The notes beneath the pieces were generated by a model. It saw only the letters and a list, made by a program, of their open reading frames with translations. It was not told the origin of the DNA and did not search any database. From positions 58,949,547 to 59,013,546 of the forward strand of contig NC_092628.1 of NCBI RefSeq assembly GCF_039555335.1: a stretch of 64,000 bases of DNA, given 5' to 3'. Position 1 is the stretch's first letter. Every line of letters starts with the position of its first letter. This document shows, piece after piece, positions 1-64,000 of the stretch. The translations under genes were made by a program, and so were the position numbers. This DNA comes from Amphiura filiformis. Lineage: Eukaryota > Echinodermata > Ophiuroidea > Amphilepidida > Amphiuridae.

Positions 1-1
1 C

Positions 2-73
2 ATCGGACCAGTCGACAAAATCTTTCAAGTTTGCATTCAGATGAAAAACGCAGGCGATTATCAGGAGAATTAG
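2..73 (+). pseudogene. Exon-like ORF X, U1 copy (unrecognised, partial)
   Basis: An open frame reading I-G-P-V-D-K-I-F-Q-V-C-I-Q-M-K-N-A-G-D-Y-Q ends at a TAG at 71-73. It matches the longer copy in U3 (18,457-18,680). In U2 the equivalent TAG is replaced by a TAT codon and the frame continues through I-P-N-A-A. The matching residues also follow the stop here, so the stop in U1 and U3 may be premature. No family is recognised. It is most likely a decayed exon of a gene that lies in the duplicated unit. Confidence 0.4.
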
Positions 74-374
74 ATACCAAATGCAGCCTTCGGCGTGAAA
101 CTTGGTCTCACTTTGGAATCGTAATACCCCAGCCTATAGTGAACGGTGTTATCGTACATTATATTGCACACGGCAATTGTGTCTATCATTACACAATTAG
201 CTACTTGCACCTTATTTACGTTACGGTTGATCTCACTTTCTTCACAACACCGACACTGTGAATGTTTGTTCTTTTTGTAATGCAATTTTGTCTACAATGA
301 AATAAACGTTGATAAAACTTAACAATTTTCTTTCGAAATTACAAATCTTGAATTTCTAACCTTTTACTTTGCAG

Positions 375-495
375 GACGATACCCGCATTAAGAAGGCTAG
401 TTGAGTTACTCGAGTTTCTGGCACAACTGGATCTATTACATGATGCAAGGACTCGCAGGCAATTACTGCTTAGCACCATAGCTAATTGTGGATAG
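375..495 (+). pseudogene. Exon-like ORF Y, U1 copy (unrecognised)
   Basis: A good splice acceptor (pyrimidine-rich tract then GCAG at 371-374) precedes an open frame of 39 codons with the helix-like core L-L-E-F-L-A-Q-L-D-L-L-H-D-A-R-T, ending at TAG 493-495. The same frame follows an acceptor in all four units: here, 11,693 (stop after E-F-L-A), 18,984-19,094, and 34,800-34,928. Conservation of acceptor and frame suggests a former terminal exon. I do not recognise the protein. The differing C-termini and the stop in U2 suggest decay in at least some copies. Confidence 0.45.
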
Positions 496-1210
496 AGGCA
501 GGAAAGTAAAAGAAAAGACCAACTTTTCTCACACAATCTACAACGGTATGTTTTGGCTTTGCGTGTCCCATTACAGCCGTGATTGTTAACATGGTTAACA
601 TATTAGACTGGGAAATTTTGCAGCATCTCAAGGTATCTCAGAAAAGTCAGAATCGCACAGAATAATTTACTTACGCATCTTTTTATAAGCACAGAAAAGG
701 TCTGTCCTTGATAACAATAGTTTACAAATCTAGGGCCACAATATTTATGATCCATAACAGTTAGACATAATGACATGATCAAGAGGAATGAGTCGGATGT
801 CGCTTATGTTATTTTTGAGATATTGGCAAAAAACAGTGTTCAAATTCTTTTGTTTTATATTGTTTTCTGCCATTGATAAATTGCTCATAACTCGGTAACC
901 AGATGTCCGATTTTGATGGGGTTTGCATCAAAATGTAGCATTCATAAACTGTCAGAGAATGATGTAAAAACTTCTTATTGAAAATTGCCGACATGTGACT
1001 CATCCTCGCACATTCGAAAGCCCGTCTAAAAAATCATGCACACACCATTTGTGGGTACCATTCATGGAGCTCTATTAGGGTTGGTTATCAGTTCTATGGG
1101 TCTTATGCTTTTACGCAAAAAGATGAAGAGAGTCTGCTTTGAAAATATACGCGGGAACAGGGGCAGAATGGGCGTATCATTTTTGTCCGCGACCGCGTGT
1201 TTCATGGAAG
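496..1210. other. Non-coding stretch of U1
   Basis: No convincing gene is seen here. The first ~250 bp align with sequence following ORF Y in U3 and U4. The part around 800-1,030 has no counterpart I could find in the other units and is probably an old insertion. Short open frames on both strands overlap one another and show no codon or motif evidence. Confidence 0.5.
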
Positions 1211-1592
1211 GGGGAGCGTGGCCTAGCGGTAAAGGCGATGGACTGTAAATCCAAGGGTCGAGGGTTCGAATCCCAGGTCCGCCTGAGCTCGGCTGGCTCT
1301 TTGAGCAAGGCATTTCACTCTACTTGCTTAGTGCTTCGGAGGGCACTTTAAGCTGTCGGTCCCGTGTACATGCATATTTTCTCACATTAATGTAGTGTGC
1401 ACGTTAAAGAACGTCACAGGCTATTCGAAAAGAGCAGGAGATTATCCCGGTACTGTTGACTGTACTTCAAAAATACACTCATCTACTCTAGGTTCCAGAG
1501 TAAAAAATAAGTACAGCTTGTCTGTACGCAGTGCGACAATACTCATACATATGAGGGAGGCACTTATAAGGAGGAAGAAGAAGAAGAAGAAG
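1211..1592 (+). mobile_element. tRNA-derived SINE with conserved central domain
   Basis: The 5' head contains an A-box-like TGGCCTAGCGG and a perfect B box GGTTCGAATCC, and a GTA anticodon-like loop can be drawn. The acceptor and T stems no longer pair well, so this is a SINE head and not a working tRNA. It is followed by a body with GCACGTTAAAGAAC, a string I associate with the central domain of widespread marine-metazoan SINEs, and by a GAA-type simple repeat (about 1,570-1,592) as the tail. It is absent from the other units at this place, so it inserted after duplication. The exact family name needs a Repbase search. Confidence 0.8.
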
Positions 1593-3590
1593 GATTGGCC
1601 CTCATTAACGAATGAGGATGGACTTTTGTGATTAGTCTATATCTCTTTATTGTTACCCATTTGTTATCGTTTGTTGTTTGAAAATGTTGAAAGTATTGCA
1701 CTGATAATATTAAACGTATCGGTGCTTTCATTGAACAAAAGATTTGAAAAAGTTTATCTCTTTTCCCCTAGATGAATTCACTGAGAGTAGCATTTTCTAA
1801 TGTATTTTAACTAACACGCCAGGTTCAATTAACATTACGATCCACGTACATGACACTTTAAATAATGAATTACTATTCAACACATGCCTCTTCTCAATCA
1901 TAGCTATCTAATCAAAATATTATCAAAAGAGATATCAATCTATGATTTGGATTATCTAGAGCGTGAAATTATTTCAAGAAAAAAGGTTTAATCTTAATTC
2001 ATCCTACTGACTATACCAACAGTAGTCCCTGAATGTCCCTGAATGTTCAGGTATTATAAATGGCCAGACGACTCACCCAGACGAGTATTAGTGTGCTTCA
2101 ATTAAACAAGACAACAACGCAGCAACAGTCCATTATTGTTATTGTAAACGTCATAATGCTCATTTCATGAAACTGGATTATTTATTTTAACAAAAAATAA
2201 GACTCAACTGCGAGGTTACTGGTGGTGAGATTTAAAACTTATTGTTTTCTATTACTGAACAATAGTTTTCTTACATATTTTTATATAATTACAATAAATA
2301 TAAATAGTGTCTTAGCGACATGTCATAGGGGCCACGGGAGCACACCCCAGTCCCAATCGTAGTGAATGAAATATACAGTGGCCCCTCAATCAGGTCCAGC
2401 AGACTCACCTCTCGTCGGACAACTTATATGCTTACGGACAACGTATCTCTCTGACTATATAATAAATGTCGGCACTATTGTGTCGGCACTTCTGAGGGGG
2501 ATCATCCCCCTCAGACACCCCTACGTATATAAACAACTGCCCGTTTTCGCTTCTGTATTTAACACCCAGCACTTCATGTTTAAACCAATAATTCATACAA
2601 TAACAGTGAAAAAATGGCTTCAATTGGCCTGTCATTTCGCAAATTTTCTGCTTTTTCAAACTAAATTTAACACAATAATAGTGCAAAAATAGTCCACCAA
2701 ATGGCTTCAATTAGGTCTTCCTTTTGCACAAGTTTCTCACTTCCGCCCTCAAACACCCCCTTGCGTGCGCAACTTTATGGGTACTAATTATAAAGCAATA
2801 ATTTATACAATGAAAGTCCAAACTTCAATTGGGCCGTCTTTTCGCAAATTTTAGGCTTTTTCAAACTAATATTTTACACAATAATAGTGACAAAATGGTC
2901 CACCAAATGGCTTCAATTGGGTCTTCATTTTCCAAAAGTTTTTAACTTCTGAGTGGCACATCCCCCTCAGATACCCCCTGCGTCGCACAACCGCTTCGCG
3001 GCCATTTAGTACACTTATTTTTTTTTTAATTGCCCCCCCCCCGACTGCTCTAGATCCGCCACTGCTTTTAAGTGTAACAAAAGTATGGAGAGTAATGATA
3101 AATTTAGGAGAAGCATGATATCGATAGCTCGCCACGAATGTATGCTTGTTTCTGCTTGAATATCTTAATCTAACTTTTTAATACGCATCATATTGACACA
3201 AGGTTTAGCGCACATAACTATTCAATTTGCCGAATCAAATACAAATCATAATATATTTATAAATCATTCGTCCGTTATATTAACCACCACCTCGCTATTA
3301 TACCTCGCTACGATATCGAGCGTAATCAGGAAATGTCGAAATGGTTTTTTTTTAAATCGTGATCATATTTGAATACAATTAACACAGCGAATGTTTTCGC
3401 TTTAGTACAAATAATGCTAGTACTGGTTGTATTTGTATTGATACGTGGTCTTTGAATTTTGTGACATATCTTGCATTCGGCAAAGTGACTTATAAGCATG
3501 ACGGAATGTAAATCGCTATCGCCTGCAAAATTTTCAAGAGTGCAAAAACCTCTCTGCCATCTTAATCACGTGATTCTGTACAAAAAACCG
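1593..3590. repeat. Non-coding U1 sequence with internal direct repeats
   Basis: Positions ~1,790-2,230 align with 12,060-12,470, 20,200-20,560 and 35,535-35,900. From ~2,330 to 3,065 lies a repeat-rich insertion. Two direct copies of ~170 bp (about 2,579-2,755 and 2,787-2,955) share the phrase CCAAATGGCTTCAATT. The insertion ends with a homopolymer C tract (about 3,037-3,047) followed by GACTGCTCTAGATCCGCC, a low-complexity boundary common in dispersed repeats. No gene is supported. Confidence 0.6.
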
Positions 3591-3875
3591 TAAATCCTCG
3601 TTTAGCAATCGTCTTAGACACATGGCTCACTTTTTGCTGTCTCACAGACAATGTACTTCATCATATTAAGATGTTCTAATACATTTACTACCATCCATGT
3701 AGCCACTCAAGCTAGCCAGACGTGACTGGGTGGACTCTCCTGATATTGCTTAAAATGACTGACTGACTAGCTAGCTCCCTGGGCATGATGTGGCAAGTGG
3801 TTTGAGTCGATGTGGCCAGGCAGGCGAAGGGATTCCATTTGCTGATAGCATTTTAAAGATTTAACTTTAATACAA

Positions 3876-4106
3876 ATGTACAGTTGTCTTGCACGTTTGA
3901 ACTCCCTTATGAATACTTTTGGAATCCACTCATGGGACACGGTATTCAACAAATCCAATAAGCGAACTCCACTAGTGTATGATTTGAAGTGGGGCACGTA
4001 TAAACACAGACAACCATTTGGAGTAGTTGGTCTTAATATCATGTTTACCGGAAACGGTGGTGTAAGTGTCAACAGCACAGCTAATGCAAATACAGATCAT
4101 ACCTAG
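3876..4106 (+). pseudogene. Exon-like ORF Z, U1 copy (unrecognised; strand uncertain)
   Basis: A 76-codon plus-strand frame contains N-T-F-G-I-H-S-W-D-T-V and P-F-G-V-V-G-L-N-I-M-F. It is repeated in U3 (22,672-22,860) with the same core, while in U4 (about 36,500-36,720) one tryptophan codon has become TAG. An overlapping minus-strand frame (3,767-4,078) is also open in U1 and U4, and partly in U3, so the strand cannot be settled by openness alone. No family is recognised. A synonymous/non-synonymous comparison of the three copies would decide which strand, if either, was coding. Confidence 0.3.
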
Positions 4107-4724
4107 ATGGAACATCTGCAGGAATGCTGCTCTGTTAAAGGAATTCCAACATTTTTGCGGTAATAATGCATGGATATAATAGCAACACGTAACACACACA
4201 AATATAACTAACCACATACAAAAAATAACAACCAATTCTTACGGTATATTATGAGGGCCAGATGATCAGGGAAACAATAGTAACCGGTTAACCGTTTAGG
4301 TTTTGTTGTACGTTTTAACTAGTATGTCCTTTGAACACTGTTCAATAGAGCAAAGACAGTTTTTAAAGATAGGTTTACACTGTTCTCCTTTCGTTTGTAG
4401 CAGAGAACTAATTTCTGGTAGCCTCGTAACAAGTCATCTAGGTGGTCGTGAAAAACAATAGGCGATAGGTACTATGTCATGATTGCGTGACTAAAAGTTC
4501 ACTTGCATATTAAAGTTTCTGTAATTTTAGCATTGGGATATCGGACAATGAAAGAATAGTGCAAATGTATTATAGCATACGCATTATAACACAGCATGGT
4601 GGTATCATGCAACGGTGTCTTGTGACTGATGAACAAAACAGTACTTATAGAGGCAACCCGGTGTCTAGTAAAACTACTTATTTGCGCTATATTATGACAG
4701 CTTTACAACTTCACTGGTAGAGTA

Positions 4725-7273
4725 TATGGTCGAATCCAACCAAAAGTGTACACGGCATGTTCAGGGCCATAACTTAAAAGTATTAATCAATTGGCATTCG
4801 TTTTTGTATTGTGTTTATTCATTGATCATACGCTTCGCGCCATATATAATAAGACCCCTCTGTTAAAAATTTAACACAGAGACCCCAAAACATGCTATTT
4901 TTACCCATTTTTTTTCAAAATATTTCTTAAGGTATTTTTAAAACATCTAAATCAGTTATGAAAAGAAGTCATTGGATTGAATCTAAATTGATTTCCTGAA
5001 AGGTGTGTATTCAAAGATTGCCTGTGTTCAATTTTTCACATATTTGTACATAATTATGAATTTTTTGTGATAATTTTTTGAGTGGTATTTTTTTACATTA
5101 CCTACGAATACAATTTTTCATAGCACTAGATATATCTTTAAAAAATGGAAATCACTAATAAATGCGCAATTGATACAAGCTTTGATATGTCCAATACTGA
5201 AATGCATTGCATTCGACATCTTTATTATAGTGTTTAGCTGCCAGAAATTCTAAATGGCAAAAAGGTAGGTTTGGTAAAAAATATGCATTACCTCCGAATA
5301 CATGTTAAAAGCTGTGTCATTTCCACAAAGCGAGAGAATAGTAAACAATAGTTAAGCAATAGGTGCAGGGTAATACACTCTTTATTTCTACCAAGTTTCA
5401 ATAGCCTGCGTTTAAATATTTCTGAGAGGTCAACAATAAAAGCAAGTATTCGTAGGTAAATTTCGGTAACCGAATGTTACCTACGAATACAATTTGACAT
5501 CATGACAGTATTGTGAAACGCCGCCATTCATGCCAATGCCCATATTGGTACATAACGAAGGCCTGTATGTTTGCTATCAAATCATATGTCAATGAAAGTT
5601 GCGAATTCACATACATGCCCACCATGCAAAACTGAATACGGCTTAATTGTTGAAAAATATGTACTGAAATAGACGACGGTCTGCTCATTTGAAAGAAAAA
5701 TCAGATTCAAAGAAGATTAGAAGGGATAAATACTTGGATTTGTCAACTGTCATGTGTGCTTCATTTTAAATGTTTACCGACCTTCTGGGTTCTGAGTAAT
5801 TTGTGTGCAAATTCATTTATTCGAATGTAATTTTTGACGTTTTCGCTAAGGTTACCTACGAATACCATGGAAAAAACTACTGTTCTCATTGTCTCATGAT
5901 CTAGACAACACAGTGATGGACCCTGGTATAAAGCTAATTGTAGTTGCCCTCAAACGAAAGGCCACAAGACGTAACTGACTCCAAGATGGACTTCAATAAG
6001 TCTGCAATAACGGTTTTAAGCGATTTGTGTGCAATTAATCAAATTAAAGTCACTTTAGTGCCTTTGTTTCTTACTTCAATCCTCTTTCAACCGCTGTGAA
6101 CCGACATTATTAATACATGATAGGGTCTTAAGTATCAATAAACGCACATAAAGAAAATAATACATTCAAAGTGCTTTATCAAATGAAGTTTTGATTGCGA
6201 TATCCTCCAAAAGTCTAATTCTTACCTACAAATACTGAAATGTTACTTACGAATACAGCATAATACATGACATGTGTATAGAAGTGTCCCTACCAATGGA
6301 AATTAATTGTCAAAAACTTTAAGCGGTACCCCAGGACACTATCATTACCCATATACGGATTCATTCAACAATTATTTTTTATGTAAAATTGCTGATTAAC
6401 TACTTGTATATCAAAATGAAGTGGTCAAAATCTTGCTAAAAGCATCAAAAATGTTTGATCTAATAGCGACCGAAGGGAGCACCGAGCGTAGCTATCCTAT
6501 AGCGTAACTATCAGCTACTATCCTACAGTTGGAAAATCATCATACAGGTATCAGAGTACAGCACAGAAGCCAGTGCTAATCTAAGGTAATAGCATTTATT
6601 CATTTGGACGTACCATCTGAAAGAGATCTAAAAACTACCATTTTATTAATTCATTACCATAATAGCAAAATTTAAACCTCTAAACTCAATATAGATATTG
6701 TTAAATCGCTCATGTTACCTACGAATACCCGGGTTTCTTCACCTTTTCATTGTATAAAGCGTTAGGTGTATGCGTATAATTCCTAATATTCTTGAAAACA
6801 TATATCCTACTCGTTCTTATACAATGTAAATTGATTCATACTCATTTGATAAATAAAATACAGAAACTGACCTTTCATTTTCAAAAATAAACTAGCATAA
6901 ATTGACAAAGATCATATTGATCGCGTTATAAAAATAAAAACAAATATTTTCTGGTTGAGCTAGCATTTTCCTGACACCCTGTGGTCTTCATTACACGAAA
7001 AAGCGTTAATGGGAATATTCCATTTGTTTTAGGTTGATTAGTATTGCGATAGTGAAAGCATCCTAGTGGTATTCGTAGGTAACATTGGGTTTTGATATCA
7101 CATTTACTATCACACGTCCTGAATTTATTTTTTCAAGATTAGTAATGGCACTTTTGGTTCCTATAAGGCCAATATGTCATCAATCAATGGGCAAAAGGAA
7201 AAAATTGTGGAGACATTTTTATTTCGGACTTTTATTTTTCACCCGTGGACACTTTTGGTTGGATTCGACCATA
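4725..7273. mobile_element. 2.55 kb TA-flanked TIR transposon, non-autonomous
   Basis: The terminal inverted repeats begin TATGGTCGAATCCAACC and match exactly for 25 bp, then continue to ~31 bp with one mismatch. TA dinucleotides flank both ends. The corresponding place in U3 (about 23,570-23,590) lacks the insertion, which supports the boundaries. The inside has no long ORF or transposase motif. Instead it carries nine dispersed copies of a 14-mer, TTACCTACGAATAC: exact on plus at 5,098, 5,477, 5,852 and 6,715; one mismatch on plus at 5,288, 6,222 and 6,243; exact on minus at 5,446 and 7,069. TA target sites fit a Tc1/mariner-type mover, but no transposase is present to prove it. Confidence 0.8.
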
Positions 7274-7886
7274 TACCCTTCTTAAGTATAAAGGTACAGT
7301 TCCTTCATAGACATGTACGCAGCAATGTTACATTTCAAGTAAACAAAACGGTATTTGAGGTTAAACGAGAAACAATTAACATACATAATTATCTTTTAAT
7401 TCATTGTAATGTACCAGTCCCTTATCTATTCCATGCGAGGTAATGTATTTTAATTTGACAAAATTATATACGAATGCTACCCAGCGGCAGGAAAATGTAT
7501 TCTTTACTTTGCTTAATCTCTTGCAGACAAAAAAGTTACCATTTGTTGTACCAAGCTGTATATCTCCATCTATGAAACATTAGTAGTACCTGTACAAACT
7601 GATATTCAACATTAATGTCACCTACCATCGAGGCCAAACTATATGAAGCATTACGTGGCTACTGGTTTATATATTTTAATTTATCTTAATTTATTTTAAT
7701 ATATACCTATATATTATTAAGATACGCAGTTGCGTTAATTCCTCTTCCTTTCTCAAAACTCAAGACATATTCTTTGTCATTTTCCACATTGCAATTGAAG
7801 AGTGTGGGTGGGTCAAACCATCTATACGAAACAGATTTGTTTTGGTATGTGTTAATTTCACTAGTATAATAATAATATAATGTATA

Positions 7887-8201
7887 TATAGACGAATCCA
7901 ATTTCACGCATTCCTGCTCCTCAATGGCAGCCATTAGCCGCGACGGGTACCCAACTATCCCACGTAAAATGTGGGATGATGCGGCCTTGAAGGGTATTAT
8001 AAACTGCATTCTATCACCCGTGTAACACGTAGACAAATGAATGATGACAGTTTACAACACAAACGAATCTATATAACATCGAATTTTAAGCGGGTTTAAT
8101 CCACCCAATTAGGTACTCACAACACCTGTTTGGTGCATGCGGGTACCCAAATATGGCCGACCAAATCCTGACCATGACTTGGCTCGTTGGATTCGTCTAT
8201 A
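7887..8201. mobile_element. ~315 bp MITE with TATAGACGAATCCAA termini, copy 1
   Basis: TATAGACGAATCCAA at the left and its complement at the right define the ends. A second copy of the whole element lies at 41,269-41,601, with the same interior (for example GATGCGGCC and GCATTCTATCACCCGTGT). The termini share GAATCCAA with the 2.55 kb element just to the left, which may indicate related transposition machinery. The 109-codon minus frame across it is not conserved in the second copy and is not called. Confidence 0.75.
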
Positions 8202-8517
8202 CATAAATATTTAAGAACACAAACACGGTGCTTAGGTATGTACCACAATGGTAAAACAAAAACGCTGTATAATGTTGTAATATCTATGACAGATTCACAG
8301 GTCTTGATAATATAGATAACCTACCGACCACACATATTAACCCATTACTTTTGATCGCACCAGTCTTACATTAAATGAAGTCCATAAACAGAAACCGGTA
8401 GGAATAAAATAAAAAAGAATCATTCTAAGTATTGAAATTCGGGCATTGCTCTTTGTATTATGTAGTTCACAAAGCTAGTACGTTGCACGGTGTTTTAAAG
8501 GTATCTCCAAAGGCTAG

Positions 8518-8717
8518 NNNNNNNNNNNNNNNNNNNNNNNNNNNNNNNNNNNNNNNNNNNNNNNNNNNNNNNNNNNNNNNNNNNNNNNNNNNNNNNNNNN
8601 NNNNNNNNNNNNNNNNNNNNNNNNNNNNNNNNNNNNNNNNNNNNNNNNNNNNNNNNNNNNNNNNNNNNNNNNNNNNNNNNNNNNNNNNNNNNNNNNNNNN
8701 NNNNNNNNNNNNNNNNN
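8518..8717. other. Assembly gap of 200 N, probably with no real missing sequence
   Basis: Exactly 200 Ns separate a left contig ending AAAGGCTAG from a right contig starting AGGCTAGACAATGG. The seven bases AGGCTAG occur on both sides. In U3 (about 27,570-27,590) and U4 (about 37,105-37,120) the same sequence is continuous, as AAAGGCTAGACAA. The two contigs therefore probably overlap, and the gap is a fixed-size scaffold placeholder. Protein predictions reading through it are meaningless. Confidence 0.9.
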
Positions 8718-10964
8718 AGGCTAGACAATGGTTCTTTTGGCAATGATGGTCACAACAGGTTCAAGCACTATTTAATCAATACTAGAGTCGTTTGTACTTG
8801 TTTAAATACATTGCTCACTGAAATAAAAAAAATATATAAATAAATACATAAACAAAAATAATGTAATAGAAGTGTGAATCTTGCGATATACTTTTTCTTT
8901 CCCGTATCTACTAGTACTAGTTCACTGGATAGTGTGCCACAGATATTTTGCAAAGGAGTGAATGAATTCTAGCAGATACTTTGTAAAGAAAGTATTTAGG
9001 TATGTGGGTGGGTTTAAGATAAATACACAATTGTGATTGCCGACCGTTGCTCACCAAGGAGCCTGAAGGAAGAAATGTATTATAAAGATATTTGTCCTAA
9101 TTGAACCCAAGTACCAATGTCTAAAGAAAAGGTTACTATAAGTTGGAATGAATTAATGAAAGCATGCCAAATCGCTAGGGTTATTTTCAAATATAATACA
9201 CACTATAGCAGAGTGTGTAAAGGTTTCTTTTTGAAAAGGATTATGTTTACAGCTAATTTTTACTTAAAGAACTATATCTAGACCAGTGCGAGGAAAAATG
9301 CAACGCTGGAAGTGACATAGCTTTTCAAACGTACTATCGTAATGAGCGATATCCGATTGTTTTCCTTAGAATTCCATTTGTACATCGTAAGGCTATTTGG
9401 CAGAAAAGAGAAAGGAGGAAGGTAACAAAAGTAGCCAAGTTTATTTCCCGCATTAGAGTTTTTTTCACTAAATGAAAAGTGATATTTGCTACCACATGTT
9501 TGTATTCTATTTTAAGCATCTTATAAGCTGTCTAATCTGTTTTATTTAAAAATTGTGAAGGAAAAATAGTACTAAAGGTTACCACCAACCACTAAAACCA
9601 ATCTGCTAATATCAATTTTCGAAAAACAGATGCTCGTGCATAACAGACATTGAAATATTTAATTATACCAAATCAATTGTGTGATCCAGAGAAGTCTCAG
9701 TGTCTTAGACTACCAGCCAATCAATTGATTTTTCTTGCACTTTTCTTCACCTTTTGCTCGCTCGTTCTACACCCACTCGCCTTCTCGCAATCTGACATCT
9801 ATACATTACACACCCATAAAATCACTGATCGACCTAATCAGCTATTATAACATAGATGTATGGAAGTGTTTTGTTATACATTTCTACAAAATACCTATTT
9901 CTAATGCGTTTTTGAACATAATCGATACCCACATGGAAATGCAATAAATCGAATACAAACATTTCTAGTCTTGGTCCATCACTTGTTTAGATTTTGAAAA
10001 ATATATATTAAGAAGAATTGCAACAAATAATGCAATCAGGTCAGTCGATTAACGTGTTGACACCGTATTGAAGATATTGTGTGATTTTCAACGCAGGTTT
10101 CGTTCGTTTAAAGGCATGATGCCCTTTAGAAAGGTGCTATTAAATAGACCGCAGAGAAGCAGCCGTTAAACATTTGGCTCACGAAGCAAACTTAAAAGAT
10201 GGCACCAATGGTACAAATTAAGTGAACTATAAAATGAATGAAACTAGGTCATGGGTAAATATTCGGAGACACATTGTTACTTGGTTGGTCCTTCCAACGT
10301 GTAAAGGCACGACATATATTCGCGTGATAATTTCTGTTACCCACGCCAATGGTAGCGTTATATATAACCAACATTTTATTGCGACTATTTCACGCAAAAT
10401 GGTGTATACTGTAGAGCATATTCACTCCACTCACCTATACTATCCAGTTGTGTACCTTAGTTTTTCTCACATCGAACTGGTGCGTCAAATCTTTAAAAAG
10501 ATATGAATAAATTATGTTAGAAAGGGCTTCCTATATAATTCCAATTAATAGACCAGATCAATTTTAATGATATTATTTTAGTTTTTAGAATTGTTGTGTT
10601 AATTCTTAAGCATGGTGACTGCTATGATAAAATAATGTTTAGAAAGCGATTTTGAAAGACTATAGAGTGTATTCAATACGACGTGACTCTTGACAGAGTC
10701 ATCCTTATTTAAATAAAATTCTGGCTTCCGCAAGGTACCACTGTACACATTGCATGATAATACAATTAAGCAGGTGGTAGGTACCGTATGAATGGTTGTG
10801 GAATCGAACTAAAGACATGTCCCTCTTGGTTGATTGATTGCATACACTCTTTTAATGGTGATATTCTGACTATTTGATTCAAATTGATTAACTTCGTAAT
10901 ATATATGCCTCAAATCCAATTTAAAAATATAGCTACTGATAAAGGGTACTATAGACAACATTTT
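8718..10964. other. Non-coding body of U1
   Basis: This stretch aligns in order with 14,635-17,720 in U2 and 27,580-30,015 in U3, interrupted there by different insertions. Shared markers include AGGTCAGTCGATTAACGTGTT at 10,036, 16,588 and 28,832. Short open frames do not keep their frame between copies, so I call no gene. Confidence 0.6.
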
Positions 10965-11335
10965 AAGTTAGCTCAATCGATAAGGCTTTTAACTATGGTG
11001 CGGGTTCGAACCCTGGTGGTGGTTTAGTACGCTCTTGTGGAAAAATTGAAGTAGCTTGAAATTCCCCTTGACAAGGAATTTTCTGCTAACAGTCTTGTTG
11101 TAACCCATACGAAAATCGGGGGGGCTGATCCTGGCTGTGATGGTCAATTGATGAATGTCTAGGGTGTGCACTTCCTAGCTGCAAGTCCATATGTTGTCGT
11201 TTAATGGTGTGTGGAATGATATGTGGACCGTAGTGGTCAGCGACAACCTGTAAAGTGTGCCGAGGTTTGTGGACCAACGTCTAGGCATTGTGCCTGTGCA
11301 TAGCGCATTATAAATCACTGCGCTTTAACTACAAA
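10965..11335 (+). mobile_element. tRNA-derived SINE of a second family, U1 copy
   Basis: A tRNA-like head has an A-box-like TTAGCTCAATCGATAAGG and a B box GGTTCGAACCC. The body contains CAGCGACAA, CCGAGGTTTGTGG and CGTCTAGGC, and the 3' end reads GCGCATTATAAATCACTGCGC. Equivalent copies occupy the same position in U2 (split) and U3 (split), so the SINE was present before the units duplicated. A separate full-length copy lies on the minus strand at 60,132-60,490. Confidence 0.8.
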
Positions 11336-11692
11336 CGTATCTGGCCATAAATGTACACGTATTTAAAAAAAAGTACAGCCTTTTTAGTCGATTATCAGGA
11401 GACTTATATACCAAATGCTGCAATCAGTGTGAAACCAAATTAGTCTCACTTTGGAATCGTAATACCCTAGCTCATAGTGAACGGTGTTATTACATTATTT
11501 GCAAGGGTGTCTACTATTATACAATTAGCTACTCGCACCTTATTTACATTACGGTTGATCTCACTATCTCCACATTACCGACAATCTAAATGTCCGAATT
11601 TTTTTTGTCTACAATGACATAAATGTTCATAAAACATAAAAGTCAACTTACAAATTTCAAATCTTGTGAATTTCTAAAGTTTTACTTTACAG

Positions 11693-11743
11693 ACGATACC
11701 CGCAGTAAGAAGGCTATTTGAGTTACTCGAGTTTCTGGCATAA
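11693..11743 (+). pseudogene. Exon-like ORF Y, U2 copy, with premature stop
   Basis: The acceptor TTTACTTTACAG ends at 11,692. The frame reads T-I-P-A-V-R-R-L-F-E-L-L-E-F-L-A and then stops at TAA 11,741-11,743, where U1 and U4 have a CAA glutamine codon. The nucleotides after the stop still match the other copies, so this copy is disabled by a point change and not by loss of sequence. Confidence 0.45.
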
Positions 11744-14222
11744 CTGGATCTATTACATGATGCAAGAACTCTTCAGCAATAATTGCTTAGCACCATAGCT
11801 TTATTTTTGGATAGAGAAATAAAAGGAAATACCAATTTTTCTCACACAATCAAGAATGGTTTGTTTTGGCGTGTCCCATTACCGCCGTGCTTTCAAATGA
11901 TTCTTTGAATTCACATTTGAATATCATAGAAAGTTAAGGCAGTCGTTGTTGAACATGTTGTAAGTCTTTCATTGGTAAAAAAGCAAAAACACGTGCTGGT
12001 AGTTTCTTTGAACAACATATTTATAACAAAAAACTAGTCTCGTTTTTGTAAAAAATTTTGATGTATTTTAACTACCTCTCGTCAGGTTCAATTAAATTTA
12101 CGATCCACGTACATGACACCCTAAATAATGGTTTACTATTTTACACACGCCTCTTCCCAATCATAGCTGTCTAATCAAAACATTATCAAAAGAGATATAA
12201 ATCTATGATTTGGATTATCTAGAGCATGAAATTGTTTAAAGAAAAAAGGTTTAATTTTAATTCAGACTGCTTTCAACCTTTATTGCATGATCGATCATTA
12301 CCAACCATAGTCGCTGGAAGTTCAAGTATTATAATAGCCAGACGACTCATCCAGACAAGGCATTGTGCTTCACTCATCAACAACCCCTTTTGGTATGCAT
12401 CATAATACATATTCATTCATGAAACCTGTTAACTTTTTTAGCAAGAATCATATACGAGGTTGCTGGTAATGAGGTTTAAAATTTATTGTGACATATTACT
12501 GAACTTAATTTTCTCAAATAATTCTATTGAATATAAACAGTGTCGCAGTGACGGATCAAAGGCGCCATAGACGCCACAGATGCGCAGCCCCTAATCAAGA
12601 GAAACTTTTAGTGAAATTGATGGCGCCCCTCAATCGGTCCAGCAAACTCCCCTCTCCTAGGATGACTCGCGCTAAATCTCTGACTAATACATGTCTTTTT
12701 GTTGAACCAGCTAGTTTCAGTATTCTAAAATAAAAGCTAATAAATTACACCCTTGAAAGTTATCTTTGTATTCTGAAGGACTAACTTTAATATTTATGAT
12801 TTTAAACTAGCAATATTTTCGGCAACTTTTAAATGTAAGTAAAAACACATGGGGATGGGATAATAATACGTTTTGGAATAGCTCGCTAGCTCGCAACGAA
12901 TCTACGCTTGTTTCAGCATGATCTTGACACAAGGTTAATTAACGCACTTAACTATACTCAATCTGCGAATCAATTTTCCCAATTAGATTTACGAAACATA
13001 CGTCCGTAACAATTAACCGCTACCTCGCCGAGATGTCGGACGTCGTTAGGAAATTTCAAAATGTTTTTAAAAACACTAACTTTTTTGATTGAGTACAAAA
13101 TGCCGAGTATTGGTGGTACTGTTTATGGCCTTTGAATTTTTGACCGTGTCTTGCATTTGGCAGGTGACAATGAAATATGATTCTCTGCATAAACCGCGGC
13201 TCGGGGGACACAACCCCGTCAAATTTGAGGTAAAATTTGAAAGATGGAAAGAAAGCAGTAGACAGAGAGACAACATATATCAGTGACAGTGGTTAAAGAA
13301 TATACATCTGGAATTAAGGACACAGTTAAACTGTGTTAAATTGTTTACAATAAAGCCTTCGCCTTCAGCCCCTTCCCCTAAGTCTATGTCATGCAGTTAT
13401 CACCTGCATAATGGTCATAAAGTACATAAAATACAGTAATCCTCATTTGGCATTCGTCTTAGACGTCATGTCTCATAGACTATGTACTTCATCAAATTGA
13501 GATGAATAGAAACAAACATTACCTTTAAGTTCGTAAAGATTAACATTGTTCTGATATTGAAAAGGTCTATGATTTTAGTAATGGGATATCGGACGATGAA
13601 AGAATAGTGCAAATCTTCTGTATTGTAATAATTACTAATAATTCAAGTAAACAAAACGGAATTTAAGGATAAACGAGAAGTAAATGTGATGATTAACATA
13701 CATATTATCTGTTAATTCATTGTAATATACCAGCCCTCATCTATTCCATGCGAGGTAATGTATTTTAATTTGACAAAATTATATACGAATTCTACCCAGC
13801 GGCAGGTAAATTTACTTTACTTTACTTAATCTTTCTTACAGACAAAAATTACCATTTGTTAGACTAGTTTCCTCCCTTTGAAGCTGTATATCTATGAAAC
13901 ACAGTGATATACGGTCTTTAATGTATGTATCACCGTGTTAAAGTAAAAAAACAAAAACGCTGTATTGTGATATCTATGACAGAATTTAACAATCAAGTAT
14001 TAGGCCTTGATAAATTTTAGATGTCTTACCGACCTAGTATACATAACCAATTACGTTTGCTCACATCCGTCTTACATTGAATTAAGTCCATGCAATCATA
14101 AATTCATAAATCATAAATAAAAAAATAAATTAAACTGTAAAAAATCATTATAAGAGGAAAAGCTATATAGAGAATTGAAATGCAGGCATTGCTCTCTGTA
14201 TTATGTAGTTCACAAAACTAAT

Positions 14223-14611
14223 AAACTGGCCTCAAAAAGAAACTTATCATTTTTCACAAGGTTATATCTTATAATCCTCTCCATAAAAATGAACAAAAAT
14301 TGCACACAGGATTACTTCAATACTCTACTTCTAAACACTGGTCAGTAACCAAACAGTTGTCCAACTGACACAACAGCAAAATGCACTGACATGGAACACC
14401 TTCCTGGACCACATTCACAACCCAACAGATTTCTTTTGCTGGGTTCCAATTATTCGCCTGTACATGAACAAAATTACACACAGGATTACTTCAATACTCT
14501 ACTCTAAACACATGTCAGTAACCAAGCAGTTGTCCAACTGACACAACAGTAAAATGCACTGACACGGAACAGCTTCCGGAACCACATTCACTGGCTTTTT
14601 GAAGCCAGTTT
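14223..14611. mobile_element. 389 bp element with AAACTGGC termini and an internal direct repeat
   Basis: The ends are AAACTGGCCTCAAAAAG and, reversed, AAACTGGCTTCAAAAAG. U3 has an uninterrupted CTAATACGTTGCACTG at the matching place, so insertion is precise. Two ~120 bp direct repeats (about 14,290-14,412 and 14,462-14,585) both carry ACACAGGATTACTTCAATAC and GTTGTCCAACTGACACAACA. No coding capacity is seen. The target-site duplication is not clear. Confidence 0.7.
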
Positions 14612-15234
14612 ACGTTACACTGTTTCTATGGTACAAATGCTTGACAATAGTTCTTTTCGTAATGATGATCATAACATATTCAGCACTACTTAATCAATAG
14701 TAGAGTCGTTTGTACTTGTTTAAATGCATTGCTCACTGATTAAAAATAATGTAATTGCGATGCTTTTCTTTCTCATATCTAGTTCACGGGACAGTGTGTC
14801 AGAGAAGTATTAATTAATTCTTGCAGATACTTTGTAAATAATGTAACAGAAGTGTGAAACTTGCGATACTTTTCTTTCTCATTTCTATTATCTAGTTCAC
14901 GGGACAGTGTGTCAGAGAAGTATTAATGAATTCTTGCAGATACTTTGTAAATAAAGTATGTGGGCGGGTTTAGAGTAAATACACAATTGTGATTGAAGAC
15001 CGTTGCTCAGGAGTGAGCCCGAAGAAAGAAATGTATAAAAGGATATGTGTCCTAATTGAACCCAAGTACCAATGTCTAAAGAAAAGGTTACTATAAGTCG
15101 GAATGAATTAATAAAAGTATGCCAAAACAGTGGCTCGGGTTATTTCAAAATAATATAATACACATTATAGCAGAGTATGTAAAGATTTCTTTTTAAACAG
15201 GATTATGATTACAGCTAATAATTTATTTACTTAA

Positions 15235-15892
15235 GGGATCTAGAATGAGCGTTTATGGCGTTTGGACAGTATTTATTGTGCGACATGAGAGCACATCAGA
15301 CATATCGAATTGCATTCTGAATACGAAGAATGTCTTTCTGATATCAAATAATTTTAATTTTTTGCAATTCACGATATAATACAAATTTTATGACAAATTA
15401 TTAAAATTTGATATTTTTCACATTTTGATATATAACAGTCCTCGAAGTAAATTTTATAAATCTAATGACATATTCTTAAAGTGTATGTAGCTGAGAAGCC
15501 AAGCCGACGATCAATTGAAAAGTTTGACCTTTCATATTGAAGATATGGATTTTTTTCCCAAAAGACCTAATTTATTTTGGTGTTTTGGGGAAAAAATCCA
15601 TATCTTCAATACGAAAGGTCACAATTTTCAATTGATCGTCGGCATTTAATCCCTTACATACACTTTAAGTATAAATCATCAGATTTATAAAGTTTACTTC
15701 GAGTAATGTTAAATATCAAAAATATCAATTTTTAATCATTTGCCATAAAATGTGTATTATATTGTGAATTTCAAACAATCTAAATTATTTGATATCAGAA
15801 GGACATTCTTCGTATTCAGAATGCAATTGGATATGTCTGATGTGCTCTAATGTCCCACAATAAATACTGTCCAAACGTTCATATCCCACCCC
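15235..15892. mobile_element. TTAA-flanked foldback element, 658 bp
   Basis: TTAA stands at 15,231-15,234 and 15,893-15,896. The element begins GGGATCTAGAATGAGCG and ends in an approximate complement. The two halves are long inverted repeats; the shared segment near each end contains GAGCACATCAGACATATC, and the arms fold nearly end to end. A 655 bp relative lies at 24,018-24,672, also between TTAA sites. U1 at ~9,262 shows the interrupted sequence intact. A TTAA target site fits a piggyBac-type mover; no transposase is present. Confidence 0.85.
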
Positions 15893-17226
15893 TTAAAGAA
15901 CTATTTTTAGACCACTGCAAGGAAAAATTCCACGCTGGAAGTGATAAAGCTTTTCAAATGTACTTTCGCGATGTTTTCCTTTGAATTCTATTTGCACAGC
16001 GTAAGGATATTTGAAAAGAGGAAGGAGGAAGGTAACAAAAGTAGCCAGATTTGTTTGAGTATTTATAATTTTTTCTCTCAATGAAAAGTGATATTTGTTT
16101 GTTTTTATCTATTTTAAGCGCCTTATAATCTGTTTAATCCGTTTTCTTTAAAACGCGAAGGAAAATAGTTCTTAAGGTTACCGGCAACCACTAAAACAAT
16201 CTGTTAATATCAATTTTCTGAAAACAGATACTCGTACATAATAGACATTTTCTTGCACTTTTCTATACTTTTTGCTTGTTCGTTCTACAGCCACTCGCCT
16301 TTTAGCAATCTGATATCATGTACACACCCATAAAATCACCTAATCATGCTATTACAACTTCTCAACATAGATGTATGGAAATGTTTTTCAAAATATGCCT
16401 AGAAAACAGATATTTATACTGCGTTCTTGAACATAATCGATACCCACGTGGAACTGTAATAAATCAAGTACAAACACTGATTTTTAGTCTCGGTCCATTC
16501 TTTGTTCAGATTTTTAATACATTATATTACAACGAATTGAACATTTTGAAACCTATGTAGGCTTGCAATACTTCAAAGATTGCAATCAGGTCAGTCGATT
16601 AACGTGTTTACTTCGTATAGGAGATATTGTTTGTGATTTTCAACGCAGGTTTCGTTCCTTTAAATGCATGCTGCCCGTTAGAAAGGTGCTATTAAATAGA
16701 CCACAGAGAAGCAGCCGTTAAACATTTGGCTCACGAAGCAAACTTAAAAGATGGCACCAATGGTACAAATTAAGTGAACTATAAAATGAAGGAAACTAGG
16801 TCATGAGTAAATATTCGGAGACACATTGCTACTTGCTTGGTCCTTCCACCGCGTAAAGTCACGAAATTTATATTCGCGTGATACTTTTATTTCTTTGACC
16901 ACATACTTACTGTAAACAAAGCCAATGGTAGCGTTATAACCAACATTTTACTGCCACTATTTCACACAAAATGGTGTTTAATGTAGAGCATATTTACTCC
17001 ATCACCAATATAGAGTTGTGTATCACAGTCTTTCTCACATCAAACTGGTGCATCAAATCTACAAACGAATATGAAATAACTATGATGGTTAGAAATAACA
17101 TAATTCCAACTAACAGATTCATTTTAATGGTATTCTGTTAGTTTTGGAATAATTATATTATTTCTTAAACATATGGGTGACTGCTGCGATAAAATAATGT
17201 GTGGAAGGAGATTTTGAAAGACTTAA

Positions 17227-17586
17227 GGTGGTACTACACCCCCTTATCAATCTTGTGTCTAATTTTGCATTTTTCTCAAAAAAGAACTACACACTGGTAA
17301 CAAAAGTTATGTATAGGGGCAAGGAATCCAATTACTTCACTGAAATGTCAGTGATTCAAGAAAAGTGTTTCATTATATATGTTAAGAAATGAGGTACATT
17401 CTAGCAGTACCTCTTTTCTTATCATAAATAACGTACCGCTTGTCTTAAGTCACTTAAATTCCAGTGTAGTAACTGGATTCCATGCCCCTGTAATATATAC
17501 ATAACCTTTGTTACCAGTGTGTTATTATTTTTAATATGAGAAAATGCAAAAATAGCCACAAATTTATCAAGGGGTGTAGTACCACC
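17227..17586. mobile_element. TTAA-flanked foldback with GGTGGTACTACACCCC ends
   Basis: TTAA at 17,223-17,226 and 17,587-17,590 flank a 360 bp element with inverted ends GGTGGTACTACACCCC and GGGGTGTAGTACCACC. It belongs to the same family as 51,696-52,047 and 59,323-59,674; the fragment at ~56,608-56,830 matches this subfamily most closely, including the phrase GTACATTCTAG. Confidence 0.85.
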
Positions 17587-17723
17587 TTAATGATGATATA
17601 CTGACTATTTCATCAGGGTTCATTTGAAAATGACAATTTATTAACTTCGCAATAAATACACCTCACGTCCGATTTAAAATATAGCTACTTCAACTGTTAA
17701 AGACAACATTATTAATATTATAA

Positions 17724-18250
17724 GCAGCCAAGTTAGCTAAATGGATTCGACTATGATTTAAGGAAGCCCCATCATGCACTGCAAAAGTGTTATCACCGGA
17801 GTTTCAACTGCCACTTAACTTTTCAAATCCCATTGAAATCTGTGCAAAAGATGTTGTTTTAGAATTGTGTGTGTGTCATTATTACTTGGTCGATCTCAGA
17901 ACAAAAGTGACGTGTGTATGAAGGATAATTCACACCTTCTTTAGATAACATAAAATGTGAAATCGACCAGCAAATTAACAATGTTTTTATTATTAATATA
18001 GCAGTACAAATTCAAATTTTAGCATGCACGTCTATGCAGTATAGCAGAGCAGTGGTGTCATGTTACTCATACAGCTCTGCTCACTGCACAGTTAACCCAA
18101 TGGGGGATGTTGGCTAGTGCTTAAATCATCCTCTTACTATGATGTGTGAGCTGTGGGTTCGAACCCTGATGGTGGTTTAGTACGTTTTCTAGTGAAAAAT
18201 TACAGTTAGTTTGAAATTCCCCTTGACAAGGAACTTAAAGTTAGCGTTCA
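17724..18250 (+). mobile_element. Second-family SINE, U2 copy, split by an insertion
   Basis: The A-box region AAGTTAGCTAAATGG lies near 17,728 and the B-box region GGGTTCGAACCCTG near 18,156. About 360 bp of unrelated sequence lie between them. TTAA occurs near both edges of the interruption (about 17,758 and 18,119), so it may be another TTAA inserter, but I see no clear terminal inverted repeat. The SINE's 3' half is missing after about 18,245. Confidence 0.55.
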
Positions 18251-18456
18251 GACTTTGCTTCACATTTCTAATCATTACACCTAATAAATATTCATTGCCA
18301 TGAGGTGATCAAGATTGTTAAGATAAATTTGATTTATTTCATCATTTATCTGTTGCTAGAAGTATTACGTCACAGTAATGTGTTCGTAAATCCCAAGGTC
18401 ATTGCTAAGATCAACATTATTCTTCCCATATTTTGTCATTTTCAAAACCTTATCAG

Positions 18457-18680
18457 AGGTAGAAAGACTACCCGAAAGACTATCAAGTTTATCCCTTGTA
18501 AAACGCTTGTTTCGAGTCATTCAAATGGTCACAATCTTCATCAATAACGGTAAAATAGACCCTGGACAAAATGTCCTTGAATATCTTTCGCCAGCACAGT
18601 TACCGCACATCGGACCAGTCGACCAAATCTTTCAAGTTTGTATTCAGATGAAAAACGCAGGCGATTATCAGGAGAATTAG
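18457..18680 (+). pseudogene. Exon-like ORF X, U3 copy (longest, unrecognised)
   Basis: A pyrimidine-rich tract and TATCAG end at 18,456. The frame then reads V-E-R-L-P-E-R-L-S-S-L-S-L-V-K-R-L-F, then D-P-G-Q-N-V-L-E-Y-L-S-P-A-Q-L-P, and ends Q-M-K-N-A-G-D-Y-Q before TAG 18,678-18,680. It is about 74 residues, leucine-rich and probably helical. The 3' part matches positions 2-73. I do not recognise a family. It straddles the boundary I chose between U2 and U3, so that boundary is arbitrary to within a few hundred bases. Confidence 0.4.
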
Positions 18681-18983
18681 ATACCAACTGCTGCATTCGA
18701 TTTGAAACTTGCTCACTTTGAAATCGTAATACCCCAGCCCACAGTGAACGGTGTTATAACATTATTTGCACACGGCAAGGGTGTATACTTGCATCTTATT
18801 TACAATTAATTTCAATATCAGCTAATATCTTTACAATACCGACACTGTAAATGTTCGTTTTTTCTTCAATGCAATTTTGTCTACAATGACATGAAATTAA
18901 AATGTTCATAAAACGTAAAAGTCAATAATTAAGGTCTTTAAAAATGTCAACTCTTTGTGAATTTCTAAAGTTTTGATTTACAG

Positions 18984-19094
18984 ACGGTACCCGCATTAAG
19001 AAGGCTATTTGAGTTACTCGAGTTTCTGGCATACCTGGATCTATTACATGATGCAAGGACTCTTAAGCAATTATTGCTTAGCACCATAGCATAG
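18984..19094 (+). pseudogene. Exon-like ORF Y, U3 copy
   Basis: It follows a TTTACAG acceptor at 18,983. The frame of 36 codons contains R-R-L-F-E-L-L-E-F-L-A-Y-L-D-L-L-H-D-A-R-T-L and ends S-T-I-A before TAG 19,092-19,094. Relative to U1 and U4, glutamine is replaced by tyrosine after F-L-A. Function is unknown. Confidence 0.45.
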
Positions 19095-19539
19095 CTAAAT
19101 CTTGGATAGAGGCAGAGAAATAAGAGAAAATACCATTTTTTTCTAACGCAATCAAGAACGGTATGTTTTGGCTTTGCGTGCCCCATTACCGCCGTGATTA
19201 TATATTTAATCCTTTTATTTTAAAACGTCATCACTTGCTTTAGGTAGACATGTTGTCAATAAATGCCTGAATTAAATTCGTTCATTGTATCATTGCGCCG
19301 GTTGTCGCAAGAGAAGAGCCAGACAATTTCATTTAAGTTGGTAATATGTATACTCAAAACCCAGTTCGGAGTATGAGACCATATTGCACAACTTCATTAC
19401 ACAATAACAGGTTACGTAATTCTCAGTATCGCAAGGAATCTCAGAATCCCACAGAATAATTCACTTACGCAGCTTATAAAAGGTCTATCCTTTACAATAT
19501 CAATACAACCAGTCTAAGGCACAATATTAATAGTCCATA

Positions 19540-19760
19540 ATATACTGCGCCAATAAAGTATCCTTGCACTTGGAAAAATAATCACAATTTCAGAACTGAA
19601 CAATATTGGGGTTAATTTGTTTTTTTTAATAGATGCACTATCTAATCATGCACATTATGACACCACATTGAATCCAGTGTGACCTCAAGAAGTTACAAGC
19701 AATTGAATAGACGAAGGTCCAGTTTTAAAAGTGACAAACTGGCCTAATCAAAACTCCACA
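19540..19760 (+). mobile_element. Fragment of a dispersed foldback family
   Basis: A ~200 bp stretch containing AGTATCCTTGCACTTGGAAA and ATGACACCACATTGAATCCA recurs at ~54,950-55,160 in the same orientation and at ~55,330-55,480 reversed, where it forms a foldback. Only one arm is recognisable here. Confidence 0.6.
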
Positions 19761-19966
19761 GACTAGACATCTGGTTTGAGAGTGGCGAATGGCAAATTTA
19801 TGCGTTTGGCTTTAATTGAAAACAAAAGGAACAAAAGAAAACTGAAACAAAAGAACTGACAAATAAATTGAAAGTTATGAAAAGTACAGAGAAACAAAAA
19901 CTGGACCTTTGTTTGTTTTAAAAAACCAATAACGCATCGCTTTATTCTAGCAAGGTTTCAAATAAT

Positions 19967-20056
19967 TCTTTGAATTCACGTTTGAATCTCAGGGAATGTC
20001 AAGGCAGTCTTTCTTTGAATTCACGTTTGAATCTCAGGGAATGTCAAGGCAGTCTT
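19967..20056 (+). repeat. 45 bp tandem duplication
   Basis: The segment TTCTTTGAATTCACGTTTGA plus the next 25 bases, ending AAGGCAGTC, is present twice in direct succession. The single-copy form is seen in U2 near 11,911, so this is a recent local duplication in U3. Confidence 0.85.
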
Positions 20057-20627
20057 TTTTTAACATTTTGTAAGTCTTTCAAAAAAAAAAAAAAAAGAGC
20101 AAAAGCACGTCCAGGTAATGTCTTTTAAAAACATAATTATTTTTAAAAAGTATATACAGCTAATTAGATTTTTCGAGAAGGTTTTATAAAAGTAGAATTT
20201 TCCGATGTATTTTAACTATCACGCCGGGTTCAATTAAAACTACAATCCACGTACATAACACATCAAACAATAAAATACTATTCAACACATGCCTCTTCTC
20301 AATCATAGATGTCTAATCAAAATATTATCACAAGAGATATAAATCTATGATTTGGGTTATCTAGAGCGTGAAATTGTTCAAAGCAAAAAGGTTAAATTTC
20401 AATTTAGGCTGCTTTCAACCTTTATTGCATGATCGATCATTACCAACCATAGTCGCTGGAAGTTCAAGTATTATAATAGCCAGACGACTCATCCAGACGA
20501 GGCATTGTGCTTCAATTAAACAAGGCAACTCAGCAACAACCCCTTTTCGTATACATCGTAATGTATATTTATTCATGAAACTGGTTTACTAAATTACCAA
20601 GAATCATATTTTAGGTTACTGGTATAG

Positions 20628-20822
20628 GCAAAATATCTAATTCTCGATCATGAGAGCCAACTTGGGTTGCGTCGAGCGTACTACGCAAAGACCACACGCT
20701 TACCTTTTGGGGGGATTGACCAATCACTGTCTTTGGTCGCGCATTCGTGTTGTTCAACGAAAAGTGAGGTGACGCAATGGTACACAGACATTCTCTCATG
20801 ATCGAGAATTAGATATTTTGCA
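20628..20822. mobile_element. 195 bp MITE with perfect 29 bp terminal inverted repeats
   Basis: The left end starts GCAAAATATCTAATTCTCG and is matched perfectly for 29 bp by the complement at 20,794-20,822. The interior is not palindromic. U1, U2 and U4 lack it. The perfect ends suggest a young insertion. No target-site duplication is obvious. Confidence 0.8.
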
Positions 20823-22363
20823 TACAGGGCTGGATCTTAACTTTTTTGGCACTAGCAGTCGGGCGTTACAATAAATGAGAAAAAGAAGACGATAGACGAT
20901 AGTCTAGTAAGTTCAATACACGTAGCAATTAAATGTTATTGTTAATCGTTTTTATGTGTGCCCCTGCTCGTGACTTGTTCTTTATTAACAGTGGGAGGTA
21001 AAAAATCTTGAAGTATAATTTTTGCCATATTGAAGCTTAAATTGAGAAGGGCCCTATCGTGCAAAAGTAATCTTAAAAAATTTGCGTAAAGAGCACACTA
21101 AATTGGTACTTTTTAGGCTAAAGTTGCCAAAAATAGTGACATATGAGCGTCAAAATGTCTCGAAGAATGCCACGTGCACCACAGCAAAAGTACACGCCAT
21201 TGGTGTGCGGGCGTGTGTAAAAGTTCAGCCTGTATTGCCTATAATAAGGTTTAAAATTTATTGTAAAATATTGCTAAACTTAATGTTCTTAAATAATTTT
21301 TAGTGAAATTGGTGGTGCCTCTCATTCGGTCCAACATACTCTTCTCTCCTAAGATGACTGCGCGATATCTCTGACTAATCTTATTGTTGTACCAGCTAGT
21401 GTCATTACTCCCAAAATAACTTAGACCTTTGAAAGGCGGCAACGAATCTACGCTTGTTTCAATTTGAATATAGGAGCATGCTCTTGATAACAATGTTAAT
21501 TAACGCACTTAACTACTCAATCTGCGAATCAATTTTCGTAATTAGATTTACGAAACATACTTCCGTAACTATTAACCACCACCTCGCTGCGATGTCGAAT
21601 GTCATCAGGAATTTTCGAAATGATTTTAAAAAGCCATTTAACACACTAAATATTTTCGATTGAGTACAAACATGCCGAGTATTGGTGGTACTGTTTATGG
21701 TCTTTGAATTTTGTGACTGTGTCTTGCATTTGGCAAAGTGAATACAAGTACCATGAGCACGATGAATTATGAATGATGCTCTGCATAAACCACCCATAAG
21801 CTTAGGAACCGTGGGTGAGGCTATAATACCCTTCAGCCCCTTCAAATAATATCAGGCACAATTTTGAAGATGGAAAGAAAACAGTAGACAAATATTTCAG
21901 TAACAGTGGTTAAAGAATATACATCTGGAATCAAGGACAAATAAATTTGTGTTAAACTAAACATACAAATCAGATATTTCAGTGCTACCGCGTACCCCTT
22001 CCCTCGATGCTTCGCGCCTAGATGAACTGAGCCTTCACCCTCATCCCCTCCTCCAAATTCAATGTTGGAAAATATCTCTGCCATCTAAATCACGTGAATC
22101 TGTAAAAAACAGTAAATCCTCCTTTGGGAATCGACTACGAGGGTCTCATAGACAATGTGCTTCATCAAACTATTACATTTCATGCCAGTCATATAGCTGC
22201 TCAAGCTAGCCAGACATAACTGGGTGGACTCATCTGATATTGTCTAAAATGACTGACTGTATAGCTCCCTGGGCATGATGTGGCAAGTGATTTGAGTCGC
22301 TGTGGCCAGGCAGGCAAGGGATTCCATTTTGATAGCATTTTAAAAATTTAACTTTTATACAAA
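20823..22363. other. Non-coding stretch of U3
   Basis: No gene is supported. Part of it (about 21,240-21,900) matches U2 near 12,470-13,320, including GAGTACAAACATGCCGAGTATTGG and related text, in pieces. From ~22,120 the ORF Z block begins. Overlapping short frames on both strands are not conserved between units. Confidence 0.5.
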
Positions 22364-22680
22364 TGATAGGTCTCTCCTTTGAAACGAAAGGTCCGGGTTC
22401 AATTCCCCGCAGGCCCCCCCCCCCCCCTCTACCAAAAACATCTCCGCTCTCCCCGTGGTTCATCTGGTAATGGCAAGGCAGATGATCCATGATAAAAGAC
22501 CTCGCTACAGTCGGTTCCGATCAGGGTAATACGCGATTGTCGGCTACACTTGCATGTTCTGTAAAAAATTCCCCGATCAGCTATCTACGGCGACCCCTTC
22601 ACCAGGTCACTTGTGTCTGGTCGAAGTTTCGTCAGCGTTATCTCCTAGATTTCAGATGTTAATGCCTAGATATGCTCATA
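22364..22680 (+). mobile_element. tRNA-related SINE insertion in the ORF Z block
   Basis: About 315 bp interrupt sequence that is continuous in U1 (near 3,876) and U4. Near the left end is a B-box-like GGGTTCAATTCC, preceded by an anticodon-arm-like CCTTTGAAACGAAAGG, and then a run of 14 C. The 5' half of the tRNA-like head is missing. The body resembles neither of the other two SINE families here. Confidence 0.5.
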
Positions 22681-22860
22681 AAAATGTTCAGCTGTCTTGC
22701 ACGTTTGGACCCCCTTATGAATACTTTTGGAATCCACTCATGGGACACGGTAGTCAACAAATCCAATAAGCGAACTCTACTAGTGTATGATTTGAAGTGG
22801 GGCACGTATAAACACAGACAACCATTTGGAGTAGTTGGTCTTAATATCATGTTTACCTGA
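22672..22860 (+). pseudogene. Exon-like ORF Z, U3 copy
   Basis: A 62-codon frame shares N-T-F-G-I-H-S-W-D-T-V and K-W-G-T-Y-K-H-R-Q-P-F-G with the U1 copy. It stops earlier because the U1 GGA codon is TGA here. The first few codons come from the SINE insertion, so the start is not ancestral. The strand remains uncertain, as for U1. Confidence 0.3.
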
Positions 22861-24017
22861 AAAGGTGGTGTAAGTGTCAACAGCACAGCTAATGCAAATA
22901 CAGATCATACCTAGATGGAACATCTGCAGGAATGCTGCTATGTTAAAGGAATTCCAACATTTTGTTTGGGTAATCGTGCATAGATATAATGATACACATA
23001 GCACACACAAATGTAACTAACCACATAGATAAATATGAAAACTAACAGACAAACCAATGTTTACTGTATATTATGAGAGCCGCATGATCTGTAACCGTTT
23101 TGAATTTGTTGTACATTTTAACTAGCACACCCTTTTAAACAATATAGCAGAGACAGTTTAAAGGAAAGGTTTACACTGTTCTCCTTTCGTTTGTACCATA
23201 GAACTAATTTCTGGCAGCCATGGTCGATAAAGACAAAAGGCGATAAGTACTATACCATGATTGCTTGATTTGCATATCGTCAATTTTTTATAATAGAAAC
23301 AAATATAATTACCTTTAAGTTCGTAAAGATTTACATTGTTCCGAGATTGAAAAGGTCTATGATTTTAGTATCAAGGATATCGGACGATGAAAGAATAGCG
23401 CAAATGTACTTAATTGTGATACGCTTATTATGGATTATAACACAGCATGGTCGTATCATGAAGTGTGTTGCCCTGTGACTGATGAACTCAACAATACTTA
23501 AAGGAAACTCTGGATCTGGTAAAACTACTAATTTGCGCTATATTATGACAGCTTTACAACTTCAATGGCCGAGTACAATACCCGTCATAAGTATACTGGT
23601 ACAGTTCCTTTATAGACATGTACTTAAATATGCAACAATGCTACATTTCAAGTAAACAAAGCGGTATTTGAGGTTAAACGAGAAGTAAATGTGATGATTA
23701 ACATACATATTATCTGTTAATTCATTTTAATACACACCTATGACGTCGCGCTATTGTTTTACCGCTCCATTATTTTCCACGAATGGAGCGATGATTACAA
23801 TAACACGCCATTCGTAAATGCCTTTCTCTTTTTTATGAAAAGCAAATACTTTTCAGGGAAAAAGTACTGGCATTTACGAATGTAGTGTTAATAACAATTG
23901 CACTTTCGAAAAGCATGTATTTGCGTAAAGTGCAGTATTGTTATCATCACTTCATTCATGCAAAACAATGATACGAAAAACAACAAAACTATGATTTTCA
24001 TTAATACAATAAATTAA

Positions 24018-24672
24018 GGAAGCGGATAGCAACATTTGCACATTATTGTTATGGGACATGAGAGCACATCAGACATATCGAATTACATGCTGAATACGAG
24101 GATTGTCCTTCTGATATAAAAAAAATAAAATAATTTTGATTTTGTGAAATTCGTGATATAATACAAATTTTATGGCAAATTATTAAAATGTCATATTTTT
24201 TAATTTAACAGTCCTCGAAGTAAACTTTATAAATCTAATAAATGATATGTAATGAAACTGTAGGCCTATGTAGGCCTAGCTGGGATGAAAAGCCGAATTG
24301 AAAATTTTGACCTTTCATATTGAACATAAACATTTTTTCCAAAAGACCTACATTTTTAGTGTTTTGAGGAAAAAAATCTGTAATAATGAAGGTCAAAATT
24401 TTCATATGATGGACAGCTGTTCATCCCAACTTCATAATCTTTAGGTGCATATCGTTAGATTTATACAATTTACTTTTTTACAATTTACAATTTTTAATAA
24501 TTTGCCATAAAATGTGTAATGTATATATCGCGAATTTAATAAAAATCAGAATTATTTGATATCAGAAGGACATTCCTCGTGTTCAAAATCCAATTCGATG
24601 TGTCTGATTTGCTCTCAGGTCCCTCAAATATATTATATAGGCCTACACGTGAAAACGTCGCTATCCGAGCCC
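24018..24672. mobile_element. TTAA-flanked foldback, 655 bp, nested
   Basis: TTAA at 24,014-24,017 and 24,673-24,676 bound an element starting GGAAGCGGATAGCAAC, with arms containing GAGCACATCAGACATATCG. It is the same family as 15,235-15,892 (658 bp) but the outer ~30 bp differ, so it is a distinct subfamily. Confidence 0.85.
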
Positions 24673-24925
24673 TTAAACATAAATTTACAATGCAATCTGT
24701 GAAAAGTAAGGCAAGATCAAAACGGGCAGGTTAAAAGTTGTATATAGGCCTACTTATTATGCAAGATGTGTTTTTACCCTCACTTTGGTGGAAAATGCTT
24801 ATTTAGGCTTAACTTAGTAAGCCCGTAACTTTAAATTATTTGGACCTTTCTTTCTACGCTTAGTGTTTTTTATATCATTTTTGCTGAACCATGAAATGGT
24901 ATCAGCCTATATGAGTGAATGTTAC

Positions 24926-24985
24926 TAGCTTACTTACTAGCTTACTTACTAGCTTACTAGCTTACTAGCTTACTAACTAACCATT
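24926..24985 (+). repeat. Short tandem repeat of CTTACTAG-type units
   Basis: Alternating TTACTAGC and TTACTTACTAGC units run for ~60 bp. This is a microsatellite-like tract with no wider meaning apparent. Confidence 0.9.
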
Positions 24986-25094
24986 TGGTCTGAAATGGAC
25001 ATATCTCTAAATGCCACGAAGGTATGACCCCATGAGTGGTGTCATATGAAAGAGGAAAACATAAAGAATATAATAAAAATATTTCCAAACATCA

Positions 25095-25680
25095 AAGGTC
25101 ATCCTGAGGTCACAGGGGTCAAAAAAGGTCATTTTAACCGAAAATGCTCCGATTGAGCTCAAATTTAAATGCAATGATCCTTACAACATTCTAAACATGT
25201 TTAAAACATTTAAAAATTTATTTCAGGTCATTAAGGGGTCATAAAGGGGTCAAAGGTCAAGGTTTTCAAAATGCTCCAATTGAGCTGAAATTTAAATGCA
25301 ATGATCCTTATGACATTCTAAACATTTCAAAAATATTTTAAAATTCATTTAAGGTCATTAAGGGGTCATAAAGGGGTCAAAGGTCAAGTTTTTCAAAATG
25401 CTCCAATTGAGCTGAAATTTATATGCAATGATCCTTATGACATTCTAAACATTTTAAAAACATTTTAAGATTCATTTAAGGTCATTAAGGGGTCATAAAG
25501 GGGTCAAAGGTCAAGTTTTCCAAAATGCTCAGATTGAGCTGAAATTTAAACGCAATGATCCTTATGACATTCTAAACATGTTTAAAATATTTAAGGTCAT
25601 TAAGGGGCAATAAAGGGGTCAAATGTCAAGTTTTCAAAATGCTTCAATTGAGCTGAAATTTAAATGCAATGATGACAGTA
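25095..25680 (+). repeat. ~127 bp tandem array carrying GGTCA direct repeats
   Basis: About five units repeat AATGCTCCAATTGAGCTGAA and TTAAGGGGTCATAAAGGGGT. TTAAGGGGTC occurs at 25,231, 25,358 and 25,485 (spacing 127), and a variant occurs at ~25,600. Three units contain GGGTCAAAGGTCA (25,247, 25,374 and 25,501), which is two nuclear-receptor half-sites in direct order with one base between them. Confidence 0.85.
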
Positions 25681-26935
25681 TAGGCCTACCACAATATACT
25701 GCCGAAGCCACATGGTTCAGCTATGGTGCGGTTATCGCTCTAGTTTTTGTTCTTTATATTTTTATACGTTTTCAGTGGCTTGGGACCAACGTTTAATTTG
25801 TTACATTTTGGGCAACATTGCTACATAATACACATTATGTATCATGTATTTAGGCCTATGTATCTGTTTATTTTTAAATCGTTTGCTTTGGGCATGTTTA
25901 ATAATGATAAAAGCCACAGTAGGTCTATTTTCGGTATAATTTTTCTTTCACTTTAGTACATCTGATGTTTCATCTGATAGTATTTTGGCATGTTTGAATA
26001 TTTACTTACATCGATCAGTAGGCCTATCCGATAATTAAATATTATAATGTTAGGGACGCTCCAGGGGGACTGGAAGTTGAGCTTTTATTTCGCGTAGGAA
26101 GCGGCGAAGTTTGTTTGATGTTTTTTTTTGCCGCCGAAGTTCAGGGACATAATAGGCCTAGGTAAAATGGGTTGCAATAAGGCCAACCAAATAAAACAAA
26201 GTTTACACATTTAAAATTTTCGTACCTTACTTCGGCTTAAAGTAGAATCATACCTGATTTAGGTCCTTGCTGCGAATCAACGATATATATCCTCGGAATG
26301 ATTCCATCACAAATTATAATTACTAGTATCCAAGATAAATAAATAGTGTCCATAATTGCAAGGTTGTCCAAAATCGAACACTCGATTCATAGAGAAGAAT
26401 ATCATTGCTCATGATAGCGGCAGGTCTACCTTTCTTGAGGTACAAAACTGCAATGATCTGCATTTAACTATTTCATATTAACCTATGACCAGTTTGCCAA
26501 TTTTCTTTATTATGCAAAATACAGACCTAAACGCAACTACTTCAATCATGTCAATAGTTAACACATTAGAAGTGGGCATAAAGAACTATTGATTGTACTT
26601 CTAATCACTTTAATGATTTTACGAATCTACGTTTATTCAATTTGGGTAACAAACATTTTAGATCTTTATAATTCAAGAACGTGGTTACGGATGATTTAAA
26701 CTAAACACCTGGATCGTGATATGATGGGTAATTCTATAGAAATTTTACAAAAGCTGAGTCGTGTATTTTTCACCCGCACCTAGTACGATCATTCTATTAG
26801 TGTATTTGATAGTGTATTCAGTGTGAGCAATTGATCAATTTGTAAAGAGCATCAAATTTCAATAACACTCCATTCGTGGAAAATAATGGAGCGGTAAAAC
26901 AATAGCGCGACGTCATAAGTGTGTATTAAGTCGGT

Positions 26936-27032
26936 TAATGGCCGCGGATTAGAACGTGAGTGGCTAAGAATGGCCTAGGGCCTCCGGCCCACGGCCATTC
27001 TTAGCCACTCACGTTCTAATCCTTGGCCATTA
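26936..27032. mobile_element. 97 bp palindromic MITE
   Basis: The arms start TAATGGCCGCGGATTAGAAC and pair almost perfectly with the right half around a short GC-rich centre near GGCCTCCGGCC. It sits immediately to the right of the 3.2 kb element and is also absent from the empty site in U1. Confidence 0.75.
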
Positions 27033-27039
27033 TCCTATA

Positions 27040-30019
27040 CGTAATGTACAAGCCCTTATCTATTCCATGCGAGGTAATGTATTTTAATTTGACAAAATTA
27101 TATACAAAGGCTACCCAGCGGCAGGAAAATTTATACTTTACTTTGCTTAATCTTTCTTACAGACAAAAATTACCATTTGTTAGACTAGTTTCCTCCCTTT
27201 GAAGCTGTATATCTATGAAACACATTGATACATGGTATTTAGGTGTTTAGGTATGTATCGCCGTGTAAAAATCAAAATTAAAAACGCTGCATAGTGTTAA
27301 GCTATATATGCCAGATTAAAATCATGTATTAGGCATGACCTACCGACCTAGTATACATAACCAATAACTTTTGCTCGCACCGTCTTACATTGAATAAAGT
27401 CCATACATTCAAAGAGTAGCCGGTAGGAATAAATTTAACTGTAAAAAAAAATCATTCTAGGGGGAAAAGCTATAATAGAATGTTGAAATCCGGGCATTGC
27501 TCTCTGTATTATGTAGTTCACAAAGCTAATACGTTGCACTGTTTCTATGGTACAAATGTTATATGGTATCTCCAAAGGCTAGACAATAGTTCTTTTCGAA
27601 ATGATAATCACAACAAGTTCAAGCACTACTTAATCAATACAAAAGTCGTTTGTGCATTGCTCACTGATTAAAAATAATGTAACAGAAGTGTGAAACTTGC
27701 GATACTTTTCTTTCTCATATCTATTATCTAGTTCACTGGACAGTGGGCCAGAGAGGTATTAATGAATTCTTGAAAATACTTTGTAAAGAAAGTATGTGGG
27801 CGGGTTTAGAGTAAATACGCAATTGTGATTGAAGACCGTTGCTCACCAGTGAGCCCGGGCAGTGAGCCCGAAGGAAGAAATGTATTATAAAGATATTTGT
27901 CCTAATTGAACCCAAGTACCAATGTCTAAAGAAAAGGTTACTATAAGTCGAAATGGATTAACGAAAGCATGCCAAAACAGTGGCTCGGGTTATTTCAAAA
28001 TATAATACACACTACGCAAAGTATGTAAAGATTTCCTTTTAAACAGGATGATGGTTATAACTAATGTTTACTTAAAGAACTGTCTCTAGACCAGTGCAAG
28101 GAAAAATTCATCGCTGGAATTAAGTTAGAAAGCTTTTCAAACGTACTATCGCAATAAGCGATATCCGATTGTTTTTCTTAGAATTCTATTTGCACAGCGT
28201 AAGGATATTTGATAGAAAAGAGGAAGGAGCCAGGTTTATTTCGCGCATTAGAATATTTATAATTTTTTTTAAAGTGAAAAGTGATATTTGTTATCACATG
28301 TTTTTTCTATTTTAAGCATCTTATAATCTGTTTAATCCGTTTTCTTTAAAACGTGAAGGAAAATACCGGCAACCACTAAACCAATCTGCTAATATCAATT
28401 TTCAAAAACCAGATGCTCGTGCATAACAGACATTGAAATATTTAATTATGCCACATCAATTGTGTGATCCAGAGAAGTCTCAGTGTCTTAGACTACCAGC
28501 CAATCAATTGATTTTTCTTGCACTTTTCTTCACCTTTTGCTCGCTCGTTCTACACCCACTCGCCTTTTCGCAATCTGACATCTATACACACTCATAAAAT
28601 CAGTGATCCACCTAATCATGCTATTTATTGCTATTATAACTTCTCATCATAGAGTGTAGGGGAATGTTTCATCATATATCTACAAATCACCTATTTATAA
28701 TATGTTTATGCAATAAATCGAGTACAAACATTTTTAGTTTTGGTCCATTGTTTAGATTTTTAAAAATATATTAAGAAAAATTACAACATTTGAAACTTAT
28801 GAAGGCTTGTGATGCATCTAAGATTGCAATCAGGTCAGTCGATTAACGTGTTAACACCTTATGGGAGATATTTTTCGTGATTTTCAACGCAGGTTTCGTT
28901 CGTTTAAATGCATGCTGCCCGTTTGAAAAGTGCTATTAAATAGAACACAGAGAAGCAGCCGTTAAACATTTGGCTCATGAAGCAAACTTAAAAGATGGCA
29001 CCAATGGTACAAATTAAGTGAACTATAAAATGAATGGAACTAGGTCATGAGTAAATATTCGGAGATACATTGTTACTTGGTTGGTCCTTCCAACGTGTAA
29101 AGGCACGACATATATTCGCGTGATACTTTCTTTACCCACATACTCACTGTTTATACCTAAAGCCAATGGTAGCGCCATAACCAACATTTTACTACGACTA
29201 TTTCACGCAAAATGGTGTTTAATGTAGAGCATATTCACTCCACTCACCTGTACTATAAAGTTGTGTCTCACAGTCTTTCTCACAGAATGGGCTTCCTGCA
29301 TAATTCCTACTGATAGATCATATCAATTTTAAAGCTATTCAGTATTCTTTTTTAGAATTATTGTATTATTTCTAAAGCATATGGGTGACTATCATCTAGG
29401 AACTATTAACTTACGCGTAAGCATACCACGAACTCTATAGGTGTGAAGCGCCCTAATCTGGGCTAGCCTGAATCCTTCCAGACCCAGAATTGCGGCGCCT
29501 TTTATTACCCACAATCCTTCACGTTGCCTTATCAGCACAACCCGATGACCGTGCGTAGATGTTGAAGGACTTGGAGGATTTAGTCTAAATCAGGGCAGCC
29601 AAAACTTAAGACCAATCATGATGAATATCTCACCAGGGCAGTGATAATAAATATCATTATTATATATCATAACTGTGTCTGTATATTACTTCAATATATA
29701 CCTATAGATTGTATACAAGAGGATGTCACTTATGACAGAGTTATCCTTCTTTAAATAAATTTCTGGCTTCCGTAAGGTACTACGGGGCAATGCGCATGGT
29801 AATAGGTATAAATGGTTGTGGAATCGAACTAAAGATCTGCCTCTCTGTCACCTTAGAACTGTCCCCAACATGGTTGCCATTTCAATTGTTATTTCATAAG
29901 GGTTCATTTGAAAATTCAAATTGATTAACTCCAAAATATACGGTATACGCCTGACGTTTGATTTAAAATATTGCTACTTCAACTGATAAAGGGTATACAA
30001 TATTAATGTACGAATCAGT
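27040..30019. other. Non-coding body of U3
   Basis: It aligns with U1 7,420-10,960 and U2 13,730-17,720. The 63-codon frame at 27,480-27,671 shares its first ~15 codons with a frame in U1 at 8,432, but the rest diverges and U2 does not preserve it, so it is not called as a gene. Nothing else is seen. Confidence 0.55.
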
Positions 30020-30720
30020 CAAGTTTGCTCAATCGATAAGGCGTTCAACTATGGTGCGAACTCTGGCCGTGGTTTAGTACACTCTTGTTGAAAAATATCT
30101 CTTGACAAGTATGCTTCGACTATATTTATAAATACGTTTTTATAAAACGTATGTGACCACCTCCGCGCTGCCATAACAGCTTATAGATGGTAAGTCTCGA
30201 AGTGACCTTCTACATAGCGGCTGTTCTTCATATACATTTGAATGCAAAGGCGGAACAACGTGAGCCTACTTTGCAGCAAAATTGTCTATTTTGTTCAACT
30301 TTGTGATTATATTGTAAAAGTTTCCGTCGTTGAATTTCTTTTCCGTCGTCAAATACTTTCAAAATGTTGTTTTTGATAACATATTACTACTTCGGGTCTT
30401 GGTATGTCGTGCCAAATAGTCCCGTCGTATTTGTAAAAACGTATTTATAATAGTCGAAGCATACTGTTGACAAGGAACTTACTGCTAATTGTCTTGTTGT
30501 AATCCATACAAAAATCAGAGCGCTGATCCTGGCTGCGAAGGCCAATTGTTGAATAGATAGGGTGTGCGCTTCTGCAAGACCATATGTTGACGTTTAATGG
30601 TTTGTGGAATAATATGGGGCCAGTATTGGTCAGCGACAATCTGTAAAGTGTGCTGAGGTTTGTAGATCAACGTCTAGGTGTTTTGCCTGTGCGGCATTAT
30701 AAATCACTGCGCTTTAGATA
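30020..30720 (+). mobile_element. Second-family SINE, U3 copy, split by a hAT-like MITE
   Basis: The head (GCTCAATCGATAAGGCG near 30,027) and the body (from TTGACAAGGAACTT at 30,467, ending near TATAAATCACTGCGC) match the U1 SINE. A 357 bp element separates them. Its B box has lost the GGTTC part, so the head is decayed. Confidence 0.75.
30110..30466. mobile_element. 357 bp hAT-like MITE with 8 bp target-site duplication
   Basis: TTGACAAG stands at 30,102-30,109 and again at 30,467-30,474; the U1 SINE has it once. The element starts TATGCTTCGACTAT and ends ATAGTCGAAGCATACTG. Read inward from the right, the end is CAGTATGCTTCG, a CAG start usual for hAT elements. The 8 bp duplication also fits hAT. 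Confidence 0.8.
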
Positions 30721-31136
30721 AACGAACTTGGCCATAAATGTACAAGTATTTCAAAAAGTACAAGCAACCTTTTTAGGTATACCCAAGGTATATCATGATC
30801 CATAATCTTAGCATATCGGATCGGCATCTTTCAGCATAAGGGACCAGAGTGGGGCGGAGACTCGTCAGACCTGTGTCTCATAAATCACGAATTTCAAATT
30901 AATTAATGTGCAGTGGAAGTTACAATTCTTATATTTATGTCATATTTTCAGTAAAATCTGAGACGTTATGCGCTGCATTTGAAGTACATGTATGAACAGT
31001 TTAGGTTAAGAGACACACACATCACAACACTAATGATTTACGGGTTTTCTTTAGCTCTAGAAATGAAAATTCCTCAGATTTTACTTCCCATTTCTAATCA
31101 TTGATCTAATATTCATTGCCTTGAAGTCATCGTTAA

Positions 31137-34100
31137 AGGAAGTGTCCGGCAATCACAACATTATGTCTTATATGTTAGAAAAATAATTACCAAGCACGAA
31201 TCACGTGGTTTTATTTAAAACAAAGTCATATTAAGAGCCAATCTCCCTTATTATGTACGGATTTGCGATACAAAAAAAAATAGAATTGTCTCTAAAAAAT
31301 AATTTTGGTACATATTAGCACCAACAACTCACATGTAAAATATGAGCGTGCACAGCGCCCTCGTTCAACTTGAAAAAATTCTTGAAATTTCAGCCTCTCT
31401 GAGCCTTACTTGCAAATGGTAAACTTTGGAGGTGCATAACATTGTGCGCCATCATCATCCCAACCTGCATTTTGCATTTTTTAAAGTACCAAATGGTTAC
31501 ATTACAAAAACCAAGAAAAAATTGGGATCTTGATGGCGCACAAAATCAACAAATCAATGATTTGATGAAAAGCGCCCTCGTGCAAACTTCAAAGCATCAT
31601 AACGGGATGCGCCATCAAGATCCCAAGTCCGAACAAGTTTGAAATTAAAGACCTCCATGGCAAGTTTCATTTTTCAGCAAAAATTTTTTGGGATTTCGTT
31701 GGCGCACAGAGTTAACAGAGGTCAAAGGTCAAAATTTCCTATTTTCGCACATATTTGCACGCCTGTATTATTGCGCGCCAACGTCACCTGACTCTCCGAA
31801 TAGGATTTCATCAAAGAAGAGGTAATTCTCTGCAAGAACTGAAAAAAATTAGCTTGGGATCTCTTGATCTTCATATTTTCTGATTTTTGAAAATGGACTT
31901 AGCCTCATTTTGGAGGTCAATTTGACCTCTTTTTCCCACTCGCTGCACAATGTGGGCTTTTTACTGCATCACAAAAAGATGCGCCAACAAGATCCCAATT
32001 TTATTTTTCATCGTCTAGCTTCTTTGGCAACCAGTAGACAAAAAAACAAGCAACAGCTAATTGGGATCATGTGGGCGCACTAATATAAAAGAGGTCAAAG
32101 GTCACACTTTGTGCCAAAGTGATGCATATTTGCCTATGTGCAGCACGAAAGTGGAACTTTGACCCGCAATAAATTGTGCGCCAACAAGATCCCATCTTAC
32201 TTTTTGGATGATTGGATAAAGGGGCTTATGTATAACTGATAACAAGTAAAAAAAAAGTGGGACCATGTGGGCGCACTAATTCAATAGAGGTCAAAGTTCA
32301 TACTTTGTGCTGAATTGGCATTACTTTGCCTATGTGCAGCACAAAAGTAGAACTTTGACCCTGCAATAAAAAATGTGCGCTAACAAGATCCCATCTTACT
32401 TTTTGGATGATTGGATAAAGGGGCTTATGTATAACTGATAACAAGTAAAAAAAAAGTGGGATCATGTGGGCGCACTAATTCAATAGAGGTCAAAGTTCAT
32501 ACTTCATACAAAATTAACCGATTTTTAGCCTAAAGTTGCCGAATTCAGCAACCTTTCACTCAAATTTGGCAAAATATGTATTTTGACAAAAAAATTTTTT
32601 ACTCTCACCAACTACCATGATGGAATCAGCATCATCTGAAATGCACTCACACAAGTTTCTATGAGACATGTCTGGTGATCCCCATTGAAAAAAAATTCGG
32701 CACAAAGTATGAACTTTGACCTCTATTGAATTAGTGCGCCCACATGATCCCACTTTTTTTTTTTACTTGTTATTAGTTATACATAAGCCCCTTTATCCAA
32801 TCATACAAAAAGTAAGATGGGATCTTGTTGGCGCACATTTTTATTGTGGGTCAAACTTCCACTTTTGTGCTGCACATAGGCAAAATAATGCCAATTTGGC
32901 ACAAAGTATGAACTTTGACCTCTACTGAATTAGTGCGCCCACATGATCCCACTTTTTTTTTACTTGTTATCAGTTATACATAAGCCCCTTTATACAATCA
33001 TCCAAAAAGTAAGATGGGATCTTGTTGGCGCACATTTTTATTGCGAGTCAAAGTTCCACTTTCGTGCTGCACATAGGCAAATATGCATCACTTTGGCACA
33101 AAGCTTGACCTTTGACCTCTTTTATATTAGTGCGCCCACATGATCCCAATTAGCTGTTGCTTGTGTTTTATCTACTGGTCGCCAAAGAAGCTAGACGATG
33201 ACTAATAAAATTGGGATCTTGTTGGCGCATCTTTTTGTGATGCAGTAAAAAGCCCACATTGTGCAGCGAGTGGGAAAAAGAGGTCAAATTGACCTCCAAA
33301 ATGAGGCTAAGTCCATTTTCAAAAAATCAGAAAAATATGAAGATCAAGAGATCCCAAGCTAATTTTTTCAGTTCTTGCAGAGAATTACCTCTTCTTTGAT
33401 GAAATGCTATTCGGAGAGTCAGGTGACGTTGGCGCGCAATAATACAGGCGTGCAAATATGTGCGAAAATAGGAAATTTTGACCTTTGACCTCTGTTAACT
33501 CGGTGCGCCAACGAAATCCCAAAATTTTTTGCTGAAAAATGAAACTTGCCATGGAGGTCTTTAATTTCAAACTTGTTCGGACTTGGGATCTTGATGGCGC
33601 AGCCCGTTATGATGCTTTGAAGTTTGCACGAGGGCGCTTTTCATCAAATCATTGGATTTGCTGATTTTGTGCGCCATCAAGATCCCAATTTTTTTTCTTG
33701 GTTTTTGTAATGTAACCATTTGGTAAAAAAATGCAAAATGCAGGTTGGGATGATGATGGCGCACGATGTTATGCACCTCCAAAGTTTACCATTTGCAAGT
33801 AAGGCTCAGAGAGGCTGAAATTTCAAGAATTTTTTTAAGCTGAACGAGGGCGCTGTGAACGCTCATATTTTACATGTGAGTTGTTGGTACTAATATGTAC
33901 CAAAATTATTTTTTAGAGATAATTCTATTTTTTTTTGTATCACAACCCCCCTTATTCATGTACATAATAAGGGAGACTGGCTCTTAACCATAAAACAAAT
34001 AAAAACAGCCATCTCTCAACACGCGATATTCAAAATTCCCGCGCCGAAATTGTCTAGAGCAATGACGTCCTAATAATTCAATGAAGCCTGACGACAAATG

Positions 34101-34291
34101 AGCACAAATAACCATGACGTCATTGCTCTAGAAAGTTTCGGCGCGGGAATTTTGAATATCGCGTGTTGAGAGATTGCTGTTTTTATTCGTTTTTATGGTT
34201 AATATGAGTTTGTTTTAAATAAAACCATGTGATTCGTGCTTGGTAATTATTTTTCTAACATATAAAACATAATGTTGTGATTGCCGGACAC
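31137..34291. mobile_element. 3.15 kb near-perfect palindrome, TTAA-flanked
   Basis: TTAA at 31,133-31,136 and 34,292-34,295 flank arms of ~1.37 kb (left 31,139-32,506; right 32,703-34,290 minus a nested 215 bp insertion) around a ~190 bp spacer. Outer ends read GTGTCCGGCAATCACAACAT and its complement. Each arm contains about ten copies of a ~19 bp motif close to GTGCGCCAACAAGATCCCA in alternating orientation, and ~200 bp tandem sub-repeats. Mirror frames on the two strands (for example 31,442-31,642 and 33,567-33,782) are products of the palindrome and not genes. U2 near 18,330 shows the empty site. Confidence 0.85.
33988..34198. mobile_element. 211 bp TTAA-flanked palindromic MITE nested in the 3.15 kb palindrome
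   Basis: TTAA at 33,984-33,987 and 34,199-34,202 flank ends starting CCATAAAA and arms containing CGCGATATTCAAAATTCCCG. The left arm of the host palindrome has a single uninterrupted TTAA at the matching place (in CATATTAAGAGCC), so boundaries and target duplication are directly visible. Confidence 0.9.
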
Positions 34292-34439
34292 TTAAAATCA
34301 ATTTGATTCTCTTCATCGTTTACTTGTTGCTAAGTTTAGAAGTATTACGTCACAGTTATGTGTTCGTAAATCTCAAGGTCATTGCTAAGATCAACGTTAT
34401 TCTTCCCATATTTTGTTATTTTCAAAATCTAATCAGAGG

Positions 34440-37400
34440 CAGATATAGACTTATCATTCAGATAAAAAAACGTAGGTGATTACCAGGATCAGGAGACTTA
34501 TATACCAAATGCTGCATTCGGAGTGAAACTTACTTAATCTCACTTTAGAATCGTACCAGTGAACTGTGTTATTACATTATTTGCACACGGCAAGGGTGTC
34601 CAATATTATACAATTGCGCCTTATTTACATTTATACGGTTGATCCCAATATCTTCACAATACCGGCACTGTGAATGTTCGTTTTTCTGCAATGCAATCTT
34701 ATCTATAGTACACTGACATAAATGTTCATAAAACGTAAAAGTCAACAATGTTCTTTCAAAATTTCAAATCTTATTAATTTCTTAAGTTTTACTTTACAGG
34801 CGATACCCGCAGTAAGAAGGCTATTTGAGTTACTCGAGTTTCTGGCACAACTGGATCTATTACATGATGCAAGGACTCTTAAGCAATTATTGCTTCACAC
34901 TAAATTGTGGATAGAGGCAGAGAAATAAAAGGAAATGCCCATTTTCATCTCCTAATCAAGAACGTTATGTTTTTGATTTTTGGGTGTCCCATTAGCGCCG
35001 TGATTGTTAATATAATTTATATTTAAACCTTTTATTTTAAAAAGTCATGACTTCCTTTGGGTAGACATGTTGTCAATAAATGCCTGAATTAAATTGAGAC
35101 ATTGTATCATTGCGCCGGTTGACGCAAGAGGAGAGGCAGACATTTTCATTTAAGTTGGTAGTATGTATACTCAAAACCCAGTTCGGAGTATGGGATTATA
35201 TTGCACAACTTCATTACACAATATTAGGTTACGTAATTTTCAGTATAGCAAGGTATCTCAGAATCGCACAGAATAGTTCATTTACGCAGCTTTGTATAAG
35301 CACAGAAAAGGTATATCCTTTATAATATCAGTCTAAGGCCACAATATTTATTTATTTGAATTCAAATTTGAATCTCATAGAATGTCATTGTTGAACGTGT
35401 TGAAAGTCTTTCTTTGATAAAAAAAAGAAAAAAAAGAGCAAAAACACGTCTGGGTAGTTTCTGTTCACAACATATTTAAAAAAAAAAAGTACAACTAGTC
35501 TTTTTTCCGAGATGATTTTATAAAGATAGAATTATCTGATGTATTTTAACTACCACGCCAAGTTCAATTAAAATTACGATCCACGTACATTACACCTTAA
35601 ATAATGAATTACTATTCAACACATGCCTCTTCTCAATCATAGCTATCTAATCAAAATATTATCAAAAGAGATATAAATCTATGATTTGGATTATCTAGAG
35701 CGTGAAATTATTTAAAGAAGAAAGGTTTGATGCTATTTCAGGATGTTCTCAACCTTCATTGCATGATCGATCATTACGAGCCATAGTCAGTCGCTGGAAG
35801 TTCAAGTATTATAATAGCCAGACGACTCATCCAGACAAGGCATTGTACTTCAATTAAAAGCAACTCACTCAGCAACAACCTCTTTCGTATACATCATGAT
35901 GCATATTCATTCTTATCAGCAAGAATCATACAAGAGGTTGCTGGAAATGAGATTTAAAATTTATTGTAAAATATTAAAGTATCATGAGAACGATGAAATG
36001 TGATTCACTGTATAGACCACCGCGTATAACCTTGAAACCGGGGAGGGGGCTTTGGGGGTCTCAACCCCCTCAATAATTTGGGAGGGAAGTTAAAATATCA
36101 GCATGACAACATGGTTTTAAAAAGCCTAGGTCACGCAGTTATCACCTGCAGAAATTACCAAGAGTACAACAACCTCTCTGCCATCTCAATCACGTGATTC
36201 TGGAAAGTAAATCCTCATTTAGCAATCGTCTTAGACACGGGGCTTACATTGTCTCTAAGACAACGTATTTCATCATATTGAGATGTTCCGTCCCTAAAAA
36301 CTAATACATTTAATGCCAGCCATATAGTCGTTCAAGCTAGCCAGACGTGACTGGGTGGACTCTTCTGATATTGTCTAAAATGACTGACTTACTAACTAGC
36401 TCCCTGGGCATGATGTGGCAAGTGATTTGAGTCGATGTGGCCAGGCAGGCGAGGGATTCCATTTTGATAGCATTTTAAAGATTTAACTTTTATACAAATG
36501 TACAGTTGTCTTGCACGTTTAAGCCCTCTTGTGAATACTTTTGGAATCCACTCATGGGACATGGTATTCAACAAATCAAATAAGCTAACTCTACTAGTGT
36601 ATGATTTGACGTAGGGCACGTATAAACACAGACAACCATTTGGAGTAGTTGGTCTTAATATCATGTTTACCCGAAAAGGTGGTGTAGGTGTCAACATAAC
36701 AGCTAATGCAAATACCTATATAGATGGAGCATTTGCAGGAATTTCAAATCAAAAATAGTGTACAGGTTTATACCTATACAAAGCTTATACAAAACACGGT
36801 CTTATCATGATTATGATAAAATTGGTATCATCGTGTATTACATGAAAAACAGAAATTGTGATATGACAGATACATAATCATGTTTTAGGTCTTTAAAACA
36901 ATTTATTAATCTAGATGACCTACAAACCTTGTATTACCGCATTCGTTTTTTCATTGAATACAGTCCATACTGGTAGGAATGAATAAAGAGAACCATTCTA
37001 GGGGAAAGCAAAGATGTTCAAGCCAGAGCTTGAAATTCGGGCATTGCTCTCTGTATTATGTAGTTCACGAAGCTAATAGGTTGCACGGTGTTTTAAAGGT
37101 ATCTCCAAAGGCTAGACAAATGATCACAAGTGGTATCTCCAAAGGCTAGACAAATGATCACAAGTGGTATTTCAAACGAGGGTCTTTATAATTGTTTAAA
37201 CGCATTGTTCTATAGACTTGAAATAACCCAATGGACATTTGAATTTTTCTATTTAATTATTGTCATTTTATTCTCGCTCATATCTAGTTCACTGGTGTGC
37301 TGTATTTCGCAAATGAATGGATGAAATCTTGCAGATACTTCGTAAAGAAAGTAGGTGGGCGGTTTATACAATAATACACAATTGCGGTTGAAGACCTTTG

Positions 37401-38211
37401 CTCATCCCGAAGGAAGAAAGATTTGTGTCCTAATTGAACCCAAGTACCAATTTCTAAAGAAAAGGTTACTATAAGTCGAAATGGACTAATGGCTCAGGTT
37501 ATTTCAAAATGTAATGCACATCATGGCAGAGTGTGTACAAATTTCCAATTGAATGGGGTTAGGGTTCGGCTATTTTTTACATTAAGAACCAGTGCTTGAA
37601 TTGTGTATACATCTGAACTGATTTGATCACTGACAGGAATTTATGAGGCTTTAGAAGCGTACTCTTAATGCACAAAATCCGATTGTTTTTTATACATTCT
37701 ATTTGGTCAGCGTAAGGAAATCTGGCCGAAAAGAGGAATGTTTACAAGAGTATCTATCTATTTATTTCACGGATTAGAGTATTTATACAATTTTCTCAGA
37801 ATGAAAAGTGATATCTGTAACCACATGTTTATAAAGCATCTATCTTCATCATCTACGGTATATAAACTGTGATTTGATAATAATTTGATCCTTTTTCTTA
37901 AAACGTGCTCTGCGTGCTGGCCATAGGCTTCAACATATTAGAAGCGTCCAAGTTTGGAGACTTTTTCTCCAAATATCAGAGTAATCTTAAGAACCACTGA
38001 ACCAATACTAGGCTTGTTTGTACTCATTTTAATGCATTTTTAATGCTGATTCCAAATATGGTCATGAAAATTTACAATTATGAAATTTTTAAATTTTTAA
38101 AAATTGTTGAAACTTGCCGTCTGCAGTCGACACCCGCGTGGAGAGAGTTAAAGCAAATGGCACAAAAGATTACCGACAACCAATGAAACCAATTTGCTAA
38201 TATCAAATTAC
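34440..38211 (+). repeat. Tandem segmental-duplication unit 4 (U4), truncated
   Basis: Recognisable blocks are a decayed ORF X (about 34,455), ORF Y (34,800-34,928), 35,535-35,900, the ORF Z block (36,220-36,760) and part of the body (36,990-38,211). Similarity ends near ACCAATTTGCTAATATCAA (about 38,190-38,211), so the terminal third of the unit, including the SINE, is missing. A 37 bp tandem duplication lies at about 37,098-37,171. Confidence 0.75.
34800..34928 (+). pseudogene. Exon-like ORF Y, U4 copy (longest)
   Basis: An acceptor TTTACTTTACAG ends at 34,799. The frame reads A-I-P-A-V-R-R-L-F-E-L-L-E-F-L-A-Q-L-D-L, continues H-D-A-R-T-L-K-Q-L-L-L, and ends W-I-E-A-E-K before TAA 34,926-34,928. 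This is the most complete of the four copies and may show the ancestral C-terminus. It is leucine-rich and probably helical. Family unknown. Confidence 0.45.
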
Positions 38212-39741
38212 CATTTAACTTGGGAAGGCACCATTGGGGAGCCCCTTCTTCCTTCCAATTCCTTTCTTTTGTCTTCTTCTCTTGACCTTTTTTCTGCGTT
38301 CCCTCTTTTCTTTCCCGTTACATGCCCGATTTTCTCTTTCAATTTTTATGGGGGCACTTGTCTCTTTTAATTTTTGTCAGGGAGCACTTTTCCCCCTCCC
38401 CCCTCCCGCTAGCTACGATACTGTAGGTGTTGCGTCTAAAATAAATGTAGTAAATGTATTTTTCAATTTATTTTGTTTTCCCGGTGATTAATAAGAAAAG
38501 TGGATTTGTTCCACTTTTTCACCATTTTTAGCTTCAATATGGCAATGTATTTCTCGCGCATTTCTACCATTATATTCTGTCGCCAAAAGGTGCAGATTCA
38601 CTTATCTGCATGACATTTTTCCAAACCCATCCCCCATGACAAAAAGAAATCTACGCCACTGCAAAGATAACAATAATCTCGAGAAAGCCCAGGTTTAACA
38701 GATCTATCATTTAAGATGCGTTATAAAATTATCATTCAAATCATTTATTGACACATAGTACCACATTTTAGTTTAGTAATTTAAAACAAGAAACAATAAA
38801 AAGCAAAAGCAAGACATCATGAATCAGCAATGCCGTCATTTTCTACTTATACAAAACATCGTGGTAACCCTAAAAGTGTATGTTAAGTCAATGAAATATT
38901 GTACCGGAATATTTTCTTATCAGTATTCAAAAAGAGCGAACTATTGAACGAGTGTATTACAGGCCAAACCATGGATATTGATGACATAGAGAGAAGGGTA
39001 CTGTATACTGGCCTGCAGGTGTTGAAGTTTATTACCGACCTTGATTAGTACAATTCAGAGTTCACATTCGCAAAATATATAGCTCCATGTGAGAGAAATG
39101 CCCTTCTTTTCAGTTTCAGGAATGTTTATGCTTCAAAGTACACCCAATAACATCGTCATCCATATTTACTAGGCTTATATCTTTTTTGACAGTGTCTTTA
39201 CATTAAAAAACAACGGACATGATTGGTTATTTCGTACCTCAAAACAAAATAATAAACACAAAAACACCCGCATGTCTTATCTGAGTGTCCAGGTATCCGG
39301 GCCAGGTAATCAAAATTTACACTTTTGAATTCCGTCCGTGTAGTTCTTGAATGCTAGAAAATGTTATTGTAATTAACAATACTTGAATCCATATCCGCTC
39401 ATATCACAGGAACCACAAGACATGATCAGGTGAAAGCGTAATAGTTTAATTTTTTAGAATTTCTAGATAGAAATCTGTATTGTGATGCAAAATTTGCACA
39501 AAGATGTGACCATTTTAGCAGAATCGTATATCATCAGAACAGAATAAATACTACACTATCAAAAACACGCTATCAATGCTACCACACATCAATAAGATAT
39601 CAAGAAGTTGACAAAACGTGATTACGCCCCCATTCTTTCTTTCCTTTGGACTGTGTTGTTGGCATCTTAGCAAATAATCTCAAGTATGGCAGACGAATGA
39701 CAAAGTGAATTTCCTTTTATACGCCACCACTTTTATCATGT
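38212..39741. other. Gene-free stretch between the tandem array and the FAHD2 pair
   Basis: A pyrimidine-rich tract at ~38,240-38,410 gives a spurious low-complexity 85-codon frame. No motif, exon or terminal repeat is clear. It includes the 3' flank of the minus-strand gene that ends at 39,742; a minus-strand AATAAA occurs near 38,744, too far away to be a confident polyadenylation signal. Confidence 0.5.
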
Positions 39742-42700
39742 TTACACAACACGATTTGTGCATCTTCCAATTCTGTCGACTTCAACTTCCACGACGTCAC
39801 CCCTCTAAAATAAATATAACGTTGAAAACAGAATGTCAGTGGTACTTTACAAACCAATCTTAACAAACCACAGTGCGCGCGACGCGCGGGGTAGATGCTT
39901 CATTCAATATTTCCCACCATGCAAATGAGGTTAGGGTTGGGGTTAAAGGTTAGGGTTAAGGGTATGGTTATTCTGTTCCCTGGTTTAAAACAAACTCTGA
40001 TTCCGTAGCTACCGAAGATTCTTCGAACTTGGGTTGCCAGTCTCCAGATGAAGGTGAAAGTTGCCGTGACAAAAATAAATATTGGGGTACGTCTTAATTT
40101 TGTGTTGAGATCATAAATTTAAATAAAAATTATGAAATCTACCAACACAGGTGAACTTTCATGCTGATATTATGTAAATACATACATTATACAAATATCA
40201 TCAGTCTATATCATGGGTAACTATGATTATAGTGGTTGAAATATAAATGAGGGGAATGGTGACCGGGAGCCGTCTACCACGGTTACGTGAAATCTCAGAT
40301 ATTCCCACTGGAAATGGATAATCGTAGATGCTTTTATTCCATAAATCTAAAAGCCTTATAAGTTCTAAAAAGTATTTCCTTGAGTTTATTTGGCAATTTT
40401 TATTAATTTACATGTATTATTGTGAAGATATCAATTGTTGCATAAATATATAGGATATCAACTTGTTAAAGTAGTATATTTCATAGCCAAGCGCTTTCTG
40501 CGGATATCCGTCATGATGAGTTATTTTAGAAGCAAGAACTTTCAAATTGGATGTTTCCAGATGTTTCTCAGACACCATAGATCATTGGTGTTCTGGACCA
40601 AACTAACTAAATCGGTGAGCTTAAGACAAAACGTGATGAACCTTTATGCTGACATATCACTATGCTTTACCTTAAGGAAAACTGGTGTTGGTTGATGTGA
40701 CACTCCGCTCCCATGTGGAGTACCCGTTAGTATAATGTCTCCAGGTTTCAAGGTTATAAATCTATAGAAATATCACGAATGGTTAAAAGTTTATGGTAAG
40801 TAAATTTAATTGATTACAGGTATAAAAAGAATCATAAAATAATCTTGCTCTAGTCAAAAACATTTACGGTGGTTACGATGTCGAGATCGGCGGTATTTAT
40901 ATTTCAATGTAAGTTGTTCTCAAATTAACACATGCTATTGACCAAATAAGGTCAAAATATAATAAATGTTTTGACTAAAAAGATCATTTATTTTGGTAAA
41001 AACATTTGGTCAATAATTTTGAAAATAATAAGGAAAATAAAACAACTAAACAAACGTCCCTATAGAATGAAATATTAAGTTTAGGAGAAAATTATTTAAA
41101 AAAATTCAAAACTAGTACTGGCTTTCTATAATAAAACGACATGCATACTGTATTTGGTACTAATAGTCCCTTCTATCCAGTGATACAACATAAGGACAAA
41201 TATTCGCATAGTAATGTCGCTATGACGAAATAATCTTGGCATGCCCTCGCTAAAGTGAAAATTCCCATCTATAGACGAATCCAATTTCACGCATCCCTAC
41301 ACCTCAATGGCAGCCATAGCTGGGTCCCCGTCGGCTCCATCTCACCTAAAATGTGAAATGATGCGGCCTTGGAGGGTATTTTAAACTGCATTCTATCACC
41401 CGTGTTACACGTAGACAAAAAGAGACAAAAGAATGATGACAGTTTACAACACAAAAGAATCTAACATCTAATTTTAACATGTTTAAGCGGTTTTAACCCA
41501 CCCAATTGGGCAGTCACAACACCAGTTTGGTGCTGCGGGGACCCAGTAATGGCCGACCAAATCATGACCAAATCACAACGTCCCGTTGGATTCGTCTATA
41601 TATATAAAATGAGATTTTCACTAGATTTTCTGCCAAATATCAAAGGAAATGTCAATTTAAATCTAACCACCAACGTTTTAAAGGCCATAACCCTTCACAT
41701 AATTTCACAAAAACAAAAAAAAATCCCTGCCCTCGATGTTTGATGCAAAGGATGGATCCCCGGATGGATCTACAATTAGCTTAAGCCATTTGGGTGTAAA
41801 TACATATGAGCGTTGTATAGTGAAAAACCTTAGAAGGTTAATTGGACATACCTTGATATAAATGTTATTAAAGCTTCAGTCTTGAATATGAGTTGATCCG
41901 TGTTGCTATCCTGTACTGTTTTGCCATTGACACGGCATCGGATGTCTAGTTTGTGTGGGTCTAAAAAAAATCAGAAAAATATTATAATATCTGTTTGTTT
42001 TTTCTTGCAAGAGTTTTACACCTTTGACGTGATCCGTATAGATCGCGAGTCTTTGGAAAATATTGCGAAGAAAAAAATTACGTTTGTCTATCTGTGGTTT
42101 TTACAATGTATTTTTGAATTACGCTACCAAATATTTTGGTCAAATGTTTTAGTTCTCATATTGAATACAATTACGTACCTAATATTTCATCTAGAGTAAC
42201 GATAGCTGGTCCTAGAGGACAGAATGTATCCATACATTTTCCCAGCATGACTTGATTTAGATTCTTCTTCATCCAATCACGAGCACTTACGTCATGAGCT
42301 ACAGTGTAACCAAATACATATTGCATGGCCTCCGATTCCTAAGCAAAAATAATCAATCCCAATATTTAAGGTTTTAAAATCTTATCCCTGGAATTGTGGA
42401 AACCTTTGTGCAATAGTGATAACGACTAAATTGTTGGTCTAAAATATATATGACCTCTAAAACTTTCAATAAATCCATGGTTAAGACCAATACAACCTTA
42501 AATCGACATTACAATAATGTTGTATGGCTATATTAATATATCCCAGCAAACACAAAAATGTTTTAACACGTTTTAAGCAGGTTGTATTTTTGGTTTTGGT
42601 TTAGGTAAAAACGTTTTAATAACATTAAATGTCGGATTATATAAAAGTTAAGAAAACGTTTTAAGAAAACACACTACAACAAAATAATTTTAAAATGTTT

Positions 42701-43823
42701 TCTAAATGTTATTTGCCAAATATTTTGTCAACACTTAAATAACATTATGTTAGAATATTTATGTTATCAACAAAATAATGTTTTTAAATGTTATGAAAAC
42801 AATGTATACCCTTTATATAACCCGGCATTTAAACGTTTTCTGTCAATAACCTTTTGCGGATGATGTCCAAAACGTTTTGTGTTTGCTGGGATTATATCAA
42901 AGTCAACGTGAATTGATATATACCCATGAGGACGTACTAAGTTGAGAGATCTGGAAAAAGTTTAGAAACGTTAAAGGTGGATTCAATCATTGAGACTTGC
43001 GAAACGGTATACTCATTTCAACGCAAAACAAAAACAAAGCAGAACGAAACGAAACGAATAAAAAAAATCAATCTTTTCTTTTTCATCTTAAAGAGATAAT
43101 AATTGTCGAACGAACCAACCTTGATATTTTTACCAGTTTTGCCTATAACGATAGTCAACTCAACTTCCCAATCCAATTCTGATGTGAGTTCTCCAGGATA
43201 CACAATATCATCTGTTGGTCCAACTATTGAAGATGCAAACTTGTTGAAGAATACCGGTTCCTTTGGGATAGGGACATTTTGTTCAAGACAATGGTCTTTG
43301 TAGTTCATACCTACACAAAGCACTTTTTCTGGGTTTGTGATTGGTGCTTGTAGTTTCAGATTTTCCTTTCTAACAATATGACTTCCAGCACTAACAACTC
43401 TGAAATGTAAAAGCAATAACAAAACTTAAAGCTTGAGTAAGTCAAAGTAAATAATGTGCCATAAGTCTACCTAGTTGTTTTGGATGAATTGCCATGCAAA
43501 ACCATGCTACATGTATATCATTGACACAATCAGTATGAGTGGAAACTATCAATGAATGAAAAAAGAGGCCAATGGGTTTATGAGTGCCAAAAACAATGTG
43601 TAAATAATACTGTATAATATCTCGTGAAATTTTCTTAATAATTAACTTAAAACTGAACTCACTTCTTTGCTGCTTCTATAGCTGACTCCCCACCTTCTAG
43701 AAAACTCCTCATATCAGTTGGAATTCTTTTATCTGCAGCACTGATGTCCACCACATCCCCTCCATTGTTCAATTCAACCCCAACTCGTACACGATCCCCT
43801 TCCTCAAACTGTACCAAACGCAT
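39742..43823 (-). CDS. FAHD2: FAHD2-like fumarylacetoacetate hydrolase domain protein, copy A
   Basis: Six coding exons join in frame to 287 residues: 43,823-43,663, 43,399-43,120, 42,338-42,179, 41,960-41,852, 40,761-40,671 and 39,804-39,742, all with GT/AG introns and a TAA stop. The FAH fold is shown by M-R-L-V-Q-F at the start, [14 protein letters not shown] (conserved His and Glu), D-W-E-V-E-L (acidic metal ligands), H-D-V-S-A-R-D-W and L-T-G-T-P. FAHD-family enzymes are metal-dependent hydrolases or decarboxylases of small keto acids; the substrate of FAHD2 is not well established. An in-frame stop precedes the start, so there is no mitochondrial leader in this exon. Compared with copy B it lacks the Gln after A-R-D-W (exon 3 is exactly 3 nt shorter), has Val for Trp a few residues on, and has T-P-H-G-S for T-P-P-G-V. 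It is open throughout, so it may be expressed with altered activity. Confidence 0.9.
39926..39975 (+). repeat. Degenerate TTAGGG-like tract
   Basis: Several TTAGGG or near copies are interspersed with TTGGGG and TTAAAGG over ~50 bp, just 5' of exon 6 of copy A on the plus strand. This is a short interstitial telomere-like tract and is not evidence of a chromosome end. Confidence 0.6.
41269..41601. mobile_element. ~330 bp MITE with TATAGACGAATCCAA termini, copy 2
   Basis: It has the same ends and interior as the element at 7,887-8,201 and lies in intron 4 of FAHD2 copy A. TA-rich flanks fit a TA target site. Confidence 0.75.
42541..42891. mobile_element. MITE with CCCAGCAAACACAAAA termini in intron 2 of copy A
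   Basis: The ends read TCCCAGCAAACACAAAA and TTTTGTGTTTGCTGGGA. The interior has repeated AAAACGTTTT and AATGTTAT words and the phrase GTCGGATTATATAAA, which also occurs in the relative at 46,089-46,426. Confidence 0.8.
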
Positions 43824-44540
43824 TTTAACAACTTGAATACCAGAGACTCAAATCGTCCACAACTCTTAACCGTCACAAAGTGTCGCCATCACATATAAAG
43901 TAGAGGAAAGCTATAGAGGCAACTCGATCCAGAATATCAGTTGAAGGGTTTTTTTCTTGTGTTGTTGAAAACCGGCACAAAATTGACCTCTTTTCAGAAG
44001 CTTTCCTATAGTTTTGTGTTACATGGTAGTTGATGTTTACATCAAAACTAGGAAGATTATATTATCTTCCCGCTTGTCTTTTTAATCTGTACATGATCAA
44101 AGTTCACATTGATCATGTTGATAATATCGTTGCCAATGCAATACGCTTGAAAAAAGATATTGCAGCGCGGAACATTCAAAATTTCGAAAAATAAAAGCAA
44201 ATGTATAAATAGGCTGCACCCGGAGGCTGCATGCCGGATTTGGTTCCTGTTCCTCAGTCATTTTCGGCCAATTTTAACAAAAAATAATGTGCAATAAGAT
44301 GACAACTGAAAATTCGTCTTCACCATGTTCACATTACCACTTCCCTGCTTCGTAATTTAAGGTCAAATTTTGCTTTAGTGGTTATGGTGAAATGAGTTTT
44401 AAGCATAAAAAAGATGTGATCCATGCAAGGATATTATATTCAGGAACGTAGCCAGCCTTTTAATATAGGGGACCAATCCAAATTTTCGTCCCCATTTGTC
44501 ATTTTTGTCCCATTATCAGTCATTTCAATCTTCTATAGAA

Positions 44541-45114
44541 CATAATTGTGACGTCCACCCATGTCAAAACCAGACACTTTGGGGCAGAATCATAAATGGA
44601 GAAATAGCCATAAATCTGCCCGGGGTGATTTTTTTCACAATTTGGGTTTGTTGCGAATTTGTGATGTTATTAATGTTTAAAGTATTGCCTGATAGTTTCA
44701 GATGGGAATATAACTGGCATTTTGTATATTTTGAGACATTTTTCAAGGTAATTCTTACTCTCGACATTGTCAATAATATTTTTAAAGGCCGATATCTCAA
44801 TTTCCAATTTTATTAGTTATAATACCATAACTTACGAACTCAATAGAGAGCTTACGAAATGAAGTTACTTTAACTTTAACTTTAACGTCTAGAGGATTAT
44901 AGAGGATTATGTATTCAAAACCACCTTGGTTTTGAATACATAATCCTCTATACGTTAAAGTTAAAGTTAAAGTAACTTCATTTCGCAAGCTCTCTAATAT
45001 CTTGGGGAAAACGGCGTTGTGGAGCAACATATCTCTATTTAAGATATGAAAAAACCTCAAAATTGATAACCTGCCCATAAGTGTCTGGTTTTGACATGGG
45101 ACGTTACAATTATA
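44541..45114. mobile_element. Foldback element with a nested palindrome
   Basis: Inverted ends containing CCATGTCAAAACCAGACACT pair across ~570 bp. Near its centre lies a second hairpin (44,844-44,996). It sits between the two FAHD2 genes. The frames at 44,496-44,816 and 44,797-45,174 are products of this structure and show no protein signature. Confidence 0.7.
44844..44996. repeat. 153 bp imperfect palindrome
   Basis: The arms start TAGAGAGCTTACGAAATGAA and contain three tandem TAACTT units. The left arm carries an extra ~10 bp copy of AGAGGATTAT. The right arm ends AAGCTCTCTA. Confidence 0.85.
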
Positions 45115-46088
45115 GGGATAACTGTTAAGATTGTAAAATGCTGTTAATTTTTCAACTGATTTCAACTGACTCATTTAGGACCAAACATGCATACCTGATC
45201 ACGTAAATATTAGGCTAAAATGTAATATAAAATAACAAAAAACTAGAATAAACAAAACATTAGGCAAGAATGTACCGCCTTTCAATAAAAGAAAATAGTT
45301 CGCGATTGTCTTTGTAGATCATCTTTTTAAGGTTAGCAACTATTTTAAACTGTTGCAATTTGGTAGTCACAGCATCTTGCGAATGGTAGTGAACTTAGGC
45401 AAAAATTGCATTGATCATTTTATATAGCGAGTGTGTAGAAGAATTCAATTATCACAGATATACTTTTGTAGGTCCTGTGGTTCTTGAGTTATGTTGTAAG
45501 GAGGGCTGAAACAATAACACTTAACTCATTAACAACAATAAACCAAGCAAGTTGTCAAAGTATATATGACTTGTAGAATATGACTTGTAGAATATGACTT
45601 GTAGAATAACTTTTGCAAAACATCAAAGTGTTATTTTTCAATAATATATTGATTAAGATAATGAAAATCGATTTTTGTGCTGTTTCGACAAACAATACCA
45701 CGTCTACCCTTAACAATTGCTGTAACTCTTACATTTTCCCCCGAGGGTTGGAAAAGTAGCCGGTGTGGTATTGACCCTTGTAACTGGCACTTTCGCCGGC
45801 TGCCGGGATTCTCTGGATATCCCTGCATAACCTCTTAAAGGTGGATATGGGTAACATATCCTGAATTACATACAGAATATATGCCTTGATATGACTTTCA
45901 TAGGGACATAAAAGATATATTTACCAAAAGAATCATTTTATGGATAAAATATAACATTGCACACAAATTACAAACACAATACTAGTAAGTACTAAAACAG
46001 CATATAGGTGACATAATCTTTTATTTGCCTTGTTGTCTTTTTGCAAGATTAATATAAAAATTTACATTGAGTCCGGTCTATACAACTT
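45115..46088. other. Spacer between the FAHD2 genes
   Basis: No gene is seen. A 15 bp unit ATATGACTTGTAGAA is tandemly repeated about three times near 45,565-45,608. The 65-codon minus frame at 45,631-45,828 has no supporting feature. Confidence 0.5.
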
Positions 46089-46426
46089 CCCAGCAAATAC
46101 AAAAATGATTTAAAATATTATTAACGTGTTATTAACGCGTTTTGATTTTGTTCAATACGTTTAATAACATTTAAATGTCGGATTATATAAAGGTCATAGC
46201 AACATTTTCTTAAAATGTTTTATATGAAAAAAACACTACAACAACATTTTTGAAATGCTATCAAAATGTTATTACAAAAGATTTTTTGGAAAACATTTTT
46301 GTTAAATATTGTCAACACTCAATAAATATGTTAAAATGTTTTCATAAAGGTTTTCTAAATGTTTTATACTCTTTTATATAATCCGTCATTTAAGCTTTTC
46401 TGTAAAAAGTTTTTGTGTTTTCTGGG
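46089..46426. mobile_element. Second MITE with CCCAGCAAA termini
   Basis: It begins CCCAGCAAATACAAAAATG and ends AAAAAGTTTTTGTGTTTTCTGGG. It is related to 42,541-42,891 but its ends are more diverged, so it is probably older. Confidence 0.7.
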
Positions 46427-46679
46427 TTACTGCTACATACTACTATTGGCAAGTTATTTTATCATCAGTAATTCATATCATACAAAGCCATTGGCACAAT
46501 TATGGCACAATTGTACCTGGGAAGAAGAGCCCAGTCCCAGTCACAGTTGGTATGTAAAGATATGAAAATAATGCTTCATGCTGGATATTTTACACAAATC
46601 AATTGAAATAAGTATGCTCCAGCTTCTCAGAATTGGTTTAGTGTTTTTAAAGGACAGAGTTTCTTCATCACAAACTATT

Positions 46680-47190
46680 TTTAATTTGTATTATGTATAT
46701 GCGTATTATGTATATGCGCTGTGATCGCTAGAAATGGCGCTTAATAAATGCCTTTGTAATAATAATAATAATAATACCATTGGTTTTTTGCTTGTTTATT
46801 TGTTGTGTTCATTCTTTAATCTTTCCTTACTAAGATAGGTCATTTCACACTTGACCATTCAAATGTTTAATGAAGAGGACACATTAATTGGGGTATCTAC
46901 ACTACCTCTGTGGAAGACAAGTTAATTGGGGTATCTACACTACCTCTGTGGAAGATGTTAGACATATTTTCTACAGCGGGAGTATCAATTTCAAATGGAA
47001 TGAATACACTATGCAGCTCCATTTGAAATTCACACACCCTCTGAGAAAGATTCAACCTGAATCTTCCACAGAAAGAGGATGAGTTTCAAATAGAGTTGGT
47101 TAATTTTCCATTTGAAATTCATACTCCCCCTGTGGAAGATATTTCCAAAATCTTCTACAGGGAGTAATGGAAATGGATAAGCCCATTGTA
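46680..47190. repeat. Repeat tract 3' of FAHD2 copy B
   Basis: From ~46,685 a SINE-like 3' end (GCGCTTAATAAATGCC) runs into an AAT microsatellite at ~46,760. From ~46,890 to 47,165 lies a foldback-type repeat with CTGTGGAAGA and TTTCAAATGGA in both orientations. A ~36 bp block ending CTCTGTGGAAGA is duplicated in tandem at ~46,886-46,955. Confidence 0.6.
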
Positions 47191-47344
47191 TTCTGTTCAT
47201 TACATGAGAGTTCAGCAACCACAGGAACCAAGGTGTACAATAAACATGCTGTAGATCCACGTTCATCTGTACCATACTTTAAAATGCTTTGCTAGATATT
47301 ACTCCATCTGATATGATTGTAGAATGGTCATCATTTCAAATTGT

Positions 47345-50300
47345 TCACACAACACGATTTGTGCATGTTCCAATCTCATCTACTTCAACATCAACAACAT
47401 CACCTCTCTGAAATTAAAAACGAAGTAATAAGATACATAAGTAACTTCACTGTATCTTAAGTTTGATCTGATCTTGCTGTTTATTTGTTTTTGGCTTCTC
47501 TTTCCTCATTTTAAGATCAATTTCCCCCTGTACTTTCTTTCCTAGGTTAACTATTTATAATGCACCTAGAATTGTCCAAGCTCAGAAGGGGTTTGGTGCA
47601 AAAAAGCAAGATGTTGACTTCTATGATCCAAGATCAACTTGAGCAAGCAGGGTCTTAGCTAGAAATTGAGGGTTGCCCGTTATTTGAATAAAATTACCTG
47701 TCCTAATTTGACCTTTAAAAACATTTACCAGACATCTACATGTATAGCCCATTGGGTGTTCAAAGAGTTCAAATATGTGTTGATATGGCCTTGTTCTACA
47801 AATTGGGTCTACTAAAAAGGGCAATTAGCTTCTCAAAACATACAATTTATAATATAGCATCTGTCAAAGGCATTCATTTTGCCCGTCCCAGGAGCAAACT
47901 GGTCGTCTAAAATGACGGCCAGATGGGTAGCTAGCTAAGACCCTGTGAGCAAGTAATCTCATTGTTAAACTTTGTCATCATCTAATCTGTCCTGCAACTT
48001 ATTAACTCCAGGTTAATTTCCTTCAACCAGTGATCAAACATGGGACTCCTTGTACCAGAGGTAAAGGTTTCAAACCAGGCTTTTACAGATATTGTATCTA
48101 TCTAAATTTCTCACTGTGTATACTTGTGCAGCTTGAAAAGATAGATTTCACAACTATAATACCTATCATTATAATTCTTTGCCCTTCACATCTTTTGAGA
48201 GTTCAATTATTTCATTGCAAAATGATTTTCTACATGTATTGTTTTCATTTAATTTACCTTCAGGAAGACTGGTTCTGGTTTCAGGAAAACACCAACTCCA
48301 GGTGGAGTACCTGTCAATATTATGTCACCTGGTTTCAAGGTCACAAATCTGAGGAGAAAAAGAAGAAGGTGGAGTAAATATAATAATTATCAACATCCAC
48401 ATATCAGTTCAATCAAATTTCTGTATTTAGATTTAGATTATTCTGTTTCAGAGCAGATATGATCCAAGATCATCTTGAGCAAGCAATCTCATTGTTGAAC
48501 TTAGGCAACAGAGATCATGAATCTAGTGTCAGAGTGTTTAGCTAATTTTGTACAAGATGTTTTCATTTGATTGTTTATTTCTATTTTATCATGCAATAAA
48601 AAAGATGCAGAGAAAATTTATTTCAAATGTTCTGTAAAATTTCTCATTGAATTGGATTGCAACCACCATTCTGCATATTATTTGCATCACATACCTTGAT
48701 ATAAATGCTATTAGAGCTTCACTCCTAAAGACAAGCTGATCTGTGCTGCTATCCTGTACTGTTTTACCATTGACACGACATCTAATCCCAAGTTTGTGTG
48801 GATCTGTAAATGATAAATACTTCAAACATAAAATATACTGAAATCATGGTAAAGAATAATGCTTACTCAAAATGTAATAAGTATCGCAATTCTTATATCA
48901 CTTGGGCAAAAAGGAGACATCATTCATGTATAGAATTGAGAAGATAAGCATTTGGAAGTGCACAAATGCTATATCAAGCAGTAGGTCTTCAAATGTCTTT
49001 CACCTATTGCGATGACAGATTGAAGATTGGACTGGATATCCCCAAGCAACTCACCTGATAACTCATCTGTAGTGACAATGGCTGGTCCAAGAGGGCAGAA
49101 TGTATCCATACATTTACCCAGCATCCATTGTTTTAAATTCTTCTTCATCTGCCAATCACGGGCACTTACATCGTGTGCTACAGTGTACCCAAATACATGC
49201 TGCATTGCTTCTGATTCCTGGAAAATAACAATGGCTTAAGTTGAATAACACAATGTAGAAATTATGGTTAATAAATGTTTGTAAAGTATGTCATGATGTA
49301 GCTTTATTGTTCTAAATGATACCCCTCTTCCTCCATTCTCTTTCTCTCCTGTTTTCCACTTTCACTTTCACTTGCTCTAAACTTTGAACTACTTGCAACT
49401 AAAGTTGTTGTTTTTTTGGTTGCTCACAGTTTCATACAATTTCTCATCTTGGTCTGTTTTTGTATACTGTTGTGTTTATGTATATTTATATTAATTTATG
49501 TATTTTTGTAATACGGTACACAATTCAGCCTTTGGCTGCGATGTATTTGTTAATGAAACCTAAACCTAGTCCAACTAGTGAACTAGTTCCAAAATTAAAA
49601 TTTACTGAAGGAATGAAAAATTATGAAGAATAGAAAGACACACATTTTTATTTTAAGAGCTAAAAATTAATTTGTGCTAGATATTCACAATACAGAAAAG
49701 AAAGAAAAACTCACTTTGATGTTTTTACCAGTTTTGCCTATAACTATAGTCAACTCAACTTCCCAATCCAATTCTGATGTTAGTTCTCCAGGATACACAA
49801 TATCATCTGTTGGTCCAACTATTGAAGATGCAAACTTGTTGAAGAATACCGGTTCCTTTGGGATAGGGGCATTTTGTTCAAGACAATGGTCTTTGTAGTT
49901 CATACCTACACACAACACTTTTTCTGGGTTTGTAATTGGTGCTTGTAGTTTCAGATTTTCCTTTTTAACAATATGACTTCCAGCACTAACAACTCTGAAA
50001 TGTACAAAACCAATAACAAAACTTGAGCTTGAGTATTAAAGTCAAATAAGGTTTTAAAAAAGTGCCATAAGCCTACCTAGTTATTTTAAATGAATTGCCA
50101 AAGCAATGCTATATCATTACTTGACACAATCAGTATGGGTGAATACTATCAGTAAATGAAAAAAGAGGCCAACGAGTTTAGAGTAAAAAATTGTATAAAA
50201 AGTAAGAATACCGTATGTAACGTCTGTGTGGAATTTTCTATAATAATTAGACCTGAACTCACTTCTTTGCTGCTTCTATAGCTGACTCCCCACCTTCTAG

Positions 50301-50516
50301 AAAACTCCTCATATCAGTTGGAATACTTTTATCTGCAGCACTGATGTCCACCACATCCCCTCCATTGCTCAGTTCCACTCCAACTCGAACACTACCGCCT
50401 TCCTCAAACTGTACTAAACGCATTTTCCCGTGCAAGTTTCGCTTACAGATTGGGCTCAGAAGAGGCACTCGCCCAGTTACAGCCCTGTGAAATGTAGATA
50501 ATGCACCCCGGAACAT
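47345..50516 (-). CDS. FAHD2: FAHD2-like fumarylacetoacetate hydrolase domain protein, copy B
   Basis: Six coding exons join in frame to 319 residues: 50,516-50,263, 49,994-49,715, 49,217-49,055, 48,803-48,695, 48,348-48,258 and 47,407-47,345. All introns are GT/AG and the stop is TGA. Human FAHD2A, at 314 residues, has the same order of motifs. The first ~30 residues ([16 protein letters not shown]) are basic, hydroxylated and free of acid, as expected for a mitochondrial presequence; the mature domain starts at M-R-L-V-Q-F. Key motifs are [29 protein letters not shown] and L-T-G-T-P-P-G-V-G. Internal exons match copy A in length (280, 163 against 160, 109, 91 and 63), so the pair arose by tandem duplication of the whole gene. 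It is the more conserved copy. Confidence 0.94.
47648..47945. mobile_element. 298 bp hAT-type MITE with perfect 8 bp target-site duplication
   Basis: The termini CAGGGTCTTAGCTAG and CTAGCTAAGACCCTG are exact complements. TGAGCAAG is duplicated at 47,640-47,647 and 47,946-47,953. CAGGG ends and 8 bp duplications are typical of hAT elements. It lies in intron 5 of FAHD2 copy B. Confidence 0.92.
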
Positions 50517-51054
50517 CGAAACAATAATGTACAGTTAATCCTTATCTACAAATCTGCTGACTTATCAGAGGTCAGAGTAAATCTTGAATCATAATCTACA
50601 GTACAATCTTGATTCGGGTGCAGTATCAGTGTATGTGTTGTTTCTGACAGGGTTTTTTAAATCACGTGATCAATCACATGACTGGTTTTCGATATATCCA
50701 AAGATAAATTGATCTGTGTTTCAAAAATAATACGGTATTTTGTTGTTTTATCATAGACAATAGAGAGAATGGTTTTATATAATTAACAATATCAGCACTT
50801 ACTTTCTGCCGTCGTGGTTGTAAACATGTGTTTTCGGAGAAAAGGTTATTATTCCTGTGTTTACCAGGTCAACCTCTACCGGGTCAACCATTCAAGGCCA
50901 ACCTTGCTTGCCAAAGCAAGGTCATCCACATTTTCCGAGGTGCGCGTTTCCGCTGTGACTGTTGGATCTCATCATCAGTGATCGTGAAGCTATATTGTTT
51001 CACAGGGGAAAAACAAATCAGACTTCTGTTTGCTAGAGACTGAGATTCGTCAAT
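50517..51054. promoter_or_regulatory. Shared head-to-head intergenic region of FAHD2 copy B and the M17 aminopeptidase
   Basis: The start codons of the two genes lie 538 bp apart and point away from each other, so both promoters and 5' leaders must fit here, or in undetected upstream exons. A palindromic E-box TCACGTGA lies at 50,662-50,669. No TATA box at a convincing place is seen. The open frame at 50,828-51,043 ends just before the aminopeptidase ATG, is out of frame with it, and probably represents 5' leader. Bidirectional control is an inference from layout only. Confidence 0.5.
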
Positions 51055-54000
51055 ATGGCATCGACCACTTCCAGGTAATAATTTTTTTCGGTACAGAAGG
51101 TGGAAGCTTATAACATAATTATGTTATATCAGAGAAGATGTAAAAGAGGAGGTTGATCAAGCTATCCTCAAACAAAATATGTGTGAGACCGCTCACTCAA
51201 AGTAAATGATGAATCACCCTATTTAGCTGCTTTACAATAGAATACCACAATGGGGTTTGAACCCGGGATGGGTGTGATACAAAAGTTGCAGCTTTTAAAC
51301 TGCCTTTAGGGATAGGTCAGTGTGTGCATGTCATCATGCCATACACACCATGCATGCAGACCCTGTCATCTTGTCAGATTTCAGATAAAATATGACTGAA
51401 GTTCCATGGCAAATTATAATTTTTGCTACTTGTTGCCACTTTCAGACTCTATTATTTATGATAAAGAATGTTATCAATTATCAGAATATCTTTATTAGGT
51501 TGGCAGGAAATGACAGGAAAATACATAAAATAATAAAATAGAAATGATCAACAATCATCACCTCTCTAAAAATCCTAAAATTTCTTCTTTAGAAATTTAT
51601 ATATTTACAAAAAACGGTGGATTTGGGGGGAAATTTTACAGCACTCGATTTCTTTCTTGTATTATCCATATCCCATCCAAGCAGCAGGTCCTTAAGGGGG
51701 TACTACACCCCTGTCCAATTTTGTGCCTATTTTTGCATTTTTCTCACAAATTATAGCGCATTGGTGACAAGTAAGATATGTATATTATAGGGGCAAGGAC
51801 TACAACTACTGCACTGGAAATTTTATTTCGGCACAGACAGCAGTTGTGGAGTTGCAGTCAAAAATGAGGGTAAACCAGTATTTGATCAATAAATCAATAA
51901 CTACTTGCCTTGAGTTGCTGAATTTTCAGAGCAATAGTTGTAGTCCTTGCCCCTTCAACATGCATATATTAATTGTCACCAATGCGCTATAATTTTTGAG
52001 AAAATTGCAAAAATGGGTACAAAATTGGCCAGGGGTGTAGTACCCCCTTAACACACACGTTTCATACTTTTTAACAAATTCTCTATAGAAACATTGGAAA
52101 TATTTTCAATTCTGAAGTGAAAATTGGTCAACCATGGGCGGTCACACACATAACATCATAGGATATTTCAAGTGGATGTCTAACTACTTGAGAATAAAGG
52201 ACTATGAATAGATGCGACAGGATTACCTACGGGATTATCTCAAGGATATAATTCCGTTGACCCTCCTCTTTATTACATCTTCTCTGGTTATATTTAGTTA
52301 TAAGCTTAAACTTTAAACATATGATACATCATACTAGTCCGAATAATCAGACCCAGAACAAAATATTAATTTCTGACATGATCGTGTACTGGGTCTGAAC
52401 TGTTTCCATATGAAATCTTGATGGCAAATTGGACAATAGAAGCACATGGTTCTGCGTGACAGCTTTTTAATCCCTATTCAGGTTACGTGAATCACGCTAT
52501 TGTGGACCATCCTTCTGATACTTGAGTGTTTGGACAAGCAGAACGGTTTTTTGTCAACCTCTCTGTTTGTAAACAAACCAGGAGGTCGAAATCGTCCTCC
52601 TCGCCGAATACGAAAGTCAGCGTAATACGGCACTGACATCATACATGTTGTAATGATGTATTACATGATTAAAATTTAAACAATACATTATACAGTACCG
52701 TATGATTGAGTATCAGTATGCCTGAGTTACTTGTAGGAAATAGGGTGCGTCCAGTGTCAGTGAACTGTTTTCATTAGTACATGTCACAAAATATTAATAT
52801 TGACAATAATATTGACTGTTTGACCTATCCATATTGCTTATTAAATACATGTACCTATATGTTTTCATTTAATAGTCTGAATAATCAGTCCCCGAACAAA
52901 ATATTAATTTCTGACATGATCGTGTTCTGGGTCTGAACTGTTTCCAAAAGAAGCACATGGTTCTACTTGACCGCTTTTTAATCCCTATTCATGTTATTAT
53001 GTGAATCATGGTATTTGTGGACCATCCTTCTTCTGATACTTGAGTGTTTGGACAAGCGGAACGGTCTTCAGCGTAATAGTACGACACTATGTTTTCATAT
53101 CACATTTTGTGGTGAAAAATGATTACAAATTAATGTGTAATTTGCAATCATTTGTACTTTTGTAGAGCAAAGATTTCTTCATTTCGACAGCTAAAGTAGG
53201 CCTACAGATGTGAATGTACGCAAGCGCGGCGACACATACAATGTTGTACACAGCACTTCTTGGAACTCCCGGTTGGAGCTGGGACTTTTCAATTATTGGA
53301 ACTGGCCTGCTATGCATGTTGTTATTAAGCCATATTGTAATATCTGTCATAAATTACCAAGTTGGAATCTGTCAATCGATTTAATTGCTCATATATATAT
53401 ATTGTATGCATTTTAATGGGGAAATAGGTACTAAGACCGATAACCTTTTCCCAACCCGTACAAGGCCCTTCGGCCTTCGCACTTGATAATTAGTTTCCTG
53501 TTAAAGATTTTGAAAAAGGGACAAGGTGACTTTTATTTTCTTTATATATAGTTTGAACTATTACATGTACAAGCAACTATTGACTCGTTTTGACTAGAGC
53601 GGGCATTTAATTACCGGTATTTCACAACAATATTTGATTTTATAAATAAGTGAGGGTGGAGTTGTACTCTTACTTCATTCATCATTATTGTTGATGTTAT
53701 TCAAGTCAGAAAATGGCAATTAATTATTTTGAGATTTTCAATTTTGGACGCGGGCGGTAAATAGGAAACTTATAATCAAGTGCGAAGGGCCTAAAACTAG
53801 ATATGCAAGTTTTGAAACATTCTCCTTGTCATAATCATTTTACAATATGATTGTAATTCGGTATGGAACACAAACTGCAATTTCTCAGCATTAATTTGAT
53901 TACTAGCTTGCTCTGAATGCAGCTGTACAAAATGTTTTTATCAAACTATAGATGAGTTGACCTCAATGTTTATCAACAAAGGCAAGGGACTGGTATATCG

Positions 54001-57000
54001 ATATGCTTGAGTGAACCCCATGCAACCACTACACTGTTCAATTACCTTATTGTGATGTGGCAGGAAAAAACATGGGCCCTGAACAAATTATGGCGCCACC
54101 CTTAGAGTGGTGCCGAATTGAACAATTCAGCATCGATTTTGCGCCCCCTCCAAGTGATGAAAGTCAAATCATTTTCGCGCATTTCAGCACAAAGTCATTT
54201 GAAAGATCAATTTAAGACCGATATTCAACTTCATTATAACAAAATTTGGTTGACCCTATTTGTGCAAGCTTCGTGCGCTCTGCGCGCAATTGTTTCAAGA
54301 ATCAGAAGCGCCATCATGTATCCTTAGCCTTGGGCAGGCACCACAGGGTTATAGCCATGGTGGTCGCGCTGGTCGGCAGTAACCAGTACTCAGCCTGACC
54401 GACCGGCACTCCAGGGAATTGTAGGTCTTGCCAACCAGCACTAAAATGACAAATTGTCCTCAAAACAGCTGTCAAATGCCATTACTGTCAAGTAATTGGC
54501 ATTCTGATTCAATTTTCTCTTAATTTTAGCCGGCACTAAAATTTGGCTAGCTACAACCCTCACCACAACCCCTAGCTACATGTACACCACTGACTACCAA
54601 CACTTTCATTCAAGTCATAGCCTGAGGGTGATGATCTCAAGACTGGTGGGACTGGAAAATCACATGAATTTTTAATTTGTTTGTGTGTGTTTCTGTATTT
54701 TTTGGTCCTGCTTTGTAGATTGCCATGTGACACAGAATGTACTGCTGATATCAATGACTCCAGGGCAGATGGAATTATTCTAGTTGCTAATGATTTCTCT
54801 CAACTAGCAGGTGATTTGCTGTTCCTGAAAGAACCCTTGGAACAGCAGAGCCAGGTAAATATATTGGCCTCAAATAGGAACAGTTCAAAGATCAAAGGGG
54901 ACATGTAACTTCTGAGTTTCAGCCAATATTTAATGTACTGTGAACCTATACTGCACCAAAAAAGTATCCTTACACTTGGAAAAATAAACACAATTTCAAA
55001 ACTGAACCATATTGGGGTAAATTTGTTTTTTTAATAGATGCACTATCTAATCCTGCACATTATGACACCACATTGAATCCAATGTGACCTCGAGAAGTAA
55101 AGTTACAAGCAATTGAATAGACGAAGGTCCCGTTTCAAAAGTGACAAACTAGCCTATACAAAGCGTAAAAAGATCCCAACAAGCACAACACAGCTTTAAA
55201 GCAGTTTTTATTTCAGTCTTTACTTTTCTGTACTTTTCATAACTCTCATTTTATTTGTCAGTTCTTTTGTTTCAGTTTTCTTTTGTTCTTTTTGTTTTAA
55301 ATTAGCCATTCACCACCCTTAAAGCAGGTGTCTAGTCCGTGGAGTTTTGAATAGGCCAGTTTGTCACTTTTAAAACTGGACTTTCGTCTAATCAAATGCT
55401 TGTAACTTTGCTTCTTGAAGTCACATTGGATTCAATGAGGTGTCATAATGTGCCGGATTAGAAAATGCATCTATTAATGCCCGACTGCAAACAATAAACC
55501 CCTTTGGTTTTATTTGAATGTTTTTTGTTGTTGCTTATCATTGTTTTAACTAAGTTTCAGTGTCTAGCTCAATGGCATAGCATTATAGGGTATACGGTTT
55601 TAAAATGTACAAAATCCCAATGTAGGAAAATTGCCAAAAAATGGCTTGTGCTGCCCTGCCCCCATCAGGTCTGGTGCACCCAATCACGGTTGATGCACCC
55701 CAACAGGATACATTTTGTAACTCACTCTATGCCACTGGTCTACATGTAGCTAGTTGTACCTTGAATTGCATTTTATTGGGGCAGGTGGGGGTTGTAAATG
55801 CCATTGATTGATTGACTGTCAAAATGAAGAGTCATAATATTACATCACTATAGATCATATATTGCGCCAAAAAGTATCCTTACACTTGAAAGAAAAATCC
55901 TAATAAATAAACCATATTTGGGTAAATTTATTTGTCTAAAAGAAGATGGTGCATAGCAGTTTCATGAATGTGTCCACTGATTTAACAGCATACTCCTTAA
56001 GCTTTCAGGTATGGTCTTTACATTTTTATATTTGTTTTTTTACTTCAGATTGACTCTGCAGTTTGCAAAGAAGTTGTACTTCTCCCTCTGGGTACACACA
56101 GTGCTAAGCGCCTTGTTTATGCTCCAACTGGACCCTTGAATCGGGATTATGATGATGTGAGGCGCTTTGGAGATGCAGCCGGTGTTGGAATCAAACGGTA
56201 TCTACTAGTTCTTGCCCCCTTCTTGGATGGAAAATGTCTAGAACCCTTATAATGTTCACCTTTACTTCTAGCGTATTTGTTTCTTCTCTTCCTTGTAACT
56301 TACACACCTTATGTACCATAGTGGTTAAAATGGCATATTACTGTACGTGTTATGTATAATAGTAGCTAGGTACTAGCTTATTCATCACTGATCACCACCA
56401 TCCACAAAGCAAAAACAAGCCTTTGAAACTGAAACATGTTGATCTCCAGCTAACTTTGGACATTGGTCCCCATCACCCATTCCCCATACACCTTGTACTG
56501 GGATTATGATTATCTTGAACAAGTCAGATAATATTTTGTCATGGGTACATGTGGATCAGCTCAGGTCATTTCTTGGATGATCTGTTAGGTTATCTATCAA
56601 CTTCAGGTGGTACTACACCTCCTGATCAATTTTGTGACTAATTTTGCATTTTTCTCAAAAAATAACTACAAAACTGGTAACAAAAGTTATGTATATTATA
56701 GGAGCAAGGAATCCAATTACTTCACTAAAATTTCAGTGATTCAAGACCAGTGATTCATTATATATGTAAAAGAAATGATGTACATTCTAGTGGTACCTCT
56801 TTTCTTATCATAAATAATGCCTCATTAACAGCGATTCTAAATAGGGGAATGTACCTTATAATCATGCAAGAGTTCTGTATTATGACATCTAGGGGAAAAC
56901 CCAGATGTTTGCAAACATCTGGGTTTTCCCCTAGATGTCATAATACAGAACTCTTGCATGATTATAAGGTACATTCCCCTATTTCATGATACAGAATTAT

Positions 57001-60000
57001 TATACAATATGGGGTTTTGTAATGATTCTGAAATAGTACACCAAGTGGTTAGCATGCTGTAATATTGCAGTTGAAATATGAAAGTTATCTTAACTTGATA
57101 TCTACCTTTTAAGTGTACAACTTTTAAGTTGTATATTAAAATATACATTATACAGGTTAAAAAGTCTGACAGAGGTATATATCATACAATGTACACGACA
57201 CTTGCTCTGCATTTTGACCCAATGTGATAAATATTCTTCTTGTTACAGTGCCATACGGGCAGGCATGAAAAAGCCAATGCTGATTTGTGTTCCTCATGAA
57301 GCCTTCCCTGAAGCCAAGCTAGCCTGCCTCCTTGGGGCATTTCAGTCTCTCTATGTGGTAAGTTCTCTACTGATGTTCTACAGATCTATCTCCTACAGAT
57401 AGTGTGTGGTTGGTGTTTTGTCTGTGTAGGTAATAGAGAGATTGCGATTTCCAAACGTAGCATCGAACGTACGTAGAATATATTCCAAATCACTCTCCTG
57501 TGACGGGATTTTGAATAGATTCCACGTACGTTCGATGCTACGTTTGGAAATCGCAATCTCTCTAATGTCCTCACACACACACCCCTACACAATAAACCTT
57601 TGCCATCCAATCAATGACACACCAGGAAGTGTGTATGGTCCATAGAATAGGTGCACTGGTACCATTTAAAAGCATGCTTCTAATTATTGGTCCTTTTTCA
57701 GTTGGTAAAACATCAGTCTGCACTTGATAGATAAGAAAGCAAAGTATACACAAGGTCCATGTTTCATTTCTGTAATGTTTACATTTAAATAGGAAATCAA
57801 ATTTGCATGGTACTGAGCTTATATGTATGTGTTGAATTTACAACAAGGTTTGTTATTTCGAATGGTCAATACTCGAATTTGGAAAAAGTTTTGTTACTCC
57901 GAAGGGTCATTACTCCAAATTGTAGAGTAATGTCCCTTTAGAGTACACAACACAAGTTTTATGTGCAAAACATCTGCCATGTTGTCCTTGGTAAGGTCTG
58001 TGAATGCCAGTGCACACTGGTAGGGGTTGTGTGGGGTGTATGGAAGTGAATAAGACCCATCAAACATTTTCTTTTCCGTATGAAATTTCGATAAGCTGTA
58101 GACACACAACCAATGGTTGACATCCATAGTAGATCTTCGGTAGGTCTGCAGTTTACTTGTATGTTCATTATGTTCTATTATATATAAATATTATTTGTTC
58201 TACATTATTGACAGCTTCACAGCTATAATCAAGTTCGGTGTGTTTTTTTTAATCTGATAGAATCTGCGTAGTAACCATGTGCACTAATTTTAACTTCAGG
58301 CAAGTGGGCTTTGAATTCCATTATCTTATTAACATACTCTCTATTGTAACCAAACTTACAGCCTCTTGAGATTCGTGAAGACGTGCCTAGTCGTGCCACC
58401 AAAATTGACCAATTACTGGTGTGGTCTGCTAACAAAGAAGAAGGGGATAATCTTGTCAAGCAGGCATCTGGAATTGAGGGTGGAAGGTTTGTAAATTCTC
58501 TTCTTGCACCACAATGTTAACTTTTCACTCAAAAGTGCTTACGATGCCAGAAACTAGTGGGATTTTGCCATTGCAAATCCAGGACTTTTGCTGAATCCAT
58601 TGCAGGGCTGGAATTTAATATTTGCCTATTGGTCATTGAGATTTGTAAACAAGTCTGGCAAGTTACATGCCTTTTTCTTACCCAGGTTTTCTAATTGTAA
58701 ATTAATGCCTTTCATGTAAAATCCAATGCAAAGGCTCTCACATAAGACAAGCTGAATTGCAGTTCTGAACCACAGCCACAAGTCTGTTCTGGGCCATCAA
58801 GCAAGTTGATGAAACAATTCAGTATAAGCCCTTTATCCATGTTCTGTAGAACTATTCTCCAACCCAACCATGAATTATGCATTCTGCTTATTTTATGTAG
58901 AAATATGATGTATTATTATAGCAAAAGGCATCTATCAATTATATATTAAAAAGAATAATAATAATAACAGGCTCTTATATATCACCCTTAACCCAGAGGG
59001 TCTCAAGGTGCTTAACAAACTAAAAACAATTATTTAAACATCAAGAAAAATTGTACATCGCGTCCAAAAGAGATGGAACAAGAACAGGTGACAAACAGAA
59101 ATGACATCTCTCTCAAACACCGACCTACAACTTCTGCAACCAATGAGTCAAAACCATATGCATGTACGTGCCTATAAAAAACGAGAAAAACGCACAGAAC
59201 GTCACCAGAAGCCATACCAACGCCAAGCGCGATAAGTGCGGACACGTACATACATGATGGTCATTGAAAACATCACTATCACAAGAAAACCAAAGTAGAG
59301 CATAAAATACCAATATAATTAAGGGGTACTACACCCCTGCCCAATTTTGTGCCTATTTTTGCATTTTTCTCAAAAAATTATAGCGCATTGGTGACAAGTA
59401 AGATATGTATTTTATAGGGGCAAGGACTGCAACTACTACACTGGAAATTTTATCTCAACACAGACAGCAGTTGTGGAGTTACAGTCATAAATGAGGGAAA
59501 ACCAATATTTGATCAATAAATCAATAACTACTTGCCTTGGGTTGCTGAATTTTCAGTACAGTAGTTGTAGTCTTTGCCCCTATAATATACATATCTTACC
59601 TGTAACCAATGCGCTATATTTTTTGAGAAAAATGCAAAAATAGGCACAAAATTGGCCAGGGGTGTAGTACCCCCTTAAGTCTACAATATACAGCCAAATC
59701 TTAGATTAAAACTACAGTTAGATTAAAAGACTAATATTATACAACAGGAATAGTAAATTAAAATGAAGACAAATAATACACAAAAAAGAGAACAGATAGA
59801 AGATATTCTAGTCATGTAGTAGAAAGTAAAAATGAATTGATATGTTCAGCAATACAGTTGTCTTAATAAAAACTTGTCAAAGGATTGTAAAACACATATC
59901 ACCATGAATAACATCAGTGTATTTTGGTATGTTTTTTGTGATAGACTGGTTGCCAGGGACATAGGGGGATCAGACCCTGAGAGAATGGCAGCTCCCAAGG

Positions 60001-63000
60001 TAGCTGAATATGTGTACCGCCTATTCAAAGGAACTCCAGTGAAGGTAAGTTGTGACGTAATTTTAGAAAGACAATGTCTAAAATAAGTTGCATGTGAGTG
60101 ATCTTATTGCAGAGTGGTATGAAAAAAGTGCAATGATTTATAGTGCGCTATGCACAGGCACAGTGCCTAGACGTTGATCCACAAGCCTCGGTACTCTTTA
60201 CAGCTTGTCGCTGATCATTCCATAAACCATTTATCAACAAGTTAACAACTTGGGAGACTTTGCTGCCTAGAAGTGCACACCCTAGACATTCCAAAATTGA
60301 CCTTCACAGCCGGGATCAGCTCCCAGAGTTTTGTATGGGATACAACGAGACAATAAGCAGTAGGTTCCTTGTCATGGGGAATTTCAAGCTAACTCAATTT
60401 TAACTCCACAAGAGCATACTAAACCACCACCAGGGTTCGAACCCACAACCTCTCGCACCAAACGCCTTATCGATTGAGCTAACTTGACTGCTAATACAAC
60501 ACTTGTTAAATAAGAGAAATGAATCATAATTTGTTAAAAAGAAATCACAATTTTGACTCTGTACCAAATCCTATCAAAATTGTACTTACAAATGAATGAG
60601 AAAGAAACATTCATGTGAAGGTAAAGTGGAGTTCTTGATTTGTGTCAAAAGGGAAATAAAATATAGGCTACATGATATATGTGTGTTATTTTGGCTTGAT
60701 CTGAAGGACCATAGCAACATCATATATCTCTAATATCAAACCTAAATATTCATCTACCCCCAGGCCTGGGACCGGCTCTGGGCAGCATTGTGTGTAACTT
60801 GTCAAACTATTCATGTACATTTTAAACCACTACTTGACAACTAATTATTGTTTTGATTTTATTGTTCTACAGTTCAACATCATATCAGATGACTCAGTTC
60901 TGACAAAGGAATATCCTCTCTTCTCAGCTGTCAACAGATGTGCCAAGCTGGTAGATCGCCACCAAGGACGTGTCATTCATTTGGAATATGTGGGTGATGG
61001 AGACATTGAAACAACTTTAATGATAGTGGGCAAGGTAGGTTTACTTGAGCTGTACATGTGTGTAGATTATGCACCCTTTTTTTTGTTGCATTTACTTACT
61101 GCCATAACCCAAATGATCTTATTAAGCTTCCCCCAATTTCAGAGAGGAATTCCTTTATCTGACTGTAATATTTCCTTATAATACCAAAAGCTGCTGCTTT
61201 TAATATCTGGAACAAGTCAAGTCAGTAAAAAATGATTGACCGTCCCTGATATTTTTCATCTGTTGTGGCATACAACATATGAAATGGGGAGGGTCGTGTT
61301 CATGGTGATGAAAAAGCAAACCACACAAATGATCATAATGGACTTCGCACATTTTTTGGATTATGTTTATGAAACATGTTTAGGTCACATCTACTGCAGA
61401 AATTAATTTTAATTGCAGTAACAACTTTTAAGTTTAAAACAACTCAGATATTGACCAGATAGAAAAAAATGAAAGTGCAGCTGTATTGATAATCCATAGA
61501 AAAGATTAAACTTCTGATCACAATTCAAAAATATTTACCTCCATAGTTTTCAGTTGTTGTTACTTCTACTACTACTACTACTAACCGACATTTAATACCG
61601 CGCCGAAAACCAAAAACAATTTGCACTAAGGCGCATGAAAACATAAACAATGGATGAAAACAAGAATAATATAATACATAAAACATCATAACATCAGATA
61701 AAGTCCAAAATCAATCATAATGAATACAGTTATTGATTGAAAGCAATATTGAACAGATGTTGTTTAAGCAGTTTCTTGAAAATGTCAATTGAAGAGGCAG
61801 TTTTGATATGTTCTGGTAATGCATTCCATAGTTTTGGCCCATAACAAGAAAATGATCTGTCTGCAAAGGTTGAATTCTTGGTCTTGTGCTCAGTGAGTAT
61901 GAAAGAGGCAGTCAAAGTTGAACAAAGACGACGATGAGATGTTGAAACATGAAGCAAATCTGAAAGGTACTCCGTTGCTGTCTGATGAAGGCATTTGTAG
62001 ACGATGACACGTATCTTAAAGTCAACGCGCTGCTTAATTGGCAACCAGTGCAACTCAACGAGGTGTTTGGAAATTGAGTCATATTTTAATTCCAAGAACC
62101 ACTTTTGATGCAGCTTGTTTTATTTGTTGCATTGTTTGTAGGGTGTTACTTATGACACAGGAGGTGCTGATGTCAAAGCAGGTGGACACATGGCTGGTAT
62201 GCACAGGTGAGTATGAAAGCAGTACAACAGACATGGGCAATAACAGGCCATGCAGTGTTTTGGATATATGGTGGGCTCAAAAATGAAATATGAACCAACA
62301 ATTTAAAAAAGCTGTAAAAATCACTGAGAAAAATCCCCTACTTTAAATTTTTTTTAGAACAGATACCATAGGTACATCTATGATTATGATATATGATAGC
62401 AAAATCTAGCATTTTATATGAGATTAGATTATCAATTTATTTTTTAGTATTATATGCTGTGCTGATTGAAGAATTGGGGCCTATTTGCAAAGAATTAGGG
62501 CCTATTTGCAAAGAAGGGCTTTCATATGCCACTTTTAAAGGCCAAAATCCTGATGTTTCTTATGTGTCCTGCCACTGGACTCTCCCATGATAGGATTTTA
62601 TCTTAGAATCTCCCCAGAAATTGTATGATAAAGTTAAGTTATGATTTGGACGTCCCTGATTTGATTCATGCATTTGATTTGATTCATGCATTTGATTTGA
62701 TTCATGCATGATCATTGATCAATGTTTCATTTTTTAAATTTTAGCTGGCAATCTTTTAACAGGCAGTATCTTGAATTAGATCTCTTAATGGAGGAAGCAG
62801 TTTAATGGTTTTGGTGTCAGTTTTTGCTTTTGTTTTTAATCTGTTTAGAGATAAATGTGGTGCAGCAGCAGTGGCAGGTTTCTTCCATACTTTGAATTGC
62901 TTGAAGCCTAAAAACATCAAAGTGGTAGGCATTATGGCAATGGTCCGCAACAGCATTGGAGTAGGTAAGACATTGGAAACAAAATGACCAAGGGATTTTC

Positions 63001-63825
63001 AAGGAGTTCTTCAAAAGTACTAACTCTTAAGATAGTAGGTGTTACAAAATCCTTTTGCTGCTTTGTATTGTACCCCTAAACGGTGATGAAAACCATCTTT
63101 CTGTAGGCAACTCTACTATTTACATCCATTACTTTAATTTGTTTTAGACTTTCATGTAAAGAATTCTCTCAATTTATTTGTTATTGGATTTGATCATTTG
63201 CTTTTTTTGGTTTGATCTCGTAACCCTCTCTCCTCCCAATTTAACTGATTTAGAAAAGAGAAAAGCCTGTAATCTGCATTATTTGTCTTTCTGTATTACC
63301 CCACTAGAAAGCTATGTTGCAGATGAGTTGATTGCATCCAGGGCTGGTAAGCGTATTCGTATCGGAAACACTGATGCTGAGGGACGTATGGCTATGGCTG
63401 ACTGCTTGTGTCAAATGAAAGAAAAGGTATAATACATCCCAACTGTACCCTTCCATTGCATTGTTAGAAATGATTAGCAACTAAACCAATTCTGCAATTA
63501 TGATTTGCAGGGTCATGTGGAATGTTGAGATTTTTCATTCTTTTTGTACAATTCTAAGGTAAAATGTTGATCTTGACTCAAATTTTAGTGAAATGTCACC
63601 AATACACTATCACATCAGACTGTTGATTTCATAGGCAACCAGAATTGCCGAGAGGGTGTGATGAGTGCTCAAAGATATTACTGAGTGTGTGTCTCTTGGC
63701 AAAGCCTTATCAGCTTTATATATGTTTGTGTTAATTGACAGGCTCAAGGGGAAGTGAACCCCCATCTGTTCACTATTGCCACACTAACAGGCCATGCCGT
63801 CAGAGCCATGGGACCAAACTATTCG
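51055..63825 (+). CDS. M17 leucyl aminopeptidase family protein, W07G4.4 type (3' end outside the window)
   Basis: Eleven coding exons join in frame to 395 residues: 51,055-51,074, 54,719-54,854, 56,049-56,197, 57,249-57,357, 58,362-58,486, 59,945-60,044, 60,873-61,034, 62,142-62,206, 62,849-62,964, 63,308-63,426 and 63,742-63,825, after which a GTACGT donor leads out of the window. The C-terminal half is the M17 catalytic domain: I-V-G-K-G-V-T-Y-D-T-G-G, D-V-K-A-G-G-H-M-A-G-M-H-R-D, and the signature N-T-D-A-E-G-R. By comparison with bovine leucine aminopeptidase, both lysines, the metal-binding Asp and Glu residues and the signature Arg are kept, so the enzyme should be active. The family are two-metal hexameric exopeptidases removing N-terminal residues, mostly in the cytosol. 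The wording around these motifs resembles the invertebrate group named after C. elegans W07G4.4 more than NPEPL1 or LAP3. The exon 9 donor could be at 62,961 or 62,965; only the latter keeps the frame. Confidence 0.93.
51696..52047. mobile_element. TTAA-flanked foldback, 352 bp, in aminopeptidase intron 1
   Basis: TTAA at 51,692-51,695 and 52,048-52,051 flank ends starting GGGGGTACTACACCCCTG. The copy at 59,323-59,674 has exactly the same length and very similar sequence. The tail of the frame at 51,544-51,756 lies inside it. Confidence 0.9.
52333..53068 (+). repeat. Direct duplication within aminopeptidase intron 1
   Basis: A ~200 bp block at about 52,333-52,543 recurs at about 52,872-53,068, with shared AAATATTAATTTCTGACATG and GTGGACCATCCTTC. 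The second copy lacks ~25 bp near the middle. No coding potential is seen. Confidence 0.8.
53464..53791. mobile_element. ~330 bp element with inverted termini
   Basis: Left GGCCTTCGCACTTGATAATT and right CTTATAATCAAGTGCGAAGG are approximate complements, extending through AGTTTCCT and AGGAAACT. The left terminus carries a small internal duplication of GGCCTTCG. It lies in intron 1 of the aminopeptidase. Confidence 0.65.
54947..55480. mobile_element. Foldback element in aminopeptidase intron 2
   Basis: The left arm (about 54,947-55,160) contains ATGACACCACATTGAATCCA and GAATAGACGAAGGTCC; the right arm (about 55,330-55,480) contains their complements. A single-arm relative lies in U3 at 19,540-19,760. 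Another fragment, with AAAGTATCCTTACACTTG, lies at ~55,863-55,945. Confidence 0.7.
56608..56830 (+). mobile_element. Half copy of the GGTGGTACTACACC foldback family
   Basis: It matches the left half of 17,227-17,586 and stops near 56,830, just before a separate perfect palindrome. The right half of the foldback is missing. It lies in intron 3 of the aminopeptidase. Confidence 0.75.
56839..56984. repeat. Perfect 146 bp palindrome with no spacer
   Basis: 73 bases starting AAATAGGGGAATGTACC are followed directly by their exact reverse complement. I found no mismatch. It lies in intron 3 of the aminopeptidase. Confidence 0.92.
57434..57564. mobile_element. 131 bp palindromic MITE in aminopeptidase intron 4
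   Basis: The arms start TAGAGAGATTGCGATTTCC and pair for ~50 bp around a short diverged centre. TA stands at both ends, so a TA target is possible. The frames on both strands here are mirror products. Confidence 0.75.
58930..59300 (-). mobile_element. 3' part of a SINE or similar retroelement, minus strand
   Basis: On the minus strand the sequence runs through CACCTTGAGACCC and TATATAAGAGCC into an ATT microsatellite at ~58,955. This layout is usual for SINE tails. No tRNA-like head is seen, so the class is uncertain. It lies in intron 5 of the aminopeptidase. Confidence 0.4.
59323..59674. mobile_element. TTAA-flanked foldback, 352 bp, in aminopeptidase intron 5
   Basis: TTAA at 59,319-59,322 and 59,675-59,678 flank ends containing GGGGTACTACACCCCTG. 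The length equals that of the intron 1 copy (51,696-52,047), and the interiors match closely (for example TTATAGCGCATTGGTGACAA), so both come from a recently active subfamily. Confidence 0.9.
60132..60490 (-). mobile_element. tRNA-derived SINE of the second family, full-length, minus strand
   Basis: Read on the minus strand, it has the head AAGTTAGCTCAATCGATAAG, B box GGTTCGAACCC, body word CAGCGACAA, and the end TGTGCATAGCGCACTATAAA. It is the most complete copy of the family also seen in units U1 to U3, and lies in intron 6 of the aminopeptidase. Confidence 0.85.
61558..62100 (-). mobile_element. 5'-truncated non-LTR retrotransposon (LINE) fragment
   Basis: The minus frame 62,095-61,730 encodes 121 residues with the pattern L-H-W-L-P-I-K-Q-R-V-D-F-K-I and L-W-N-A-L-P-E-H-I, typical of the region after the reverse transcriptase domain in CR1/L2/Jockey-type elements. 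The frame ends with a stop, and then ~170 bp of 3' sequence leads to an AGT-type simple repeat at 61,566-61,583. Only the last part of the second ORF is present. It ends ~40 bp before exon 8 of the aminopeptidase, so the acceptor of that exon lies just beside the insertion. Confidence 0.85.
62645..62712 (+). repeat. Short tandem repeat of GATTTGATTCATGCATT
   Basis: About three 17 bp units lie in intron 8 of the aminopeptidase. No wider meaning is apparent. Confidence 0.85.
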
Positions 63826-64000
63826 GTACGTATAGTATTATATAGTATTTTCATAAACAATCATGCATAATGCATAAAGATATTTTACAAATAACAATAC
63901 ATATAACATGACTTTGTAAACAAATACAACATTTTAGCAGATTGGGTAAGAGCTCCAGAATATGATGAGTGGCCAAAAGCGTGATTATTTTGTGGTGGGG

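Follow-up and report, generated by a model that had tools for sequence, protein, structure and literature searches.

What kind of element is the large palindrome at 31137-34291, and why do its arms carry one short motif again and again in alternating direction? We addressed both questions within a single window, the 64 kb stretch of DNA in which the palindrome lies (35% GC, 200 N), and all sequence statistics given here come from that one window and one copy of the element. The original prediction of a 3.15 kb palindrome is borne out: the structure spans 3155 bp, and its arms are 97% complementary, with 39 mismatches over 1356 aligned bases (gaps left out of the count). Alignment of the arms places the left arm at 31137-32515 (plus strand) and the right arm at 32694-34291 (minus strand), on either side of an unpaired centre of 178 nt (32516-32693) that has no Pfam match. 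A terminus search found a terminal inverted repeat, GTGTCCGGCAATCACAAC, at 31142-31159 on the plus strand, and the same 18 bases without a difference at 34274-34291 on the minus strand; the terminus of the palindrome is present as a single copy in the 64 kb window. No Pfam domain was detected in any of the six frames of the element at E values up to 0.1. On this result the idea of a coding remnant was dropped and, because the six frames are without a Pfam family, the palindrome looks non-autonomous. The outer arms also share a repeated word, GCGCCCTCG, at 31355 and 31572, mirrored at 33629 and 33845. Elsewhere, the window contains a smaller, perfect palindrome of 146 bp (56839-56984; 73 nt arms, zero spacer), two duplicated exons for an FAA hydrolase, both on the minus strand (43018-43425 and 49685-50035; Pfam), an assembly gap (a run of N) at 8499-8843 inside a listed open frame, and a frame at 61730-62119 that we take to resemble a non-LTR reverse transcriptase tail, to which Pfam gave no match. 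The hydrolase exons and this last frame suggest that the DNA is from an animal.

The flanks of the palindrome indicate how it came to be there. It is bordered by TTAA on both sides, at 31133-31136 and at 34292-34295. The locus has a diverged tandem copy at 18248-18463 (plus strand) that is free of the palindrome: the flank 31074-31131 aligns to 18248-18310 with 79% identity and the flank 34292-34443 to 18318-18463 with 86% identity, and in this copy only one TTAA, with a gap of 6 nt immediately to its left, stands where the two flanks join, as against a TTAA on either side of the element. Because the paralog is an empty site with one TTAA, it is close to shown that the palindrome is a transposon that arrived by insertion at TTAA. 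Structurally, the whole element, as defined by its complementary arms and by the paralogous empty site, is a foldback transposon: long terminal inverted repeats make up most of it, the TTAA target site is duplicated at its borders, and its arms are internally repetitive, each with a 197-199 bp tandem array (Tandem Repeats Finder) and six motif pairs, one of them decayed. Within the first 37500 nt of the window, a multi-kilobase unit is present as several diverged tandem duplicates (families D1-D4 among them), one of which contains the empty site. The right arm alone carries a further insertion that was absent from the original prediction, a nested palindromic MITE of 211 bp at 33988-34198 (CCATAAAA...TTTTATGG), which is itself bordered by TTAA (33984-33987 and 34199-34202); the left arm retains the empty TTAA that is the counterpart of this site at 31231-31234.

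The motif is concentrated in the element. A scan of the 64 kb window with GTGCGCCAACAAGATCCCA, allowing up to 6 mismatches, returned 24 matches, of which 20 lie inside the element with 0-3 mismatches; every one of the four outside has 6. The ten left-arm positions given in the original prediction are right to within 1 base, and what it had described as about 20 sites in almost strict alternation proves to be 20 sites that alternate in direction with zero exceptions, ten of them mirrored in the right arm (starts 32734 to 33746). The sites fall into inverted pairs. Within the left arm, the motif scan gives pair 1 at 31444-31541 (plus at 31444, minus at 31523), pair 2 at 31607-31707 (plus at 31607, minus at 31689, followed by AGGTCAAAGGTCA at 31719), pair 4 at 31979-32080 (plus at 31979, minus at 32062), whose outer spacer is common to pairs 5 and 6, and pair 5 at 32176-32276 (plus at 32176, minus at 32258); pair 6, at 32375-32475, is a tandem duplicate of pair 5 with an identical inner spacer. 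About 300 bp separate the element end from the first motif. Start-to-start distances along the left arm are 79, 84, 82, 290, 83, 114, 82, 117 and 82, so the 80-200 bp spacing originally proposed misses the single gap of 290. That gap contains a decayed pair 3 (31773-31873), recognised by sequence inspection and a placement test, in which half-motifs at 31773 (plus) and 31855 (minus) match at best 12 and 10 of 19 positions and retain the 82-nt spacing. For a site chosen by eye beforehand, its score was 22, against a largest value of 21 in 4000 placements of the same spacing elsewhere in the window, and mirror copies of the half-motifs are present in the right arm near 33350 and 33428. Spacing within pairs is 79-83 nt in the left arm and 77-84 nt in the right. 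A distance of 82-84 bp fits eight helical turns, and pair 1 measures 79 (left) and 77 (right); that helical phasing sets the spacing is suggestive only. Across the ten left-arm sites, the invariant columns are TGCGC (positions 2-6), C (10) and TCCCA (15-19), and the middle varies.

Is the motif kept better than the DNA around it? This check, which the original prediction had called for among genomic relatives, was run inside the element, where it favours the motif between pairs and does not reach significance between arms. Same-orientation copies of the motif in pairs 1, 2, 4 and 5 are identical at 14-18 of 19 positions, while five of the six comparisons among the inner spacers of these pairs are near chance (z from -1.7 to 1.8); the sixth, pair 1 versus pair 5, reaches z 3.9, and pair 1 versus pair 6 reaches z 4.0. 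We had counted four independent pairs, but dropped this figure on finding that the outer spacers of pairs 4, 5 and 6 are related (that between pairs 4 and 5 is 84% alike to that between 5 and 6, z 15.9); a weaker likeness to those of pairs 4-6 (z 3.0-5.2) extends to the outer spacers that follow pairs 2 and 3. Because pairs 4-6 have outer spacers in common, there are only about three independent motif lineages (pair 1, pair 2 and pairs 4-6), plus the decayed pair 3. The count of 20 sites likewise overstates the number of independent events, since the right arm mirrors the left and pairs 4-6 share spacers. Between arms, the motif differs at 3 of 190 positions and the remainder at 36 of 1166, a contrast that has the expected direction and is not significant (Fisher p = 0.35). 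On about three lineages, then, the motif has been kept while the inner spacers turned over.

Could such a pattern have arisen with no function for the motif at all? A unit with one inverted pair may have been tandemly duplicated with a period of 197-199 bp and the arm then mirrored, leaving the motif as a neutral by-product. In favour of this, there is a tandem array of that period in each arm, the inner spacers of pairs 5 and 6 are identical, the outer spacers are common to pairs 4-6, and an amplified internal segment, a likeness to the arrays seen here, is reported in the available text on the T2-MITE member Xmix (PMC6004289). What duplication leaves unexplained is that pairs 1, 2 and 4 keep the motif, and with it a spacing of 79-83 nt, around inner spacers that are mostly unrelated, and we consider a purely neutral origin somewhat unlikely, if a serious candidate. 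A further idea, that each pair is a nested mini-transposon, was dropped when no common duplication was seen, by eye only, in the flanks of the pairs.

If the motif binds protein, its layout raises the prospect of a ruler-like scaffold, in which inverted pairs of two-block 19 bp sites, set about eight helical turns apart and several of them with a second word, would be loaded in a regular alternating array with a THAP transposase and another DNA-binding protein, zipping the two arms together. The sites have TGCGC towards one end, TCCCA at the opposite end and a variable middle, and several have the word at a fixed 30 nt offset. The literature searched yielded no description of such end pairing in Kolobok or foldback transposons, and we regard the scaffold as an unlikely refinement.

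The same accompanying word could instead speak for a host protein, in which case the arrays would serve not a transposase but a regulatory module made of the motif and a AGGTCAAAGGTCA-like word at fixed offset; the word resembles what we take to be a DR1-like site for nuclear receptors. With up to 1 mismatch, AGGTCAAAGGTCA has 11 matches in the window, 8 of them within the element, against 0.09 expected. At 4 of the 6 minus-oriented sites of the left arm, the motif start and the start of AGGTCAAAG are exactly 30 nt apart, and the first bases of the 11-nt gap before AGGTCAAAG differ between pairs 2, 4 and 5/6; 2 of the 6 plus-oriented sites have a match of 8 of 9 positions, 29 and 32 nt to their outer side. 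Yet the word is missing at pairs 1 and 3, it appears 3 times in another tandem repeat (25247-25513), and the outer spacers that pairs 4-6 have in common hold 5 of the 6 word-bearing sites, whose constant offset there may reflect shared ancestry. The AGGTCAAAGGTCA-like words of the element are mostly in these related spacers and their mirror images. A host-factor module seems to us a live rival, if a distinctly unlikely one. A 127 bp tandem array at 25141-25673 contains GGGTCAAAGGTCA, almost the same word as that of the palindrome.

The original prediction had left the choice between a protein-binding array and serial hairpins. If the pairs were hairpins, whether RNA or single-stranded DNA stem-loops for small-RNA pathways or cruciforms, selection would act on pairing, and the two halves of a pair should change together. 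Motif identity is 16.0 of 19 within pairs and 16.05 of 19 between pairs, with no sign of covariation and no compensatory change. Folding gives a divided picture: RNA of the left arm (31430-32480) is far more stably folded than 40 dinucleotide shuffles of it (z = -10.9). In its minimum-energy fold pair 1 forms 17 and pair 4 forms 16 of the 19 motif base pairs, but the other four of the six (pairs 2, 3, 5 and 6) make not one base pair of their motif stem. With both arms present, small hairpins would in any case be expected to lose out to the long stem that the arms make together. Because the halves of a pair do not co-vary, the sequence favours protein sites over hairpins, which we now find highly doubtful; the invariant TGCGC and TCCCA blocks, beside inner spacers that are mostly unrelated between lineages, also favour the array half of the prediction.

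If the motif is a protein site, the identity of the element bears on which protein that might be. Its left end reads TTAA, then AGGAA, then GTGTCCGG. The AGGAA at 31137-31141 (plus strand), directly after the TTAA, corresponds to the AGGRR signature of T2-MITEs and is absent from the right end, where ...GGACAC directly abuts TTAA without the five terminal bases found at the left; a loss of five bases would explain this bare end. As described in the accessible portion of one study, T2-MITEs of Xenopus combine a TTAA target with a terminal AGGRR and are presumably non-autonomous Kolobok elements, whose transposases usually have a THAP DNA-binding domain (PMC6004289). The present element resembles them in its TTAA target duplication and, at one end of two, in its terminus, and departs from the T2-MITEs of that account in having palindromic arms of about 1.37 kb each and a right end that does not fit AGGRR (PMC6004289). 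TTAAAGGRR on its own is no rarity in the window (6 seen versus 3.7 expected in shuffles); its left-end copy coincides with the end of the palindrome. A literature search for the string 'TTAAAGGRR' gave no match. A Pfam search of the six frames found no Kolobok DDE, THAP or H2CH transposase inside the element, as expected for a non-autonomous copy. Judged from its sequence, then, the link to Kolobok is probable, and we describe the element as Kolobok-like without assigning it to the superfamily.

Neither of two other superfamilies accounts for the element better. P-type target duplications, as in Galileo, are not TTAA, which is the duplication found here. A piggyBac-type element would offer the TTAA duplication and inverted ends, but piggyBac termini are of the CCY... 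type, and the element starts with AG... on one strand and with GT... on the other; its right-hand ...AC, next to TTAA, matches neither Kolobok nor piggyBac. The RR/YY form of Kolobok termini is given, in the portion of the source available, as what distinguishes them from piggyBac (PMC9587614), and with a left end of AG... we think a piggyBac origin very unlikely. The window has a second TTAA-bordered MITE at 51696-52047 (TTAA at 51692-51695 and 52048-52051; ends GGGGGTACTACACCCC...), whose GG...CC ends have the RR/YY form described for Kolobok in that same text (PMC9587614). An arm related to this MITE is present at 59548-59674, where TTAA follows too.

Taken together, we propose that the palindrome is a non-autonomous foldback transposon that was mobilised by a Kolobok-type (T2-like) THAP transposase acting in trans, with the motif as an accessory binding site, an explanation to which we give about an even chance. 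The foldback element would have inserted at TTAA, its transposase probably being supplied by another element. The 19 bp motif would most likely be an accessory site for the THAP domain of that transposase or for a partner protein, and the inverted pairs, about 82 bp (near eight helical turns) apart, may allow dimers or higher multimers to load along each arm. Such loading would raise end specificity and might help unite the two arms in synapsis. The present copy is probably now stuck, as its right end lacks the five terminal bases seen on the other side. A THAP transposase is the first candidate for the motif-binding protein because Kolobok transposases usually carry a THAP domain, and by analogy with Galileo and Tetris. 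The motif, however, shows no clear fit to what we take to be the THAP1 core, which counts against a THAP reading.

How unusual is this layout? The original prediction knew of no described family that has it, which is too strong for the arms and holds, in the available descriptions, for the pairs: internally repetitive long-arm foldbacks are known in Galileo (PMC3688188) and Tetris (PMC4079207), and alternating pairs at near-fixed spacing are not seen in the text available for either. Galileo, a foldback-like element of the P superfamily in Drosophila, is similar in its long arms (1.2 kb in Galileo-G) and in repeats that contain THAP-domain sites; the domain has an 18 bp footprint about 70 bp from the end, as against a first motif about 300 bp from the end here, and two further sites within the arm repeats, demonstrated by gel shift (PMC3688188). 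The portion of that study available reports three Galileo sites, two of them in direct repeats, and no strictly alternating inverted pairs (PMC3688188). Tetris, of Drosophila virilis, is likewise non-autonomous, with long arms, tandem units of about 220 bp and no apparent coding capacity, and its authors suggest extra transposase sites in these repeats; as described there, however, Tetris consists of tandem repeats of one unit, whereas pairs of different lineage in the present element share mainly the motif (PMC4079207). The two Drosophila elements are not the only parallels for arrayed sites. En/Spm (CACTA) elements have many short subterminal sites for TNPA, a transposase partner, in both orientations near their ends; they differ from the present element in belonging to another superfamily and in having a shorter motif and sites closer to the ends.

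We also looked for relatives. No match to the motif string was returned by a literature search. The core motif occurs at 10 loci in viral contigs, one site at each, with 2-4 mismatches from the full consensus and a GC content of 40-65%, and 2 of the 10 have one further weak match (5 mismatches); as single sites at such GC contents, these were read as chance and rejected as relatives. A terminus match in one viral contig (locus L011) was also rejected, being 19 bases inside an open frame, and the other matches had E values of 0.1 or more. The gapped motif pair and the 24-base terminus each had 0 matches in bacterial and archaeal genome contigs, a result that says little on animals. No transposase was seen, nor a second copy in the 64 kb window, nor a relative in the viral, bacterial and archaeal contigs.

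In foldback transposons generally, the purpose of long, internally repeated arms is described as uncertain in the available text of the Galileo study (PMC3688188). The present element is a natural test case, in which the motif and its spacing persist while most of the DNA within the pairs turns over, which argues for a protein array. Should that reading hold, an idea tested at the bench only in Galileo, among the systems compared here and in the descriptions of them available, would apply to a TTAA-inserting, Kolobok-like element as well.
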